From contig NZ_JANQDU010000002.1 of NCBI RefSeq assembly GCF_024723735.1, forward strand, positions 62,001 through 126,000: a DNA stretch of 64,000 bases, in the 5' to 3' direction. Under the pieces are notes generated by a model. It worked only from the letters and a program-made list of their open reading frames with translations, had not been told where the DNA came from and made no database searches. A program made the position numbers and the translations under genes. Below, one piece after another: positions 1 to 64,000 of the stretch. The stretch is from Frigidibacter sp. ROC022 (GTDB lineage: Bacteria > Pseudomonadota > Alphaproteobacteria > Rhodobacterales > Rhodobacteraceae). Each line of letters begins with the position of its first letter. The first letter of the stretch is position 1.

Positions 1-853
1 CGTGCGACCCGTCGTATCGGCTGGGTTCCGGCGGCGTCCAGCCCCTTGGCGCGGCCTTGGGACGGTAGATCTCGATCAGCAGCGGGTAGCAGCGGGCGGT
101 GTCGCTGGAATGCTCGGCACCGCAGTCGCCACCGGGGCAGGCCGAAAGGCCCAGCAGCAGGTCGATTTCGGCGAAGAACTCCAGGAAATCACCGGGACGG
201 ACCGGCGAAGCCTTCATGAAATACTGCCCGGTGTCGCGGCTGAAGCCGGTGCACATGAAGACGTTGAGCACGTCATGCACCAGCGGCTCGGCTTCGGCCG
301 GGCGCATCCCGGTCTCGGCGGCCAGCGCCCGCGTCAGGTTGGAATGGCAGCAATGGTGATAGTCGGTGCCTGACAGAAGCCGCCCGGTATAGGGATCGCA
401 ACGGGTGCCGATCACGTCATGCACGGCGCCGCCGAAGCGGTCGAACCCGTACCAGTCCAGCGTGTCCTCGGTGATCGTCGCCATCGGACGCAGATGCGGG
501 AAGCTGGACCACAGCCGGTCGCCGCCGGACAGATGGGTGCCGTGCAGCGCGCGCGTCTTGCCCGAATAGAACCGCTCGCCGAGATCGCCGGCATTCCAGA
601 GATTCAGATCGCCCACCTGCGGACCTTCGGTCGAGACGATGCGAAAGAACCAGCCCGCCGGAACCCGGGCGCAGGCGGCCTCGCGTGGCGGAACGGTGAC
701 GGTCTGTTCCAGAACCCAGCCTTGCCGGGCCGCACGCAGGCGCTCCAGCCCCGGATCGGGCAGGGTCTCGGGCGGGTAGCAGATCACCGGCGCACAGGCC
801 AGACGCTCGGCGGCGTCGGCGGGGGCGTCATGTTCGGGGGTCTGAGGTTTCAT
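1..853 (-). CDS. DUF1989 (urea carboxylase-associated) family protein, partial
   Basis: An open frame of 284 codons runs off the left edge without a stop, so the C-terminus is missing. I start it at the ATG at 853, preceded by GGAG at a good distance. The protein begins MKPQTPEHDAPADAAERL and carries hallmarks of the DUF1989 family: a PAGWFFRIV segment, GDLNLWN, the histidine/cysteine-rich HCCHSNLTRALA block around residue 180, and GGDCGAEHSSDTARCYPL near the end. Family members are often annotated as urea carboxylase-associated or aminomethyltransferase-associated proteins. The conserved His/Cys residues suggest metal binding, but I know of no settled reaction. It lies downstream of the helicase gene on the same strand, separated by a strong GC hairpin, and is probably transcribed separately. 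Confidence 0.85.
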   Translation of the reverse strand, partial: MKPQTPEHDAPADAAERLACAPVICYPPETLPDPGLERLRAARQGWVLEQTVTVPPREAACARVPAGWFFRIVSTEGPQVGDLNLWNAGDLGERFYSGKTRALHGTHLSGGDRLWSSFPHLRPMATITEDTLDWYGFDRFGGAVHDVIGTRCDPYTGRLLSGTDYHHCCHSNLTRALAAETGMRPAEAEPLVHDVLNVFMCTGFSRDTGQYFMKASPVRPGDFLEFFAEIDLLLGLSACPGGDCGAEHSSDTARCYPLLIEIYRPKAAPRGWTPPEPSRYDGSH

Positions 854-919
854 CGGAGCTCCAGGCAGATCGTCACGGATGTGACGCTAGCCGAGACGCC
901 GGAACTTGCAAGCGATGCG

Positions 920-943
920 CTTCGGGCCCTTGCGGGCCCGAAG
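920..943 (-). terminator. Hairpin between helicase and DUF1989 gene
   Basis: A perfect 10-bp inverted repeat (CTTCGGGCCC / GGGCCCGAAG) with a 4-nt loop lies 8 bp past the helicase stop codon. It has no clear U-tract on the minus strand, so it may be a GC-clamp terminator or a processing/stability hairpin. Confidence 0.5.
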
Positions 944-951
944 CCGGCTGC

Positions 952-2244
952 TCAGGCCGCGCCGACCGACGACCTGCGGCGCTGGCGATGCCGGGCCTTC
1001 GGCTTGGCGCTGCCGTTCGAGCCCTTGCCGCCACCCGCGCGGAACCCGCCCGACTTGAACCCGCCGCCACTGCGGCGACGCTGGTTCTGCACCGGCTTCT
1101 CGATCTGCGATCCGACCCAGGGCGTGCCGCCGATCACCGGCAGGGCATTGCCGATGGTCTTCTCGATGGCGCGGAACTCGTCCATCTCGGCCGGCGAGCA
1201 GAAGGCCACCGCGCGACCGTCCTTGCCGGCCCGCGCGGTGCGGCCGATGCGGTGCACATAGGCGTCCGGGACGTTCGGCAGATCGTAGTTGTAGACATGC
1301 CGCACATCCGGAATGTCGATCCCGCGCGCCGCCACATCCGTGGCCACCAGCACCCGCAACTCACCCGCCTTGAAAGCGGCAAGGGCGCGGTCGCGCTGCC
1401 CCTGGCTCTTGTTGCCGTGGATCGAGCCGGCGGCAAAGCCCCAGTCTTCCAGCAGCTTCTTCAGCTTCTCGGCGCCATGTTTGGTGCGCGAGAAGACCAG
1501 TGCCAGTTCGTCGCGGTGCTGGTCGAGATAGCTTTCCAGCAGCCTGGCCTTTTCGCCCTGGGCGACGAAATGCACCGATTGGTCGATCTTGTCGGCGGTC
1601 TTGCCGGGGGGCGAGACCTCGACCCGGATCGGGCTCTGCAGGTAACTGTTGGCAATCTCGGTGATCAGCTTCGGCATGGTGGCCGAAAACAGCATGGTCT
1701 GGCGCTCTTCGGGCAGCACCTTCACGATCCGGCGCAGCGCGTGGATGAACCCGAGGTCCAGCATCTGGTCGGCCTCGTCCAGCACCAGGAACCGGGTCTG
1801 GCCCAGCGAGATCGAGCCTCGGTCGAGATGGTCGATCAGACGGCCCGGCGTTGCCACCAGGATATCCAGACCGCGTTTCATCTTTTCGGCCTGCGGACGC
1901 AGCGAGGCGCCGCCGACCACGACCGCGGTCTTCAGCGGCGTGCCCTTGGTGAACACGCCGAGGCTGGCCTCGATCTGCTTGGCAAGTTCACGGGTCGGCG
2001 CCAGGATCAGCGCCCGGGCCGTGCCGGGGGCCGGCTTGCCGTGCAGTTTCGACAGTTCCTGGATGATCGGCAGGCCGAAGGCCAGGGTCTTGCCGGTGCC
2101 GGTCTGGGCCAGGCCCATCACGTCGCGGCCGGCGAAGACATGCGGTATGCCCTTCCACTGGATCGGGGTCGGCTCGGTATGGCCGATCTCGGCCAGGCGG
2201 GCCAGGATCCGGTCGGACAGGCCAAGGGTTTTGAAGTCAGACAT
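952..2244 (-). CDS. rhlE: DEAD-box ATP-dependent RNA helicase, RhlE type
   Basis: 430 residues. The start at 2244 (MSDFKTLGLSD) fits the family better than an upstream in-frame start at 2337, which would add 31 non-conserved residues. All superfamily 2 DEAD-box motifs are visible in order: Q motif (GHTEPTPIQ), motif I (AQTGTGKT), Ia (PTRELA), TPGR, motif II (DEAD within VLDEADQMLDLGF), motif III (SAT), and motif VI (HRIGRTARAG). The C-terminal 50 residues form a Gly/Arg/Lys-rich basic tail, as in RhlE-type helicases that remodel structured RNA in ribosome assembly, cold response and RNA decay. It is cytoplasmic. A 388-bp gene-free leader precedes it. RhlE is the best subfamily guess; other DEAD-box subfamilies are less likely. 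Confidence 0.93.
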   Translation of the reverse strand: MSDFKTLGLSDRILARLAEIGHTEPTPIQWKGIPHVFAGRDVMGLAQTGTGKTLAFGLPIIQELSKLHGKPAPGTARALILAPTRELAKQIEASLGVFTKGTPLKTAVVVGGASLRPQAEKMKRGLDILVATPGRLIDHLDRGSISLGQTRFLVLDEADQMLDLGFIHALRRIVKVLPEERQTMLFSATMPKLITEIANSYLQSPIRVEVSPPGKTADKIDQSVHFVAQGEKARLLESYLDQHRDELALVFSRTKHGAEKLKKLLEDWGFAAGSIHGNKSQGQRDRALAAFKAGELRVLVATDVAARGIDIPDVRHVYNYDLPNVPDAYVHRIGRTARAGKDGRAVAFCSPAEMDEFRAIEKTIGNALPVIGGTPWVGSQIEKPVQNQRRRSGGGFKSGGFRAGGGKGSNGSAKPKARHRQRRRSSVGAA

Positions 2245-2632
2245 CAATATTCTTTCGATCGGGCCGGCAGAACCGGCGCGAATACGGACCGTCCCGGCGG
2301 ACCCGCGGGAATCGCAGAGTGCCGGACGGCAGCGCAATAGGGCGGCCAGCTCTGGCAGCGGAACCGGATTGTTCCAATACCGTCAGGCCGTCGGACCCCT
2401 GCGTGATCGTGGGAACCTCGTAAGAGGCCGCATGTTGCGGCCTTCGTCCCGCCCGGGAGCTGTGATTGCACAGAACCGCCTGCTCACGCGGCAGGGGGCG
2501 GGGACAGCCATCACATCGGGGTTCCGGGGGAATAAGTCAAGGGAAGAATTGCTGCACCAGCAAAGAGGGCGGCCCGGGCGGGGCCCGGCCAAGGCGACGG
2601 GTCGGTGCAGCGCCCCGGCCGCGGGCCGGGCG
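2245..2632. other. Gene-free region upstream of the helicase
   Basis: No convincing ORF or tRNA is seen. The region holds the helicase promoter and long leader. A perfect 8-bp stem with a 3-nt loop (AGGCCGCA-TGT-TGCGGCCT) lies at 2425-2443. It could be the terminator of the upstream minus-strand unit or a structure in the helicase 5' UTR. DEAD-box helicase leaders are often long and regulatory, but nothing here proves that. Confidence 0.4.
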
Positions 2633-2803
2633 TCAGATGGTCGGAAAGCGCTGTTCCAGCCAGCACAGCCCGGACGGCGCAGGCAGCGTCCGTTCAGTCT
2701 CCTCGGGCTGCAACGGGCCGGCGCTGCGCTCGATCAGATAGCGCAGAGTCGCCAAGTCGGCCTTGGTCAGGCGCGGCGGCGGAAGCGGAACAGGGTGAGA
2801 CAT
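2633..2803 (-). CDS. Small hypothetical protein (56 aa)
   Basis: The ATG at 2803 is preceded by AGGAGG with a 7-nt spacer, one of the best ribosome binding sites in the window, which argues that this small gene is real. The product starts MSHPVPLPPPRLTKADLA and has a predicted helix (LTKADLATLRYLIERSAG) followed by a Glu/Pro-rich stretch and a tryptophan near the end. There is no signal peptide or membrane segment. I do not recognise a family. It lies 108 bp downstream of sdhB in the same direction and could be co-transcribed with the sdh operon. Confidence 0.55.
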   Translation of the reverse strand: MSHPVPLPPPRLTKADLATLRYLIERSAGPLQPEETERTLPAPSGLCWLEQRFPTI

Positions 2804-2911
2804 GAGACATCCTCCTGCTCCCAATATGCGTGTCGATCCGGGCGGCGCTAAGTCAGGTATTCCGCATCCATGCGGTCGGAATACCCGACCTTCGCCACGA
2901 TTGCGCCGGTC

Positions 2912-3691
2912 TCAGACGACCCGATCGACCATCATCCGCTTGATGTCGGCAATCGCCTTGGCCGGATTGAGACCCTTGGGGCAGGTCTTGGTGCAGTTCA
3001 TGATCGTGTGGCAGCGATAGAGCTTGAACGGGTCTTCCAGCTCGTCCAGACGTTCACCCGTGGCCTCGTCGCGGCTGTCGACGATCCAGCGATAGGCATG
3101 CAGAAGCGCCGCCGGGCCGAGGTATTTGTCGCCGTTCCACCAATAGCTCGGGCAGGCGGTGGAGCAGCTGGCGCACATGACGCATTCGTAAAGCCCGTCG
3201 AGTTTCTTGCGGTCCTCGATCGACTGCCGCCACTCCTTCGCCGGCCGGTTGGTCTTGGTTTCCAGCCAGGGCATGATGCTGGCATGCTGGGCATAGAAAT
3301 GGGTCAGGTCGGGCACCAGATCCTTGACCACCGGCATGTGCGGCAGCGGGTAGATCTTCACGTCACCCTTGATCTGGTCCAGCCCGTAGATGCAGGCCAG
3401 CGTGTTGCCGCCGTCGATGTTCATCGCGCAGGACCCGCAGATCCCTTCGCGGCAGGAGCGCCGGAAGGTCAGGGTCGGGTCGATCTCGGTCTTGATCTTG
3501 ATCAGCGCGTCCAGGACCATCGGGCCGCAGGTGTCGAGATCGACGAAATAGGTGTCTACCCTGGGGTTTTCGCCGTCGTCCGGAGACCAGCGATAGATCT
3601 TGAAGGTCTTCAGATTGGTGGCGCCGGCCGGTTTGGGCCAGGTCTTGCCGACCCGGATGCGGCTGTTCTTCGGCAGAGTGAATTCGACCAT
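2912..3691 (-). CDS. sdhB: Succinate dehydrogenase iron-sulfur subunit
   Basis: 259 residues, the normal alphaproteobacterial length. This is the Fe-S subunit of complex II, passing electrons from the SdhA flavin to ubiquinone at the membrane. The N-terminal plant-type ferredoxin domain carries the 2Fe-2S motif (CREGICGSC followed by a downstream CIYGLDQ). The C-terminal domain carries the two cysteine clusters for the 4Fe-4S and 3Fe-4S centres ([16 protein letters not shown], then [17 protein letters not shown]). It is the last sdh gene of the operon, one base past the DUF3052 gene, and is separated from sdhA by three unrelated small genes. Confidence 0.98.
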
Positions 3692-3692
3692 C

Positions 3693-4133
3693 TCAGAGCC
3701 CTTTCGCGTGTTCGTCCCGCAGATGCTTGCGGATCATCAGTTTCAGTCCGGACCAGACCTCGTCCACGGCGCAGACCTTGACATCGACCAGGATGTCGGA
3801 GAGCGCCCGGGCGCGGATCACGTCCTCGGTCACGTCGGTTTCGACCTTCGAGGCCCTCTTGGGCCAAGAGACCCAGAAGCTGCCCCCCGGCGCCATCCGG
3901 GCCCGCAACGCCGGCGTCGCGGCGTCCAGCTCGGCGGCGGAATCGGTGAAGAGGTGGATGTAGTCCAGCCCCGCACCTTCGATCCCTCGCCAGTCCGGCA
4001 CCGTCTGCAGATCCCGGAACGCCGCCGCGCGGGTCAGGTCGTCCAGGCCCTCGGGCAGCCCGGCAAAGGCCACCGCCAGGCCCTCCTTCAGGCCCAGCTT
4101 CCGGGCCAGGGGGGTGCCGGAATAGCCGCTCAT
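3693..4133 (-). CDS. DUF3052 family protein
   Basis: 146 residues from the ATG at 4133 ([18 protein letters not shown]). This start overlaps the stop of the preceding lipoprotein gene by one base (TGATG), a sign of translational coupling, and matches the conserved family N-terminus; the in-frame upstream start at 4187 would lie inside the neighbour. The pattern [13 protein letters not shown] at the N-terminus, then [19 protein letters not shown] and SGLKLMIRK, is typical of DUF3052. These small cytoplasmic alpha/beta proteins have no established function. The gene sits directly before sdhB within the sdh operon. Confidence 0.85.
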
Positions 4134-4423
4134 CAGCCCAGATCCAGCGGCCGGATCGGCCCCTGACCCGATTTTTCGCGGACACATTGGTCATAGACGT
4201 CATAGGGGTCGCGCCCCTGAAGATAGTCCGACGAGACACTCAGTTCGCCGCCGACCACCGGCCCGCTCTTGGCGGTGGAGACGCCGACATAATAGCTTCC
4301 ATGCACGCCCGTGGCGGCCCGCGCACGCTCTTCGCAGACACGCGCGGCGGCGGCGGGCGACATCGGGCCGCAGGCGGTCAGCGTCAGGGTTCCCAGCACG
4401 GCAAGGATCGAGGCTCGGGTCAT
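4133..4423 (-). CDS. Small lipoprotein of unknown function
   Basis: 96 residues. The N-terminus MTRASILAVLGTLTLTACGP is a lipoprotein signal peptide with lipobox LTAC; the mature protein would be anchored through Cys18. Four more residues of interest are Cys30, the Tyr pair in GSYYVGVS, and a Cys near DQCVREK, which could form a disulfide in the periplasm. It overlaps the upstream fkbM gene by ATGA (4420-4423) and the downstream DUF3052 gene by one base, so it is part of the sdh operon. No known family recognised. Confidence 0.75.
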   Translation of the reverse strand: MTRASILAVLGTLTLTACGPMSPAAAARVCEERARAATGVHGSYYVGVSTAKSGPVVGGELSVSSDYLQGRDPYDVYDQCVREKSGQGPIRPLDLG

Positions 4424-5127
4424 GCGGCAATGCCTTCTTGCTGAGGCCAGCGCGTGAACAGCATGTCCATGTGGCGCGGCATGTCATGGTCGGGCGGAGC
4501 CATCGCAAGCACGTCGCGCAGTTCCAGCCCGGCTTCCGCCAGCCGCGCGATCAGGGCACTGGGCAGCGGCGTCTCGGCAAAGCGGCGGCTGACCGAAACC
4601 TCGGCGACCACGAAGACGCAGCGTCGCAGCGTCTCGCCGGCCCCGTCCAGCACCTCGGCCTCATGGCCTTCGGTATCGATCTTCAGCCCGACGCTGCCGG
4701 GCCGGTCGGCCATGATCTCGTCCAGGCGGCGCACCGGCACCCGGCGCTGCTCGGTCCAGCTCGACCAGTTGCGCGAACCATCGACCCGCCTGTGGAACCC
4801 CGACAGATTGCCGCCGCCGCCGTTGGCCTTGTGGGTCACGGTCAGGTCCATCTCGCCATCTTCCGATCCAAGGGCCACCGCCAGGAATTCGTGCCCCGGC
4901 GGCGCGATCGGTGCCACCAGTTCGGCGCTTTCGCTCAGCGGGTCGATCAGCAGGAATTGCGCCCCCTCGAAGGCCCGATACAGCCAGCCGGTGCCGTCGT
5001 AGACGCCGACATCGACAACGATGTCGGGGGAGAAGCCGAAACGGCGCATGTAGTGCACCGTCTGCTTGATCCGCACCGGTTTCAGCCCGGTCCCCTTCAA
5101 CGCTGCCCTGGCTTGCGGATTGGCCAT
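4420..5127 (-). CDS. FkbM family SAM-dependent methyltransferase
   Basis: 235 residues. A SAM-binding Rossmann fold is shown by VVDVGVYDGTGWLYRAF (motif I) near residue 37 and by the FkbM signature LKIDTEGHEAEVLDG in the C-terminal half. FkbM-type enzymes O-methylate sugars and polyketides; the substrate here is unknown. The start at 5127 lies 7 bp after the sdhA stop, and the 3' end overlaps the lipoprotein gene by ATGA, so it is embedded in the sdh operon between sdhA and sdhB. That location is odd for a methyltransferase usually found in polysaccharide or secondary-metabolite loci. Confidence 0.88.
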   Translation of the reverse strand: MANPQARAALKGTGLKPVRIKQTVHYMRRFGFSPDIVVDVGVYDGTGWLYRAFEGAQFLLIDPLSESAELVAPIAPPGHEFLAVALGSEDGEMDLTVTHKANGGGGNLSGFHRRVDGSRNWSSWTEQRRVPVRRLDEIMADRPGSVGLKIDTEGHEAEVLDGAGETLRRCVFVVAEVSVSRRFAETPLPSALIARLAEAGLELRDVLAMAPPDHDMPRHMDMLFTRWPQQEGIAA

Positions 5128-5134
5128 GGCGCCC

Positions 5135-6937
5135 TCAGTAGACCCGGGCTTTCGGGGCGATCTTCTTGAGCGCGATGCCGCCCTCGGCCTCGGCCGTCAG
5201 CGGTTCCAGATGCACCGGGCGATAGCTCAGATCGACCTTGTTGCCGTTCACCCGGGTCAGCGAATGCTTGCGCCAGTTCTTGTCGTCGCGCTCCGGGTAA
5301 TCCTCGTGCGCATGGGCGCCGCGGCTTTCCTTGCGCGCCTCGGCGCCGACGATGGTGGCCAGCGCGTTCGGCATCAGGTTGGTCAGTTCCAGCGTCTCCA
5401 TCAGATCGCTGTTCCAGACCAGGCTGCGGTCGGTGATGCCGAGATCGGAGATCTTGCCGGCAATCGCGGTCATCGCCTTGACACCTTCGGCCAGGCTCTT
5501 GTCGGTGCGGAACACCGCCGCATCGGCCTGCATCGCCTTCTGCATCTCCAGCCGCAGTTCGGCGGTCGGCACCGGCCCCTTGGCGTGGCGCAGCCGGTCG
5601 AACCGGTCCAGCGCCGCATCGACGCTGGCGGTGTTGGTCGCCGGAACCGGGCTGGCCGGGTCGATCACCTCCCGCGCCTTGATCGCCGCGGCGCGGCCGA
5701 AGACCACCAGGTCGATCAGCGAGTTCGAGCCCAGCCGGTTGGCGCCATGCACGCTGGCACAGCCGGCCTCGCCCACTGCCATCAGCCCGGGCTGGATCGC
5801 GTCGGGGTCGTCCTTGGTCGGGTTCAGCACCTCGCCCCAGTAGTTCGTCGGGATGCCGCCCATGTTGTAATGCACCGTGGGCAGCACCGGGATCGGTTCC
5901 TTGGTCAGATCGACGCCGGCGAAAATCCGGGCACTCTCGGAAATGCCGGGCAACCGCAACGCCAGCGTTTCCGGAGGAATGTGGCTGAGGTTGAGGTGCA
6001 GGTGATCCTTGTTGGGACCGACGCCGCGGCCTTCGCGGATCTCGATCGTCATGCAGCGCGAGACGACATCGCGGCTGGCCAGGTCCTTGTAGGTCGGGGC
6101 GTAGCGTTCCATGAACCGCTCGCCTTCCGAGTTGGTCAGATAGCCGCCCTCGCCCCGCGCACCCTCGGTGATCAGGCAGCCGGCGCCGTAGATGCCGGTG
6201 GGGTGGAACTGGACGAACTCCATGTCCTGCAGGGGCAGCCCGGCCCGCGCCACCATGCCGCCACCGTCGCCGGTGCAGGTATGGGCGCTGGTGGCCGAGA
6301 AGAACGCCCGGCCATAGCCGCCGGTGGCCAGTACGACCATCTTGGCGTTGAAGACATGCATCGTGCCGTCATCGAGCTTCCAGGCCACGACACCGGTGCA
6401 GACCCCGTCCGTCATGATCAGGTCGATGGCGAAATACTCGATGTAGAACTCGGCCTTCTGCTTCAGGCTCTGGCCATAGAGCGTGTGCAGGATGGCGTGG
6501 CCGGTGCGGTCGGCGGCGGCGCAGGTGCGCTGCACCGGCGGGCCTTCGCCGAATTCGGTGGTATGGCCGCCGAAGGGCCGCTGATAGATCCTGCCGTCTT
6601 CGGTGCGGCTGAACGGAACGCCGTAATGCTCCAGCTCGTAGACCGCCTTGGGCGCCTCGCGGGTCAGGTATTCCATGGCGTCCATGTCGCCCAGCCAGTC
6701 GCTGCCCTTGACGGTGTCATACATGTGCCACTGCCAGTTGTCGGGCCCCATGTTCGACAGGCTGGCGGCGATACCGCCCTGCGCCGCGACGGTGTGGCTG
6801 CGGGTCGGAAAGACCTTGGTGATGCAGGCGGTGCGCAGCCCCTGCTCGGCCATTCCCAGGGTGGCCCGCAGGCCAGAACCGCCGGCGCCGACCACGACCA
6901 CATCGTAGTCGTGGGTCTCGTATTCATATGCCGCCAT
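5135..6937 (-). CDS. sdhA: Succinate dehydrogenase flavoprotein subunit
   Basis: 600 residues, full length. This catalytic subunit of complex II oxidises succinate to fumarate with covalently bound FAD. The N-terminal dinucleotide motif [14 protein letters not shown], the flavinylation histidine in [10 protein letters not shown], the substrate-binding and active-site segments [12 protein letters not shown] and [15 protein letters not shown], and the C-terminal [15 protein letters not shown] are all present. It lies 9 bp after sdhD in the sdhCDA core of the operon. Confidence 0.98.
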
Positions 6938-6946
6938 GTCGTTCCC

Positions 6947-7318
6947 TCAGAGCGCGATGCGGGCAAGGGCATAGAGCCCGACCGCCATCACCAGATAGGC
7001 GAGCCCGATCGCCAGGATGAACAGGCCCTTGCGCAGCGACCCGCGCCAGTAGTCCGAGACCAGCATATAGGCCCCGCGCCAGAAGTGGTTCATGCCGACG
7101 ACCAGGACCAGCGCGGTGAGGATCGCCATGAACGGGTTCGAAAAGGCCTCGATCACCTCGGCCCGGGTGCCGCCCATGGCACGGCCGAAGAGCACCAGGA
7201 AGATCGGCACCAGGCAGGCCAGCGTCACCGACGTGACGGTCATGTACCAATGGTGGTCGGTGCCGTGGCCGGAAGCCCCCTTGCCCTCGGCCCGTTTGCG
7301 GTCGGTCAGATAGCGCAT
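6947..7318 (-). CDS. sdhD: Succinate dehydrogenase membrane anchor subunit
   Basis: 123 residues with three predicted transmembrane helices (around residues 27-48, 62-85 and 97-120). This is the small hydrophobic anchor that with SdhC binds heme b and ubiquinone. The N-terminus MRYLTDRKRAEGKGASGHGTDHHW is the usual alphaproteobacterial form with a conserved His-rich stretch, and GMNHFWRGAYMLVSDYWRG contains the conserved heme/quinone-region residues. It follows sdhC by 13 bp. Confidence 0.95.
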   Translation of the reverse strand: MRYLTDRKRAEGKGASGHGTDHHWYMTVTSVTLACLVPIFLVLFGRAMGGTRAEVIEAFSNPFMAILTALVLVVGMNHFWRGAYMLVSDYWRGSLRKGLFILAIGLAYLVMAVGLYALARIAL

Positions 7319-7331
7319 TGTCTTGCCTCCC

Positions 7332-7715
7332 TCAGACCAGGAACAGGGTGATGACGGTCAGAACGACCGAACCGATGACACAGGCCCAGCCCAGCTTTTC
7401 CGCCGTGGGCAGGTCCAGCCCGTGACCCGCGTCCCACCACAGATGCCGGAGCCCGGCGAGGTAGTGATACCAGACCGCCCAGAGGCTGAGGGTGAAGACC
7501 AGATCGCCGAACCAGCCGGTGACAACCGCATCGGCGGTGGCGAAGGCGGCGTCCGAGGTCGCCGCGGCGGCCAGCCACCAGACCCCGAGCGCGAAGGCAA
7601 CCAGAAGCGCGTTGCCGGTCAACCGGGTCAGGATCGACGACATCGAGGTAATCTGCGGGCGATAGATTTGCAGGTGCGGCGAAAGCGGTCTCTCGACCGT
7701 CGTGACATCATCCAT
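7332..7715 (-). CDS. sdhC: Succinate dehydrogenase cytochrome b556 subunit
   Basis: 127 residues. It begins with the family signature RPLSPHLQIYRPQITSMSS followed by three hydrophobic helices; the heme-ligand region HYLAGLRHLWWDAGHGLDL is present. It is the first gene of the sdh operon. The 171-bp gap to the mch stop contains the promoter and a striking twin-palindrome operator at 7851-7883. Confidence 0.96.
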   Translation of the reverse strand: MDDVTTVERPLSPHLQIYRPQITSMSSILTRLTGNALLVAFALGVWWLAAAATSDAAFATADAVVTGWFGDLVFTLSLWAVWYHYLAGLRHLWWDAGHGLDLPTAEKLGWACVIGSVVLTVITLFLV

Positions 7716-7850
7716 GCGTGACTCCTTTCCGGCGCTGGCGGCGCTGCAGCCGACCTATTGATCCGGTGATAGCAAATATTCGCCCCGAGTCCACGCGGCA
7801 TCAGCGCTAACATGGCGCGGCGAAGTGCCACCGTGGTCGATTTCCGGCTT

Positions 7851-7883
7851 TCGTGATCACAGTTTTCGGCACCGTGATCACGA
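7851..7883. promoter_or_regulatory. Twin-palindrome operator upstream of sdhC
   Basis: Two copies of the 8-bp palindrome GTGATCAC stand at 7853-7860 and 7874-7881, 21 bp apart centre to centre (two helical turns), giving a 10-bp inverted repeat overall (TCGTGATCAC / GTGATCACGA). The site is 136 bp upstream of the sdhC start and ends 3 bp short of the mch stop. An almost identical site with the same 21-bp phasing precedes sucC. The arrangement fits two dimers binding the same DNA face; the GT-N4-AC core is of a type used by GntR/FadR-family regulators (inference). Confidence 0.75.
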
Positions 7884-7886
7884 GTA

Positions 7887-8912
7887 TTACATCGGGACCA
7901 GCGCCCAATAGTCGAGGTCGAGCAGCACCTCGGGCAGGTATCGGCCCGAAGCGTCGCGCAACGCCCCGGCGGCGCCGGTGGTGGCGACCAGCCGCAGCCG
8001 CAATGCGCCGACGCCCGGCGCCGGGGTCTCGGCCCGGTCCAGAACCTCGCTCCAGGCCCGCACCGTCATCCCGGCAAAGGCCGGATTGGCATGAGCGCCG
8101 CCGTTGATCGCCACCATCATTTGCGCATTGGCCAGCCCGTTGAAGCTCAGGGCCCGGGCCAGGCTGATGATGTGGCCGCCATAGATCAGCCGCTTGCCGT
8201 CGGGCCGCTGAGTGGCGTCGAAATGCACCTTGGCGGTGTTCTGCCACAGCCGGGTGGCCATCATGTGCTCGGCCTCGCTCAGCGTCACGCCATCGACATG
8301 GTCGATCACCTCGCCGATCTGGTAATCGGCCCAGCGATGCGGTTCCCCGGCCAGGCCGAAATCATAGCGGCTGAAGTCCAGCCCTCGCGGGATCACCAGG
8401 GTCTTCGGCGCCACGGTGGCCGCCAGCTCCGGAACCACGGTTTCCGGCGCCGGCGCCTCTGCATCGCGCTTGCGCACCATGACCCAGCGGACATAGTCCA
8501 TCACCGTCTCGCCATGCTGGTTGCGCCCGGTGGTGCGGACCCAGACCACGCCGGTCTTGCCGCTGGAGTTCTGCTTGACCCCGATCACCTCCGACTCCGA
8601 GGTCAGCGTGTCTCCGGGCCAGAGCGGCATCCGCCAACGGCCCTCGGCGTAGCCCAGGTTGGCAACCGCGTTCAGCGAGACATCCGGAACGGTCTTGCCG
8701 AAGACGACATGGAAGGTCACCAGATCGTCCAGGGGGCTGAACGGCAGGCCGCAGCTCTTGGCGAATTCATCCGAAGAGTGCAGCGCGTGCCGGGCCGGGT
8801 AGAGCGCGTGGTAAAGCGCCCGCTCGCCCATCTTCACGGTGCGCGGCACTGCGTGGCGGATCACCTCTCCAACCCGGTAGTCCTCGAAGAAGCGGCCCGC
8901 CGTGGTCTTCAT
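7887..8912 (-). CDS. mch: Mesaconyl-CoA hydratase (beta-methylmalyl-CoA dehydratase)
   Basis: 341 residues with two MaoC/hotdog domains, the size and layout of Mch from the ethylmalonyl-CoA pathway. It interconverts mesaconyl-C1-CoA and beta-methylmalyl-CoA during acetyl-CoA assimilation. The start is at MKTTAGRFFEDYRVGEVIRH; characteristic segments are SPLDDLVTFHVVFGKTVPDVS in the first domain and AEHMMATRLWQNTAKVHFD plus GKRLIYGGHIISLARALSFNGL in the second. The start overlaps the DUF1737 gene stop by ATGA. As I recall from Rhodobacter sphaeroides, mch sits next to sdhC and near the malyl-CoA thioesterase gene, as here, which supports the call. Confidence 0.93.
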   Translation of the reverse strand: MKTTAGRFFEDYRVGEVIRHAVPRTVKMGERALYHALYPARHALHSSDEFAKSCGLPFSPLDDLVTFHVVFGKTVPDVSLNAVANLGYAEGRWRMPLWPGDTLTSESEVIGVKQNSSGKTGVVWVRTTGRNQHGETVMDYVRWVMVRKRDAEAPAPETVVPELAATVAPKTLVIPRGLDFSRYDFGLAGEPHRWADYQIGEVIDHVDGVTLSEAEHMMATRLWQNTAKVHFDATQRPDGKRLIYGGHIISLARALSFNGLANAQMMVAINGGAHANPAFAGMTVRAWSEVLDRAETPAPGVGALRLRLVATTGAAGALRDASGRYLPEVLLDLDYWALVPM

Positions 8913-9112
8913 AGAGCCCCCAGCTTCAGCTCGGGGGAATAGTCGGCCTCGACCTCCTTGGTGACGGCCTGACCGCAGCGCATCTTGCCGCTGGCGGCGT
9001 CATAGGCATAGGTCGGCCCGCCATGCAGCTGCCAGCCTTTGGCCAGCGCCTCGGTCACCTTGTGGCAGAAGGCGCTGGTGTCATCCTCGGTCAGAAAGCG
9101 ATAGGCAATCAC
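8909..9112 (-). CDS. DUF1737 domain protein (67 aa)
   Basis: A 67-residue protein with the short DUF1737 pattern: MIAYRFLTEDDTSAFCHKV, then a conserved LAKGWQLHGGPTYAYD core, then CGQAVTKEV. It is small and cytoplasmic and its function is unknown. It starts 1 bp after the nnrU stop and overlaps mch by ATGA, so it is translated as part of the mcl2-nnrU-DUF1737-mch operon. The association with ethylmalonyl-CoA pathway genes is suggestive but not explanatory. Confidence 0.85.
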   Translation of the reverse strand: MIAYRFLTEDDTSAFCHKVTEALAKGWQLHGGPTYAYDAASGKMRCGQAVTKEVEADYSPELKLGAL

Positions 9113-9113
9113 G

Positions 9114-9662
9114 TCAGGCCCCCGTGAACGGGTTCGGACCCAGCCAGATGTGCAGCGCCGAGATCACCGCGAAGACCACCACCGAAATCGCCAGCAACAT
9201 CAGGTCGCCCCGGGCATTGCCCTTGGGCCGCACCCATTTCGGCTCGGCCCGGTTGATCAGCACGATTTCGGCAACCGCCCAGAGCCCGAGCCCGCCGAAC
9301 AGCACCAGCGACGGCACATCGCCGTTGACCAGCAGGTGCGCCACGGCCCAGAGGATCACCGAGGTCAGCATCGGATGCCGCAGCCAGCCGCGGACATGGC
9401 TCTTGGAATGCGAGGCGCCGAACAGGATCACCGCCAGGACCATCAGCGTGTTGTTGGCATGGCGCGCCCAGCCACCCAGCTGCCACAGATAGTCCGGGTC
9501 GGCCATGCGATAGCCGATCACCATCAGCACGATGGCCAGCAGCGAGGCCGCGGCGACCATGCCCTTGGCCGCATCGCCCATGCCGCGCCGCACATTCGGC
9601 ACCAGCCGCTTGAAGACATGCGCCCCCGACCAGAGCGCTACCCCGATGACAATCCAGATCAT
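9114..9662 (-). CDS. NnrU family membrane protein
   Basis: 182 residues with five or six hydrophobic segments, starting MIWIVIGVALWSGAHVFKRL. The conserved histidines in GGWARHANNTLMVLAVILFG and GWLRHPMLTSVILWAVAHLL match the NnrU/isoprenylcysteine-methyltransferase-like membrane superfamily. NnrU was named for linkage to nitric oxide reduction loci, but many Rhodobacterales carry homologues elsewhere. The role here is unknown. The start overlaps the upstream thioesterase-like gene by ATGA. Confidence 0.88.
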   Translation of the reverse strand: MIWIVIGVALWSGAHVFKRLVPNVRRGMGDAAKGMVAAASLLAIVLMVIGYRMADPDYLWQLGGWARHANNTLMVLAVILFGASHSKSHVRGWLRHPMLTSVILWAVAHLLVNGDVPSLVLFGGLGLWAVAEIVLINRAEPKWVRPKGNARGDLMLLAISVVVFAVISALHIWLGPNPFTGA

Positions 9663-10513
9663 GCCGTTCTCCCTGCAATGGCGTCGGCCTTGGCCAGCAA
9701 GGCCCGCGCCGTAACGATATGCAGATTTTCGACGATACGACCATCCACCACGGCAATCCCCTGGCCCTTTGCCTCGGCCTCGGTCCAGGCGGCGATCTGG
9801 CGGCGGGCCAGGTCGATCTCGGCCTCGGTCGGGGCAAAGACCCGGTTGGCGATGGCCAGCTGCGCCGGATGGATCAGGGTCTTGCCGTCAAAACCCAGGT
9901 CGCGGCCCTGCTGGCATTCGGCCTCCAGCCCGTCCTCGTCCAGATAGGCGTTGAACACCCCGTCCAGGCAGATCAGCCCGGCGCCGCGCGCCGCCATCAG
10001 GCAGGTCTGCAGGGCCAGCATCAGCGGCAGCCGGTCGGCGCGGTGCCGACAGCCCAGATCCTTGGCCAGGTCATTGGTGCCCAGCACCATGCCCGCCAGC
10101 CCGGGCGCTGCCGCAATCGCATAGGCATTGGCAATGGCGACGGGGCTTTCCATCATCGCCCAGACCGGGACGCCAGGCAGCGCCTTGCGGACCGCGGCGA
10201 TGTCGTCCGGATGCCCGACCTTGGGCAGCAGGACGCCGTCGAACTCCAGCCCCTTCAGCGCCGCCAGATCCTCGGCGCCCCAGGCGGTATCCAGCCCGTT
10301 GACCCGGACAATCCGGGCGCGCGGCCCATAGCCGCCGGTCCTGAGCGCCGAGCAGAGCATCTCCCGGGCCGAAGCCTTCTCGCCCACCGCGACGGCGTCT
10401 TCCAGATCGAAGAGGATCGCGTCGCAGTCGAGCCCGCGCGCCTTGTCCAGCGCCCGCTCCTTGCCGCCGGGAATGTAGAGCGCCGAGCGCCAGGGTCGTT
10501 GGTCGGGCTGCAT
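9659..10513 (-). CDS. mcl2: CitE-like malyl-CoA thioesterase / lyase family protein
   Basis: 284 residues from the ATG at 10513 (MQPDQRPWRSALYIPGG), which has a GAGGGAAG ribosome binding site; the open frame extends further upstream but without conservation. The TIM-barrel CitE/HpcH signatures are clear: CDAILFDLEDAV (Mg-binding Asp/Glu), RIVRVNGLDTAWG, LLPKVGHPDD, WAMMESPVAIAN, and GFDGKTLIHPAQ. In Rhodobacter sphaeroides the homologue near mch is the (3S)-malyl-CoA thioesterase Mcl2, which frees malate from malyl-CoA. The same role is inferred here from sequence type and from its operon with mch. A lyase activity cannot be excluded by reading alone. Confidence 0.85.
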   Translation of the reverse strand: MQPDQRPWRSALYIPGGKERALDKARGLDCDAILFDLEDAVAVGEKASAREMLCSALRTGGYGPRARIVRVNGLDTAWGAEDLAALKGLEFDGVLLPKVGHPDDIAAVRKALPGVPVWAMMESPVAIANAYAIAAAPGLAGMVLGTNDLAKDLGCRHRADRLPLMLALQTCLMAARGAGLICLDGVFNAYLDEDGLEAECQQGRDLGFDGKTLIHPAQLAIANRVFAPTEAEIDLARRQIAAWTEAEAKGQGIAVVDGRIVENLHIVTARALLAKADAIAGRTA

Positions 10514-10660
10514 GATTCTTCCCTCTCGCAACATTCTGTCGCTTTCGACCACATTCGCGCAGCTTTCCGCAAGAGCAGATTTCTGCATCGCGGCAAAACG
10601 CCCGACAGCGCCGATCCTTCCGGGTGCGGATGCCCGCGGGCTCGCCCCCCGCCCCATATG

Positions 10661-12049
10661 TCAGGCGTGAATCGCCCCGTCACCGCAGGCCAGGGCCGCC
10701 TCGCGCACCGCTTCGGAATAGGTCGGGTGGGCGTGGCAGGTCAGCGCCACATCCTCGGCCGCGGCACCGAATTCCATCGACACGCAGATCTCGTGGATCA
10801 GGTCGCCGGCCCCCGGACCGATGATGTGGCAGCCCAGGATCCGGTCGGTCTCCTTGTCGGCCAGCATCTTGACGAAGCCATCGCCCTGGAACACCGCCTT
10901 GGCACGGGCATTGCCCATGAAGGGGAACTTGCCGACCTTGTAGGCCCTGCCCTCGGCCTTCAGCGCCTCTTCCGTGGCGCCCACCGTGGCAACCTCGGGT
11001 GTGGTGTAGATCACGCCGGGGATCACGCCATAGTTCACATGCCCATGCTTGCCGGCAATGACCTCGGCCACCGCCATGCCCTCGTCCTCGGCCTTGTGGG
11101 CCAGCATCGGACCTTCGATCACATCGCCGATCGCATAGATGCCCGGCACATTGGTCTTCCACTGCGCATCGGTGGCGATCTGGCCGCGCTTGGTGCGTTC
11201 GACGCCCAACGCCTCCAGCCCCAACCCATCGACATAGGGCCGCCGTCCGGTGGCAAGCAGCACGCAATCGGCATCCATGCCGCCTTCCGAGTCGTCCTTG
11301 TTCAGCTTCCAGGTCAGCTTGGCCTTGTTGCGCGACACCTTGGCGCCCTGCACTGTGGCCCCCATGACGAATTTCAGCCCCTGCTTTTCCAGGGTGCGCT
11401 TCAGCGCCTTCTGCAGATCGCCGTCCATGCCGGGGGTGATCGTGTCGAGATATTCGATCACCGTCACCTCGGACCCCAGCCGCGCATAGACCGAGCCCAG
11501 TTCCAGCCCGATCACCCCGGCGCCGATCACCGCCAGGGTCTTGGGAACCTTGGCCAGTTCCAGCGCCCCGGTCGAGGTCACGATCACCTTCTCGTCAACC
11601 TCCACGCCCTTCAGCGGCGAGGCCTCGGATCCCGAGGCGATCAGGATGGCCTTGGCCCCATGCACCTCGTCTCCGACCTTGACCTTGCCGGCCTCGGGGA
11701 TCGAGCCCCAGCCCTTGAGCCAGGTCACCTTGTTCTTCTTGAACAGGAATTCGATGCCCTTGGTGTTCTGCGCCACGGTCTCGGCCCGGTAGCTCTGCAT
11801 CTGCGGCCAGTCGACCGAGGGACTCTTGCCCTTGAGACCCATCTTGGCAAAGTTGTGCTCGGCCTCATGCAGCATGTGGCTGGCATGGAGCAGCGCCTTG
11901 GACGGGATGCAGCCGACGTTCAGACAGGTGCCGCCCAGGGTCTCGCGGCCCTCGACGCAGGCAACCTTGAGGCCCAGCTGTGCCGCCCTGATCGCGGCAA
12001 CATAACCGCCGGGGCCGGCGCCAATGACGATAAGGTCGAAGTCGGACAT
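10661..12049 (-). CDS. lpd: Dihydrolipoyl dehydrogenase (E3)
   Basis: 462 residues. A flavoprotein disulfide oxidoreductase that reoxidises the lipoyl groups of SucB with NAD+. It shows the N-terminal FAD motif [19 protein letters not shown], the redox-active disulfide [13 protein letters not shown], the NAD-binding [29 protein letters not shown], and the C-terminal catalytic HAHPTYSEA. It follows the MOSC gene by 125 bp in the 2-oxoglutarate dehydrogenase gene run and is presumably the dedicated E3 of that complex. Confidence 0.97.
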
Positions 12050-12174
12050 CTTGGGTCTCCGTTATTGCCGCAGGCGTGGGCAGATGGGCCCCGGCCCCGC
12101 GTGAGTGTCTCTATCAGATCGCGTCCCCCGGCGGCACCCTCGCCGGATCGACGCGGAAATGCCAACCGGGCGGT

Positions 12175-12636
12175 TCATGCCGGCTCGATCCGGTCGCCGG
12201 GCCGGATGTCTCCGCCCTCGATGATCCGGCAGTTCAGCCCCGAGCGGTGGATCAGCGGCTCATAGACCTTCTTGCCGGTCACCAGTTCCAGCAGCCGGCA
12301 GGGAACATTCAGCCGCCCGCCTTCCAGAACCACCGAGCCGACCCGGAACCGGCGCCCGACCAGATGGTTGAGCGGCACGCCCTCGGTCGTCAGGTTGCGC
12401 CGGTGCTCGTCCGGGGAGAGGTCGATGTCATGGTCGCGTTTCAGGGCGGCGAGCGACTCGGATTCGATCAGCGTCACCTCGCGGATATCCGGGATGCTGG
12501 AATATGTCCCGGTCCCCAGCACATAGCGGTCGCCCTCGATCCCCTGCCCGGCCAGCAGCCGCGCGCTCTCCTGCCGCCGCATCGGCGCACGCGCCTCTGT
12601 GGTGGTGTGGATCGCAAGCAAGCTGCCGTGCCACAT
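12175..12636 (-). CDS. MOSC domain protein
   Basis: 153 residues, an isolated MOSC (molybdenum cofactor sulfurase C-terminal) domain. Supporting segments are GQGIEGDRYVLGTGTYS, REVTLIESE, HRRNLTTEGVPLNHLVGRRF, the conserved cysteine in RLNVPCRLLELV, and LNCRIIEGGDIRPGD. Stand-alone MOSC proteins are thought to handle sulfur or molybdenum-cofactor chemistry, some as components of N-hydroxylated-base reduction systems. It lies between sucB and lpd in the same direction, and its link to the complex, if any, is unknown. Confidence 0.9.
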   Translation of the reverse strand: MWHGSLLAIHTTTEARAPMRRQESARLLAGQGIEGDRYVLGTGTYSSIPDIREVTLIESESLAALKRDHDIDLSPDEHRRNLTTEGVPLNHLVGRRFRVGSVVLEGGRLNVPCRLLELVTGKKVYEPLIHRSGLNCRIIEGGDIRPGDRIEPA

Positions 12637-12670
12637 AACCCTGCCTCCTGCCCCGGACCTACCGATGTCC

Positions 12671-13891
12671 CTAGAGGTCCATCAGCAGACGGCGCGGGTC
12701 TTCCAGCGCCTCTTTCACCCGGACAAGGAAGGTCACGGCGCCCTTGCCGTCGACGATCCGGTGATCGTAGCTCAGCGCCAGATACATCATCGGGCGGATC
12801 ACGATCTCGCCGCCGACCACGACCGGGCGATCCTGGATCTTGTGCATCCCCAGAATGCCCGACTGCGGCGGGTTCAGGATAGGAGAGGACATCAGCGAGC
12901 CGTAGACGCCGCCGTTCGAGATGGTGAAGGTCCCGCCCTGCATCTCGGCCATCGACAGCTTGCCTTCGCGCGCCTTGGCGCCCATCTCGGCGATTGCCTT
13001 CTCGATCTCGGCAAAGGACATCGCGTCGGCATTGCGGATCACCGGCACCACGAGCCCCGTCGGCGTGCCCGCCGCGATCCCCATATGGACGAAGTTCTTG
13101 TAGACCACATCGGTGCCGTCGATCTCGGCGTTGACCTCCGGCACCTCGTGCAGAGCATGGACGCAGGCCTTGGTGAAGAACGACATGAAGCCCAGCTTGA
13201 CGCCGTGTTTCTTCTCGAACATCACCTTGTATTCGTTACGCAATTCCATGATCGCCGACATGTCCACCTCGTTATAGGTGGTCAGCATCGCGGCGGTGTT
13301 CTGGGCGTCCTTCAGGCGCCGCGCGATGGTCTGGCGCAGCCGGGTCATCTTGACCCGCTCCTCGCGCGCGGCATCGTCGGCGCTGACCGGACCGCGCGGC
13401 GGGGCCGGCGGCGGCGCGGCAGTCGCGGCGGCTGCGGGGGCGGACACCGCCTTGGCCACATCCTCCTTCATCACCCGACCGTCCTTGCCGGTGCCGGTCA
13501 CGGCATCCTTGGACAGCCCGGCCTCGGCCATCGCCTTCTTGGCCGAGGGCGCATCCTCGGGGTCGCGGGCCTTGCCCGAGGCTTCGGCAGGTGCCGGCGC
13601 GGGGGCTTCGGGCTCGGCGGCCTTCGCCGCAGGCTTGGCGGGCGCGGCGGCGGCGCCCTCGGCGATCGTCGCCAGCAGCGCATTCGCCCCCACCGTCTCG
13701 CCCTCGGCAGTGATGATCTCCGACAGGGTCCCGGCGGCCGGCGCGGCCACCTCGACCGTCACCTTGTCGGTCTCCAGCTCGCACAGCATCTCGTCCATCG
13801 CCACGGCATCGCCGGGCTTCTTGAACCAGGTGGCAACGGTCGCCTCGGAGACGCTTTCGCCCAGGGGCGGCACGCGGACTTCGGTGGACAT
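12671..13891 (-). CDS. sucB: 2-oxoglutarate dehydrogenase E2, dihydrolipoyl succinyltransferase
   Basis: 406 residues. It transfers succinyl groups from SucA to CoA and forms the core of the complex. Domains in order: lipoyl domain with the lysine in [18 protein letters not shown] (around residues 35-52); an Ala/Pro/Glu-rich linker; an E3-binding domain ([19 protein letters not shown], then [11 protein letters not shown]); a second flexible linker; and the catalytic domain ending in [16 protein letters not shown] with the active-site His and Asp. It starts 2 bp after the sucA stop, typical of sucAB. Confidence 0.97.
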
Positions 13892-13893
13892 GA

Positions 13894-16845
13894 CTACTTC
13901 CCTTCGATCTTCAGCGCGTCATTGATCAGCGCGGTTTGCTGGGCCTTGTGCTGCGAAACGAGGCCGGTGGCAGGCGAGGCCGATGCATGGCGTCCGGCAT
14001 AGGTGGGTCGGCCGTGCTTGGCGCCGATCCGGCCCAGAACCCATTCGATGTTCGGCTCGATGAAGTTCCAGGCGCCCTGGTTCTTGGGCTCTTCCTGGCA
14101 CCAGACCATCTCGGCCTGCTTGAAGCGTTCCAGTTCCTTGACCAGCGACAGGGCCGGGAACGGGTAGAACTGTTCGACCCGGAGCAGGTAGATATCGTCG
14201 ATCCCGGCGGCATCGCGGGCTTCCAGCAGGTCGTAGTAGACCTTGCCCGAGCACATGACCACGCGCCTGATCTTCGAGTCCGGCACCAGCTTGGTGTCGG
14301 AATGCCCTTTCTGCGCATCGTCCCAGAGAACCCGGTGGAAGGACGAGCCGGTGGTGAAATCCTCGGCATCCGAGACGCACATCTTGTGCCGCAACAGCGA
14401 CTTGGGCGTCATCAGCACCAGCGGCTTGCGGTAGCTGCGATGCAGCTGCCGGCGCAGGATGTGGAAGTAGTTCGCCGGGGTCGAGCAGTTGGCGACGATC
14501 CAGTTGTCCTCGGCGCACATCTGCAGGAACCGCTCCAGCCGGGCGCTGGAATGCTCCGGCCCCTGGCCTTCGTAGCCATGCGGCAACAGGCAGACGAGGC
14601 CCGACATCCGCAGCCATTTGCGTTCGCCCGAGGAAATGAACTGGTCGAACATGATCTGGGCGCCATTGGCGAAATCGCCGAACTGCGCTTCCCACAGCGT
14701 CAGGGCGTTCGGTTCGGCCAGCGAATAGCCGTATTCGAAGCCCAGCACCGCATATTCCGACAGCATCGAGTCGATCGCCTCGAACCGGGCCTGGCCGGGC
14801 CGGATATGGTTGAGGCTGAAGTAGCGCTCGTCATTGGTCTGGTCGATCAGCGCCGAATGCCGGTGCGAGAAGGTGCCCGAGATCGAATCCTGCCCCGACA
14901 GCCGCACCGGATAGCCCTCGGTCAGCAGGCTGCCGAAGGCCAGCGCCTCGGCCGTCGCCCAGTCGAAGTTCTTGCCGGTCCTGAACATCTCGGCCTTGTT
15001 GTCGAGCATCTTCTCGACGGTCCGGTGCAGGGTGAATCCCGGCGGCTTGGCGACCAGCGCGGCACCGACCTCCTTCAGCAGCTTCTTCGGAATCGCGGTC
15101 TCGCCGCGGTCGTATTCCTTGCCCTCGCGGTCGAGATGCGACCACTTGCCGTCCAGCCAGTCGGCCTTGTTCGGCTTGTATTCCTTCCCGGCCTCGAACT
15201 CTTCGTTCAGCTTCGCCTGGAAGGCCGCCTTCATGTCCTCGATCTCGCCTTCCGGGATCAGCCCGTCGGCCACAAGGCGTTCGGTATAAAGCTGCAGCGT
15301 CGATTTCTGCTTCTTGATGTGCGAATACATCACCGGGTTGGTGAACATCGGCTCGATGCCTTCGTTATGGCCGAAGCGGCGATAACAGAAGATGTCGATG
15401 ACCACGTCCTTGTGGAATTTCTGGCGGAACTCGGTCGCCACCTTGGCGGCATGGACCACCGCTTCCGGGTCGTCGCCGTTGACGTGGAAGATCGGCGCCT
15501 CGACCATCAGGGCGATGTCCGTCGGATAGGGCGAGGAGCGCGAGAAGGCCGGCGCCGTGGTAAAGCCGATCTGGTTGTTGACGACGACATGGATCGTGCC
15601 GCCGGTGCGGTGCCCGGTCAGGCCCGAGAGACCGAAACACTCGGCGATGATCCCCTGCCCGGCAAAGGCGGCGTCGCCGTGCAGCAGGATCGGCAGCACC
15701 TTGGTCCGGTCGGTATCGTTCAACTGGTATTGCTTGGCCCGCGCCTTGCCCAGAACCACCGGGTTCACCGCTTCCAGGTGGCTCGGGTTGGCGGTCAGGC
15801 TGAGGTGGACGGTGTTGCCGTCGAAGGTCCGGTCCGAGGAGGCGCCGAGGTGATACTTCACGTCGCCCGAGCCTTCCACGTCCTCGGGCTTGAAACTGCC
15901 GCCCTGGAATTCGTTGAAGATCGCCCGGTAGGGCTTCATCATCACGTTGGTCAGCACGTTCAGGCGGCCGCGGTGCGGCATCCCGAAGACGATTTCCTTC
16001 ACCCCCAGGGCGCCGCCGCGCTTGATGATCTGCTCCAGCGCCGGGATCAGGCTTTCGCCGCCGTCCAGGCCGAAACGCTTGATCCCCATGTATTTGACAT
16101 GCAGGAACTTCTCGTAGCCCTCGGCCTCGACCAGCTTGTTCAGGATCGCCTTGCGGCCTTCCCGGGTGAACTGGATTTCCTTGCCGTAGCCCTCGATCCG
16201 CTCCTTCAGCCAGCCGGCCTGCTCCGGGTCCGAGATATGCATGTACTGCAGCGCAAAGGTGCCGCAATAGGTGCGTTTCACGATCTCGACGATCTGCCGC
16301 ATCGTGGCATGTTCCAGGCCCAGGACCTTGTCGATGAAGATCGGCCGGTCCATGTCGGCCTCGGTGAAGCCGTAGCTCTTCGGATCCAGCTCGGGATGGT
16401 CGGTGCGGTTGAGCATCCCCAGCGGGTCGAGATCGGCGGCCAGATGGCCCCGGATCCGATAGGCGCGGATCAGCATCAGCGCCCGGATGCTGTCCAGCAC
16501 CGCGCGGCGGACCTGATCCTCGGTGACGGCAATCCCGGCTTCGGCGGCCTTGGCCTTGATCTTCTCGCCCTGCGCGGCCGGCTCGGCCCATTGCCCGTCC
16601 AGCGCCGCGGTCAGCTCGTCATGCGGTGCCGGCGGCCAGTCGTCCCGCGCCCAGGACGGCCCGGCGGCCTCGGCCTTGGCATCCAGCTCGGACTCGCCCA
16701 TCTGCCGGAAGAACTCGGCCCATGCACCATCGACCGAAGTCGGGTCCTCTGCGTAGCGGGCCTGAAGCTGTTCGAGATATTCGGCGTTGTGTCCCTGCAG
16801 AAAGGACGAAGCGCGGAATTGGTCGTTCGGGGATTGCTCGGTCAT
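13894..16845 (-). CDS. sucA: 2-oxoglutarate dehydrogenase E1 (thiamine-dependent)
   Basis: 983 residues, normal for alphaproteobacteria. It decarboxylates 2-oxoglutarate with thiamine diphosphate and succinylates the SucB lipoyl arm. An N-terminal segment ([18 protein letters not shown]) is the SucB-binding region. The core includes [44 protein letters not shown] (thiamine/Mg site), [19 protein letters not shown], and the C-terminal transketolase-like domain with [17 protein letters not shown]. The start overlaps the upstream secreted-protein gene by ATGA. Confidence 0.98.
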
Positions 16846-17579
16846 GGGTGTTTCCTGACGTTGCGGCTGTTGCGCGGATTGGGTTGCGTGACGGGCGGTT
16901 CGGGCGGGGCGGCGGCGTCGAAGGAATAGCTGACGATGATCGACTGGGCGCCCAGAAGCGGCGGTTCGGGCGTGAAGGGCGGCGCGATCACGATCCAGTC
17001 GTAATGCAGCGCCCGATAGCCCGGCAGGTCGGGGTTCTCGGAAAAGCCGCCGAACGAGCCATGGAGGGGCCGGGCGTGATCCGGCTGGCGGGCCTTCGGC
17101 TGGGCCATGGCCTCGGCCACGGCGGGAAGATCGGTGCCGGTCATGTAGCAGTTGACCAAGCTGTCTCCGGCAGAAGCTTCATAGAACGTCAATCCGGCCG
17201 AGAGACCCTCGTGGACCATCACCAACAGCCAGTCGTCGCCCATCTCGGCCCGTTGATGCGCCTTCTCGATGAAATGGCGGTAGTCCTCGGGCGTATCCAA
17301 CCGCGGCAGCATCTGGACCATGGACTGGACCTCGCCCAACGCACGCAGCGCCCGCGTCCGCCCGGCGCCCTGCGCCTCGGCCCAGCCCGCCATCTCGAAG
17401 GCGGCGCGGAAACCCTCGACATCGGGACTGGCGGCCAGACAGGGCGCCGCGATGCCCGAGGCGTCATAGGCGGGACCGGCCAGCGCCGGGGTGGCCAGGC
17501 CCAGGCACAAGGCGGCTGCCAGCGCCGGCGGAACCGGCACTGCCCAGGACTCGCCCAAGACCGGACCCGCGCGCATCAC
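16842..17579 (-). CDS. Exported hypothetical protein between sucD and sucA
   Basis: 245 residues with a Sec signal-peptide-like N-terminus (ALAAALCLGLATPALAGPAYD, cleavage predicted after ALA). The mature part holds several cysteines (APCLAAS, VNCYMTG) and two hydrophobic beta-rich stretches (YDWIVIAPPF, SIIVSYSFDA). The exact start is uncertain: a GTG at 17579 or ATG at 17576, just 1-4 bp after the sucD stop. The 3' end overlaps sucA by ATGA, so it is locked into the sucD-sucA transcript. No family recognised. Confidence 0.8.
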   Translation of the reverse strand: MMRAGPVLGESWAVPVPPALAAALCLGLATPALAGPAYDASGIAAPCLAASPDVEGFRAAFEMAGWAEAQGAGRTRALRALGEVQSMVQMLPRLDTPEDYRHFIEKAHQRAEMGDDWLLVMVHEGLSAGLTFYEASAGDSLVNCYMTGTDLPAVAEAMAQPKARQPDHARPLHGSFGGFSENPDLPGYRALHYDWIVIAPPFTPEPPLLGAQSIIVSYSFDAAAPPEPPVTQPNPRNSRNVRKHP

Positions 17580-17580
17580 C

Positions 17581-18462
17581 TTACCCGATCGCTTTCAGGA
17601 CGGCCTCGCCCAGGCCCGCCGGGCTGTCGGCCACCACGATGCCGGCGCTCTTCATCGCCTCGATCTTCGATTCCGCATCGCCCTTGCCGCCCGAGACGAT
17701 CGCCCCGGCATGGCCCATCCGGCGGCCCGGAGGCGCGGTGCGCCCGGCAATGAAGCCTGCGACCGGCTTCTTGCGGCCCTTCTTCGCCTGTTCCTTCAGG
17801 AACTCGGCGGCTTCCTCCTCGGCCGAACCGCCGATCTCGCCGATCATGATGATCGACTGGGTTTCGTCGTCGTCCAGGAACATGTCGAGAATGTCGATAT
17901 GCTCGGTGCCCTTGATCGGGTCGCCGCCGATGCCGATGGCCGAGGACTGTCCCAGCCCGACATCCGTGGTCTGCTTGACCGCCTCATAGGTCAGCGTGCC
18001 CGAACGCGAGACCACGCCCACCGTGCCGCGCTTGAAGATGCTGCCCGGCATGATGCCGATCTTGCAGGCATCCGGGGTCATCACGCCGGGGCAGTTCGGC
18101 CCGATCAGCCGCGTGGCCGAACCGTCCAGCGCCCGCTTGACCTTCATCATGTCCAGCACCGGGATGCCCTCGGTGATGCAGACCACCAGCGGCACCTCGG
18201 CGTCGATCGCTTCCAGGATCGAATCCGCGGCGAAGGGCGGCGGCACGTAGATCACGCTGGCATTGGCACCGGTCTCGGCCACCGCCTCGTGCACCGAGTT
18301 GTAGACCGGCAGGTCCAGATGCGTCGTGCCGCCCTTTCCCGGAGTGACCCCGCCGACCATCTTGGTGCCGTAGGCAATCGCCTGTTCGGTGTGGAACGTG
18401 CCCTGGCTTCCGGTCAGGCCCTGGCAGATCACCTTGGTGGTTTCGTCAACGAGTATCGCCAT
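17581..18462 (-). CDS. sucD: Succinyl-CoA synthetase alpha subunit
   Basis: 293 residues. With SucC it converts succinyl-CoA to succinate with substrate-level phosphorylation. It shows the CoA-binding N-terminus [44 protein letters not shown], and the phosphohistidine loop [19 protein letters not shown]. Unusually it is not directly next to sucC: two small exported-protein genes lie between them, about 1 kb in all. Confidence 0.98.
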
Positions 18463-18703
18463 CTTGTGGCTCCTTGGTCAGTGGTGGCGCCGGGGCGCGG
18501 CGGCGGAAAGGGACCACGGGGCCTCGGTCGGCCCCCTGGATGCGAAGAACTGCGCCGGTCGCCCCGGGGCAGGTAGGGTCTGTGTCGCGCAGATCAATGG
18601 CCCGGCCGCCACGGTGGCGGCGACCCCCCGTGCCGCGCGATGCTGCGCGGCGGGACCGGGAACGGGCTGGGTGATTGCGGACTGGGTCATCTTGTCGGGC
18701 CGC

Positions 18704-18892
18704 TCAATGCGGCGTTTCCTCCTGCGGGCCGCAGCGCACCGGGTATTTCGACGCCATGTGCTGGAACGTCTCGCCCGGCAGGTCCTGACAGCGGCCACGT
18801 CCCACTTCGGGGGCGACCTGGGGCCCGACCGTCAGCGGCACGCAGCCGCCCAGGGCCAGGGTCAGCCCGATCATCCATCCCGCAAGTTTCAT
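18704..18892 (-). CDS. Small lipoprotein (62 aa)
   Basis: The ATG at 18892 follows GAGGAGTTGGGACC, a good ribosome binding site. The N-terminus MKLAGWMIGLTLALGGCVPL is a lipoprotein signal with lipobox LGGC. The 46-residue mature part contains two further cysteines (GRCQDLPG and VRCGPQE) that could form a disulfide. A longer in-frame start at 18931 overlaps the upstream gene stop and is less likely. It follows the 162-aa exported protein by 35 bp, in the sucC-sucD interval. No family recognised. Confidence 0.7.
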   Translation of the reverse strand: MKLAGWMIGLTLALGGCVPLTVGPQVAPEVGRGRCQDLPGETFQHMASKYPVRCGPQEETPH

Positions 18893-18927
18893 GGTCCCAA
18901 CTCCTCTTGTGCGCCCGGGCCCCCGGG

Positions 18928-19416
18928 TCACTCGGCCTCGACCAGCAGAGCCGCCCCGGCGACGGGGCCGAACTCGAAACGCCTGGCGACAAAGACATTC
19001 GACAGCCTGTTGTTCAGCATCCCGGAATAGAGCACCGTCACCTCCCTGGTCGGCGGGGTCAGCTTGCTGGCGCCGGGCATCTGCCGGAGCAGAGCATCGA
19101 CCAGTTGCCCGGCCTTACGGGTGCTCAGCTTGTGCTCCATGACGACGCAGCGCAGCCCGGTCTCGGCACTGCCCTTGGTGCCCGCCACGGTCTTGCCATC
19201 CGGCGAAAGGAACATCTGCATCCCGCCCATGTCGCCCTGGCTGACGAAGCCGGCGGCGGCAAATCCGCTGGCGATGGTCGCGGGGGTCGGGAAACCCGTG
19301 GCGCAGGCAGACAGCGCCGCGCGGGTGTCGGAGGGACCGGCAACAGCGGCCGAAGCCAGACCAGCCGCCAGCGCCAGGACGGCACCGAAACCTGCATGGC
19401 TGGCCTTGAACATCAT
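18928..19416 (-). CDS. Exported hypothetical protein downstream of sucC
   Basis: 162 residues with a signal peptide ([21 protein letters not shown]). The mature part has cysteines in LSACATGFP and LRCVVMEHK and a mixed alpha/beta pattern ([14 protein letters not shown]). An AGGAGAGC ribosome binding site precedes the tandem ATGs at 19416/19413. It lies 57 bp after sucC in the same direction, so it is probably co-transcribed. Function unknown. Confidence 0.8.
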
Positions 19417-19473
19417 GCTCTCCTGCCTGGCATGGGATCGTCCATCTCGCGCCCCCTCGCCCGCGCGCCCCGT

Positions 19474-20667
<1,194 letters not shown>

Positions 20668-20779
20668 CGCAAGTGCCTGCCTTTCGAAACGGTCCGGTTT
20701 CCCGCGTCATGCCAAAGCGGCCCGTCAAAATACAGGGATTTTCGATGTTAGCGCATTGAACCGCGGCAAAAAGAGGATT

Positions 20780-20812
20780 TTGTGATCACGGCATTCCGGG
20801 CCGTGATCACAA
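20780..20812. promoter_or_regulatory. Twin-palindrome operator upstream of sucC
   Basis: GTGATCAC occurs at 20782-20789 and 20803-20810, 21 bp apart, inside a perfect 13-bp inverted repeat (TTGTGATCACGGC / GCCGTGATCACAA). It lies 113 bp upstream of the sucC start. The core sequence and the phasing are identical to the site upstream of sdhC; the spacers differ, so the match is not a simple duplication. Confidence 0.78.
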
Positions 20813-20832
20813 GCACCCGTTCCCGAAACGAC

Positions 20833-22047
20833 TCAGTTGAACAGCACCGCGAAAAGCATTCCCCGACCCTGCATCAGACGGTCGAAGCTGCGCCAGCTGC
20901 GGCTGCTGATCCGCTCGCCGGTCTCGGCATAGGGCAGCGCCCCGATGCCCTGCACCCAGGCGAACAGATCGACCGGGCGCGGGTCCTCGAACATCCTGCG
21001 CAGGTTCAGCCCGGCGCCCTCGCCCAGCCGCCAGTAGGGCAGAAGCAGTTCACCCTTCAGCAGCCGGTCGGCGTCGTCCAGCACCTTCAGCCATTCCTCG
21101 CCGGCATTCGGCGGCATTTCCAGGCCCAGGGCCGAATGCTGGCGGGCATTGGGGATCCACTCCATTGCATCGTCGGTCTCGGCCGCGGCCAACCGCCAGA
21201 AATCGTGATTGGCCCGCACAACCTCCTCGAACCGCTGCAGCGCCCTTGCCGCGTGGTCGCGGTCGGGCTGCTGCGCCAGCGCGCGCTGGACCGCCACCGC
21301 ACTGTCGACGAAACGGCCGAAATTCATGTCCATCGCGTTGAGCATCGGCTGGCCGTCATTGACCGCCGCCAGACCCTGATTGGCCGCCATCACATCGGCA
21401 ATCGCCCGGGTCGGGTCATAGGCCAGCACCAGCTCGCCCACGCCTTCGATCAGCGCGGCATAGGCGCTCAGCCAGCGGCTGTCGGCGACATCGAAGCGGA
21501 TGGTGATCTGCTCCAGCCCGCCGGAGTCGAAGCCGGTCCGGGCAAACAGCGCCATGCCCAGCACCTCGTGGAACTCCTCGCCGGCGCCGCGCCGGCCATC
21601 GCCGTCGATGTCGAACCACAGATCCGCCGGCCGCAGTTCCAGCCCGAAATCCGAGTCCTCCGGGATCGCCGCCAACTGGGCCCGCGCCGCCGCCATTTCC
21701 GCGATCAGCCCGCCAAAGATGTCGCGCACCAGATCGGCACGGAACGGTTGCGGGGCCGGGTTCTCGGGCACCGTCAGGCGCAGCACCGGGATCATGTTCA
21801 TCTCGGGGCTGAAGGCATGGTCGTAGCGCGCCTGAAGCGCCGCCTCGACCCCGCCCAGAAACCGCAGCCCGGCCAGGGCAAAGCGCTCGGCATCATCCGG
21901 CGCCGGCAAGGCGGCCAGCCGGTCGCGGGTCGCGGTGATGCCGGTCTCGCCGATCTCGGCCGAGATCCCCTCGGCGGCAAGGGGCGAGGCGAGCATGTGG
22001 GTGGAGAGCAGAACCAGGCCGAACAGGCCCGACAGAAAGGGTCGCAT
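20833..22047 (-). CDS. Large exported hypothetical protein
   Basis: 404 residues with a signal peptide (FLSGLFGLVLLSTHMLASPLAA) and an otherwise soluble, helical, probably periplasmic body. An EF-hand-like loop DIDGDGRRGAGEE lies near residue 150 and could bind calcium. Other notable stretches are AYDPTRAIADVMAANQGL and a C-terminal ISSRSWRSFDRLMQGRG. An AAGGAG ribosome binding site precedes the ATG. It lies between mdh and sucC on the same strand. I do not recognise a named family. Confidence 0.85.
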   Translation of the reverse strand: MRPFLSGLFGLVLLSTHMLASPLAAEGISAEIGETGITATRDRLAALPAPDDAERFALAGLRFLGGVEAALQARYDHAFSPEMNMIPVLRLTVPENPAPQPFRADLVRDIFGGLIAEMAAARAQLAAIPEDSDFGLELRPADLWFDIDGDGRRGAGEEFHEVLGMALFARTGFDSGGLEQITIRFDVADSRWLSAYAALIEGVGELVLAYDPTRAIADVMAANQGLAAVNDGQPMLNAMDMNFGRFVDSAVAVQRALAQQPDRDHAARALQRFEEVVRANHDFWRLAAAETDDAMEWIPNARQHSALGLEMPPNAGEEWLKVLDDADRLLKGELLLPYWRLGEGAGLNLRRMFEDPRPVDLFAWVQGIGALPYAETGERISSRSWRSFDRLMQGRGMLFAVLFN

Positions 22048-22428
22048 TTGAAACTCCTTGGCAAATGTGCGCAGCCTAGGGCCGCCTCGGACAGTCCGGC
22101 AAATCCTCCGTCACGTCACGCGCAGGGAAGGGGATCGCAGAGCCGATCGACCAATCCGCGCAGAACGCCGGGCCGTCCGCCGCAGTTGCCCGGCGGAAGA
22201 CCTCCATTGGGTCGACACTGAATCGTTTCCATAGCGTCAACGAAGTATTTCCCGCAGCACCGAAGATGCGCGAAACACCGTCGCCCCGGTTGGTCGATTC
22301 TATGTTAACGTCCCCTTGGGGGAAAGTTCGGGAATCACTGTTCTTTCGAGATCTTTTCGGATTCCCGACTGATTGTTTTTCCTGAATGCGTCTGTTCGGC
22401 GCCTGTCTTGTAATACTGGAGGGGGACT
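22048..22428. other. Divergent promoter region with a terminator-like leader structure
   Basis: This 381-bp gap separates the minus-strand 404-aa gene from the plus-strand VPLPA-CTERM gene. It contains no ORF I would support. The arms TCGGGAATC (22328-22336) and GATTCCCGA (22360-22368) form a perfect 9-bp inverted repeat with a 23-nt loop, followed by a T-run (GATTGTTTTT, ending at 22380) 49 bp before the plus-strand start. That is the shape of a leader terminator/attenuator or a structured 5' UTR. Confidence 0.4.
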
Positions 22429-23064
22429 ATGTTGAGGACACTAATACTTGCCGCCGCATTTGCGGCCGGGGCAATGACCGGGGCGGCGCAGGCCGCAACG
22501 CTCGACTTCATGGGCTATGCCAACAGCGGCGAAAAGGGCGTCGCAAATGGCACGATGATCAGCAGCCCGTTTTTCGATGGCGAGACCGTGACTTTCTCGG
22601 CCACGGCCAGTGGCAACGACGCCTACGCCTATTTCGACGCCGGCGATGCCGGCCTCGGCGTCTGCAAGTCGCTGACCCAGTCGGACCAGTGCACGCCGTC
22701 CAGTGATGACAACGTGACATATGGCGAGGCCGTGACCATCGCCTTTGACGGCCTCAGGACGCTCAGCGACATCCTGTTCCGCGCCGAAGGCCATGTTCCG
22801 CTGACGACGAATGAGACACTGCTCTTCGGCATCAACGGCGGCACTCTGACAGAATATACCTTTGCCGGCCTCAGCGGACTGAGCTTCGGAAATGTCAGCT
22901 CTGCGACCTTTGCCTTTGGCGGCACCAGCGAGCAACAGTTCTACATCCAGTCGGCCGTCGTCACTGCCGCAACGGTCCCGCTTCCGGCCGCGGCACCGAT
23001 GCTGCTGATGGCACTGGGCGGCTTCGGTTTCGCCGCGCGCCGCAAGCGCAAGCAGGCGGCCTGA
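22429..23064 (+). CDS. VPLPA-CTERM sorting domain surface protein
   Basis: 211 residues with an N-terminal signal peptide (MLRTLILAAAFAAGAMTGA, cleavage near AQAA) and a C-terminal sorting tag: VPLPAAAPMLL, a hydrophobic segment, then the basic cluster RRKRK. This is the VPLPA-CTERM form of the PEP-CTERM family, processed by a dedicated exosortase and displayed at the cell surface in Rhodobacterales. The mature part is acidic and beta-rich with few cysteines (GVCKSLTQSDQCTP). A strong ribosome binding site (GGAGGGGG) precedes the ATG. No exosortase gene is present in this window. It ends at a strong terminator shared with mdh. Confidence 0.88.
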   Translation: MLRTLILAAAFAAGAMTGAAQAATLDFMGYANSGEKGVANGTMISSPFFDGETVTFSATASGNDAYAYFDAGDAGLGVCKSLTQSDQCTPSSDDNVTYGEAVTIAFDGLRTLSDILFRAEGHVPLTTNETLLFGINGGTLTEYTFAGLSGLSFGNVSSATFAFGGTSEQQFYIQSAVVTAATVPLPAAAPMLLMALGGFGFAARRKRKQAA

Positions 23065-23085
23065 CCCGACACGATAGAAGAAATC

Positions 23086-23119
23086 GAAAGGGCGGCAGAC
23101 CGAAGTCTGCCGCCCTTTC
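23086..23119. terminator. Bidirectional terminator between VPLPA-CTERM gene and mdh
   Basis: A perfect 15-bp inverted repeat (GAAAGGGCGGCAGAC / GTCTGCCGCCCTTTC) with a CGAA tetraloop lies between the convergent stops at 23064 and 23141. The A-rich and T-rich edges serve both strands. Confidence 0.88.
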
Positions 23120-23140
23120 CTGTTTCGGCGAACCCTGGCC

Positions 23141-24145
<1,005 letters not shown>

Positions 24146-24257
24146 TTAGGCCCTGTTGCCCCGGCGTGCAAGGCCGCTGCGCCGCGGCACATCGCCAACC
24201 CCTGTCAGACCGCCGATGTTTGCGCTAAAGCGGCGCCCGAGGCAGGGAGGCCGATCG

Positions 24258-25010
24258 ATGGGTTTCGAAGATTTCGGGTTTTGGGCCGCGGCCATCACCG
24301 CGGCGATTCTGGTCGGCATGTCCAAGGGGGGTCTGCCGATCGTCGCCATGCTCTCGGTGCCGATCATGACCCTGGTGATCAACCCGGTCATGGCGGCGGG
24401 GCTGCTGCTGCCGGTCTATGTCGTCTCGGACATGTTCGGTCTCTGGGCCTATCGCCGCGACTTCGACAGGCTGCTGCTGCGGATCCTGATCCCGCCCTGC
24501 ATCCTCGGCGTCGCGATCGGCTGGGCCACCGCCACCCTGGTGCCCGAGCGTCTGGTCACCGGGCTGATCGGCCTGATCGGCGCCGCCTTCGCGCTGAACC
24601 TGCTGTTGCGCCATGCGCAGGAAGGCCCGCCGCGCAAGCCGCGGCTGGGCCCCGGCTGGTTCTGGGGCACGGTGGCCGGTTTCACCAGCTTCGTCAGCCA
24701 TTCCGGCGGCCCGCCCTATCAGGTCTATGTGCTGCCGCTGCGGCTGAAGAAGACGGTCTTCGCCGGCACCACGACGATCCTCTTCGCCATCATCAACGCG
24801 GTGAAGCTGATCCCCTACTATTTCCTCGGCCAGCTCTCCGCCGACAACCTGCATGTCGCGCTGCTGCTGATGCTGCCCGCCTCGCTGGCGGTTTTCGCCG
24901 GGGTCCGGCTGGTCCGCATCCTGCCCGAGAAGCTGTTCTTCCAGATCGTCACCTGGGCGCTGCTGGCGATCTCGCTGAAACTGCTCTGGGATGCCGCAAG
25001 GGGCGGCTAA
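24258..25010 (+). CDS. TauE/SafE family membrane permease
   Basis: 250 residues from the ATG at 24258, which has AGGGAGG in front; the longer in-frame TTG start at 24156 lacks a site. About eight hydrophobic helices are visible. The family's repeated Gly-rich signature is seen in GFWAAAITAAILVGMSKGG near the N-terminus and in the half-repeat GFTSFVSHSGGPPYQVYVLP. TauE/SafE proteins export sulfite, sulfoacetate or other organic anions across the inner membrane; the substrate here is unknown. Its stop overlaps the stop of the convergent acetyltransferase gene. Confidence 0.88.
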   Translation: MGFEDFGFWAAAITAAILVGMSKGGLPIVAMLSVPIMTLVINPVMAAGLLLPVYVVSDMFGLWAYRRDFDRLLLRILIPPCILGVAIGWATATLVPERLVTGLIGLIGAAFALNLLLRHAQEGPPRKPRLGPGWFWGTVAGFTSFVSHSGGPPYQVYVLPLRLKKTVFAGTTTILFAIINAVKLIPYYFLGQLSADNLHVALLLMLPASLAVFAGVRLVRILPEKLFFQIVTWALLAISLKLLWDAARGG

Positions 25011-25438
25011 CCGTCCATCGCCCCGTCCCAGTCATAGACCACGATGCCCTCCGTCTCGCGCGCCGCGAGCCTGCGATAGAGCGCCCGCGCCGCGGCGTTG
25101 TCGGCTTCCGTGGCCAGCCAGATTCCCTCGCAGCCCAGGCCCCGCGCCGTCTCCAGCAGCAGGGCGACCAGCCGGCTGGCGATCCCGCGCTTCCGGTGGC
25201 TCTCGGCGGTCCCGACCTCCGAGACGAAGAAGGCCGGCGCCTTGTCTGGATGCAGCAGCACCATGCCGCTGGCCATGCCGACCATTCGGGCCCCGTCGAA
25301 GGCGCCGACCAGAACGTGATCGTCGCGGGACAGGAAGGCGCGGGTCTGATCCGGCCGGCAGGGATGATCGAAAACGCCCTCCGAGGCCAGGACCGCCGCC
25401 GCATCCTCTGGACCGAGCCGGCGAATGGTGATTTCCAT
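25007..25438 (-). CDS. GNAT family N-acetyltransferase
   Basis: 143 residues with the GNAT fold: the acetyl-CoA loop ESHRKRGIASRLVALLLETA (motif A, Arg-x-x-Gly-x-Ala), followed by GCEGIWLATEADNAAARALYRR (motif B). The acceptor is unknown. It converges on the TauE/SafE gene with a 4-bp overlap of stops and diverges from the enolase-superfamily gene with only 24 bp between starts. Confidence 0.88.
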   Translation of the reverse strand: MEITIRRLGPEDAAAVLASEGVFDHPCRPDQTRAFLSRDDHVLVGAFDGARMVGMASGMVLLHPDKAPAFFVSEVGTAESHRKRGIASRLVALLLETARGLGCEGIWLATEADNAAARALYRRLAARETEGIVVYDWDGAMDG

Positions 25439-25462
25439 GGGGCCAGCATGGAAGGGCCGCGC

Positions 25463-26692
25463 ATGAAACTCAAGGACATCGAGATCTTCACCGTCGCCCC
25501 CCCGGCCCCGGGCTGGGGCGGGCGCTACTGGACCTTCGTGAAGCTCACCACCGACGACGGCATCAGCGGCTATGGCGAATGCTATGCCTCAACCGTCGGA
25601 CCGAAGGCGCAGAACGCGGTGATCGAGGATGTCTTTGCCCGCCACATGGCCGGTGAGAGCCCCGAGAACATCGAGCTGATGTTCCGCCGCGCCTATTCCG
25701 CCGGCTTCACCCAGCGTCCCGACCCGACCGTGATCGGCGCCTTCTCGGGGCTCGAGATCGCCTGCTGGGACATCCTCGGCAAGGCCAGGAACCGCCCGGT
25801 CTGGGCGCTGCTGGGCGGCATGATGAACCGGCGCATCCGCTCCTACACCTATCTCTACCCCGGCCCGCAGGACGACGCCGCCGCCTTCTGGACCTCGCCC
25901 GACATGGCCGCCGAGGCGGCGCTGCGGATGGTCGATCTGGGCTTCACCGCGATCAAGTTCGACCCGGCCGGCCCCTATACGATCCGCGGCGGCCACATGC
26001 CCGCGATGTCCGACATCAGCCGCTCGGTGGCCTTCTGCAAGGCGATCCGCGAAGCGGTGGGCGACCGCGCCGACCTGCTGTTCGGCACCCATGGCCAGTT
26101 CTCCACCGGCGGCGCGATCCGGCTGGGCCAGGCGCTCGAACCCTGGTCGCCGCTCTGGTACGAAGAGCCGGTCCCGCCCGACGACTTCGCCGCGCTGGCC
26201 GAGGTGGCGCGGGGCGTCCGCATCCCGGTGGCCACCGGCGAGCGGCTGACCACCAAGAACGAATTCGCCCTCGCCCTGCGTGCCGGCACCGCGATCCTGC
26301 AACCGGCCCTGGGCCGGGCGGGCGGCATCTGGGAAGGCAAGAAGATCGCCGCCCTGGCCGAGACCCACAACGCCCAGATGGCGCCGCATCTCTATGCCGG
26401 GCCGGTGGAATGGGCCGCCAACATCCACCTCTCGGCCTCGATCCCCAACCTGCTGATGGCCGAGACCATCGAGACCGGCGGCGCCTTTCACATGGCGCTG
26501 ATCCGCAACACGATCACCTGGGAAGACGGCTTCATCCTGCCGCCCGAGACGCCCGGACTGGGCATCGACTTCGACGAAGCCCTGGCCCGCGCGCATCCCT
26601 ATGCCGGCGACCGGCTGCATCTGGAAATGCAGGAAGCCCCCTGCGACTGGCGCCACGGCAACCGTTTTCAGGGCGGGGCGTCGGGCGAGTAG
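25463..26692 (+). CDS. Enolase-superfamily (mandelate racemase/muconate lactonizing) dehydratase-like enzyme
   Basis: 409 residues. The ATG at 25463 (MKLKDIEIFTVAPP) has a GGAAGGG site and is preferred to one at 25448. The N-terminal capping domain precedes a TIM barrel with the acid-base lysine region TAIKFDPAGPYTIRGGH, metal ligands in LLFGTHGQFSTGGAIRL (Asp replaced by a GTHG pattern) and LWYEEPVPPDD, and GERLTTKNEF and MAPHLYAGPVEWAANIHL in the last strands. The pattern is closest to sugar-acid dehydratases such as galactonate or mannonate dehydratase relatives. The substrate cannot be read from the sequence, and no transporter or sugar-acid kinase is adjacent. Confidence 0.88.
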   Translation: MKLKDIEIFTVAPPAPGWGGRYWTFVKLTTDDGISGYGECYASTVGPKAQNAVIEDVFARHMAGESPENIELMFRRAYSAGFTQRPDPTVIGAFSGLEIACWDILGKARNRPVWALLGGMMNRRIRSYTYLYPGPQDDAAAFWTSPDMAAEAALRMVDLGFTAIKFDPAGPYTIRGGHMPAMSDISRSVAFCKAIREAVGDRADLLFGTHGQFSTGGAIRLGQALEPWSPLWYEEPVPPDDFAALAEVARGVRIPVATGERLTTKNEFALALRAGTAILQPALGRAGGIWEGKKIAALAETHNAQMAPHLYAGPVEWAANIHLSASIPNLLMAETIETGGAFHMALIRNTITWEDGFILPPETPGLGIDFDEALARAHPYAGDRLHLEMQEAPCDWRHGNRFQGGASGE

Positions 26693-26746
26693 CGACCGAG
26701 GGCGCGAAGCGGTGGGTCATGGCCGCATTCAAACCCAGACTTTGTC

Positions 26747-27217
26747 CTAGGAGTCTTCGTCTTCTCGTCTTGACCATAACACACGCCTGGTATCGCCTAC
26801 GCCGACAACAACCTGCCATCTGGCGAATGTCGCTTGTAGTTCCCCCGCTGGCACCAAACCTTCATGCAAGGTGACCAATTGCCGTGACTGGATCCACTTT
26901 TCCCGTGTTGCCCGAATAGCAAGGCGAGTGCCGGTCCTGACTACCGCCAAAGACGGAGGATTGTATACATTAACGTCAACCAGGCTGCTTTCATCCACTT
27001 CAACTCGGACGTCCGGAACAATCAAGCCCTTCCAGCTATCGTTGCCTTCGCATTCAATAAGGCAGGATTTTTGATCCCCCGAAAGTAATACCGCTACGGC
27101 GACACCCTCCAGTTCGCCAATCAGCATGGCCTCGTCGTACTTACTTATCGGAAGAAGCAAGCTAAGAGGTCTGGCAGTACCAACATCGCCAACAGTGAAC
27201 TCTTCGGGTGACAACAT
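26747..27217 (-). CDS. Uncharacterised protein of the TIR island (156 aa)
   Basis: 156 residues, no signal peptide or membrane segment, with a strongly beta pattern: EAMLIGELEGVAVAVLLSG, CLIECEGNDSWKGLIVPDVR, and LAVVRTGTRLAIRATREKW, ending in acidic REDEDS. No catalytic motif is recognisable. The ATG at 27217 (site GGTGAGG) lies 2 bp after the stop of a possible 44-codon ORF and 144 bp after the zinc-ribbon gene. Like its neighbours it is AT-richer than the flanking chromosome. It is the last gene of the TIR module and could be a sensor, effector partner or immunity factor (inference only). Confidence 0.8.
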   Translation of the reverse strand: MLSPEEFTVGDVGTARPLSLLLPISKYDEAMLIGELEGVAVAVLLSGDQKSCLIECEGNDSWKGLIVPDVRVEVDESSLVDVNVYNPPSLAVVRTGTRLAIRATREKWIQSRQLVTLHEGLVPAGELQATFARWQVVVGVGDTRRVLWSRREDEDS

Positions 27218-27219
27218 GC

Positions 27220-27354
27220 CTACCTCACCGTATTGAACTCAGAAGACTCGTGCTCAACGTATCCAAACGGTTCACTTACCAATAAAAAGGGGCACGTGGT
27301 CCGCGGAGATAGCCCCACCGAGATACCAAATACGTTAGCCCAAGAACACTGCAT
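27220..27354 (-). CDS. Possible 44-residue ORF in the TIR island
   Basis: This ORF (MQCSWANVFGISVGL to ESSEFNTVR) exactly fills the gap between the zinc-ribbon stop and the start of the 156-aa gene, with 7-bp and 2-bp spacers. Its ribosome binding site is weak. The fit is suggestive but the peptide has no recognisable domain, so it may be chance. Confidence 0.3.
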   Translation of the reverse strand: MQCSWANVFGISVGLSPRTTCPFLLVSEPFGYVEHESSEFNTVR

Positions 27355-27361
27355 CTTGCTG

Positions 27362-27526
27362 TCAAACCCATCTGCGGCGAATGTCGGTTCGTCCGCACTT
27401 GGGACAGTGGCCGGAACCAATCGGTTGGTTGACGCGCAGGGTTTCGCGGCGCTCCTCTTCATCAAGAATTTCAGCTGCAAAGTGGTGGCCACAGTTGCTG
27501 CACTGGAAGAGCACGCTCTCAGGCAT
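27362..27526 (-). CDS. Small zinc-ribbon protein of the TIR island (54 aa)
   Basis: 54 residues. Two cysteine pairs, CSNCGHHF near residue 9 and CPKCGRTDIRR near residue 41, define a zinc ribbon of the rubredoxin/transcription-factor type. A charged linker (ILDEEERRETLRV) separates them and the C-terminus is basic. The ATG at 27526 lies inside the TIR gene; the two overlap by 8 bp (ATGCCTGA), so translation is probably coupled. Short stand-alone zinc ribbons often act as nucleic-acid or protein adaptors. The in-frame start at 27586 is less likely because it overlaps the TIR gene further. Confidence 0.8.
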   Translation of the reverse strand: MPESVLFQCSNCGHHFAAEILDEEERRETLRVNQPIGSGHCPKCGRTDIRRRWV

Positions 27527-28463
27527 AGGTGATCCCCGCCTGCTCGAGAAATCTGTTCCATAGGTATTCGGCCGCCTGCTCTGCATTCAGCCTACTAGGT
27601 TCGTTCCCAATAGCCTCCAAAGCCTTGACAAGAAACTGATCGTATTCGTCCGAAGAAACGTTGAATCCGCCATTCGCCGTATTGTCTGCAGCATTTTCGT
27701 CAAAGGAGTAGTAGATATCCGCCAACATAAGCCGTCCACTTCGACGATAGACCGTGATGTGCGCAGTTCCGTTCTGAAGGCCGCGGTTCACAACTGTGCC
27801 GCCGAACGAGTATTCGGATCGGTCAACAAAACGACCTCGCAGACCTTCAATTTCGTCTAACTCGCCAATTGCCCTCCGGAAATAGTCTCTGATCGTGGCA
27901 AAGGCTGCGTCTCGATACTCACTGCGATCAATCTCGTCGAAATCGCGCTGTATGCGAAAGCGCGGAACGCCTCGCTGCGGCTGCGCCGGCGCAATTGCTT
28001 CATTGGCATGTTCACGCATCACCGCCCCACCAGCATCAACGATTCGCCGAAGCTCCTGTACGATATCAAGGTAAGCAGTGTTCTTGTTCGTCCATTCGGA
28101 AATTGGTAGACCGTCCTTGGGAAGCGCCTTCAATTTTCGTAGTTGCGGAATCCCTGCCCAGTCGCACGGTTCGACAATAATCGGTACAACTCGTGCTTCG
28201 CCCGCATCATGCCGCTCAAGTGCGCGCTGCATTTCTCGCTCAACACAATACTCCGACGCGATGAAATCCGGGCTAACCATGAGAAGAAAGAGATCCGCGG
28301 AGTTCAGCTCCTTATTGATTTCTTCATCTAAAGCATCGCCCGCGAGGATTTCGCGGTCATACCACGCCTCAATTCGACCTTCGCGCTGAAGGTTTGCAAG
28401 ATGAACATGCAGGCGCTCAAGCGCACCACTATCTCGGTGAGAATAGGAAATAAATGCTCGCAT
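27519..28463 (-). CDS. TIR domain protein with C-terminal alpha/beta domain
   Basis: 314 residues. Residues 1-130 form a bacterial TIR domain: MRAFISYSHRDSGALERLH (strand A and BB-loop region), WYDREILAGDALDEEI, LFLLMVSPDFIASEYC, then REMQRALERH, with Glu77 at the position of the catalytic NADase glutamate of bacterial TIRs. After a short Pro/Gln-rich linker (APAQPQRGVPRFRIQRDFDE), residues 165-314 form a second domain resembling, from memory, a C-terminal domain often fused to bacterial TIRs. TIR enzymes of this kind cleave NAD+ and cause abortive infection in several anti-phage systems; that role here is inference. It is the first gene of a tight minus-strand module with foreign base composition. 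Confidence 0.9.
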   Translation of the reverse strand: MRAFISYSHRDSGALERLHVHLANLQREGRIEAWYDREILAGDALDEEINKELNSADLFLLMVSPDFIASEYCVEREMQRALERHDAGEARVVPIIVEPCDWAGIPQLRKLKALPKDGLPISEWTNKNTAYLDIVQELRRIVDAGGAVMREHANEAIAPAQPQRGVPRFRIQRDFDEIDRSEYRDAAFATIRDYFRRAIGELDEIEGLRGRFVDRSEYSFGGTVVNRGLQNGTAHITVYRRSGRLMLADIYYSFDENAADNTANGGFNVSSDEYDQFLVKALEAIGNEPSRLNAEQAAEYLWNRFLEQAGITYA

Positions 28464-28720
28464 TTAGCCCCCAGACGTTTCCGGTTCTGTTTCAAAGTAT
28501 CCGTTCGACCCAGATTCGGCAACTCCAATTTGAAAGGCGCAGCTAAACGAGCGAATGATAGTCCTCGGAAAGGAATCGCAGTTTAGCTCCACGTCGCCAA
28601 TTGAAACTGGATTTGTATAGATTCAAAGCCCCCGACAGAAAATTGACGGGCGCGCCCCTCCAGGACCGCGCCCGCCGACTGCTGCTCAAAAGGTCTTCGG
28701 TTGAAATTCCGTTCCCGGCC
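28464..28720. other. Upstream region of the TIR module
   Basis: A 257-bp stretch without a supportable gene. The left 160 bp is AT-rich and should carry the TIR promoter on the minus strand; a GGGGG site precedes the TIR ATG. The right part returns to high GC, so the right boundary of the foreign segment falls near 28,620-28,650. I see no transposase remnant or obvious flanking direct repeat. Confidence 0.4.
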
Positions 28721-29110
28721 CTAGAGACCCAGAAGGGTCACCTCGGCCTGATCGCCTGCGCCGGCGCCGCGATAGGCCATTTCCACCGCCTGAATCCGGC
28801 GGCGGCTGCCGGGCATGTCGATGGCGCGGCTTCGGCCGCCGGCGGGGACCAGATCGCCCAGCGGCACCTCGATGCTGTCGCCGTTGCCGAACCGGATCAC
28901 CAGCCGTTCAAAGCGGACCGCCGCCCCGGCGACCTGAAGCCGCAGGGTGGTGCAGCGGCCGCGTCCGGGGCCGACCTCGATCCGGTCGGCCTCCTGCGCC
29001 AGGTCCAGCTTGCAGCGCCCGAGAATCCGCCAGGACGACGCGGCGGCGGGCCTTGCGGCCAGGCCCGCGACAAAGACCAGCCCTGCCAGGGTCCGGCGAC
29101 GTGTCAGCAT
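28721..29110 (-). CDS. Exported hypothetical protein (129 aa)
   Basis: 129 residues with a signal peptide (MLTRRRTLAGLVFVAGLAAR, cleavage after AAA). The mature part is a small beta protein: WRILGRCKLDLAQEADRIEV, then ERLVIRFGNGDSIEVPLGDL and SRAIDMPGSRRRIQAVEM. This resembles the DUF2541-like pattern of small periplasmic proteins, from memory. Function unknown. A GGAGATC site precedes the ATG. Confidence 0.78.
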   Translation of the reverse strand: MLTRRRTLAGLVFVAGLAARPAAASSWRILGRCKLDLAQEADRIEVGPGRGRCTTLRLQVAGAAVRFERLVIRFGNGDSIEVPLGDLVPAGGRSRAIDMPGSRRRIQAVEMAYRGAGAGDQAEVTLLGL

Positions 29111-29281
29111 GGGCGATCTCCTTTCCCCCCCGCCGCGGCGATCCGGCGCTGCGGCTTCCGGGAAAAGGATCTACCCCGGACCCCGGCGGAAGCCGAATGA
29201 CAAAGCCTGTCATCCGGGCAAAACCGTCAAGATTCGGTTAACCAAGCCGGAGTTTGTTCGAAATATCCCAATGAAATCAAC

Positions 29282-29299
29282 GTGTCCCCATGGGGACAC
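29282..29299 (-). terminator. Palindromic hairpin after glpK
   Basis: The 18-bp perfect palindrome GTGTCCCCATGGGGACAC lies 4 bp past the glpK stop on the minus strand, followed by a modestly T-rich stretch (GTTGATTTCATT). It fits a weak intrinsic terminator, though as an uninterrupted palindrome it could also be a protein-binding site. Confidence 0.5.
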
Positions 29300-29303
29300 C
29301 GGC

Positions 29304-30782
29304 CTAGACCGCCATTGTCGCCGCCACGGCCCGCTTCCAGCGGTCATATCTGGCATCGCGCAGGGCCGGGTCCATCCCCGGCTCGAAGCGCCGTTCCAGG
29401 GCCCAGCTCTCGGCGAAGGCATCCTGGTCCGGATAGACTCCGGCCTGCATCCCGGCCAGCCAGGCCGCCCCCAGTGCCGTGGTCTCCAGCACCTGCGGCC
29501 GGTCCACCGGCGCGTCGAGGATGTCGGCCAGGAACTGCATCGTCCAGTCGCTGGCGCACATCCCGCCATCGACCCGCAGCACCGCCGCGCCCTCGGTCTG
29601 CCAGTCGGCCCGCATCGCCTCCATCAGGTCGCGGGTCTGGAAGCCGACGCTTTCCAGCGCCGCGCGCGCCAGTTCGGCGGCGCCCGAGTTGCGGGTCAGC
29701 CCGAACACCGCGCCGCGGCAATCGGCATTCCAGTAGGGCGCGCCAAGCCCGGTGAAGGCCGGCACCAGCACCAGGTCCTGCGCCGGATCGGCATTGCGCG
29801 CCAGCGGTCCGGCCTCGGCGGCCTTGCCGATCAGCTTCACCCCGTCGCGCAGCCATTGCACCACCGCCCCCGCCACGAAGATCGACCCTTCCAGCGCATA
29901 GCTGCGCTTGCCGTTCAGTTGATAGGCCACGGTGCTGAGCAGCCGGTTCGAGGAGATCACCGGCGCATCGCCGGTGTTCAGCAGCGCAAAGCATCCGGTG
30001 CCATAGGTCGATTTCATCATCCCCGGCCGGAAACATGCCTGCCCCACGGTCGCCGCCTGCTGGTCGCCGGCAACGCCGAGGATCGGCAGCGCACGGCCGA
30101 ACAGCTCGGGCTCGGTCGTCCCGAAGTCGGCGGCGCAATCGCGGATTTCCGGCAGCATCGCCATCGGGATGTCGAGCAGGCGGCACATCTCTTCCGACCA
30201 TTGCCCCGTGCGCAGGTCGCACAGCAGCGTCCGCGCCGCGTTGGTCGCATCCGTGGCATGCACCCTGCCGCCGGTCAGCTTCCAGATCAGCCAGCTGTCG
30301 ACGGTGCCGAACAGCAGTTCCCCCGCCGCCGCCCGCGCCCGCGCACCTTCGGTCTGGTCCAGCACCCAGGCCAGCTTGGTGCCCGAGAAATACGGGTCGA
30401 GCAACAACCCCGTGGCTTGCGTCACCGCCGCTTCATGGCCTTCCGCACGAAGCCGCTCGCAGGTGGAAGCGGTGCGCCGGTCCTGCCAGACGATGGCATT
30501 GTGCAGGGGCTTGCCGCTGGCCTTCTCCCAGACCAGCGTGGTCTCGCGCTGATTGGTGATGCCGATCCCGGCGATGGTGGCATCACCCGCCTTGGCGAGC
30601 GCCGCCCGCGACACCCGCAGCACGGTCTGCCAGAGGTCTTCCGGCGCATGTTCGACCCAGCCGGAGTCCGGGTAGTGCTGCTCGAATTCCTCCTGCGCAC
30701 TGGCGACGGGACGCAGTTCCCCGTCAAAGACAATCGCCCTGCTCGATGTGGTGCCCTGATCGATCGCCAGAATATGCGCCAT
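29304..30782 (-). CDS. glpK: Glycerol kinase
   Basis: 492 residues, typical FGGY-family length. It phosphorylates glycerol to glycerol 3-phosphate. Motifs: [14 protein letters not shown] (ATP), [12 protein letters not shown] and [13 protein letters not shown] (glycerol site), [51 protein letters not shown], and [20 protein letters not shown]. No glpD, glpF or glp regulator is adjacent, so it stands alone. It ends at a palindromic hairpin. Confidence 0.97.
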
Positions 30783-30889
30783 TCACCCCTCCCCGGTTGC
30801 TGCTGTGCCAGATTTCGCGGCGGAGAGTGGCGAGCCGTCAGGGCCATGTCAACGTGCCGGGCCGGGCGGCGCCACCGGGCGCGGCGGCC

Positions 30890-31450
30890 CTATCCCGGCA
30901 GCCCGGTCAACCGGGCGATCAGCTCGCTGCTGTTGCGAACCTCCAGTTTCGCGAGCAGGCGCGAGCGATGCGCCTCGACGGTTCGCGGCGAGATGTTGAG
31001 CAAGCCGCCGATCTCGCGGCTGGTATGGCCATGGGTCAGCAACATGGCGACCTCTCTCTCGCGCCGGGTCAGACGGGTCATCGGCCGGACCGCAGAGATG
31101 TCGGCAAAGGCCCAGACCGCATGCGCAAAGGGATCTTCCGGCGTCAGCGACTGGCCCCGCACCCGGCACCAGAAATGCTCGCCGTTGCGGCGTTTCATGA
31201 TGCGCTCGTCATGGTAGCGCCCGGTGCCGCGCATGCGCTCCAGGCCGATCGCTCCGATGCGCCGGAATTCCTCGGAGGATGGATAGAGCTTTGCCAGCGA
31301 CTGGTTTTCAAGCTCGTGGCGCGCATAGCCGAAGGTTTCGCAGAACCGGGCATTGCAGGATTCGATCGTCCGGTGCCGGGTCACGGCCAGCCCGGTGGGC
31401 GCGAATTCGAACCCTATATCGGCGCTTGCTGCCAAACTGTCCCTCTCCAT
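30890..31450 (-). CDS. PAS domain LuxR-type transcriptional regulator
   Basis: 186 residues. The N-terminal half is a PAS fold (FCETFGYARHELENQSLAKL, then RRNGEHFWCRVRGQSLTPED) that could sense a small molecule or redox state. The C-terminal half is a LuxR/GerE helix-turn-helix: LTRREREVAMLLTHGHTSRE followed by IGGLLNISPRTVEAHRSRLL. There is no receiver domain. It is divergent from the first acyl-CoA synthetase gene across a 157-bp gap, making it the likely local regulator of that operon. Confidence 0.92.
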   Translation of the reverse strand: MERDSLAASADIGFEFAPTGLAVTRHRTIESCNARFCETFGYARHELENQSLAKLYPSSEEFRRIGAIGLERMRGTGRYHDERIMKRRNGEHFWCRVRGQSLTPEDPFAHAVWAFADISAVRPMTRLTRREREVAMLLTHGHTSREIGGLLNISPRTVEAHRSRLLAKLEVRNSSELIARLTGLPG

Positions 31451-31527
31451 GCCGAAAATCGCGGGACTCTACGGATTGATGTGGTCCGGCCCGGGCGCAT
31501 TATTAGGGCCGACAGAGGGAGGAGACA

Positions 31528-31611
31528 ATGAACGCCCGTATCCCGAACCGGGGCCGCAACCATGGCGGCCGGACCGAAGCGCCCGCGCCCTGCCGCCGGG
31601 GCCGGCCATGA
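31528..31611 (+). CDS. Possible 27-codon leader ORF of the acyl-CoA synthetase operon
   Basis: The ATG at 31528 has the strongest ribosome binding site of the operon (GAGGGAGGAGACA). It opens a 27-codon frame (MNARIPNRGRNHGGRT and on) whose TGA overlaps the synthetase ATG as ATGA. The synthetase ATG has only a weak site of its own. The leader could couple and control synthetase translation. Alternatively a frameshift error hides an N-terminal extension, but homologous enzymes usually begin near MNPAEWL. Confidence 0.5.
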   Translation: MNARIPNRGRNHGGRTEAPAPCRRGRP

Positions 31612-33134
31612 ACCCGGCGGAATGGCTGCGCCGGACCAGCCGGCGGCATCCGCAACGCCCGGCGCTGCTGGAAGGCGAAACGGTGGTCGCCGACTACGCG
31701 GGGTTCGACCACGCCGCATCGGCGATCGCGGCCGGGCTGGCCAGATTCCACGGCATCGCGCCGGGCGACCGGGTGGCGATCTTCGCCGCCAATTGCACCG
31801 ATTACCTGCCGGTGCTCTATGGCGCCTGGTCCGCCGGGGCGGCGGTGGTGCCGATCAATGCCAAGCTGCACCCGAAGGAGGTGGCCTGGATGCTCGACCA
31901 CTCGGGCGCCAGGCTCTGCTTCACCAGCCCGGATCACGTCGATGACCTGGCCGGGCGGGTCGGCGGCGATGTTGCCGTGCTCGGGCTTGGCGGAGAGGCG
32001 CACCGAAAGCTTCTGGCCGCCACGCCGCGCCCCGAACCGGCGCCTCTGGCGGCCGATGACCTGCTGTGGCTCTTCTATACATCGGGCACCACCGGCAAGC
32101 CCAAGGGGGTGATGCTGACCGCCGCCAATCTGATGGCGATGACCCTGTCCTATTTCGTCGATGTGGACGACGTCGGGGCCGGGGACGCGGCGCTTTACGC
32201 GGCGCCGATGTCGCATGGGGCGGGGCTCTACAACTTCATGCACGTGATCCGCGGCGCCCGGCATGTGGTGCCACGCTCGGGCGGCTTCGATCCGGACGAG
32301 ATACTCGACCTTTCGGCAAGGCTGCGGAATGTGTCGATGTTCGCGGCCCCGACCATGGTCGGGCGGCTGATCGACACATGCAGGGCGCGGGGATCGGGGG
32401 CGGAAGGTATCCGCACCATCGTCTATGGTGGCGGGCCGATGTATCTGGCCGACATCATCGCGGCCGTCGAGACGATCGGGCCGCGCTTCGTGCAGATCTA
32501 CGGCCAGGGGGAATGCCCGATGGCGATCACCGCGCTCTCCCGCGAGGACATCGCCGACCGCACCTCGCCGCGCTGGCGCGAGCGGCTGGCCTCGGTCGGC
32601 CGGGCCCAGTCGGCGGCGCGGGTCAGGATCGCCGACAGCGAGGGCAATGCCCTGCCGCCGGGCGAGATCGGAGAGATCCTGGTGCAGGGGGTCGGCGTCA
32701 TGGCCGGCTATTGGCGCAACGAACAGGCCACCGCGGCGACGCTGCGCGACGGCTGGCTCTGGACCGGCGATGTCGGCGCCATGGACGAAGACGGATACGT
32801 GACCCTGCACGACCGGTCCAAGGACATGATCATCTCGGGCGGCAGCAACATCTACCCGCGCGAGGTGGAAGAGGTGCTGCTGACCCATCCGGAGCTGCGC
32901 GAGGTCGCCGTGGTCGGCCGCAGGCACGCGGATTGGGGAGAAGAGGTGGTGGCCTTCGTGGTCCGGGTGCCGGGCGGAACGGTCGGCGAGGCGGAACTCG
33001 ACGCCCTCTGCCTGGACCAGATCGCCCGGTTCAAGCGGCCCAAGGCCTATGTGTTCTGCGACGAACTGCCGAAGAACAACTACGGCAAGGTGCTCAAGAC
33101 CGAATTGCGCAACAGACTGGAGGAAGTTGGATGA
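31608..33134 (+). CDS. Class I acyl-CoA synthetase (AMP-forming)
   Basis: 508 residues from the ATG at 31608 (MNPAEWLRRTSRRHPQRPAL). ANL-superfamily motifs: P-loop YTSGTTGKPKGVML, YGQGECPMAITAL, the hinge WTGDVGAMDEDGYVTLHDRS, KDMIISGGSNIYPREVEEVL, and the catalytic lysine in NNYGKVLKTEL. The acyl substrate is unknown. It overlaps the next SDR gene by ATGA and opens the 31.6-33.9 kb pair. Confidence 0.92.
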   Translation: MNPAEWLRRTSRRHPQRPALLEGETVVADYAGFDHAASAIAAGLARFHGIAPGDRVAIFAANCTDYLPVLYGAWSAGAAVVPINAKLHPKEVAWMLDHSGARLCFTSPDHVDDLAGRVGGDVAVLGLGGEAHRKLLAATPRPEPAPLAADDLLWLFYTSGTTGKPKGVMLTAANLMAMTLSYFVDVDDVGAGDAALYAAPMSHGAGLYNFMHVIRGARHVVPRSGGFDPDEILDLSARLRNVSMFAAPTMVGRLIDTCRARGSGAEGIRTIVYGGGPMYLADIIAAVETIGPRFVQIYGQGECPMAITALSREDIADRTSPRWRERLASVGRAQSAARVRIADSEGNALPPGEIGEILVQGVGVMAGYWRNEQATAATLRDGWLWTGDVGAMDEDGYVTLHDRSKDMIISGGSNIYPREVEEVLLTHPELREVAVVGRRHADWGEEVVAFVVRVPGGTVGEAELDALCLDQIARFKRPKAYVFCDELPKNNYGKVLKTELRNRLEEVG

Positions 33135-33940
33135 GCGAAGGATATCTCAGCGGGCGCACGGCGCTGGTGACCGGCTCGACGCAGGGCATCGGGCTGGCCA
33201 TCGCCCGCGCCCTGGCCGGCGAAGGCGCCCGGATCGCCCTGCACGGGCTGATCGACGCCGACGACAGCACCGCGATCGAGGCCGAGATCCGCGAGGCGGG
33301 CGCCCCCGAGACCCGGTTCCTCAACTCCGATCTGAGGGACCCGGCCGCCATCGACGCGATGATGGACGCGCTTGCCGACTGGGGCGGTCTCGACATCCTG
33401 GTCAACAATGCGGGGATTCAGACCACCGTCTCGCTGAAGGACGCGACGCCGGCGATCTGGGACGCGATCATCGCCGTCAACCTTTCCGCCGCCTTCCACA
33501 CCATGCGCCGGGCGCTGCCCGACATGGCCGGGCGCGGCTTTGGCCGGGTGGCCAATATCGCCTCGGTGCACGGGCTGGTCGGCTCGGTTCACAAGGCGCC
33601 CTATGTCGCGGCCAAGCACGGCCTGGTCGGGATGAGCAAGGTCGCGGCGCTGGAATATGCAACGGCCGGCAGCAAGACCTCGGGCGGGGTCACGATCAAC
33701 TGCATCTGCCCGGGCTGGACCGAGACCACGCTGATCGAGCCGCAGGTCGAGGCGCGGGCGGCCGAATTCGGCGGCGACCGCGACAAGGGCATCGCCAGCC
33801 TGCTGGCCGAGAAGCAGCCCAGTCAGCGCACCTCTGACCCGTCCGAGATCGGACGGCTGGCTGCCTGGCTGTGCCACCCGGCATCGCACAATGTCACCGG
33901 CACCGCGATCCCGGTCGATGGCGGCTGGACCGCGCAATAG
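33131..33940 (+). CDS. SDR oxidoreductase, 3-hydroxybutyrate dehydrogenase-like
   Basis: 269 residues. Classical short-chain dehydrogenase: TGSTQGIGLAIARAL (NAD(P) site), NNAGIQTTVSLKDATP, catalytic Ser in ANIASVHGLVGS, and YVAAKHGLVGMSK (Tyr/Lys). The VHGLVGSVHKAPYVAAKHGL stretch and the C-terminal HNVTGTAIPVDGGWTAQ closely match D-3-hydroxybutyrate dehydrogenases. The ATG (site AGGAAG) overlaps the synthetase stop, so the pair activates an acid and oxidises a hydroxy-acid or hydroxyacyl intermediate. Confidence 0.88.
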   Translation: MSEGYLSGRTALVTGSTQGIGLAIARALAGEGARIALHGLIDADDSTAIEAEIREAGAPETRFLNSDLRDPAAIDAMMDALADWGGLDILVNNAGIQTTVSLKDATPAIWDAIIAVNLSAAFHTMRRALPDMAGRGFGRVANIASVHGLVGSVHKAPYVAAKHGLVGMSKVAALEYATAGSKTSGGVTINCICPGWTETTLIEPQVEARAAEFGGDRDKGIASLLAEKQPSQRTSDPSEIGRLAAWLCHPASHNVTGTAIPVDGGWTAQ

Positions 33941-33982
33941 TAGGATGGCCGGGGGCGGGTCGGGCCCGCCCCTGCGCCGCGG

Positions 33983-35218
33983 CTAGCGCGACGGCGAATC
34001 GCGATACTGCCGCAGCTCCAGCTTGGCGATGGTCTCGCGGTGCACCTCGTCCGGTCCGTCGGCCAGCCGCAGGGTGCGCTGATTGGCATAGGCCGCAGCC
34101 AGGAAGCTGTCCTGACAGACCCCCATCCCGCCATGCACCTGGATGGCGCGGTCCACCACCCGGCAGGCCATGTTCGGCGCCACGACCTTGATCATGGCGA
34201 TCTCCTTGCGGGCCGCCTTGTTGCCGACCGTGTCCATCATATGCGCCGCCCGCATGGTCAGCAGCCGTGCCTGATCGATCTCGATCCGGCTTTCGGCGAT
34301 CCAGTGCCGGGTGACGCCGTGGTCGGAGATCGGCCGGCCGAAGGCTTCGCGCTGCCGGGCGCGCCGGCACATCGCCTCCAGCGCCCGTTCCGCCATCCCG
34401 ATCGACCGCATGCAATGGTGAATCCGCCCCGGCCCCAGCCGGCCCTGCGCGATCTCGAAGCCCCGACCCTCGCCCAGCAGGATGTTCGACACCGGGACCC
34501 GCACATCGGTATAGCTGACCTCGGCATGGCCATGCGGCGCGTCGTCGTAGCCGAAGACCGTGAGCGGACGCTCGACCTTCACGCCCGGCGTGTCGAAGGG
34601 CACCAGCACCATGGATTGCTGCTTGTGGCTTTCCGCCGTCGGGTCGGTCTTGCCCATCACGATGGCGATCTTGCAGCGCGGGTCCATGGCGCCGGAAGAC
34701 CACCATTTCCGGCCGTTGATGACATAGTGGTCGCCGTCCCGCTCGATCCGGGTCTGGATGTTGGTGGCGTCGGACGAGGCGACATCCGGTTCGGTCATCG
34801 CGAAACAGGACCGGATCTCGCCGTCCAGCAGCGGCTTCAGCCAGCGCTCCTTCTGCTCCTCGCTGCCATAGAGCCAGATCGTCTCCATGTTGCCGGTATC
34901 GGGCGGCGAGCAGTTGAAGCATTCCGGCCCGATCGGCGAGCGCCCCATGATCTCGCACAGCGCGGCGTAATCGAGGTTCGACAGCGCGGCGCCGCCGTAT
35001 TTTCGGGCGTCCTCATAGGGCAGGAAGAGGTTCCACAGCCCCGCCGCGCGGGCCTTGGCCTTCAGCTCCTCGACGATCGGCGGAACTTCCCAGCGTCCGC
35101 CCTCGGCATGCTGGCGGGCGTGGACTTCTTCCGCCGGATAGACATGATCCTCCATGAACCGCAGCAGGGCGGCCCGCAGTTCCCTGGCCCGGTCCGTCAG
35201 GGCAAACATGTCGTCCAT
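33983..35218 (-). CDS. Acyl-CoA dehydrogenase, ACAD10/11 type
   Basis: 411 residues. FAD-dependent acyl-CoA dehydrogenase with the N-terminal helical domain, the FAD/substrate region [20 protein letters not shown] and [11 protein letters not shown], and the C-terminal [20 protein letters not shown]. The ending [20 protein letters not shown], then [19 protein letters not shown] is characteristic of the ACAD11 group, which acts on longer or 4-hydroxylated acyl-CoAs. That fits the ACAD11-type phosphotransferase encoded at 40.9 kb. It is encoded opposite to its neighbours. Confidence 0.92.
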
Positions 35219-35381
35219 TGCTGATCCTCCTGAACCGACGGGGCCGGATGGTCCGTCTCGGGATTTTCACCCGGCCCGTGCGCCCTGTCAACGCGCGGAA
35301 GGGATTTTCGCTTTACGGAATTTGACCGGTCTCCTAGGATTCGGCGCGATGGAAATCCTGCGCCGGGGAGAGCAAGGTTCG

Positions 35382-36956
35382 ATGCACCGCGCAAGACAGA
35401 TCACGCCGCCGCCCGCCGCACCCGGCACGGTGCGATCCTTCGCGGACGAGTTTCTGGCCGCGGCGGCGCGGCATCCCGACAAGATCGCGGTGACGGACGA
35501 AAGCGGCAGCCTGACCTGGGCCGAATTTGCCGGGCTGGCGGCGCGGGTGGCGCGACGGCTGGCCGAACAGGGCATCGGGCCGGGCGGTTTCGTCGGCACC
35601 CTGGCCGAGAACTCGGCCCGGCACCTGGCGGTCTATTGCGGAACGCTCATCGCCGGCGCCTGCATCGCGCCGCTGCCAACCAGCGCCAATCCCGCGACCC
35701 TGCGGCAGATGCGCGACAACTGCGGTGCCCGGCTGCTGTTCGCCTCGCCCGCATTTGCCGAGACCGCCGCGGGCCTGGGGGCGCAGGTCGTGCCGCTGGC
35801 CGAGCTTGACGGCTGGACCGCGGGGGCCGAGCCGCTGGACCCGGTGCCGGTCGGGGGCGAAGACCTCTTCGACCTGATCTATTCCTCCGGCACCACAGGG
35901 GCGCCGAAGGGGATCGAGCATGACCACCTGTTCCGCTCCCGCCAGTTCGACCGGCTGCTTCGCTGGGACATGGGGCCCGAGGCGGTCACGCTGGTCTCGA
36001 CCCCGCTCTATTCCAACACCACGCTTGTCGCGGTACTGCCAACTCTGGTCTCGGGCGGCTCGATCGTGACCATGGCCCGCTTCGACTGCGCCCGGTTCCT
36101 GGAACTGTCGCAACAGCACCGGGTCAGCCATGCGATGCTGGTCCCGGTGCAGTATCGGCGCCTGATGGAGCATCCCGGGTTCGATAGCTACGATCTCACC
36201 TCCTACCGGGCGAAACTGTCCACCTCGGCGCCCCTCTCGGCCGATCTGATCGCCCGGGTGCAGGCGCGCTGGCCGGGCAATCTGGTCGCCTTCTACGGCA
36301 TGACCGAAGGTGGCGTTTCCTGCGTGCTCGACTGCGATGCGGACCCCGGGAAGTGGGACACCGCCGGCCGCCCGGCCCCGGGTTGCGACGTCCGGGTGAT
36401 CGACGATTCGGGCGCCGAACTGCCGCCCGGCGTGCCGGGCGAGGTGGTGGCGCGGAACGGCTCGATGATGGCGGGCTATCATCTGGCGCCCGAGAAGACC
36501 GCCGAGGTGGTCTGGCGCAGCCCCGAGGGGCTGGACTTCATCCGCACCGGCGATATCGGCCGGATCGATCCCGATGGCTATGTGCGGCTGTCGGACCGCA
36601 AGAAGGACATGATCCTGACCGGCGGGTTCAACGTCTATGCCTCGGACCTGGAGGCGGTGCTGATGCAGCATCCCGAGGTTTCCGATGCGGCGGTGATCGC
36701 GGTGCCCTCGGCGGATTGGGGCGAAACCCCGCTGGCCCTGGTGGTCCCGCGGGGCGGGGCACGGGCGAGCGCCGAGGCGTTGCGGGACTGGGCCAACGCG
36801 CGACTTGGCAAGGTGCAGCGGATTTCGGCCGTCGAGTTCCGCGACTCCCTGCCGCGCAGCGACATCGGCAAGGTCCTGAAACGCGAGCTGCGGGCGCCCT
36901 ATTGGCCAGCGGCCGGGGAAGCAGACCGGGCGCAACCGGAAAGGACGGGCGGGTGA
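35382..36956 (+). CDS. Class I acyl-CoA synthetase (AMP-forming)
   Basis: 524 residues from the ATG at 35382 (MHRARQITPPPAAPGTVRSF), which has an AAGG site; an ATG at 35349 is an alternative. Motifs: IYSSGTTGAPKGIEHDHL, FYGMTEGGVSCVL, RTGDIGRIDPDGYVRLSDRK, KDMILTGGFNVYASDLEAVL, and SDIGKVLKREL. The GFNVYASDLEAVL variant and unusual PLYSNTTLVAVL segment suggest a substrate other than plain fatty acids. GTGA overlap with the next SDR gene. Confidence 0.9.
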   Translation: MHRARQITPPPAAPGTVRSFADEFLAAAARHPDKIAVTDESGSLTWAEFAGLAARVARRLAEQGIGPGGFVGTLAENSARHLAVYCGTLIAGACIAPLPTSANPATLRQMRDNCGARLLFASPAFAETAAGLGAQVVPLAELDGWTAGAEPLDPVPVGGEDLFDLIYSSGTTGAPKGIEHDHLFRSRQFDRLLRWDMGPEAVTLVSTPLYSNTTLVAVLPTLVSGGSIVTMARFDCARFLELSQQHRVSHAMLVPVQYRRLMEHPGFDSYDLTSYRAKLSTSAPLSADLIARVQARWPGNLVAFYGMTEGGVSCVLDCDADPGKWDTAGRPAPGCDVRVIDDSGAELPPGVPGEVVARNGSMMAGYHLAPEKTAEVVWRSPEGLDFIRTGDIGRIDPDGYVRLSDRKKDMILTGGFNVYASDLEAVLMQHPEVSDAAVIAVPSADWGETPLALVVPRGGARASAEALRDWANARLGKVQRISAVEFRDSLPRSDIGKVLKRELRAPYWPAAGEADRAQPERTGG

Positions 36957-37726
36957 GGTTCGACGGCAGGATTGCCCTGGTCACCGGGGCTTCGGGCGGC
37001 ATCGGACGGGCCACCATGGCGCGGCTGGCCCGCGAGGGGGCCCGCGTCATCGGAGTCGATCTGGATGCCCAGGCGCTGGCCGCCGCGATGCCCGAGGGCG
37101 CCCGGCATATGGCGCAGGTCTGCGATGTCGCGGACGAGGCGCAGGTGCAGGACTGCCTCGCCGCCGTGATCGAGCGATACGGGCGACTCGACGCGCTCTC
37201 GAACAATGCCGGGGTGCTCTGCCACACCGCCCCGATCACCGAGATCGACAGCGACGACTGGGCCCGCGTGCTGGGGGTCAACCTGATCGGAATAGGGCAT
37301 TTCCTGAAACATGCGGGCAGGATCATGGCCGAACAGCGCGCCGGCGCGATCGTCAACACCGCCTCGGTCGCCGGGATCCGCTCGGGGGCCGGGGGGAACA
37401 TCTATTCCGCGTCCAAGGCCGGGGTGATTTCGCTGACCCAGACCGCCGCCTGCGATCTGGGCGGCTACGGCGTGCGGGTCAACGCCGTCTGTCCCGGGCT
37501 GGTCGAGACCGGGATGACCCAGGAGGTCTTCGACCATGCCCGCGCCATCGGCAAGGAGGACCGGCTGGGCTATCGCTGCGAGTTGCGCCGCTATGGCCGC
37601 CCCGAGGAGATCGCCGCCGCAATCGCCTTTCTGGCATCGGACGACGCCAGCTACATCACCGGGCAGGCGTTGCCGGTCGATGGCGGCAATACCGCCTCGC
37701 TCAACCTGCCGGGGATGAAGATCTAG
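36953..37726 (+). CDS. SDR family oxidoreductase
   Basis: 257 residues with a GTG start at 36953 that overlaps the synthetase stop (GTGA) and follows GGAAAGGACGGGCGG. Motifs: VTGASGGIGRATMARLAREG, NNAGVLCHTAPITEID, SVAGIRSGAGGNIYSASKAG (Tyr/Lys), VNAVCPGLVETGMT, and YITGQALPVDGGNTAS. Substrate unknown; probably a hydroxyacyl-CoA or alcohol step in the same pathway. Confidence 0.9.
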   Translation: MRFDGRIALVTGASGGIGRATMARLAREGARVIGVDLDAQALAAAMPEGARHMAQVCDVADEAQVQDCLAAVIERYGRLDALSNNAGVLCHTAPITEIDSDDWARVLGVNLIGIGHFLKHAGRIMAEQRAGAIVNTASVAGIRSGAGGNIYSASKAGVISLTQTAACDLGGYGVRVNAVCPGLVETGMTQEVFDHARAIGKEDRLGYRCELRRYGRPEEIAAAIAFLASDDASYITGQALPVDGGNTASLNLPGMKI

Positions 37727-37746
37727 GCCACCATCGAGGAGCCGAC

Positions 37747-38565
37747 ATGCGCAAGAGATCCCCTGCCGCCCCTCTCGCCGACGACGAGGACGACGCCGGC
37801 GGCGACCGCCAGTTCGTCACCGCCCTGCACCGCGGACTGGAAGTCCTGCGCGCCTTCCGGCCCGACGACAACCAGGGCCTGGGCAACCGCGAGATCGCAG
37901 AGCGCACCGGGCTCCCGAACTCGACCATCTCGCGGCTGACCTACACGCTGCTGAAGCTGGGCTACCTGGTCTACGACGACACCACCGGGCGCTATCGGGT
38001 CGGCGTGCCGGTGCTGTCGCTGGGCCTGGCCAGCCTGGGCGGTTCCTGGCTGCGCGACATCGCCCTGCCGCGGATGCAGCAGCTGGCGGATGCCTGCGGC
38101 GATGGCATCATGGTCGCGCTTGGCGGGCGTGACGGCATGTCGATGACCTATGTCGCCTGCGCCCGGGCGGCCGGGGTGATCTCCTTGCAGCTCAACGTCG
38201 GGTCGCGGATTTCGCTGACCCGCTCGGCCATGGGCCGCGCCTATATCGCCGCCGCCGCGCCGGGGGAGCGGGAACAGATCCTGGCGCAGCTGCGCGAGCG
38301 GACCCCGCCCGAGGACCTGCCGCGAATTCTGGACGGGATCGAGGACGCCCGGCAACAGATCGCAAGCCGCGGTTTCTATGCCAACATCGGCCAGTGGAAG
38401 CCCGACGTGAATGCGGTCTCGGTGCCCTATCTCTCGCCGCAGGTCGGCAATCCGCCGATGGCCTTCAACCTCGGCGGCCCGGCCTATCTTCTGCCCCCCG
38501 AACGGCTGCAGGACGAATTCGGCCCGCGCCTACTGGAACTGGTCCGCGCCGTCAGCCGCCTCTGA
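37747..38565 (+). CDS. IclR family transcriptional regulator
   Basis: 272 residues. The N-terminal winged helix (LGNREIAERTGLPNSTISRL) is followed by the IclR effector domain (LSLGLASLGGSWLRDIALPR, SLQLNVGSRISLTRSAMGRA, ASRGFYANIGQWKPDVNAV, and PMAFNLGGPAYLLPPERL). IclR proteins usually sense an aromatic or acyl metabolite and control catabolic genes nearby. It lies 20 bp after the SDR gene with a GAGGAG site, so it is probably part of that operon. Palindromes at 38577 and 47943 are candidate sites for local regulators. Confidence 0.93.
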   Translation: MRKRSPAAPLADDEDDAGGDRQFVTALHRGLEVLRAFRPDDNQGLGNREIAERTGLPNSTISRLTYTLLKLGYLVYDDTTGRYRVGVPVLSLGLASLGGSWLRDIALPRMQQLADACGDGIMVALGGRDGMSMTYVACARAAGVISLQLNVGSRISLTRSAMGRAYIAAAAPGEREQILAQLRERTPPEDLPRILDGIEDARQQIASRGFYANIGQWKPDVNAVSVPYLSPQVGNPPMAFNLGGPAYLLPPERLQDEFGPRLLELVRAVSRL

Positions 38566-38576
38566 CCTCACGGGGC

Positions 38577-38592
38577 TGGACCGATCGGTCCA
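38577..38592. promoter_or_regulatory. 16-bp perfect palindrome upstream of acyl-CoA synthetase
   Basis: TGGACCGATCGGTCCA is an uninterrupted perfect palindrome, 11 bp past the iclR stop and 95 bp before the synthetase GTG. The GACCG/CGGTC core resembles operators bound by TetR-family repressors of acyl-CoA metabolism (inference). Confidence 0.5.
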
Positions 38593-38687
38593 ACGTCTTG
38601 GTCTTCACGGAATCGCGCAGCTTTCCCGTTTGCCTTCACCGGGCGATGCCGTCAGAGTTTCCTCAACAAGATGACTGGGAGGAAACC

Positions 38688-40322
38688 GTGCTTGGGATGA
38701 TGATGCACCGTCCGCTGATGATAGCGGATATTCTGACCTATGCCGCCGAAGCCTATCCGAAAGGGCGGATCGTCTCGGCCCGGACCGAAGGTGACATACA
38801 CGAGCAGACCTATCCGCAGACCCTGGCGCGGGTTTCGCAGCTGGCCCATGCGCTGGCCGGTCTGGACATCCAGCCCGGCGACCGGGTGGCGACGCTGGCC
38901 TGGAACGGCTACCGGCATTTCGAACTCTACTACGCGATCTCGGGCAGCGGCGCGGTCTGCCACACGATCAACCCGCGCCTGTCGCCCGAACAGCTGGTCT
39001 ATATCGTCAACCATGCCGCCGACCGGTTGCTGTTCGTCGATACGACATTCGTGCCGCTGATCGCCGCGATTGCCGACAAGCTGCCACGCGATCTGCGCTT
39101 CGTGGTGATGACCGACCGGGCCCATATGCCCGACACCGGGCTGCCCGGCGTGCTGTGCTATGAAGAGCTGCTCGACGGTCAGCCGGAAAGCTACGACTGG
39201 CCGGAGATGGACGAGAACACCGCCGCCGGGCTCTGTTATACCTCGGGCACCACGGGCAATCCCAAGGGCACGCTCTACAGCCACCGCTCGACGGTGCTGC
39301 ACGCGCTCACCACCGGCATGCTGCATCCCGGCACCTTCCACGAGGGCAGCCGCGTCCTGCCGGTGGTGCCGCTGTTCCACGTCAACGCCTGGGGCATCCC
39401 CTATTCGGCGCCGATGTTCGGGGTCGATATCGTGTTTCCCGGCGGCCGTCTGGACGGCGACAGCCTGTTCGACCTGCTGGAGCGGGAAAAGGTCGTCTCG
39501 GCCTGGGGCGTGCCGACGGTCTGGCTCGGGCTGCTGGCGACGATCAAGGCGCGCGGCCGGTTGCCGGAAGGCTTCCAGGAGATGATCGTCGGCGGCTCGG
39601 CGCCGGCGCGCAGCATGATCGAGGCGTTCGAGGATATGGGCGTGACGGTCTGCCACGCATGGGGCATGACCGAGATGAGCCCGGTCGGGACCCATGGCAA
39701 CCTGCCGATCTGGGCCCGCGACCTGCCGCGCGACAAGAAGATCGACCTCAAGGTCCGGCAGGGCCGGCGGCTCTACGGCGTCGATCTAAAGATCGTCGAC
39801 GACGAGGGCAGGCGGCTGCCGCATGACGGCAAGGCGGCGGGGGAGCTCTATGTGCGCGGCAATGCCGTGGCCACGGGCTATTTCAATGATCCGGCGGCAA
39901 GCGCCAAGGCGCTGGACCGCGAGGGGTGGTTCGGCACCGGCGACATCGCCACGATCGACCCGGACGGGTTCCTGACCATTCAGGACCGCTCGAAGGACCT
40001 GATCAAGTCGGGCGGCGAGTGGATTTCCTCGATCGACCTCGAGAATGCCGCGATGGCCGCACCGGGGATCGCCGCCTGCGCGGTGATCGCGGTGCCGCAT
40101 CCGAAATGGGACGAACGGCCACTGCTTGTCGCGGTCCCTGAAGAGGGCGCGACGCCGGACCTGGCCGAGGTTCACAAGCTGATGGAGGGGCATTTCGCGA
40201 AATGGCAATTGCCCGACGACATGGTCCTGGTTGAAAGCCTGCCCCTGACCGCGACCGGCAAGGTCTCGAAGCTCACGCTGCGCAAGATGTTCGAGGACTA
40301 CACCCTGCCGGACCTGCGCTGA
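38688..40322 (+). CDS. Long-chain fatty-acid-type CoA ligase
   Basis: 544 residues from the GTG at 38688, which has GGGAGG 5-6 nt before it; the resulting N-terminus [16 protein letters not shown] matches the MLGQMM start common in this family, so upstream starts are rejected. Motifs: [72 protein letters not shown], and [11 protein letters not shown]. It activates medium- to long-chain or modified fatty acids. A TetR-like palindrome lies in its promoter region. Confidence 0.93.
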
Positions 40323-40425
40323 ACCGGGTGCGGCCCGGCCGCGACGGCAGGGGGTGCGGAGACGCGCCGCCGGCGCTATCACCGGGGCGTTCCGCCGCCA
40401 GGGATTCGCTTCAGGAGGAATACCG

Positions 40426-40887
40426 ATGGTCACCCGCGCCGAAATGGCTGCCCGCGTCGGGCAGGAGGTCGGGGTCTCGCGCTGGTTCGACGTGACGCAG
40501 AGCCGGATCGACGCCTTCGCCGAGGTGACCGAGGATCACCAGTGGATCCACACCGACCCGTCCCGCGCCGCGCACAGCCCCTTCGGCGGCACCATCGCGC
40601 ATGGTTTCCTGACGCTCTCGCTGCTGCCGGCGATGATCAACGACGGGGTGCCGGTGATGGAAGGCGTGACCATGGGGGTAAACTACGGCTTCGACCGGGT
40701 GCGTTTCGTCTCTCCGGTCCGGGTCGGCGCCCGGCTGCGCGGCCATTTCACCCTCAAGGCCTTTGCCGAACTCGGCCCGCAGGAAGTGCAGACCACCATG
40801 GCGGTCACGGTCAGGATCGAGGGCCAGGGCAAGCCAGCGCTGGTCGCCGACTGGCTCGGCCGGCGCTACTTCGGGGACGCGGCATGA
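40426..40887 (+). CDS. MaoC-like (R)-specific enoyl-CoA hydratase
   Basis: 153 residues, a single hotdog domain. The hydratase signature EDHQWIHTDPSRA followed by SPFGGTIAHGFLTLSLLPA carries the catalytic Asp and His. It hydrates trans-2-enoyl-CoA to (R)-3-hydroxyacyl-CoA. AGGAGG lies 7 bp before the ATG at 40426. It overlaps the phosphotransferase gene by ATGA and begins a tightly coupled four-gene run. Confidence 0.92.
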   Translation: MVTRAEMAARVGQEVGVSRWFDVTQSRIDAFAEVTEDHQWIHTDPSRAAHSPFGGTIAHGFLTLSLLPAMINDGVPVMEGVTMGVNYGFDRVRFVSPVRVGARLRGHFTLKAFAELGPQEVQTTMAVTVRIEGQGKPALVADWLGRRYFGDAA

Positions 40888-41924
40888 CCGAAGCCCATGA
40901 CCCGGGCCAGCTGGACACCGGGGCCGTCACCGACTGGCTGAGCGCGCATCTGCCGGGCTTCCGCGGCCCGGTCACGGCCGAGAAGTTCCCCCGCGGCCAG
41001 TCGAACCCGACCTTCCGCCTGACGACCCCCGAGACCAGCTACGTACTGCGCCGCAAGCCGCCCGGCACGCTGCTGAAATCCGCCCACGCGGTCGATCGCG
41101 AATTCCGCGTCCAGAAGGCGCTGGCCGGGTCGCAGGTTCCGGTGCCGCGGATGTATCTGCTCTGCGAGGATGACGGCGTGATCGGCTCGGCCTTCTATGT
41201 CATGGAGGACGTCCGCGGCCGCAACTTCGACGACCCGGCACTGCCGGAACTGGCCCGCGCCGACCGCCGCGCGGTGCAGGAGGAGATGAGCCGGGTGCTG
41301 GCGGCGATCCATTCCGTCGATATCGCCGCGGTCGGGCTGTCGGACTATGGCCCCGGGGGCAATTACTATCGCCGCCAGATCGACCGGTGGACCAAGCAGT
41401 ACCGCGCCTCGGAAACCACCCGGATCGCCGAGATGGAGGCGCTGATCGGCTGGCTCGACGTCTCGATTCCGCCCGATGACGGGCAACGCACCCTGGTTCA
41501 TGGCGACTACCGGATCGACAACCTGCTGTTCGCCGATGACGGCCCGCGCTGCCTGGCGGTTCTGGATTGGGAACTGTCCACCATCGGCCATCCCTATGCC
41601 GATCTCGCCGCGGTGCTGATGCAATGGCACATGCCTCCGGGTCCGGACGGGCGCGGGCTGGACGGGCTCGACCGCGAAGCCCTGGGCCTGATGAGCGATG
41701 CCGAATTCGTCGCGGCCTATTGCGCCCGGCGCGGCCTGGCGGCGATCCCCGATCTCGGCTTCTATCTGGCGTTCTGCAATTTCCGGATGGGCGCCATCCT
41801 TCAGGGCGTCTACAAGCGGGCCCTCGACGGCAACGCCTCGAACCCCGAACGCGGGCTGGCGATGGGCGCCACGGTGCCCCGCTTTGCCGAACAGGGGCTG
41901 GCGGCAACCAGGGACATGACATGA
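40884..41924 (+). CDS. ACAD11-type aminoglycoside phosphotransferase-fold kinase
   Basis: 346 residues. Choline-kinase/APH fold: GQSNPTFRLTTPETSYVLRR (N-lobe), the Brenner motif TLVHGDYRIDNLLF (catalytic Asp and Asn), and AVLDWELSTIGHPYADLA (metal-binding Asp). In mammals this domain is fused to ACAD10/11 and phosphorylates 4-hydroxyacyl-CoAs before dephosphorylative dehydration. Bacterial stand-alone forms sit with acyl-CoA dehydrogenases as here. It overlaps both neighbours by ATGA. Confidence 0.92.
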   Translation: MTEAHDPGQLDTGAVTDWLSAHLPGFRGPVTAEKFPRGQSNPTFRLTTPETSYVLRRKPPGTLLKSAHAVDREFRVQKALAGSQVPVPRMYLLCEDDGVIGSAFYVMEDVRGRNFDDPALPELARADRRAVQEEMSRVLAAIHSVDIAAVGLSDYGPGGNYYRRQIDRWTKQYRASETTRIAEMEALIGWLDVSIPPDDGQRTLVHGDYRIDNLLFADDGPRCLAVLDWELSTIGHPYADLAAVLMQWHMPPGPDGRGLDGLDREALGLMSDAEFVAAYCARRGLAAIPDLGFYLAFCNFRMGAILQGVYKRALDGNASNPERGLAMGATVPRFAEQGLAATRDMT

Positions 41925-42352
41925 CCGAGACACCGCGCGACCCGATTCTGGGCGAGGAAATCTATCCGCTGCAACGCCATCTGGGCTTCCGGATGCTGGA
42001 CTGGCGCCCGGATTTCTGCCGCTTCGAACTGCCGCTGCAGCCCTTCCTGATGAACCGCTACGGCATCCCGCATGGCGGCATCCATGCCACGCTGCTGGAC
42101 ACGGCCATGGGCTTTGCCGGCTGCTATACCGGAGACCCGGACCGGCCGCAGCTGGCGATGACCCTGTCGCTGACCGTCAATTTCCTCGGCCAGGCCAAGG
42201 GCGAGAGGCTGATCGCCGAGGCCCGCCGGACCGGTGGCGGCGCCCGGACCTTCTTTGCCGAGGGCATGGTGACCGATGATGCCGGCGCCCCGGTCGCCAG
42301 CGGCACCGGCGTCTTCCGTTACCGAAGCTCAACCCGAAAGGCGAAGGAATGA
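41921..42352 (+). CDS. PaaI-type hotdog thioesterase
   Basis: 143 residues. Hotdog fold with HGGIHATLLDTAMGFAG (catalytic Asp region) and LSLTVNFLGQAKGERLIAEA. It hydrolyses an acyl-CoA, possibly to relieve dead-end intermediates of the local pathway. ATGA overlaps link it to the kinase upstream and the reductase downstream. Confidence 0.9.
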   Translation: MTETPRDPILGEEIYPLQRHLGFRMLDWRPDFCRFELPLQPFLMNRYGIPHGGIHATLLDTAMGFAGCYTGDPDRPQLAMTLSLTVNFLGQAKGERLIAEARRTGGGARTFFAEGMVTDDAGAPVASGTGVFRYRSSTRKAKE

Positions 42353-43404
42353 CCAACGACACCATGCAACGGATCGTGCTGGCCCGGCGGCCGCAGGGCG
42401 CCCCGGTGCCCGAGGATTTCCGGCTCGAGACCCTGCCGATTCCGCAGCCGGGCCCGGGCGAGGTGCTGGTCGGGGTCAGCCATCTGTCGCTCGATCCCTA
42501 TATGCGGGGCCGGATGGACGCCGGCAAATCCTATGCCGCGGCCGTCGAACTGGGCCAGACGATGGAGGGCGGCGCAGTCGGGCAGGTCCTGGCCTCGCAG
42601 GCGCCGGACCTGGCCGAGGGCGACTGGGTCTTCGGCCCGCTGGGCTGGGCGAGCCATGCGGTGCTGCCGGGCCATGCGCTGCGGCGGCTCGATCCCGGTC
42701 AGGCGCCGGTGACCACCGCCCTGGGCGTCCTGGGCATGCCGGGCTTCACCGGCTGGTATGGGCTGACGGAACTCGGCCGCCCGCGGACCGGCGAGACCCT
42801 GGTCGTGGCGGCGGCCACCGGACCGGTCGGCTCGATGGTCGGGCAACTGGCGAAACTGCGCGGATTGCGGGTGGTCGGAATCGCCGGCGGCGCCCGGAAA
42901 TGCCGCCTGGCGGTGGAGGAGTTCGGCTTCGACGCCTGTATCGACCACAAGGATGCCGGCGGCCGGGCCAGGGACGCCCGGTCCATCGGTGCCGAACTGG
43001 AAGAGGCCTGCCCCGACGGGATCGACATCTATTTCGAGAATGTCGGCGGCGCGGTGCTGCAGGCGGTGCTCGGGCTGATGAACCCGCAGGGTCGGATCCC
43101 GCTCTGCGGCACCATCGCCTGGTATGATCTCGGCGGCATGGGCCGGGACGGCGGCACGGGCCCCGACATGCTGCCGCGTGCCTGGCGGACGATCCTGGTC
43201 AACCGCCTCAAGGTCTCCGGCTTCATCATCTCGGACCATTGGAACCGTCTGCCCGATTTCCTCGCCGAAGTGGCGCCGCTGGTCGGGTCCGGGCAGGTCC
43301 GCTATCGAGAGGACATCGCCAAAGGCCTGGAAAACGCCCCCGCCGCCTTCATCGCCATGCTGAAGGGCGGCAACCTGGGCAAGCAGATCGTGCAGATCGC
43401 CTGA
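42349..43404 (+). CDS. NADP-dependent MDR oxidoreductase (CurA/quinone-reductase-like)
   Basis: 351 residues, zinc-free medium-chain dehydrogenase/reductase. It has LSLDPYMRGRM near the N-terminus, LGMPGFTGWYGLTELG, the NADP site VAAATGPVGSMVGQLAK, DIYFENVGGAVLQAVLGLMN, and CGTIAWYD. These are typical of the leukotriene-B4-12-hydroxydehydrogenase/CurA group that reduces enone or enoyl double bonds. Last gene of the plus-strand run; followed by an intergenic repeat. Confidence 0.92.
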   Translation: MTNDTMQRIVLARRPQGAPVPEDFRLETLPIPQPGPGEVLVGVSHLSLDPYMRGRMDAGKSYAAAVELGQTMEGGAVGQVLASQAPDLAEGDWVFGPLGWASHAVLPGHALRRLDPGQAPVTTALGVLGMPGFTGWYGLTELGRPRTGETLVVAAATGPVGSMVGQLAKLRGLRVVGIAGGARKCRLAVEEFGFDACIDHKDAGGRARDARSIGAELEEACPDGIDIYFENVGGAVLQAVLGLMNPQGRIPLCGTIAWYDLGGMGRDGGTGPDMLPRAWRTILVNRLKVSGFIISDHWNRLPDFLAEVAPLVGSGQVRYREDIAKGLENAPAAFIAMLKGGNLGKQIVQIA

Positions 43405-43411
43405 CCGCCCC

Positions 43412-43450
43412 ATCTTTGGGTCCCAAATACTCCCGCCGGAGGCTCCCGCC
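43412..43450. repeat. Rhodobacterales-type intergenic repeat
   Basis: Read on the minus strand the element contains GCCTCCGGCGGGAGTATTTG, then GGACCCAAAGAT. I recall close variants of this string in very many intergenic spaces of Rhodobacteraceae genomes. It includes the palindrome TTTGGGTCCCAAA (43415-43427). It lies between convergent genes and may act as a terminator or RNA-stability element. I see no second copy in this window. Confidence 0.55.
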
Positions 43451-43496
43451 TTTTCGGCAAGGGCACCGGCGGACCCTGCGCCCGCCCGTGCGCCGC

Positions 43497-44567
43497 TCAG
43501 GCCGCGTATCCCGTCATGACCCGCGCCAGGTGCAAGTCGGTGTCGCCCAGCTGCGCGTCCAGCATCACCAGCCGCTTGGCGTAATGCGACACCGGCGCCT
43601 CCCAGGTCATGGCGATGCCGCCATGCATCTGCACGGTTTCCTCCGCCACCTGCCGTGCCACCCGTCCGATCAGGCTCTTCGCCATTGCTGCCATGCGCCC
43701 GGCGTCCGGCCCGTCCAGCGCCGCCGCCGCCGCGATGGTGATCGAACGGGCCTGCTCGATCTCGGTCAGCATGTCCACCGCGCGGTGCTGCAGGGCCTGG
43801 AACTGCCCGATCGGACGGCCGAACTGGGTCCGGGTCCGCAGGTAGTCGAGCAGCATCGCATGGCTGACGTCCATCAGCCCGACCGCCTCGGCGCAGAGCG
43901 CCACGATTCCGGCCTGCTCGGCCGCCGCCAGCGCTTCCGAAGCGTCCTCCAGCATCAGCCGGCCCGGCGTTCGGTCCAGAACCAGCTCTGTGGCGCCGCC
44001 GCCGTCGATCATGCCATAGCCCGCCACGGTGGCCGCGGCCGCCGGAACCTCGAACAGCGCCAGCCGGCCCTCTGCCTTGGCCGTCACCAGGAACCGCGCG
44101 GCCACCTGGCCGCCATAGACGGCGCTCTTGCGCCCGGTCAGACGCCAGCCGCCGCCCTCGGCGCGCGCCTCGGTGGCGATCAGGTCGGCCGCATAGGGCG
44201 CGTCGATCTCGGCACTTGCCAGGGCATAGTGTGTGGTGCCGGCCATCAGTTCCGAGACATCCTCGCCCGCCGCAAGCATCAGCCGCGCCGCCAGCAGGGC
44301 GCCCAGAAACGGTTCCGGGCACAGACCGCGGCCCAGTTCCTCGAACACCACCGAGATGTCGAAGCCGGCACCGCCGAAGCCGCCCGCCGCTTCCGGCACC
44401 AGGGCGCCAATCACCCCCAGGTCGGCCAGCGCCTGCCATTGCGCGGGGTCATGGAACGGCGCCTCATAGGCCACCGCGTTGCGATGCGGGACCGGATAGG
44501 ACTCGGCCAGGTAGCGGCGCAGGGTTTCGGACAACATCTGCCGGTCGTCGGTCAGGTCGAAATCCAT
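43497..44567 (-). CDS. Acyl-CoA dehydrogenase, beta-like subunit of a putative heteromer
   Basis: 356 residues, shorter than canonical acyl-CoA dehydrogenases. It has the N-terminal ALVPEAAGGFGGAGFDISVV, a mid-domain with weak FAD signatures (GGGWRLTGRKSAVYGGQVAA), and the C-terminal RTRTQFGRPIGQFQALQHRA, then QMHGGIAMTWEAPVSHYAKR. The usual catalytic YEGT region is absent. Together with the adjacent 395-aa enzyme (2-bp spacing) it resembles the alpha2beta2 acyl-CoA dehydrogenases known from steroid and branched-chain degradation, where FAD is shared across unlike subunits (inference). Confidence 0.88.
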   Translation of the reverse strand: MDFDLTDDRQMLSETLRRYLAESYPVPHRNAVAYEAPFHDPAQWQALADLGVIGALVPEAAGGFGGAGFDISVVFEELGRGLCPEPFLGALLAARLMLAAGEDVSELMAGTTHYALASAEIDAPYAADLIATEARAEGGGWRLTGRKSAVYGGQVAARFLVTAKAEGRLALFEVPAAAATVAGYGMIDGGGATELVLDRTPGRLMLEDASEALAAAEQAGIVALCAEAVGLMDVSHAMLLDYLRTRTQFGRPIGQFQALQHRAVDMLTEIEQARSITIAAAAALDGPDAGRMAAMAKSLIGRVARQVAEETVQMHGGIAMTWEAPVSHYAKRLVMLDAQLGDTDLHLARVMTGYAA

Positions 44568-44569
44568 CG

Positions 44570-45757
44570 CTACAGCTCCAGCATCGTCTTGGTCAGGATG
44601 TTGCGCTGGATTTCGTTCGATCCGCCGTAGATCGAAGTCTTCCGGCCATTGAAATAGCGCGCCGCGTTATGGGCGCTGTCGGGCGGGCCGAAGGTCAGGT
44701 TGCCTTCGGTCGCCGGCCCCGGAAAGGGCGCCGCCATCGGCCCCAGGGCGCGGCGCGCCAGATCGCGCAATTCCTGCATGATGACCGTGCCCTTGATCTT
44801 GAGGATCGAGGTTTCCGGCCCCGGCTGCCCGTTCTTCTGCGCCCGGTAGAGCATCCTGAGATTGGTGATCTTCATCGCCTCCAGGTCGATCTCGACCCGC
44901 GCCAGCCGTGCCGCGAACAAGGGATCCTCGATCAGCGGCCGCCCGCCGCGCCGTATCTTGCGGGCCAGTGCCTTGACCTCTTCCAGCGCCTGCATCGAGA
45001 AGCCGACCCCGGCGATATTGGTGCGCTCATGGGTCAGCAGGAACTTGGCGATGGTCCACCCCGTGTTTTCCTCGCCCACCAGGTTCCCGACCGGCACCCG
45101 CACATCGGTGAAGAAGACCTCGTTCACCTCGTACCCGCCCTCGATCAGCCGGATCGGCCGCATCTCGATGCCGGGCGTGTCCAGATCGACCAGGAGGAAG
45201 CTGATGCCGGCCTGCGGTTTTGCCTCCGGGTCGGTGCGGACCAGGCAGAAGATCCGGTTGGCGTGCTGGCCGAGCGTCGTCCAGGTCTTCTGACCGTTGA
45301 CGACATAGTGGTCGCCCTCCCGCACCGCACGGGTGCGCAGGCTGGCCAGGTCCGATCCGGCGCCGGGCTCGGAATAGCCCTGACACCACCAGTCCTCGCC
45401 CGACAGGATGCGGGGTAGATAGGCGGCCTTCTGCCGCTCGCTGCCGAAGCGGATCAGCACCGGCCCCAGCATCGAGACGCCGAAGGGCACGACCCGCGGC
45501 GCATAGGCCCGGCAGCATTCCTCTTCGAAGATATGCCGCTCGACCGGGCTCCAGCCCGGCCCGCCGTGCTCTTTCGGCCAGGATGCCGCCAGCCAGCCCC
45601 GCGCCGCCAGGATCGCGTGCCAGTCCTGCATCGTCTGACGGTCCAGCTCTCCGCCCGCCCGCACCGCATCGCTGATCCGGGCCGGGAGGTTGGCGGCCAG
45701 AAACCCGCGCACCTCGTCGCGGAAGGCCAGTTCGGCGGGGGAGTAGCTCAGGTCCAT
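44570..45757 (-). CDS. Acyl-CoA dehydrogenase, alpha-like subunit of a putative heteromer
   Basis: 395 residues. Better conserved FAD site (WCQGYSEPGAGSDLASLRTR, INSERT-free VNGQKTWTTLGQHANRIF). The C-terminal position normally holding the catalytic YEG reads IYGGSNEIQRNIL, with Gly in place of Glu. A glutamate in LLTHERTNIAGVG is a candidate alternative base, as in isovaleryl-type and some steroid-degrading dehydrogenases. It lies between the FadB-like gene (1 bp) and the beta-like gene (2 bp). Confidence 0.9.
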   Translation of the reverse strand: MDLSYSPAELAFRDEVRGFLAANLPARISDAVRAGGELDRQTMQDWHAILAARGWLAASWPKEHGGPGWSPVERHIFEEECCRAYAPRVVPFGVSMLGPVLIRFGSERQKAAYLPRILSGEDWWCQGYSEPGAGSDLASLRTRAVREGDHYVVNGQKTWTTLGQHANRIFCLVRTDPEAKPQAGISFLLVDLDTPGIEMRPIRLIEGGYEVNEVFFTDVRVPVGNLVGEENTGWTIAKFLLTHERTNIAGVGFSMQALEEVKALARKIRRGGRPLIEDPLFAARLARVEIDLEAMKITNLRMLYRAQKNGQPGPETSILKIKGTVIMQELRDLARRALGPMAAPFPGPATEGNLTFGPPDSAHNAARYFNGRKTSIYGGSNEIQRNILTKTMLEL

Positions 45758-45758
45758 C

Positions 45759-47855
45759 TCAGCCCGCCCTGTTCAGATCGTCGAAGCTGCCGCCATCCTC
45801 GGCCATCCGGCGCAGCAATGCCGGCACCTGCCAGTAATGCGGGTCCTCGGCGGCATAGCGCTCGATCCGCGAGACGATCTCGGCGGCGCCCAGCGTGTCG
45901 GCATAGTGCAGCGGGCCGCCGCGAAAGCGCGGGAAACCATAGCCGAACAGGAAGACCGCATCGACATCGGCGGGCCGAAGCGCGATGCCGTCCTCGACCA
46001 CCCGCGCGGCTTCCGAGATCATCGCGGTCATGTAGCGCTCGACGATCTCTTCGTCCGGGAAGCTCCGCGGCACGATCCCGGCCTTGGCCCGTTCCGCCTC
46101 GATCACCTCCATCGCCGGCGGATAGGGCGGCGCCGGGTCCTGCGAATAGTCGTAGTAGCCCTGCCCCGTCTTTCGCCCGAACCAGCCATGCTCGCAGAGC
46201 ACGTCGGCAATCGGCACATAGCGTTCCTCGGGCGGGCGCATCGGCGCCTTGCGCTTGCGCTCGGCCCAGCCGATGTCGAGCCCGGCAAGGTCCGAAACCC
46301 GGAACGGCCCCATGGCAAAACCGAAGTCCTCCAGCGCCCGGTCGATCTGCGCCGGGCTGGCGCCGTCCATCAGCAGATAGGTGGCCTCCTTCAGGTAATG
46401 CGACAGGATACGGTTGCCGATGAACCCGTCGCAGACCCCGGCCCGGACGCCCACCTTGCCCAGCCGCCTGGCCAGTGCAAAGCCGGTCGCCACCACCTCG
46501 GGCGCGGCCCTGTCGGCGACCACGATTTCCAGCAGCCGCATCACATGCGCGGGCGAGAAGAAATGCAGACCCAGCACATCCCCGGGCCGGCTGGTCGCGG
46601 CGGCGATCTCGTTGATGTTCAGATAGGAGGTGTTCGAGGCCAGCACCGCCCCCGGTTTCGCGATCTTGTCCAGCCTGGTGAAGATGTCCTTCTTCACCTC
46701 CATGTTCTCGAACACCGCCTCGATGATCAGATCGGCCTCGCCGAGGTCCGCCATCTCGGTGCTGGCGGTCAGCCGCGCCAGTGTGGAGTCGCGGGCATCG
46801 GCGGCCAGCTTGCCCCGCTTCACCGCACCGTCGAGGTTCCTGGTGATCGTGGAAACGCCCCGCGCCAGCGCCTCGTCGGAAACCTCGTCCAGCGTCACCG
46901 ACAGCCCGGCCAGAAGCGCCGCGGTGGCGATGCCCGAGCCCATGGTGCCGCCGCCGATCACGCCAAGCGCCGACAGCGGACGCGGGGTCGCGGATTTCTC
47001 GGGCACGTTGGCCACGGCGCGTTCGACGAAGAAGGCGTGGATCAGCCCTGCCCGCTGCGGCGTGTCCATGCAGTCGAGGAACCTCTGCCGTTCGACCTTC
47101 AGCCCTTCGGCCAGGGGCAGCGCGGCGGCTTCGATGGCATCGACGCAGGCCAGGGGCGAAACAAGATGCGGCTGGGTCCGGCGCAGCCTGTCCCGCGCCG
47201 CCTCCAGCGCCGCCGGGTCGGCAACCAAGTCGATCTCCGAAGTCCGCCGTGTCGCCAGCCGGCCCGACAACACCGCCTCGGCGGCGTCCAGGGCGACGGC
47301 GCGGGTTTCGCCCGCTTCCAGCCGGTCCAGGATGCCCAGCTTCAGCGCCTCTTCCGCCGGGACCTTGCGGCCCGACAGGCAGATGTCCAGCGCCGCCGGG
47401 ACTCCGGTCAACCGGGGCAGCCGCTGGGTTCCGCCGGCGCCCGGCAACAGGCCGATCAGCACCTCCGGCTGGCCGACCTTCAGCCCCTCGATCCCGATCC
47501 GCGCATGGCAGGCCAGCGCCAGTTCCAGCCCGCCGCCCAGAGCCATCCCCTGCATCACCGCGATGACCGGAATCGCCGAGGCCTCGATCTCGTCATAGAG
47601 GTCCGGCATCGCCGGGGCGCGCGGCGGCTTGCCGAATTCCCGGATATCGGCTCCGGCCGAAAAGGTCCGCCCGGCAGAATGGATGGCGATGACTCCGGCG
47701 CTCTCCTCGGCCTGGAGGGCACGAAGCGCCGCCTGAATCTCGGCCCGCACGGAAGACCCCAGGGCGTTCACCGGAGGGTTGTCGATCTCCAGCAGGGCCA
47801 CACGGCCGACCCTCTCCACGCGCACCGCGCGGTCTGCCCCGGTTTCGCTTCCCAT
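45759..47855 (-). CDS. Fused enoyl-CoA hydratase / 3-hydroxyacyl-CoA dehydrogenase (FadB/FadJ type)
   Basis: 698 residues. The N-terminal crotonase domain has NPPVNALGSSVRAEI, SAGADIREFG (oxyanion hole), ALGGGLELALACHARI and QPEVLIGLLPGAGGTQRLPR with the catalytic glutamates. The C-terminal NAD domain begins LGVIGGGTMGSGIATAALLA and contains GLHFFSPAHVMRLLEIV and the second helical domain FGFAMGPFRVSDLAGLDIG. It does two successive beta-oxidation steps. No thiolase gene is present in the window. First gene of the three-gene minus-strand operon; AGGAAAGAG precedes the ATG, and a palindromic operator candidate lies about 90 bp upstream. Confidence 0.95.
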   Translation of the reverse strand: MGSETGADRAVRVERVGRVALLEIDNPPVNALGSSVRAEIQAALRALQAEESAGVIAIHSAGRTFSAGADIREFGKPPRAPAMPDLYDEIEASAIPVIAVMQGMALGGGLELALACHARIGIEGLKVGQPEVLIGLLPGAGGTQRLPRLTGVPAALDICLSGRKVPAEEALKLGILDRLEAGETRAVALDAAEAVLSGRLATRRTSEIDLVADPAALEAARDRLRRTQPHLVSPLACVDAIEAAALPLAEGLKVERQRFLDCMDTPQRAGLIHAFFVERAVANVPEKSATPRPLSALGVIGGGTMGSGIATAALLAGLSVTLDEVSDEALARGVSTITRNLDGAVKRGKLAADARDSTLARLTASTEMADLGEADLIIEAVFENMEVKKDIFTRLDKIAKPGAVLASNTSYLNINEIAAATSRPGDVLGLHFFSPAHVMRLLEIVVADRAAPEVVATGFALARRLGKVGVRAGVCDGFIGNRILSHYLKEATYLLMDGASPAQIDRALEDFGFAMGPFRVSDLAGLDIGWAERKRKAPMRPPEERYVPIADVLCEHGWFGRKTGQGYYDYSQDPAPPYPPAMEVIEAERAKAGIVPRSFPDEEIVERYMTAMISEAARVVEDGIALRPADVDAVFLFGYGFPRFRGGPLHYADTLGAAEIVSRIERYAAEDPHYWQVPALLRRMAEDGGSFDDLNRAG

Positions 47856-47942
47856 AGCCGTTCTCTTTCCTGCCGCTGATCCGTCGGAACTCCACCACCG
47901 ACCGGCGCAAGCCTAGTCAGCCGGGGCGGAGCCGTCAATCTC

Positions 47943-47959
47943 GCGGAATGATATTCCGC
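47943..47959. promoter_or_regulatory. Palindromic operator candidate upstream of the fadJ-like operon
   Basis: GCGGAAT-GAT-ATTCCGC has perfect 7-bp arms around a 3-nt centre. It lies 88 bp upstream of the FadB/FadJ-like start and 85 bp upstream of kdsA, in the divergent promoter region. The size fits IclR- or GntR-type regulators, and an IclR gene is encoded at 37.7 kb in the same pathway cluster. Confidence 0.55.
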
Positions 47960-48043
47960 ATTGCGAAATAGCAGCGGCGAACGTTGCGACGGGACCGGGG
48001 CTGGCCTATGTCTGCGCCGCAACCATCGGGGAAGGCCAGACAG

Positions 48044-48862
48044 ATGAAGACGGTCCGGATCGGCAACGCCAGCTTCGGCAACGCCCTGCCCTTCGCCCTG
48101 ATCGCCGGCCCCTGCCAGCTGGAGAGCCTCGACCACGCGCGGATGCTGGCCGAGCGCATCGCCGCCGCCTGCGCCGCCACCGAGACGCCCTTCGTCTTCA
48201 AGGCCAGCTACGACAAGGCCAACCGATCCTCGTTGAAGGGCAAGCGCGGGCTGGGCGCCGAGGCCGGGCTGGAGATCCTGGGCCGGATTCGCGACGAATT
48301 CGGATGCCCGGTGCTGACCGACGTGCATGAGCCGGGCCATTGCGCCATGGCGGCGGCGGTCGTTGACGTGCTGCAGATCCCCGCCTTCCTCTGCCGCCAG
48401 ACCGATCTGCTTCTGGCGGCGGGCGAGACCGGCAAGCCGGTGAACATCAAGAAGGGCCAGTTCCTGGCCCCCTGGGACATGAGAAATGTCGCCGAGAAGG
48501 TGGCCTCGACCGGCAATGAGCAGATCATGCTTTGCGAACGCGGCGCCTCCTTCGGCTACAACGCGCTGGTCTCCGATTTCCGGGCGCTGCCGATCATGGC
48601 CGAGACCGGCTATCCGGTGATCTTCGACGCCACCCATTCGGTGCAGCAGCCGGGGGGACTGGGCGGATCGACCGGCGGCGACCGGCGGATGGTGCCGCCC
48701 CTGGCACGGGCCGCCATCGCGGTGGGCTGCGCCGGGCTGTTCATCGAGGTGCATGACGACCCCGACAACGCCCCCTCGGACGGGCCGAACATGCTGCGGA
48801 TCGAGGATTTGCAGCCGTTGCTGCAGCACCTTCGCGCGATCGACCGGCTGCAGAAGGGCTAA
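48044..48862 (+). CDS. kdsA: 3-deoxy-8-phosphooctulonate (KDO-8P) synthase
   Basis: 272 residues from the ATG at 48044 (MKTVRIGNASFGNALPFALI). Condenses arabinose 5-phosphate with PEP for lipopolysaccharide KDO. Motifs: IAGPCQLES, FKASYDKANRSS, LTDVHEP, QIPAFLCRQTDLLLAAG, VNIKKGQFLAPWDM, and DATHSVQQPGG. The conserved Cys in AGPCQLES is present. No other KDO gene is adjacent; the rhamnose operon 5 kb on is the other envelope-sugar locus. Confidence 0.96.
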   Translation: MKTVRIGNASFGNALPFALIAGPCQLESLDHARMLAERIAAACAATETPFVFKASYDKANRSSLKGKRGLGAEAGLEILGRIRDEFGCPVLTDVHEPGHCAMAAAVVDVLQIPAFLCRQTDLLLAAGETGKPVNIKKGQFLAPWDMRNVAEKVASTGNEQIMLCERGASFGYNALVSDFRALPIMAETGYPVIFDATHSVQQPGGLGGSTGGDRRMVPPLARAAIAVGCAGLFIEVHDDPDNAPSDGPNMLRIEDLQPLLQHLRAIDRLQKG

Positions 48863-48878
48863 CCGGGCAACCGCCCGG
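48863..48878. terminator. Short GC hairpin between kdsA and tctA
   Basis: CCGGGC-AACC-GCCCGG forms a 6-bp stem immediately after the kdsA stop, in the 43-bp space between convergent genes. No U-tract follows, so it is a weak candidate. Confidence 0.35.
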
Positions 48879-48905
48879 GCCGGCCGCCGCCCCCGCGCCG
48901 GACCC

Positions 48906-50432
48906 TCAGTCCTTGACCGAGCTCTCGTCCTCCATCCGCATCTTCCGCTTCACCCGCGCACCGAAGAAGATCGGCAGCACGAAGCCGACCAGGGCCACCG
49001 CCCAGAGACCTATGGCCAGCGCAGAGCCGAACAGCACCGTCCAGTCGCCATCGGCGATCTCCATCGCGCGGCGCAGGTTGACCTCCATCGCATTGCCCAG
49101 CAGCACGCCCAGCACCACCGGCACCAGCGGAATGTCCAGCTTGCGCAGCACCCAGCCCAGCACCCCGAAGATCACCATGACGGTCAGGTCGAAACTCGAT
49201 CCGGTGACGCCATAGACCCCGACGAACGAGATCATCGCCACCACCGGCATCAGGAACCGGGGCGGCACCAGCAGGACCCGGGCAAACAGGCTGACCATCG
49301 GGATGTTCATCACCAGCAGCATCACATTGGCCAGCAGCAGCGCCGCGATCAGGCCCCAGACCACATCGGGCCGGTCGGTGAACAGCAGCGGCCCCGGGGT
49401 GATGTTCATCGACAGCAGCACCGCCAGCAGCACCGCCGTGGTGCCCGAGCCCGGCACGCCCAGGGCCAGCATCGGCACCAGCGCCCCGCCCGCAGCGGCA
49501 TTGTTCCCGGCCTCGGGCGCCGCCACCCCGCGCGGATCGCCCTTGCCGAAGGTGCGGTCCTTGTCCGAGACCTTCTTTTCAAGGCTATAGGCGATGAACG
49601 ACCCCAGCGAGGCGCCCGCCCCGGGCAGGATCCCCGCCAGGAACCCCAGCACCGTGCCGCGTCCCATGGCCGGCGCGGTGAAGCGCAGCATCTTCAGCGG
49701 CGGCGTGACCCGGCCGATCGCGGGCGGCTTGTGGTCGACTCCGCCATGCCGGTTCTCGAGGAAGATCAGCACTTCCGAGACCGCGAACAGGCCGACAATG
49801 ACCACCAGGAAATCGATCCCGTCGTTCAGATGCAGCAGGCCCAGCGTCATCCGCGGGGTGCCGGTCTGGGAATCGTAGCCGATCATCGCCAGCATCAGCC
49901 CCAGCAGCGAGGCAAAGGCCGATTTCGCCTGATTGGTCGAGGAGATGCCGCCCAGCGTGGCGAAGGCCAGCACATAGAGCGCGAAATACTCGGCCGGGCG
50001 GAACAGCAGCGCGATCTTGACCAGCTGCGGCGCCAGAATGGCCAGGCCGATGGTGGCAAAGACCGCGCCGACGAAGGAGGCCACGCCCGAGAGCGACAGC
50101 GCCAGCCCGGCCTGCCCCTTCATCGCCATCGGATAGCCGTCGAGACAGGTCATCATCGCCGGTTCGTCGCCGGGAATGTTCAGCAGGATCGACGATATCC
50201 GGCCGCCATACATGCAACCGTAATAGACCGAGGTCAGCAGGATCAGCGCCGGTGTCGGCTCCAGCCCCAGCGAAAAGGCCAGCGGGATCAGCACCGCGAC
50301 GCCGTTGGCCGGGCCCAGGCCGGGCAGGGCGCCCATCATCGAGCCGAGCGCACAGCCGATCAGCGCCAGGAAGATGTTCTGCAGGGTCAGGGCGACGGCA
50401 AACCCTTCGGCGAGTGCATTGAGCGTTTCCAT
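48906..50432 (-). CDS. tctA: Tripartite tricarboxylate transporter, large membrane subunit
   Basis: 508 residues with about 11-12 transmembrane helices. The TctA signature is clear: PGLGPANGVAVLIPLAFSLG, ALILLTSVYYGCMYGGRISS, ILLNIPGDEPAMMTCLDGYP, and a second repeat with GAGASLGSFIAYSLEK and ALGVPGSGTTAVLLAVLLSM. It is the permease of a TTT-type secondary transporter for di/tricarboxylates or related acids. It follows tctB by 3 bp in a tctC-tctB-tctA operon. Confidence 0.95.
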   Translation of the reverse strand: METLNALAEGFAVALTLQNIFLALIGCALGSMMGALPGLGPANGVAVLIPLAFSLGLEPTPALILLTSVYYGCMYGGRISSILLNIPGDEPAMMTCLDGYPMAMKGQAGLALSLSGVASFVGAVFATIGLAILAPQLVKIALLFRPAEYFALYVLAFATLGGISSTNQAKSAFASLLGLMLAMIGYDSQTGTPRMTLGLLHLNDGIDFLVVIVGLFAVSEVLIFLENRHGGVDHKPPAIGRVTPPLKMLRFTAPAMGRGTVLGFLAGILPGAGASLGSFIAYSLEKKVSDKDRTFGKGDPRGVAAPEAGNNAAAGGALVPMLALGVPGSGTTAVLLAVLLSMNITPGPLLFTDRPDVVWGLIAALLLANVMLLVMNIPMVSLFARVLLVPPRFLMPVVAMISFVGVYGVTGSSFDLTVMVIFGVLGWVLRKLDIPLVPVVLGVLLGNAMEVNLRRAMEIADGDWTVLFGSALAIGLWAVALVGFVLPIFFGARVKRKMRMEDESSVKD

Positions 50433-50435
50433 CGC

Positions 50436-50867
50436 CTAGAACCCCAACGGACCCTTGGCCAGTGACAGGCCGAGGATCAGACGAAAGACAATGTAGATGC
50501 CGCCCGAGGTGGCAATGCCCGCGATGACCGCCATCACCGGCCCGGTGCCGAGCCGCCAGGTCAGGTAGGTCGAAGCCAGCGCCGTGGCGATCAGAAAGCC
50601 GAGGTCGGGCAGCAGCTGCGCATAGGCGAACATCACCGCCACCGCCATCAGCACTTCCAGAAGCTGCATCCCTTTGGGCCAGACCGGGTCACTGTCCGGG
50701 CGCAGCAGGATCACCAGTGCGCAGACCCCCATGGCGACCCCGAGGATCAGCGGAAAGGTCTTGGGCCCGACCACGTCGGACATGAAACTCTCGCGGATCA
50801 GGGTGGCCTGCCAGATGTAGAAGGCGGCAAAGACCAGCGCCAGGCCGCCCAGAATTCGATCACTCAT
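50436..50867 (-). CDS. tctB: Tripartite tricarboxylate transporter, small membrane subunit
   Basis: 143 residues from the ATG at 50867 (MSDRILGGLALVFAAFYIWQ), preceded by GGGGGA; the longer frame reaching 51017 overlaps tctC and is rejected. Four hydrophobic segments are visible, with the family's GPKTFPLILGVAMGVCALVI motif after the first. It partners TctA in the membrane. Confidence 0.9.
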   Translation of the reverse strand: MSDRILGGLALVFAAFYIWQATLIRESFMSDVVGPKTFPLILGVAMGVCALVILLRPDSDPVWPKGMQLLEVLMAVAVMFAYAQLLPDLGFLIATALASTYLTWRLGTGPVMAVIAGIATSGGIYIVFRLILGLSLAKGPLGF

Positions 50868-50967
50868 GTCATCCCCCTGAATCGCTGGCCCGCCGCCCGG
50901 TCTGTCGCAGGGCCGGCCGGGCCGGATGTCGGAACCGGGCCGGACCCGAAGGCCCGGCCCCGCCCGC

Positions 50968-51948
50968 CTATTGCAGGATGCCGATCTCTTTCGAGAGCGC
51001 CTGGATGTCCTCGACATTCTGCTTCACGAAGGCCTCGAACTCGGGCCCGCTCAGCTTCAGGTCGGCCAGGCCGTTGGCCGCCATGACATCCTTCCACTCG
51101 GGGCTGTCGTAGAGCTTGACCAGCGCCCCGACCCAGAAGTCATAGGCCTCGTCCGACATCTTGCCGGGCGCGTAAAAGCCGCGCCAGTTGGCGCCGATCA
51201 CGTCCACGCCCTGCTCCTTGGCGGTCGGAAAGGCGGCGGCGTCACCGGTCAGCCGTTCGGGCGCCAGCACCGCCAACACCTTCAGATCGCCGGATTTCAC
51301 GAAACCCTGCGCCTCGGAGACATCGCCGGTAAAGGCCTGCACCGAACCTGCCAGAAGCTGGGTCATCGCCTCGCCGCCGCCGTCGAAGGCGATGTACTTG
51401 ATGGTCCGCACATCGTCGATGCCCACAGCGCGGGCCGCCATCAGCACCTTGAGGTGGTCCCAGCCGCCGACCGCCGAGCCGCCTGCGAAGGCAACCGAGC
51501 GCGGATCGGCCTTGACCATGTCCAGCAGCTCGCCCAGCGTGTTGATCTTGCTGTCGCCCGCGACGCCGATGACGCCGTAGTCGGCGCCGATGGTGGCCAG
51601 CCAGCGGACCTGGTCCATCGAGTTGCCCGGATAGGCACCCTGCGCAAGCCGGGTCGTGGTGGCCGACGAGGCGGCCACGATCAGATCGTTCTCCGTGTCG
51701 CGCTTGGTGACGACCTCGGCAAAGGCGACGCCGCCGCCGGCCCCTGCAAGGTTCGTCACCTGCATCGTGCTGCCGATCAGTCCCAGGTCCTGCAGCATCT
51801 TGCCGGTCTGGCGGCAGGTGAAGTCCCAGCCGCCGCCGGCACCGGCCGGGGCGATGCATTGCGGCTCACCCGGCTCGAAGGCCATGGCGGGCGCGGCAAG
51901 GGCGAATAGCGCAACGGCTGCCGAACGCAGTGTGTTCCTAAGAATCAT
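50968..51948 (-). CDS. tctC: Tripartite tricarboxylate transporter, periplasmic binding protein
   Basis: 326 residues from the ATG at 51948, which has GGGAGG and the signal peptide MILRNTLRSAAVALFALAAP. TctC/BugD features: CIAPAGAGGGWDFTCRQTGK, NLAGAGGGVAFAEVVTKRDT, ADYGVIGVAGDSKINTLGEL, FAGGSAVGGWDHLKVL, and ANWRGFYAPGKMSDEAYDFW. It delivers the ligand to TctAB. The ligand is not predictable; the GGGWDFTCR variant with a cysteine differs from citrate-binding homologues. Confidence 0.94.
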   Translation of the reverse strand: MILRNTLRSAAVALFALAAPAMAFEPGEPQCIAPAGAGGGWDFTCRQTGKMLQDLGLIGSTMQVTNLAGAGGGVAFAEVVTKRDTENDLIVAASSATTTRLAQGAYPGNSMDQVRWLATIGADYGVIGVAGDSKINTLGELLDMVKADPRSVAFAGGSAVGGWDHLKVLMAARAVGIDDVRTIKYIAFDGGGEAMTQLLAGSVQAFTGDVSEAQGFVKSGDLKVLAVLAPERLTGDAAAFPTAKEQGVDVIGANWRGFYAPGKMSDEAYDFWVGALVKLYDSPEWKDVMAANGLADLKLSGPEFEAFVKQNVEDIQALSKEIGILQ

Positions 51949-52144
51949 GATGTCCTCCCATTGCCCATGTCTGATTGGGCAATTGCCAGCGTGATGGACA
52001 AATACGCATGGCGCAATCCCGGATTTGTCCGGAGCCGGCCCGCCTCCCCTGCCCGCCCGGACCCCGCGGCCGACAGACCGGGCTGGCGCCCGGCGCCCGG
52101 ATGGTCGAGACTGACCCCGACACATGGCGACCCAGGACCTTCCG

Positions 52145-52594
52145 ATGAGCAAGACAGTCTACCTTCTGAACGGCCCCAACCTGAACCTGCTGGGCCAGCG
52201 GCAACCGGAAATCTACGGGGCCGAGACCCTGGCCGATGTCGAGGCGAGCTGCGCGACGCTCGGCGCCGATCTGGGACTGGAGGTGCTGGGCTTCCAGTCG
52301 AACCACGAGGGCGCGCTGGTCGATCTCATCCACGAAGCGCGCCACAAGGCCGCCGCCATCGTGATCAACCCCGGCGCCTATTCGCACACCTCGGTGGCGA
52401 TCCTCGACGCGCTGAACACCTTCGACGGCCCGGTGATCGAGGTCCATATCTCGAACATCCACCGGCGCGAGGCGTTCCGGCATCATTCCTATGTCTCGGC
52501 CCGGGCCGAGGCGGTGATCGCCGGCCTGGGAACCGAGGGCTATCTGGCCGCGCTGCGTCGGTTGGCCACGCTTCTCGGCGCCGGGGACCGATGA
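52145..52594 (+). CDS. aroQ: 3-dehydroquinate dehydratase, type II
   Basis: 149 residues from the ATG at 52145 ([20 protein letters not shown]). Third step of the shikimate pathway. Catalytic Tyr in [11 protein letters not shown], the Asn/His region [32 protein letters not shown] (His), and [19 protein letters not shown] (with I for V) are present. The stop overlaps the aldolase start (ATGATGA). It diverges from tctC. Confidence 0.96.
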
Positions 52595-53370
52595 TGAACC
52601 TGCCTCCGAATCCCTTCAAGGCGGCGCTCGGGGCCGGTCGGCAGCAGATCGGGATCTGGAACGTGATCCCGAATTCGCTTCATACCGAGGCGCTGGCGAC
52701 CTGCGGCTTCGACTGGATGCTGATCGACACCGAACACACCCCGGTCACCCTGCCGACCGTGCTGACCATGCTGCAATCCGTCGATCCCTCGCCGACCCAT
52801 GCGGTCGTCCGGCCCGGCTGGAACGACGCGACCGAGATCAAGCATCTTCTCGACATCGGTGCCCGCACCCTTCTGGTGCCCTATGTCCAGAACGCGGCCG
52901 AGGCGACCCGAGCCGTCGAGGCGGTCCGCTATGCACCGCAGGGAATGCGCGGCATGGCGGGGCTGACCCGCGCCGGACATTTCGGCCAGTACAAGGACTA
53001 TGCGACCCGCGCCAATGACGAGGTCTGCCTGCTGGTCCAGGTCGAGACGGTCGAGGCGCTGGCCGAGATCGAGGCGATCGCCGCCGTCGATGGCGTGGAC
53101 GGCATCTTCATCGGTCCGGCGGATCTGGCGGCCAGCATGGGCCTGCCCGGCCAGCCGACCGCGCCGCAGGTCAGGGCGGCGGTGCTGGACGGCATCCGGC
53201 GCATCGTCGCGGCAGGCAAGCCGGCCGGCATGTTGACCCCGGACCAGGGCTTTGCCCGCGAGGCGGTGGCGGCAGGCACCAGCTTTACCGCGATCGGGAT
53301 CGACATGGCCCTGCTGCTGACGGCCGCGCGCGGTCTGGCAGAGAACTGGAAGCGCGATGCCCCGGCATGA
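52591..53370 (+). CDS. HpcH/HpaI family aldolase
   Basis: 259 residues. Class II pyruvate-type aldolase with [83 protein letters not shown], and [13 protein letters not shown] (metal ligands Glu and Asp). It cleaves 4-hydroxy-2-oxo acids such as 4-hydroxy-2-oxoheptanedioate or 2-keto-3-deoxy sugar acids. It is coupled to aroQ by the start/stop overlap at 52591-52594, but a metabolic link to shikimate synthesis is not evident. It may serve the neighbouring TTT transporter's substrate. Confidence 0.9.
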
Positions 53371-53496
53371 GCCGCCCCGCCCGTCCCTCCGGCATCGCGG
53401 CGCGGCAGCAGCGGACCGCCTTTCTTGCAAGCAGGCGCGTTGCTTTGTTAAGGCAACGGCGTGGGGCGGTAATCGGACTTCCGGGGTGACAGGCAG

Positions 53497-54054
53497 ATGA
53501 AACTGACAAGAACCGCGCTGGACGGCGTGGTGATCCTCGAACCGCAGCGTTTCGGCGACCACCGCGGGTTCTTCTCGGAAAGCTACAATCGGCGTCGGAT
53601 GGTCGAGGCCGGGCTCGACCTGGACTTCGTGCAGGACAACCATTCGCTCAGCCGCCAGACCGGGACCGTGCGGGGCCTGCACTTCCAGGCCCCGCCGCAT
53701 GCCCAGGCCAAGCTGGTGCGCTGCGGGCGCGGGCGGATCTTCGACGTGGCCGTGGACATAAGGCAAGGCAGCCCGAGCTACGGACAATGGGTGGGCGTCG
53801 AGCTGTCCTTTGACAACGGCTTGCAGTTGATGATCCCGGAAGGCTTCCTGCATGGTTTCATGACGCTCGAGCCGGACAGCGAGATCATCTACAAATGCAC
53901 CGATTACTATGCCCCCGACTGTGACGGGGCGGTGCTCTGGAACAGCTGCGGGATCGACTGGCCGAATCCCGGCACCGCGCCGGTCCTGTCCGAGAAAGAC
54001 CTCAAGGCCCCGGCCTTCGCGGCCTTCGACAGCCCGTTCCGGGCCGGGAGCTAA
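53497..54054 (+). CDS. rfbC: dTDP-4-dehydrorhamnose 3,5-epimerase
   Basis: 185 residues. Cupin-fold epimerase with [37 protein letters not shown] (catalytic His), DVRQGSPS-type segment [35 protein letters not shown], and [18 protein letters not shown]. Third step in dTDP-L-rhamnose synthesis. First gene of the rfbCBDA operon, 2 bp before rfbB. Confidence 0.97.
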
Positions 54055-54056
54055 CG

Positions 54057-55097
54057 ATGAAACTGCTGATCACAGGAGGAGCCGGCTTCATCGGCTCGGC
54101 GGTGGTGCGGCTGGCGGTGGCGCGCGGGCATGAGGTGGTGAATCTCGACGCGCTGACCTATGCCGCCTGTCTCGACAACGTCGCCAGCGTCGCAGACAGC
54201 CCGCTCTATGCCTTCGAGAAGGCCGACATCCGCGACCGCGCCGCGCTGGACCGGATATTCGCGCAGCATCGTCCGGATGCGGTCATGCATCTGGCCGCCG
54301 AAAGCCATGTCGATCGCTCGATCGACGGACCGGGCGACTTCATCTCGACCAATGTCACCGGCACCTACACTCTGCTAGAGGCCGCCCGGGCCTGGTGGAC
54401 GGCGCAGGGCCGCCCCGAGACCTTCCGCTTTCACCATATCTCGACCGACGAGGTCTTCGGCTCGCTCGGTCCGACCGGGCAGTTCACCGAAGACACGCCC
54501 TACGACCCCCGCAGCCCCTATTCGGCCTCCAAGGCGGCCTCGGACCATCTGGTTCGCGCCTGGGCCGAGACCTATGGCCTGCCGGTGCTGCTGACCAATT
54601 GCTCGAACAACTACGGCCCCTTCCATTTCCCCGAAAAGCTGGTGCCGGTGGTGATCCTGAACGCCCTGGCGGGCAAGCCGATTCCGGTCTACGGCACCGG
54701 CGCCAATGTCCGCGACTGGCTCTATGTCGAGGATCACGCCGACGCGCTGCTCTGCGTTCTCGAAAAGGGCCGGCCCGGCCGCAACTACAACATCGGCGGC
54801 GAGAACGAACGCACCAATATCGATCTGGTGCGGACGATCTGCGCCATTCTCGACAACAGACGGCCGGACGCCCGCCCCCATGCCGATCTGATCACCTTCG
54901 TTACCGACCGCCCGGGCCATGACGCCCGCTATGCCATCGACCCGACACGGATCCGCACCGAACTCGGCTGGCGCCCGTCCGTCACGGTGGACGAAGGGCT
55001 GGAACGGACCGTGGACTGGTATCTGGCCAACGAGCCCTGGTGGCGGGCGCTTCAGGCCCGTGCCGGGGTCGGGCAACGGCTGGGAACACGGGCATGA
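54057..55097 (+). CDS. rfbB: dTDP-glucose 4,6-dehydratase
   Basis: 346 residues. Extended SDR with [78 protein letters not shown] (Tyr/Lys), [20 protein letters not shown], and [17 protein letters not shown]. Second step of the pathway. It overlaps rfbD by ATGA. Confidence 0.97.
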
Positions 55098-55939
55098 TCC
55101 TGGTCTTCGGACAGACCGGCCAGGTGGCGCGCGAGCTGGCCCGGGTCCTGCCCGGCGCCCGGTTCCTGGGCCGCGCCGAAGCGGACCTGACCGACCCCGA
55201 CGCCTGCGCCGGGGCCATCACGGCCCTGCGCCCCGATGCCGTCATCAACGCCGCCGCCTATACCGCCGTGGACAAGGCCGAAACCGAAGAGGCCCTGGCG
55301 ACCAGAATCAACGCCGAGGCGCCCGGCGCCATGGCCCGGGCCTGCGCTGCGCTCGGCCTGCCGATGGTGCATGTCTCGACCGACTATGTCTTTGACGGCT
55401 CGGGCGACCGGCCCTTTGGCCCCGATGCGCCGACCGCCCCGCTCGGCGCCTATGGACGTGGCAAGCTGGCAGGAGAGCAGGCCCTGCGCGGGTCGGGCGC
55501 GACCCATGCGATCCTGCGCACCTCCTGGGTCTTCTCGGCGCATGGATCGAATTTCGTCAAGACCATGCTGCGCCTGTCCGAGACCCGCGACAGCCTGAAC
55601 GTCGTGGCCGACCAGATCGGCGGCCCGACGCCGGCCCGCGCCATCGCCGAGGCCTGCGCCCATATCGCCGAAGCCCTGACCCGCGACCCCGCGCTGTCCG
55701 GAACCTACCACTTCTCCGGCGCGCCGGATGTCAGCTGGGCCGATTTCGCCCGCGCGATCTTTGCCGCCGCGGGGCGCCGCACTCGGGTGCAGGACATCCC
55801 CGCCGCCGACTACCCGACCCCGGCCCGCCGCCCCGCCAATTCCCGGCTCGACTGCTCCGGCCTCGACCGGCTGGGCCTGTCCCGGCCCGACTGGAAGGCG
55901 GGGCTGAGTGCCGTGCTGCAAGAACTGGAGATCGCATGA
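55094..55939 (+). CDS. rfbD: dTDP-4-dehydrorhamnose reductase
   Basis: 281 residues. NAD(P)-binding [70 protein letters not shown] (Tyr/Lys), [18 protein letters not shown], and the C-terminal [20 protein letters not shown]. Final step giving dTDP-L-rhamnose. ATGA overlaps join it to rfbB and rfbA. Confidence 0.96.
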
Positions 55940-56829
55940 CCAGGCCGACAACCCGACGCAAGGGCATCATCCTCGCGGGGGGCACCGGCAGCCGCCTGTT
56001 CCCGCTGACCCTGGCCGTCTCGAAACAGCTGATGCCGGTCTATGACAAGCCGATGATCTACTATCCCCTCTCGGCGCTGATGCTGACCGGCATCCGCGAG
56101 ATCGCCGTCATCACCACGCCCGAGGATCAGGCGCAGTTCCGCAAGCTGCTGGGCGACGGCAGCCAGTGGGGCATTTCGCTGAGCTACATCCCGCAGCCCT
56201 CGCCGGACGGGCTGGCGCAGGCCTATCTGCTGGCCGAGGACTTCCTGGCCGGGGCACCCTCGGCCATGGTGCTGGGTGACAACATCTTCTTCGGCCACGG
56301 CCTGCCGGAACTGCTGGCCTCGGCCGATGCCAAGCCTGCGGGCGGGACGGTGTTCGGCTATCACGTCGCGGACCCCGAGCGCTATGGCGTGGTGGCCTTC
56401 GATCCGGACGGCAAGGTCCGCGAGATCATCGAAAAGCCCGCCGAGCCGCCGTCGAACTATGCCGTGACCGGGCTCTATTTCCTCGACGGCGAGGCGCCCG
56501 AACGGGCCCGGGCGGTGCGGCCCTCGGCACGGGGCGAGCTGGAGATCGTGACCCTGCTGGAAAGCTATCTGGCCGACGGCACCCTGACGGTGGAGCGGAT
56601 GGGCCGTGGCTTTGCCTGGCTCGACACCGGCACCCACGGTTCGCTTCTGGACGCGGGGAATTTCGTGCGCACCCTGTCACAGCGCCAGGGAATGCAATCC
56701 GGTTGCCCCGAGGAGATCGCCTATGAAATGGGCTGGATCGACGCCGACAAGATGGCCGAGCATGCCCGGACCTACGGCAAGACCGAATATGGCAGATACC
56801 TTGCGCGATTGATCTCGCATCCGCACTAG
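55936..56829 (+). CDS. rfbA: Glucose-1-phosphate thymidylyltransferase
   Basis: 297 residues. Nucleotidyltransferase with GIILAGGTGSRLFPLTLAVS, KQLMPVYDKPMIYYPLSALM, LGDNIFFGHGLPELL, and YAVTGLYFLDGEAPERARAV. First committed step of dTDP-rhamnose synthesis, feedback-regulated by dTDP-rhamnose in the family. Last gene of the operon; its stop is 9 bp from the convergent SDR gene. Confidence 0.97.
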   Translation: MTRPTTRRKGIILAGGTGSRLFPLTLAVSKQLMPVYDKPMIYYPLSALMLTGIREIAVITTPEDQAQFRKLLGDGSQWGISLSYIPQPSPDGLAQAYLLAEDFLAGAPSAMVLGDNIFFGHGLPELLASADAKPAGGTVFGYHVADPERYGVVAFDPDGKVREIIEKPAEPPSNYAVTGLYFLDGEAPERARAVRPSARGELEIVTLLESYLADGTLTVERMGRGFAWLDTGTHGSLLDAGNFVRTLSQRQGMQSGCPEEIAYEMGWIDADKMAEHARTYGKTEYGRYLARLISHPH

Positions 56830-56838
56830 CCGCGGGTG

Positions 56839-57603
56839 TCACAACACCGCGGTCATCCCGCCATCGACATAGATGACCTGCCCGTTGACGTAGTTCGACG
56901 CCGCGGAACAGAGATAGATCGCGGTGCCCTGCAACTCGTCCGGCCGGCCCCACCGGCGCTGCGGTGTCCGATCCTTGACCCATGCATCAAATACCGGATC
57001 ATTGACCAGTGCCTGATTCATATCAGTCAACATATACCCAGGGCCGATCGCGTTGACCTGCAGCCCGGCCTCCCCCCATTCTGCCGCCATCGATTTGGTC
57101 AGCATCTTGATGCCGCCCTTGGCGACCGTGTAGGGCGCGATCGAGACGCGGGCCCGTTCGCTGGTGACCGAGGCGATATTGACGATCTTGCCCTGCCCGC
57201 GCGACACCATCCGCCGCGCCGCCTCGCGCCCGACCAGGAAGGCCGAGGTCAGGTTGGTCTCGATCACCCGCCGCCAATCGGCGCTGTCGAGGTCGAGCAT
57301 CGGCTTGCGGAACTGGATTCCGGCGTTGTTGATCAGGATATCGACCGCCACCCCCTGCGCATCCAGCGCCGCGAAGGCTTCGGCGATGGCGGCCTCGTCG
57401 GTGACATCGAAGGGGGCGCTCAGCGCCTCGTGCCCCGCCGCCTGCAACTCGGCCCGGGCCTGCGCAAGCCGCCCGGGATCGACGCCGTTCAGCACCACGC
57501 GCGCCCCGGCCTCGGCCAGACCCTCGGCCAGGGCCCGGCCCAGCCCGCGCGACGAGCCCGTGACCAGCGCCGTCCTGCCACTCAGATCGAACAGTCCCGC
57601 CAA
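56839..57603 (-). CDS. SDR oxidoreductase, gluconate 5-dehydrogenase-like
   Basis: 254 residues. MAGLFDLSGRTALVTGSSRG, NNAGIQFRKPMLDLDSADW, ETNLTSAFLVGREAARRM, NIASVTSERARVSIAPYTVA (Ser, Tyr, with Lys just after), and GPGYMLTDMNQALVNDP strongly resemble gluconate 5-dehydrogenases (Gno/IdnO). It would interconvert gluconate and 5-ketogluconate. No gluconate transporter or kinase is adjacent. Confidence 0.88.
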   Translation of the reverse strand: MAGLFDLSGRTALVTGSSRGLGRALAEGLAEAGARVVLNGVDPGRLAQARAELQAAGHEALSAPFDVTDEAAIAEAFAALDAQGVAVDILINNAGIQFRKPMLDLDSADWRRVIETNLTSAFLVGREAARRMVSRGQGKIVNIASVTSERARVSIAPYTVAKGGIKMLTKSMAAEWGEAGLQVNAIGPGYMLTDMNQALVNDPVFDAWVKDRTPQRRWGRPDELQGTAIYLCSAASNYVNGQVIYVDGGMTAVL

Positions 57604-57744
57604 TTCCGCCCCTCCCTGTCTTCCCCGGCCACCCTAGCCGCAACAGCCGCCGGACCACCAGAGACATCGCCCCGGCGCCCCTGTTCCCCGCCATCGGCAG
57701 TCCGTCCCCGGAAATCCACAGTTCCCGACATTGTCGCCCCGCCT

Positions 57745-57759
57745 GTTCCCTAATTGTTC
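57745..57759. promoter_or_regulatory. LexA (SOS) box upstream of the UvrD-like helicase
   Basis: GTTC-CCTAATT-GTTC matches exactly the alphaproteobacterial LexA consensus GTTC-N7-GTTC, a direct repeat rather than the palindrome of E. coli. It ends 54 bp before the helicase ATG, the usual promoter position. It predicts DNA-damage induction of the helicase. Confidence 0.78.
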
Positions 57760-57813
57760 GCGCCAGACTACAGTGCCGGGACGACACATATCCCTCGCAT
57801 CGAAGGCCCGCAT

Positions 57814-59856
57814 ATGTCGGACAGCTATCTGGCAAAGCTCAACCCCGCCCAACGCGCCGCAGCCACCTTCGACGGCGACAGCGGCCAGCCTGCGCCGCCG
57901 CTGCTGGTGATCGCCGGGGCCGGATCGGGCAAGACCATGACGCTGGCACATCGGGTGGCGCATCTGCTGATCAACGGCGCCGATCCGCGGCGCATCCTGT
58001 TGATGACCTTCTCGCGCCGCGCCGCGACCGAACTGACCCGCCGGGTCGAGAGGATCACCGCGCAGGCCATGGGCACAGGCTATGCCGCCGAGGCGCTGAC
58101 CTGGGCCGGCACCTTTCACGGCATCGGCGCCCGGGTGCTGCGCGACCACGCGCAGGCGATCGGACTGAACCCCGAGTTCTCCATCCACGACCGCGAGGAC
58201 AGTGCCGACCTGATGAACCTCTGCAGGCACGGGCTTGGCCTCTCGAAGACCGAAAGCCGGTTCCCCGCGAAGGGCACCTGCCTTGCGATCTACTCCCGCG
58301 TCGTCAATGCCGAACAGCCGCTGGCCGAGGTTCTGCGCCGCCATTTTCCCTGGGTCTCGGGCTGGGAGGCCGAGCTGAAACGGCTCTTCGCCGCCTATGT
58401 CCGGGCCAAGCAGCAGCAGAACGTGCTCGACTATGACGACCTGCTGCTGGCCTGGGCGCAGGTCATGTCCGACAGCGCTTTCGCGGCCCATGTCGGAGCG
58501 GCCTGGGACCATGTGCTGATCGACGAGTATCAGGACACCAACCGGCTTCAGGCCCGCATCCTGATGGCGCTGAAGCCGGACGGGCGCGGGTTGACGGTGG
58601 TCGGCGACGATGCCCAGTCGATCTATGCCTTTCGTGCCGCGACGGTGCGCAACATCCTCGACTTTCCGGCAAGCTTCTCGCCCCCCGCCGATGTCGTGAC
58701 GCTGGACCGCAACTATCGTTCCACCGCGCCGATCCTCGACGCCGCGAACAGCGTGATCGCGCAGGCGAAGGAACGCTTCACCAAGACGCTCTGGACCGAT
58801 CGCGCCTCGGCCGAGAAGCCGCGCCTGGTGACCCTGGCGGATGAGGCCGAACAGGCCCGCTATGTCGTCACCCGCGTGCTCGAGGATCGTGAACTCGGAG
58901 TGCCCCTGAAGGAACAGGCGGTGCTGTTTCGCGCCTCCAGCCATTCCGGACAGCTGGAGGTGGAACTGACCCGGCGCAACGTGCCATTCGTCAAGTTCGG
59001 CGGGCTGAAGTTTCTCGACTCGGCGCATGTGAAGGACCTGCTGGCGATGCTGCGCTTTGCCCAGAACCCGCGCGACCGTGTCGCCGGGTTCCGGGTGCTG
59101 ACCCTGATCCCCGGCGTCGGCCCGGTGGCGGCGGGCCGGGTGCTCGACGCGCTGGACCTGGCGCCCGACCCGCTGACCGCGCTTCAATCGGTCGATCCGC
59201 CACCGAGGTCCGAGGCCGACTGGCCCGCCCTTGTCGCGGCGCTCACGGCCCGGGCGGGCTGGCCCGAATCCATCGGCCTGGCGCGGGCCTGGTACGATCC
59301 GCATCTCGACCGCCTGCACGAGGATGCCGAATTCCGCCGCGCCGACCTGGCGCAGCTGGAGCAGATCGCGGCGGGCTACCCCTCGCGCGAACGGTTCCTG
59401 ACCGAGCTGACGCTGGATCCGCCCGACGCGACAAGCGGTCAGGCCGGCGTGCCGCTGAAGGACGAGGATTACCTGATCCTTTCGACGATCCATTCGGCCA
59501 AGGGGCAGGAGTGGAAATCGGTCTTCATCCTGAATGCGGTCGACGGCTGCATCCCGTCGGACCTCGGGACCGGCACCAGCGAGGAAACCGAGGAGGAACG
59601 GCGGCTGCTCTATGTCGCGATGACCCGCGCCAGGGACCGGCTGACCCTGGGCCTGCCGCTGCGCTTCTACGTCACCCAGCAGGCCCGCAACGGGGACCGC
59701 CATCTTTACGCGCTGCGCAGCCGCTTCATTCCGAAGGAGGCCCTGGACAGGTTCGAACAGGAACACTGGTCCTCGGTGCCCATGGCGCCCGGCACGGCCC
59801 GCGCAGCCCCGGCACCGATCGATGTCGCCGCCCGGATGCGCGAGATGTGGGACTGA
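57814..59856 (+). CDS. UvrD/Rep-family superfamily 1 DNA helicase
   Basis: 680 residues from the ATG at 57814 (MSDSYLAKLNPAQRAAATFD). All SF1A motifs are seen: Q/I (LNPAQRAA, IAGAGSGKTMTLAHRVAHLL), Ia (LLMTFSRRAATELTRR), II (VLIDEYQDTNRLQARILM), III (VVGDDAQSIYAFRAATVRN), IV (LDRNYRSTAPILDAANSVIA), V (STIHSAKGQEWKSVFILNAV) and VI (RLLYVAMTRARDRLTLGL). It is about 40-100 residues shorter than classic UvrD/PcrA and the C-terminal Tudor-like domain is missing. The SOS box suggests a DNA-repair role distinct from the housekeeping UvrD. Confidence 0.93.
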   Translation: MSDSYLAKLNPAQRAAATFDGDSGQPAPPLLVIAGAGSGKTMTLAHRVAHLLINGADPRRILLMTFSRRAATELTRRVERITAQAMGTGYAAEALTWAGTFHGIGARVLRDHAQAIGLNPEFSIHDREDSADLMNLCRHGLGLSKTESRFPAKGTCLAIYSRVVNAEQPLAEVLRRHFPWVSGWEAELKRLFAAYVRAKQQQNVLDYDDLLLAWAQVMSDSAFAAHVGAAWDHVLIDEYQDTNRLQARILMALKPDGRGLTVVGDDAQSIYAFRAATVRNILDFPASFSPPADVVTLDRNYRSTAPILDAANSVIAQAKERFTKTLWTDRASAEKPRLVTLADEAEQARYVVTRVLEDRELGVPLKEQAVLFRASSHSGQLEVELTRRNVPFVKFGGLKFLDSAHVKDLLAMLRFAQNPRDRVAGFRVLTLIPGVGPVAAGRVLDALDLAPDPLTALQSVDPPPRSEADWPALVAALTARAGWPESIGLARAWYDPHLDRLHEDAEFRRADLAQLEQIAAGYPSRERFLTELTLDPPDATSGQAGVPLKDEDYLILSTIHSAKGQEWKSVFILNAVDGCIPSDLGTGTSEETEEERRLLYVAMTRARDRLTLGLPLRFYVTQQARNGDRHLYALRSRFIPKEALDRFEQEHWSSVPMAPGTARAAPAPIDVAARMREMWD

Positions 59857-59964
59857 ACACCTGGCGCCGCCGGAAATCACCCGGAGGTGCCTGAGCGCCA
59901 CGCCACCCCCGGCCGCCGCAAAACGGGGGTTGCCTCTGCCGCCGCCATCGGCAAGTTGCACCCC

Positions 59965-60717
59965 ATGTTCGATCACACCGACCCACTTGCCCTGGCCGCC
60001 ATTCTGGCAGCTCTCATGATGGGCGGGGTGCTGAAAGGCGCGACCGGGGCCGGGGCGCCGGTCATCGCGGTCCCGGTGATCGCTGGGGTCTTCGACATCC
60101 GGGTCGCGGTGGTGATCATGGCGGTTCCGAACCTGCTGACCAATACCTGGCAGAGCTGGAGCTATCGCAGTCATGGAATTGGCCGCAGCTTCACCCTGGC
60201 ATTCGCCCTGGCCGGCGCGATCGGAACCATCGCCGGCACGGTCGTTCTGGCGCTGCTGCCGATCGACGCATTGCAGCTCCTGACCGCCGCCGTCGTGTTC
60301 CTCTATGTCCTGCTGCGCCTGGCCCGGCCCGAGCTGACCCTCAGCCGGCACCATGCCAACCGCGCCGTGGTGCCCGTGGGCGTGGCGGCGGGCGTGCTGC
60401 AGGGCGCCGCCGGGATATCGGCGCCGATCTCGCTCAGCTTTCTGTCCGCGATGCGCCTCAGCCGGCCGGCCTTCATCGCCACGATCTCGCTCTTCTTCGC
60501 ATCCATGGGCCTCGTTCAGCTTCCGTCGCTGGCCTATTACGGGCTGATGACCTGGCAGTTGTTCGGCATCGGCATCCTCGCCGTTGTGCCGCTGCTGCTC
60601 GGCATGCCCCTGGGCGCCGCCATCGCAAGGCGGATCGGTCCGAAGGGCTTCGACAGGGTGATCCTGGTCTTCCTCTGCCTGCTGGCCCTGCGCCTGATCT
60701 GGACCGCACTGCACTGA
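59965..60717 (+). CDS. TauE/SafE family membrane permease (second copy)
   Basis: 250 residues with about seven hydrophobic helices. The start at 59965 (MFDHTDPLALAAILAALMMG) is preferred over an upstream frame at 59887. Family signature GVLKGATGAGAPVIAVPVIA and the half-repeat VAAGVLQGAAGISAPISLSF are clear. It presumably exports a small organic or sulfur anion. It differs in sequence from the copy at 24.3 kb. No sulfur gene is adjacent. Confidence 0.88.
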   Translation: MFDHTDPLALAAILAALMMGGVLKGATGAGAPVIAVPVIAGVFDIRVAVVIMAVPNLLTNTWQSWSYRSHGIGRSFTLAFALAGAIGTIAGTVVLALLPIDALQLLTAAVVFLYVLLRLARPELTLSRHHANRAVVPVGVAAGVLQGAAGISAPISLSFLSAMRLSRPAFIATISLFFASMGLVQLPSLAYYGLMTWQLFGIGILAVVPLLLGMPLGAAIARRIGPKGFDRVILVFLCLLALRLIWTALH

Positions 60718-60810
60718 ACCGCGCCGGCGGCGGACTGATCTCGGCGCCGATCCCTGGAAACCCGGGCGACCGGACCATCCGGCTTTGTCGCGCGCCACCC
60801 CGACAAGACG

Positions 60811-62262
60811 CTACTCACTCGCCGGTTGGTCAATTCGGTAGACCTGATACAGCGTGTCGCCACGTTCCCCATCGGCACGCTCTACGGTCCAACCGGTGGC
60901 CTCGAGTGCTTCGGTCAGCCGGAAGATCCGATTCCAGTCCCGCGTCACGATCATGTAGCCTGCGCCCGCCCGTCCGGCGATCTCGGAGATCGCCTGCGGG
61001 ACTCGTCGGCACTGGGCATAGGTCATGTCGTGGTGCACCTTTGCGCTGGACGGAGACTTCAAGCCCACAAGATCGACCAGCGGCTGCCGACCATGGAGCG
61101 AAATCAGTCCGGCATCGTGAACCATGACCACATCATCCGGCGCCACGTTCTGTGCGACCCAAAGGCTCGCGGACAGATTCTCTTTGGAAACGGTCCTGGC
61201 CTCATCCACATAGGCGGAAAGACGGGTGCCGGCAGTCATCACGACATGTGTCACGGCCATGAGCCCGATCACCGCAGTCACTCTTCGGAACGTCGCGTTC
61301 TGATGAGCAAGCGCGGATGACCAGCCGAGAACGGCGAACGGCAGCAACAGGTAGAGATAGCGGAACTCGTTGTGCCAGAGCGCCCCTGGAAACCGGAAGA
61401 AATAGGCCAGCAGGAAGACGAAGATGAAGCCGGCTGCAATGGAGCGGAGCCGGGATGCTACAACCAATGCAAAGCCGAACCCGAAAGCTCCGACAGTGCC
61501 GAGAAAGCCCGCCACGCCACCGGCGGCGAGATAGGCGCGTGCCGCAGCAGGCTGACAGCCTTCCGCAAAGAAATAGGTCTTGGCCGATACCGTGTTGGCG
61601 ACGACGCCACCCGAAACCGCGAACAGCGAAGCTCCCATCACAGCCAATGTGCCGACTGCCACTACCAGACCGGCCTGCCAGCCCGAGGGCCGTTTGGCCA
61701 ACACGAAGAGTGCGATCAGCCCCTGGACCGCGGCAAGCTCCGGCCGGATGAAGAGAAGCGACCCCAAGAGCCCATACCCCCAGATCGGCGGCTTCCTGCG
61801 GTCGAAGGCCACCAGTATCCACGTCAACGCGGCCATCGCCATGGCCGTTTCCAGCCCATTGCCGATCTGGTAGATCGTCATGCCCGAGAACAGGGCGACA
61901 ACCGCCACGACGACCGCGACAACCGGCCCCACCGAGCGGCGCGACAGCACATACCAGCCCAGGACCAGCGCGAAGGCCGAAAGCCCGCCCATCAACCAAT
62001 GGGCGATGTCGATCGGCAGGATCAGCGCAAGCAGCCACAATGCCCCGACGTAGAGGGGGCTCGTCACCCCCTGCCAGGGGGTCGAGCCGATGAACCGTGT
62101 CTCGGCACCCGCCAAGATGCCCTTGACCGAGTGCTCGACAATATAGGCATCGTCCATCGCATAGTTGCCCATGCCGATCAGAGCAGCGGCAACGACCAGC
62201 ACTGCCACAACCAGCAGAGCGAGACCGGACATGGCGAGTCTTTCCAGGGTCGTTTCTGTCAT
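60811..62262 (-). CDS. Multi-spanning glycosyltransferase-like membrane protein
   Basis: 483 residues from the ATG at 62262, or 486 from a TTG 9 bp upstream. About ten to twelve transmembrane helices are followed by a soluble C-terminal domain. The first periplasmic loop carries MDDAYIVEHSVKGILAG with paired aspartates, as in GT-C polyprenyl-sugar glycosyltransferases (ArnT/GT39-87 type), and a conserved ARTVSKENLSASLWVAQNVA then DVVMVHDAGLISLHG follows the membrane part. It probably transfers a sugar from a lipid carrier to surface glycan or protein. It stands alone, close to the tRNA-associated junction, and has slightly lower GC than the neighbours. Confidence 0.85.
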   Translation of the reverse strand: MTETTLERLAMSGLALLVVAVLVVAAALIGMGNYAMDDAYIVEHSVKGILAGAETRFIGSTPWQGVTSPLYVGALWLLALILPIDIAHWLMGGLSAFALVLGWYVLSRRSVGPVVAVVVAVVALFSGMTIYQIGNGLETAMAMAALTWILVAFDRRKPPIWGYGLLGSLLFIRPELAAVQGLIALFVLAKRPSGWQAGLVVAVGTLAVMGASLFAVSGGVVANTVSAKTYFFAEGCQPAAARAYLAAGGVAGFLGTVGAFGFGFALVVASRLRSIAAGFIFVFLLAYFFRFPGALWHNEFRYLYLLLPFAVLGWSSALAHQNATFRRVTAVIGLMAVTHVVMTAGTRLSAYVDEARTVSKENLSASLWVAQNVAPDDVVMVHDAGLISLHGRQPLVDLVGLKSPSSAKVHHDMTYAQCRRVPQAISEIAGRAGAGYMIVTRDWNRIFRLTEALEATGWTVERADGERGDTLYQVYRIDQPASE

Positions 62263-62271
62263 CTCGATCAA

Positions 62272-62581
62272 CTCGCTCTTTCCCGGCCATCCACCAGGCG
62301 ACCCATTTCCGAGGCTCCGGGAACCGGTTCTGCCCGATCCATGCCTCCCTGATCTTCCCGGGGGTCAATAGGCAATGCAACCACAGCTCAGGTTTCTTTC
62401 GCGACAGAAGACCTGATGCATCGGAATCACGGCAGCCCACCGTCCACGGCGAAACTCATGTGGAGGCATGGTGATCCCGGGCTCACCGCCAGAAGGACGG
62501 GCGCCTGAACAAGGTGTCGGTTCAATCGCAAGACCTCACGCTCTCCAGGGAGACACGTGAATTCTAGTTTTTCTTGGAATT
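62272..62581. other. Gene-free stretch between membrane protein and tRNA fragment
   Basis: 310 bp. The promoter of the glycosyltransferase-like gene must lie at the left end. The remainder shows no supportable ORF; the one open frame across 62427-62678 is the translation of the tRNA fragment plus flanks. It was originally the chromosomal flank downstream of the tRNA gene. Confidence 0.4.
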
Positions 62582-62628
62582 TGGTTGCGGGGGTAGGATT
62601 TGAACCTACGACCTTCAGGTTATGAGCC
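62582..62628 (-). tRNA. Displaced 3' half of an initiator tRNA-Met gene (att site)
   Basis: The minus strand reads GGCTCATAACC, then a variable loop, a T-arm GGTTCAAATCC and the acceptor 3' strand ending CCACCCCCGCAACCA-like (CCCCCGCAACCA). This is the anticodon-loop-to-CCA half of tRNA-fMet (anticodon CAT). The 5' half is absent: upstream of the anticodon loop the sequence is unrelated. This is the repeat left at the far end of an element that integrated into the tRNA gene; the intact tRNA should lie at the other end, beyond the right edge. It is not a functional tRNA. Confidence 0.85.
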
Positions 62629-62868
62629 GTGCTGAACGAACCATGAACAATCACTCTGAACCACGAGTTCTTGCGCAATTTCCGACGCTTGCCGACCCCC
62701 GCGAAGTGGCTCCGCTGCGCACGATCTGTTGGGATTGCGCAGCGTTTTTCGGTATCGTGCTTCCATAATGCTTCCAGCGGGCCGAGACCTGATTTTCCGG
62801 TAGCACGTCAAGCGGCCACAAAATGGCCGGCCTTCGTGACACACTGGTCCGACCGCTGATCAGTCCAT
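62629..62868. other. Right-hand side of the tRNA junction, no clear gene
   Basis: 240 bp immediately inside the putative integrative element. Only short, low-quality frames are present. I see no integrase remnant that I can support; the integrase would be expected at the other end, near the intact tRNA. Confidence 0.35.
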
Positions 62869-63180
62869 TCAGCGAGTTCCTTTGGCCAGATCCTCTGTGA
62901 TCAACTTCGAAACGTCGACTTGCTCTTCCACGATTTCCTTAATGGCAGCAGCCATGGCTGTGGTTATGAGCTCTTTTGTGATGAACCGCGAAAAATCGAC
63001 CTGCTGCTCGATTACTTCCTTCATCGCAGACTTTGCGCCAGATTCTAGATTCTGAGCGAGTGCGCTATGTATATAGCCAAAATTGAGTTCAAAATCCCTT
63101 ACTGCATCACCAAATTTCTCATCAATTGTTTCCTTCATTGCTTTCTCAAGGGAAGCAACAAGCGCTTGTTCGATTTCCAT
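62869..63180 (-). CDS. Hypothetical helical-repeat protein
   Basis: 103 residues from the ATG at 63180 (MEIEQALVASLEKAMKETID), which has GAGAGG upstream; a start at 63246 would add 22 residues. It is all helical with an internal imperfect repeat: AMKEVIEQQVDFSRFITKEL and AIKEIVEEQVDVSKLITEDL, plus a degenerate first copy KAMKETIDEKFGDAVRDF. No known domain. Low GC compared with the chromosome, consistent with the mobile element. Confidence 0.6.
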   Translation of the reverse strand: MEIEQALVASLEKAMKETIDEKFGDAVRDFELNFGYIHSALAQNLESGAKSAMKEVIEQQVDFSRFITKELITTAMAAAIKEIVEEQVDVSKLITEDLAKGTR

Positions 63181-63269
63181 TTTTTCTTGCCTCTCGACTG
63201 CTTGAACATCACGCACTGAATACAAACCGGCCATACATCTTCGCAACTACAAAGTCGGCGGAAGGACCA

Positions 63270-64000
63270 TCAGGCGGCGGTGAGCGACCAGAAGCCGAAC
63301 TTCTTGCTGTGCTCCTCCTTCAGCCGTGCGACGTAGGCGTCGTGCGACTCGACGCCGCCGAAGTCCGGAATCTCCTGCGCGAGCCGGGCGCACTCGGTCA
63401 GGTGTTCGGCGGCATAGCGATACCGTTTCGAGCGCGCCTTGGTCAACGTGAAGTCGATCATCGCGCGCAGCGCCAGCGTCGCCGCCAGTGGATGACGCTC
63501 TGACAATGCCTCCGCCGCGGGCACCAGATACTCGTAGTGATCCCCGTCGATCTCCGAATGCCGGACCACCAGGAGTTCCGCGGCGCGATCCAGCGCCGAC
63601 CAGTCGAGGAAGAACTGAAGCGCAGCAAGAAGGTTTGGATGGGCCATGGCCTGCGCCATCGCCCTCTCTTCGGCCTCGAAGTCATCGAAGTCGGGCAGCC
63701 GCTTGAGGTAGGCGCGCAGATGCTCGACCGAGAGGGTCCGCTCGAAGGTTTGCCAACGGAAGGCCTGGGCCTCGTCGCAGCGGCCCAGCGCTTCAAGCAC
63801 CGCGAGGCGCGCCTCGGTCCATTCCCTCGGGATCCAGCCGTTATTGCCGAACTCGGCCCGCTCGATGAAGCCGAGCGCGTCTTCCGCGCGGCCCACGCCC
63901 AGAAGCCGCTGCGCGATCTCGGCCGCGATCTTCGGAACCCGGCGCGTTTCGGGTTCATACTGGGCGATGAAACCATCGACGTCGCCCTGCGCATCGGCAA
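63270..64000 (-). CDS. DUF6880-like protein, partial
   Basis: The frame is open to the right edge, so the N-terminus is missing; at least 242 residues remain. It is a helical, TPR-like protein: EIAQRLLGVGRAEDALGFIE, ARLAVLEALGRCDEAQAFRW, LVPAAEALSERHPLAATLAL, and the C-terminal HDAYVARLKEEHSKKFGFWS. This is the C-terminal half of the DUF6880 type found on plasmids and genomic islands in Proteobacteria (from memory). Function unknown. Confidence 0.7.
   Translation of the reverse strand, partial: ADAQGDVDGFIAQYEPETRRVPKIAAEIAQRLLGVGRAEDALGFIERAEFGNNGWIPREWTEARLAVLEALGRCDEAQAFRWQTFERTLSVEHLRAYLKRLPDFDDFEAEERAMAQAMAHPNLLAALQFFLDWSALDRAAELLVVRHSEIDGDHYEYLVPAAEALSERHPLAATLALRAMIDFTLTKARSKRYRYAAEHLTECARLAQEIPDFGGVESHDAYVARLKEEHSKKFGFWSLTAA

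Follow-up and report, generated by a model that had tools for sequence, protein, structure and literature searches.

An FkbM-family methyltransferase gene lies between sdhA and sdhB in the sdh operon of Frigidibacter sp. ROC022, within the 64,000-nucleotide stretch of DNA analyzed here (the window). The reading that we regard as probable is that this junction is an exchange slot in the operon and that fkbM is a guest in it, most likely methylating a sugar in a glycan that is secreted or exposed on the cell surface. Such a slot would often carry small lipoprotein genes, and tailoring-enzyme genes would come and go, at least one of them through homologous recombination, the incoming DNA already bearing sdhA and sdhB ends. 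The window fkbM would belong to a sublineage so far found in the sdhA-sdhB slot alone, and would be transcribed together with the respiratory operon. Its product would be a soluble SAM-dependent O-methyltransferase acting in the cytosol, on a sugar of the glycan itself or on a lipid- or nucleotide-linked precursor.

Three coupled genes between sdhA and sdhB

The sdh genes of the window all lie on the minus strand: sdhC (7332-7715; cytochrome b556 subunit; PF01127 and TIGR02970), sdhD (6947-7318; membrane anchor; PF01127 and TIGR02968), sdhA (5135-6937; flavoprotein; TIGR01816, 935 bits), and sdhB (2912-3691; iron-sulfur subunit; NF004616, 379 bits), with sdhA forming the upstream wall of the slot and sdhB the downstream wall. 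Between the walls, on the same strand, are fkbM (4420-5127; 235 aa), identified as a class I SAM-dependent methyltransferase gene from PF05050, TIGR01444, the tree, and a structure model; a gene for a small lipoprotein of a slot-typical family (4133-4423; 96 aa); and a gene for a DUF3052-like protein (3693-4133; 146 aa), named from a family comparison and remote resemblance to PF11253. The sdhA-fkbM gap is 7 bp, fkbM overlaps the lipoprotein gene in ATGA, the lipoprotein gene overlaps the DUF3052-like gene in TGATG, and 1 bp separates the latter from sdhB; ATG is the start codon of all four downstream genes. Coordinates and junctions thus confirm what the preliminary description had claimed, an insertion of three coupled genes within the operon beginning 7 bp from sdhA. 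Because these junctions are too tight for an intergenic promoter, a single transcript running from sdhA through the three inserted genes to sdhB is likely. Nor is the insertion a matter of chance, since other genera also have fkbM homologues between sdhA and sdhB. No island of foreign composition was seen: the GC and GC3 contents of the three inserted genes resemble those of the operon, and the GC content of fkbM is 0.675, against 0.667 for the window.

The lipoprotein contains the motif LTLTAC, in which the lipobox LTAC was read directly; it has no Pfam or NCBIfam match and clusters with proteins from the same gap of other genera (cluster s3). Relatives of the third protein occur in the slots of two other genera (G269 and G012) and elsewhere in genomes. 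This protein was at first called DUF3052, a label that its family bears out in part and the window protein itself does not: PF11253 matches three of six aligned family members (best E value, 2.3e-4), and the window protein has no Pfam match up to an E value of 10. A 67% identical protein from locus L187 reaches 15.6 bits, against a PF11253 cut-off of 22.7. The label reflects remote resemblance only, and we use the name DUF3052-like.

Width and content of the sdhA-sdhB interval

A proteogenomic study of Ruegeria pomeroyi from 2012 described non-conserved genes within sdhCDAB as common in members of the Roseobacter group and as not common in other bacteria, and demonstrated, using RT-PCR, co-transcription of one such gene, SPO_PG016 (93 aa), with the flanking SPO0360 and SPO0361 (PMC3305630). 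That study concerns the same operon in the same clade and places non-conserved genes in both sdhCDAB and sucCD of roseobacters; unlike the present analysis, its main text never mentions a sulfotransferase, methyltransferase, or lipoprotein, and its section on these genes surveys neither content nor turnover nor mechanism. A literature search, with most subscription journals outside its scope, found no earlier description of a tailoring-enzyme slot with turnover, of a slot-only FkbM lineage, or of a recombination scar in the slot.

The preliminary description had proposed a comparison of sdhA-sdhB intervals, which was carried out within the family on two samples. The first comprised 88 genera, with one genome per genus, taken best sdhB match first from the matches listed among 377 matching genomes. 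Its sdhA-sdhB gap had a median of 773.5 bp (range, 10 to 5027; n = 88); the sdhC-sdhD gap had a median of 11 bp (maximum, 27; n = 87), and the sdhD-sdhA gap a median of 18 bp (maximum, 429), being at most 100 bp in 84 of 87 genera and wider in 3. The second sample, mostly of lower-scoring genomes, was taken from 124 matching genomes of a 129-genome draw, minus those already sampled; 60 stretches were taken and one (L335), on which sdhA was absent, was dropped. In these 59 further genera the median sdhA-sdhB gap was 634 bp, with at most 101 bp in 10 and more than 300 bp in 49. The median sdhC-sdhD gap was again 11 bp (maximum, 23; n = 58), and that of sdhD-sdhA was 15 bp, exceeding 400 bp in 2 of 58. 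Controls were 28 loci, one for each other alphaproteobacterial family among the best-scoring families: the sdhA-sdhB gap was at most 100 bp in 23; three loci had gaps of 285 to 527 bp, and at the other two sdhA was absent within 1.5 kb. A wide sdhA-sdhB gap is therefore common in the Rhodobacteraceae-type family and rare among the controls.

The sucC-sucD gap varies too: among 29 other genera with both genes on the stretch, 26 have gaps of between 4 and 1226 bp, mostly with small ORFs called; one of the remaining three genera has there a gene related to the putative sulfotransferase family s4. The effect seen at sdhA-sdhB is therefore partly not specific to sdh. The suc genes of the window itself (12175-22047, labels assigned by eye) are likewise interleaved with extra ORFs, at 19416-18928 and 18892-18704 between sucC and sucD, at 17576-16842 between sucD and sucA, and at 22047-20833 upstream of sucC; a MOSC-like ORF lies at 12582-12175.

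Slot genes were called with a simple ORF caller that misses genes (fkbM of L052 was recovered by tblastn) and sometimes leaves long gaps uncalled, and counts of occupied slots are probably underestimates. Among the 88 genera, 14 slots were empty (≤101 bp), 39 had small or no called ORFs only, and 35 carried a tailoring-type gene, 6 of these depending on the putative family s4 alone. Of the 64 small proteins encoded on the sense strand of these slots, 41 carry a lipobox-like motif, compared with 6.9 in shuffles. Nearly all called slot genes of at least 150 aa (45 of 49, a raw share with s4 counted by motif) were of sulfo-, methyl-, glycosyl-, or pyruvyltransferase type. Counts of FkbM genes over six whole genomes gave 2 to 6 matches in each, one match being under the cut-off. 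Longer tailoring-type genes were also present in 12 of the 59 further genera (L287, L291, L306, L307, L314, L323, L324, L329, L332, L336, L339, and L342), with L287, L306, L336, L339, and one gene of L314 assigned by eye and the rest by BLAST to annotated slot genes.

A Pfam scan of slot representatives returned Sulfotransfer_1, Sulfotransfer_3, FkbM, Methyltransf_24, glycosyltransferase models 1, 4, 25, and 61, and polysaccharide pyruvyltransferase; a glycosyltransferase 2-like match (c11) was under the cut-off, and the long slot genes of L167 and L172 had no Pfam match. The one clear non-transferase among the annotated slot enzymes was a nitroreductase, in L126. Several genes are fusions: a 526-aa sulfotransferase-FkbM protein in Carideicomes alvinocaridis (L093, 7222-8802; the same as L045), whose sulfotransferase part scores 21.2 bits, just below the cut-off of 22; a 560-aa protein with two sulfotransferase-type parts (L116, 5293-6975); and a 538-aa fusion of methyltransferase-24 and glycosyltransferase (L189, 4414-6030). 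Family s5, a sulfotransferase family also found outside the slot, matched sulfotransferase structures with a best E value of 6e-7. Family s6 has no profile match; the best structure matches of its model (pLDDT 80.6) were sulfotransferases, with a best E value of 3.4e-4 and TM-scores below 0.5. Family s4 is a putative sulfotransferase family that occurs in 9 of the 88 genera; its members show a motif like HxGxQKTG(S/T)T, and two single members match Pfam models weakly. In a profile comparison, hhalign gave no profile link of s4 or s6 to s5. Across the sdhA/sdhB slots surveyed, constant flanks thus enclose variable content, as in an exchange locus.

Antisense genes were observed inside the slot in L126, L138, L167, L101, L066, and L093, and sdhB therefore probably needs its own promoter in such slots. 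One locus, L055, comes from a record titled Enemella evansiae, an actinobacterium, and carries an sdh operon typical of this alphaproteobacterial family; the assembly is probably mislabeled or contaminated.

Descent, selection, and probable turnover

Nine of 394 genera proved to have a sense-strand fkbM in the slot position, with neighbors examined for the best 30 of 99 matching genomes. An alignment scan returned 62 named loci and placed fkbM between sdhA and sdhB in 35 of them on the sense strand and in one, L066, on the antisense strand; the remaining 26 have fkbM without flanking sdhA and sdhB on the stretch, L085 having a distant SdhA-like match only. A tree built from 72 rows unites the 38 sense-strand slot copies, including that of the window, in a single clade (support 99/94, from a bootstrap that had not quite converged), to which none of the 31 off-slot copies belongs. 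The antisense copies L066, L101, and L102 (the L102 stretch has sdhA and no sdhB) group instead with off-slot Ruegeria copies (support 82/99), which suggests that FkbM genes probably reached the slot more than once. A further FkbM type occupies the slot of L149 and L324. The two surveyed sets of 88 and 59 genera, in which sdhA and sdhB share one stretch, yielded no called fkbM of the slot clade, known carriers having been sampled apart.

The ratio dN/dS for fkbM was 0.016 to 0.33 in 13 of 14 pairs; the 14th gave 0.96, with a dS of 0.01. Compared with sdhA, fkbM had the higher value in 12 of the 14 pairs. By this measure, fkbM is under purifying selection, with weaker constraint than sdhA in those 12 pairs. 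The preliminary description held that restriction to one strain together with relaxed selection would speak against its proposal; the arrangement recurs at 38 sense-strand loci, and selection is not relaxed, although it is looser than on sdhA. Given these loci and the low dN/dS in 13 pairs, fkbM fits the description of a maintained guest better than that of a neutral passenger.

The closest FkbM relative among the matches listed, at 67% identity, is from Pseudoruegeria sp. HB172150, in which fkbM is followed by a lipoprotein gene and then by a putative sulfotransferase gene in the position that the DUF3052-like gene takes in the window. A horizontal exchange of fkbM linking the window lineage and Pseudoruegeria was considered and is unsupported: grouping of the window sdhA with that of L031 was not rejected by the AU test (P = 0.30), and fkbM may therefore have been plainly inherited from a common ancestor of the window and L031.

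Slot contents were mapped as labels onto an sdhA tree of 128 loci, a quick build that is weakly resolved, with 26 of 125 inner branches starred. Observed label changes, compared with shuffled means, numbered 22 versus 23.1 for sulfotransferase, 16 versus 32.9 for fkbM, 14 versus 13.5 for empty slots, and 11 versus 10.7 for other glycan-type genes; the starred branches alone force 7, 5, 6, and 8 changes, respectively. Because few branches are starred, we regard turnover of slot content as probable rather than measured. Closely related genomes were compared within one genus (L171 and L203 to L216), where the interval is 634 to 751 bp in 12 of 15. It is 990 bp in L215 and 1836 bp in L206, which has a glycosyltransferase-61-like gene, and it reaches 2045 bp in L209, with a glycosyltransferase-like gene and a 95-aa ORF that resembles a methyltransferase; the nearest relative of L209, L213 (92.1% nucleotide identity in sdhA), is without either.

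One slot retains a scar. In genome G302 (L097), a 75-aa in-frame ORF (2039-2266) between the lipoprotein gene and fkbM, directly before fkbM, corresponds to SdhB residues 1 to 49 and the last 36 residues of SdhA, as if it were the expected remnant of a single crossover with DNA carrying the end of sdhA, fkbM, and the start of sdhB. None of 2000 shuffles reached the score of either half. A scan of 178 slots found both halves in L097 only, with 8 matches in slots versus 2 in reversed slots at an E value of <0.01 and 3 versus 0 at <0.001; recombination is therefore shown for one case, and we infer that it is also the general route. In metagenome bins L037 and L038, identity is mostly 0.65 to 0.80 upstream, rises sharply to 0.98 to 1.0 inside sdhA, and remains near-complete through the slot and sdhB. 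This step may be a second case of recombination or an artifact of metagenome assembly.

Likely role of fkbM and related systems

The assignment to the FkbM family, made initially from the sequence alone, was borne out by scores of 55 bits against PF05050 (cut-off, 22.7) and 53.8 bits against TIGR01444 (cut-off, 37.7). These were the only matches in Pfam and NCBIfam at an E value of ≤0.1, a search in which no UbiE/UbiG-type quinone methyltransferase model matched. The structure model (pLDDT 92.1) is predicted to adopt a class I SAM-dependent methyltransferase fold with its SAM loop, DxGxxxG, of which D39, G41, and G45 are invariant across 33 sequences. With VIA-align 2, the model superposed on the solved FkbM structure 2py6 with a Z score of 12.8 (rmsd, 3.1; 168 aligned). 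By sequence, no solved relative was found at an E value of ≤0.1 with the single FkbM protein, and an alignment gave one chance-level row (E = 0.55). No secretion signal was seen on reading the sequence.

What the enzyme methylates has to be judged largely from the company that it keeps. Among its clade-mates, fkbM overlaps sulfotransferase-type genes in L037, L047, and L048 and is fused to one in L093; because the slot holds this fusion as well as glycosyltransferases and pyruvyltransferases, we favor O-methylation of a surface glycan. The same enzyme could instead act on a small molecule or membrane lipid, with the slot still exchanging tailoring enzymes, since small molecules and lipids are also tailored by sulfotransferases and methyltransferases and are also among the substrates of FkbM enzymes. 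The small-molecule O-methyltransferase COMT heads the VIA-align 2 list (Z score 13.0, tied with the 12.8 of 2py6), and the Foldseek list is led by other SAM methyltransferases, with 2py6 not among the best 50 rows. We nonetheless consider this reading unlikely, as slots of other genera contain matches to polysaccharide pyruvyltransferase and to glycosyltransferase models 25 and 61, and as the L126 nitroreductase is the sole clear exception to a transferase content among the annotated slot enzymes.

The preliminary description had offered two other options, methylation of a quinone-like compound or respiratory-complex lipid, and a passenger gene. The second holds as far as fkbM would be a guest, and its patchy occurrence (the 9 of 394 genera noted above, from the best 30 of 99 genomes examined), its window-like GC content, and its looser constraint relative to sdhA would all suit a tolerated operon insertion without selected function. 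Neutrality is very improbable, given the dN/dS of 0.016 to 0.33 in 13 pairs, an outlier of 0.96 that rests on a dS of 0.01, and a single clade across many genera with 38 of 38 sampled members in the slot. The respiratory option fares worse still and was rejected as highly improbable: tight coupling inside sdhCDAB speaks for it, but no quinone methyltransferase profile matches at an E value of ≤0.1, a sense-strand slot copy turned up in only 9 of the 394 genera (best 30 hits examined), no slot-clade fkbM was called in the separately sampled 88 and 59 genera, and the remaining slot guests, among them sulfo-, glycosyl-, and pyruvyltransferases, are mostly of glycan type.

The favored reading, a slot guest acting on a surface or secreted glycan, invites comparison with known systems. 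The window protein resembles FkbM methyltransferases (PF05050, TIGR01444, and 2py6) in profile scores, fold, and SAM loop, and differs in that its sublineage has so far been found between sdhA and sdhB only. RfbT of Vibrio cholerae (PF05575) is an O-antigen methyltransferase that acts as a serotype switch; its related profile matches slot FkbM proteins of other types, in L149 (E = 3.7e-7, above the cut-off) and the antisense L101 (E = 0.021), whereas the window FkbM is unmatched at an E value of ≤0.1. Capsule and O-antigen loci are exchanged between conserved flanking genes. The sdh slot shares with them constant flanks, variable content of apparently glycan type, and, in one case, the trace of a probable flank recombination; it differs in having one to few tailoring genes where those loci have an entire pathway, and in lying within a central-metabolism operon. 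Elsewhere in the window, at 53497-56829, four consecutive genes resemble rmlC, rmlB, rmlD, and rmlA of dTDP-rhamnose synthesis, as labeled by eye.

A bolder proposal, which we put forward tentatively, is that the sdhA-sdhB junction of Rhodobacteraceae-type bacteria serves as a small serotype-like cassette site, in which homologous recombination within two highly conserved core genes swaps sulfo-, methyl-, and glycosyltransferases and so quickly resets surface chemistry, with expression tied to the tricarboxylic acid cycle operon; phage or grazer pressure, for instance, could drive such swapping. If this is true, a core respiratory operon would, in a major group of marine bacteria, also house a locus for surface decoration that changes fast, and any genome of the family would offer a simple place to seek genes for surface chemistry and perhaps for phage sensitivity. 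It would also become testable how a central-metabolism operon withstands repeated insertions that separate the genes for two subunits of the same complex, and dozens of slot genes now labeled as hypothetical members of the sdh operon would gain an explicit hypothesis of function.
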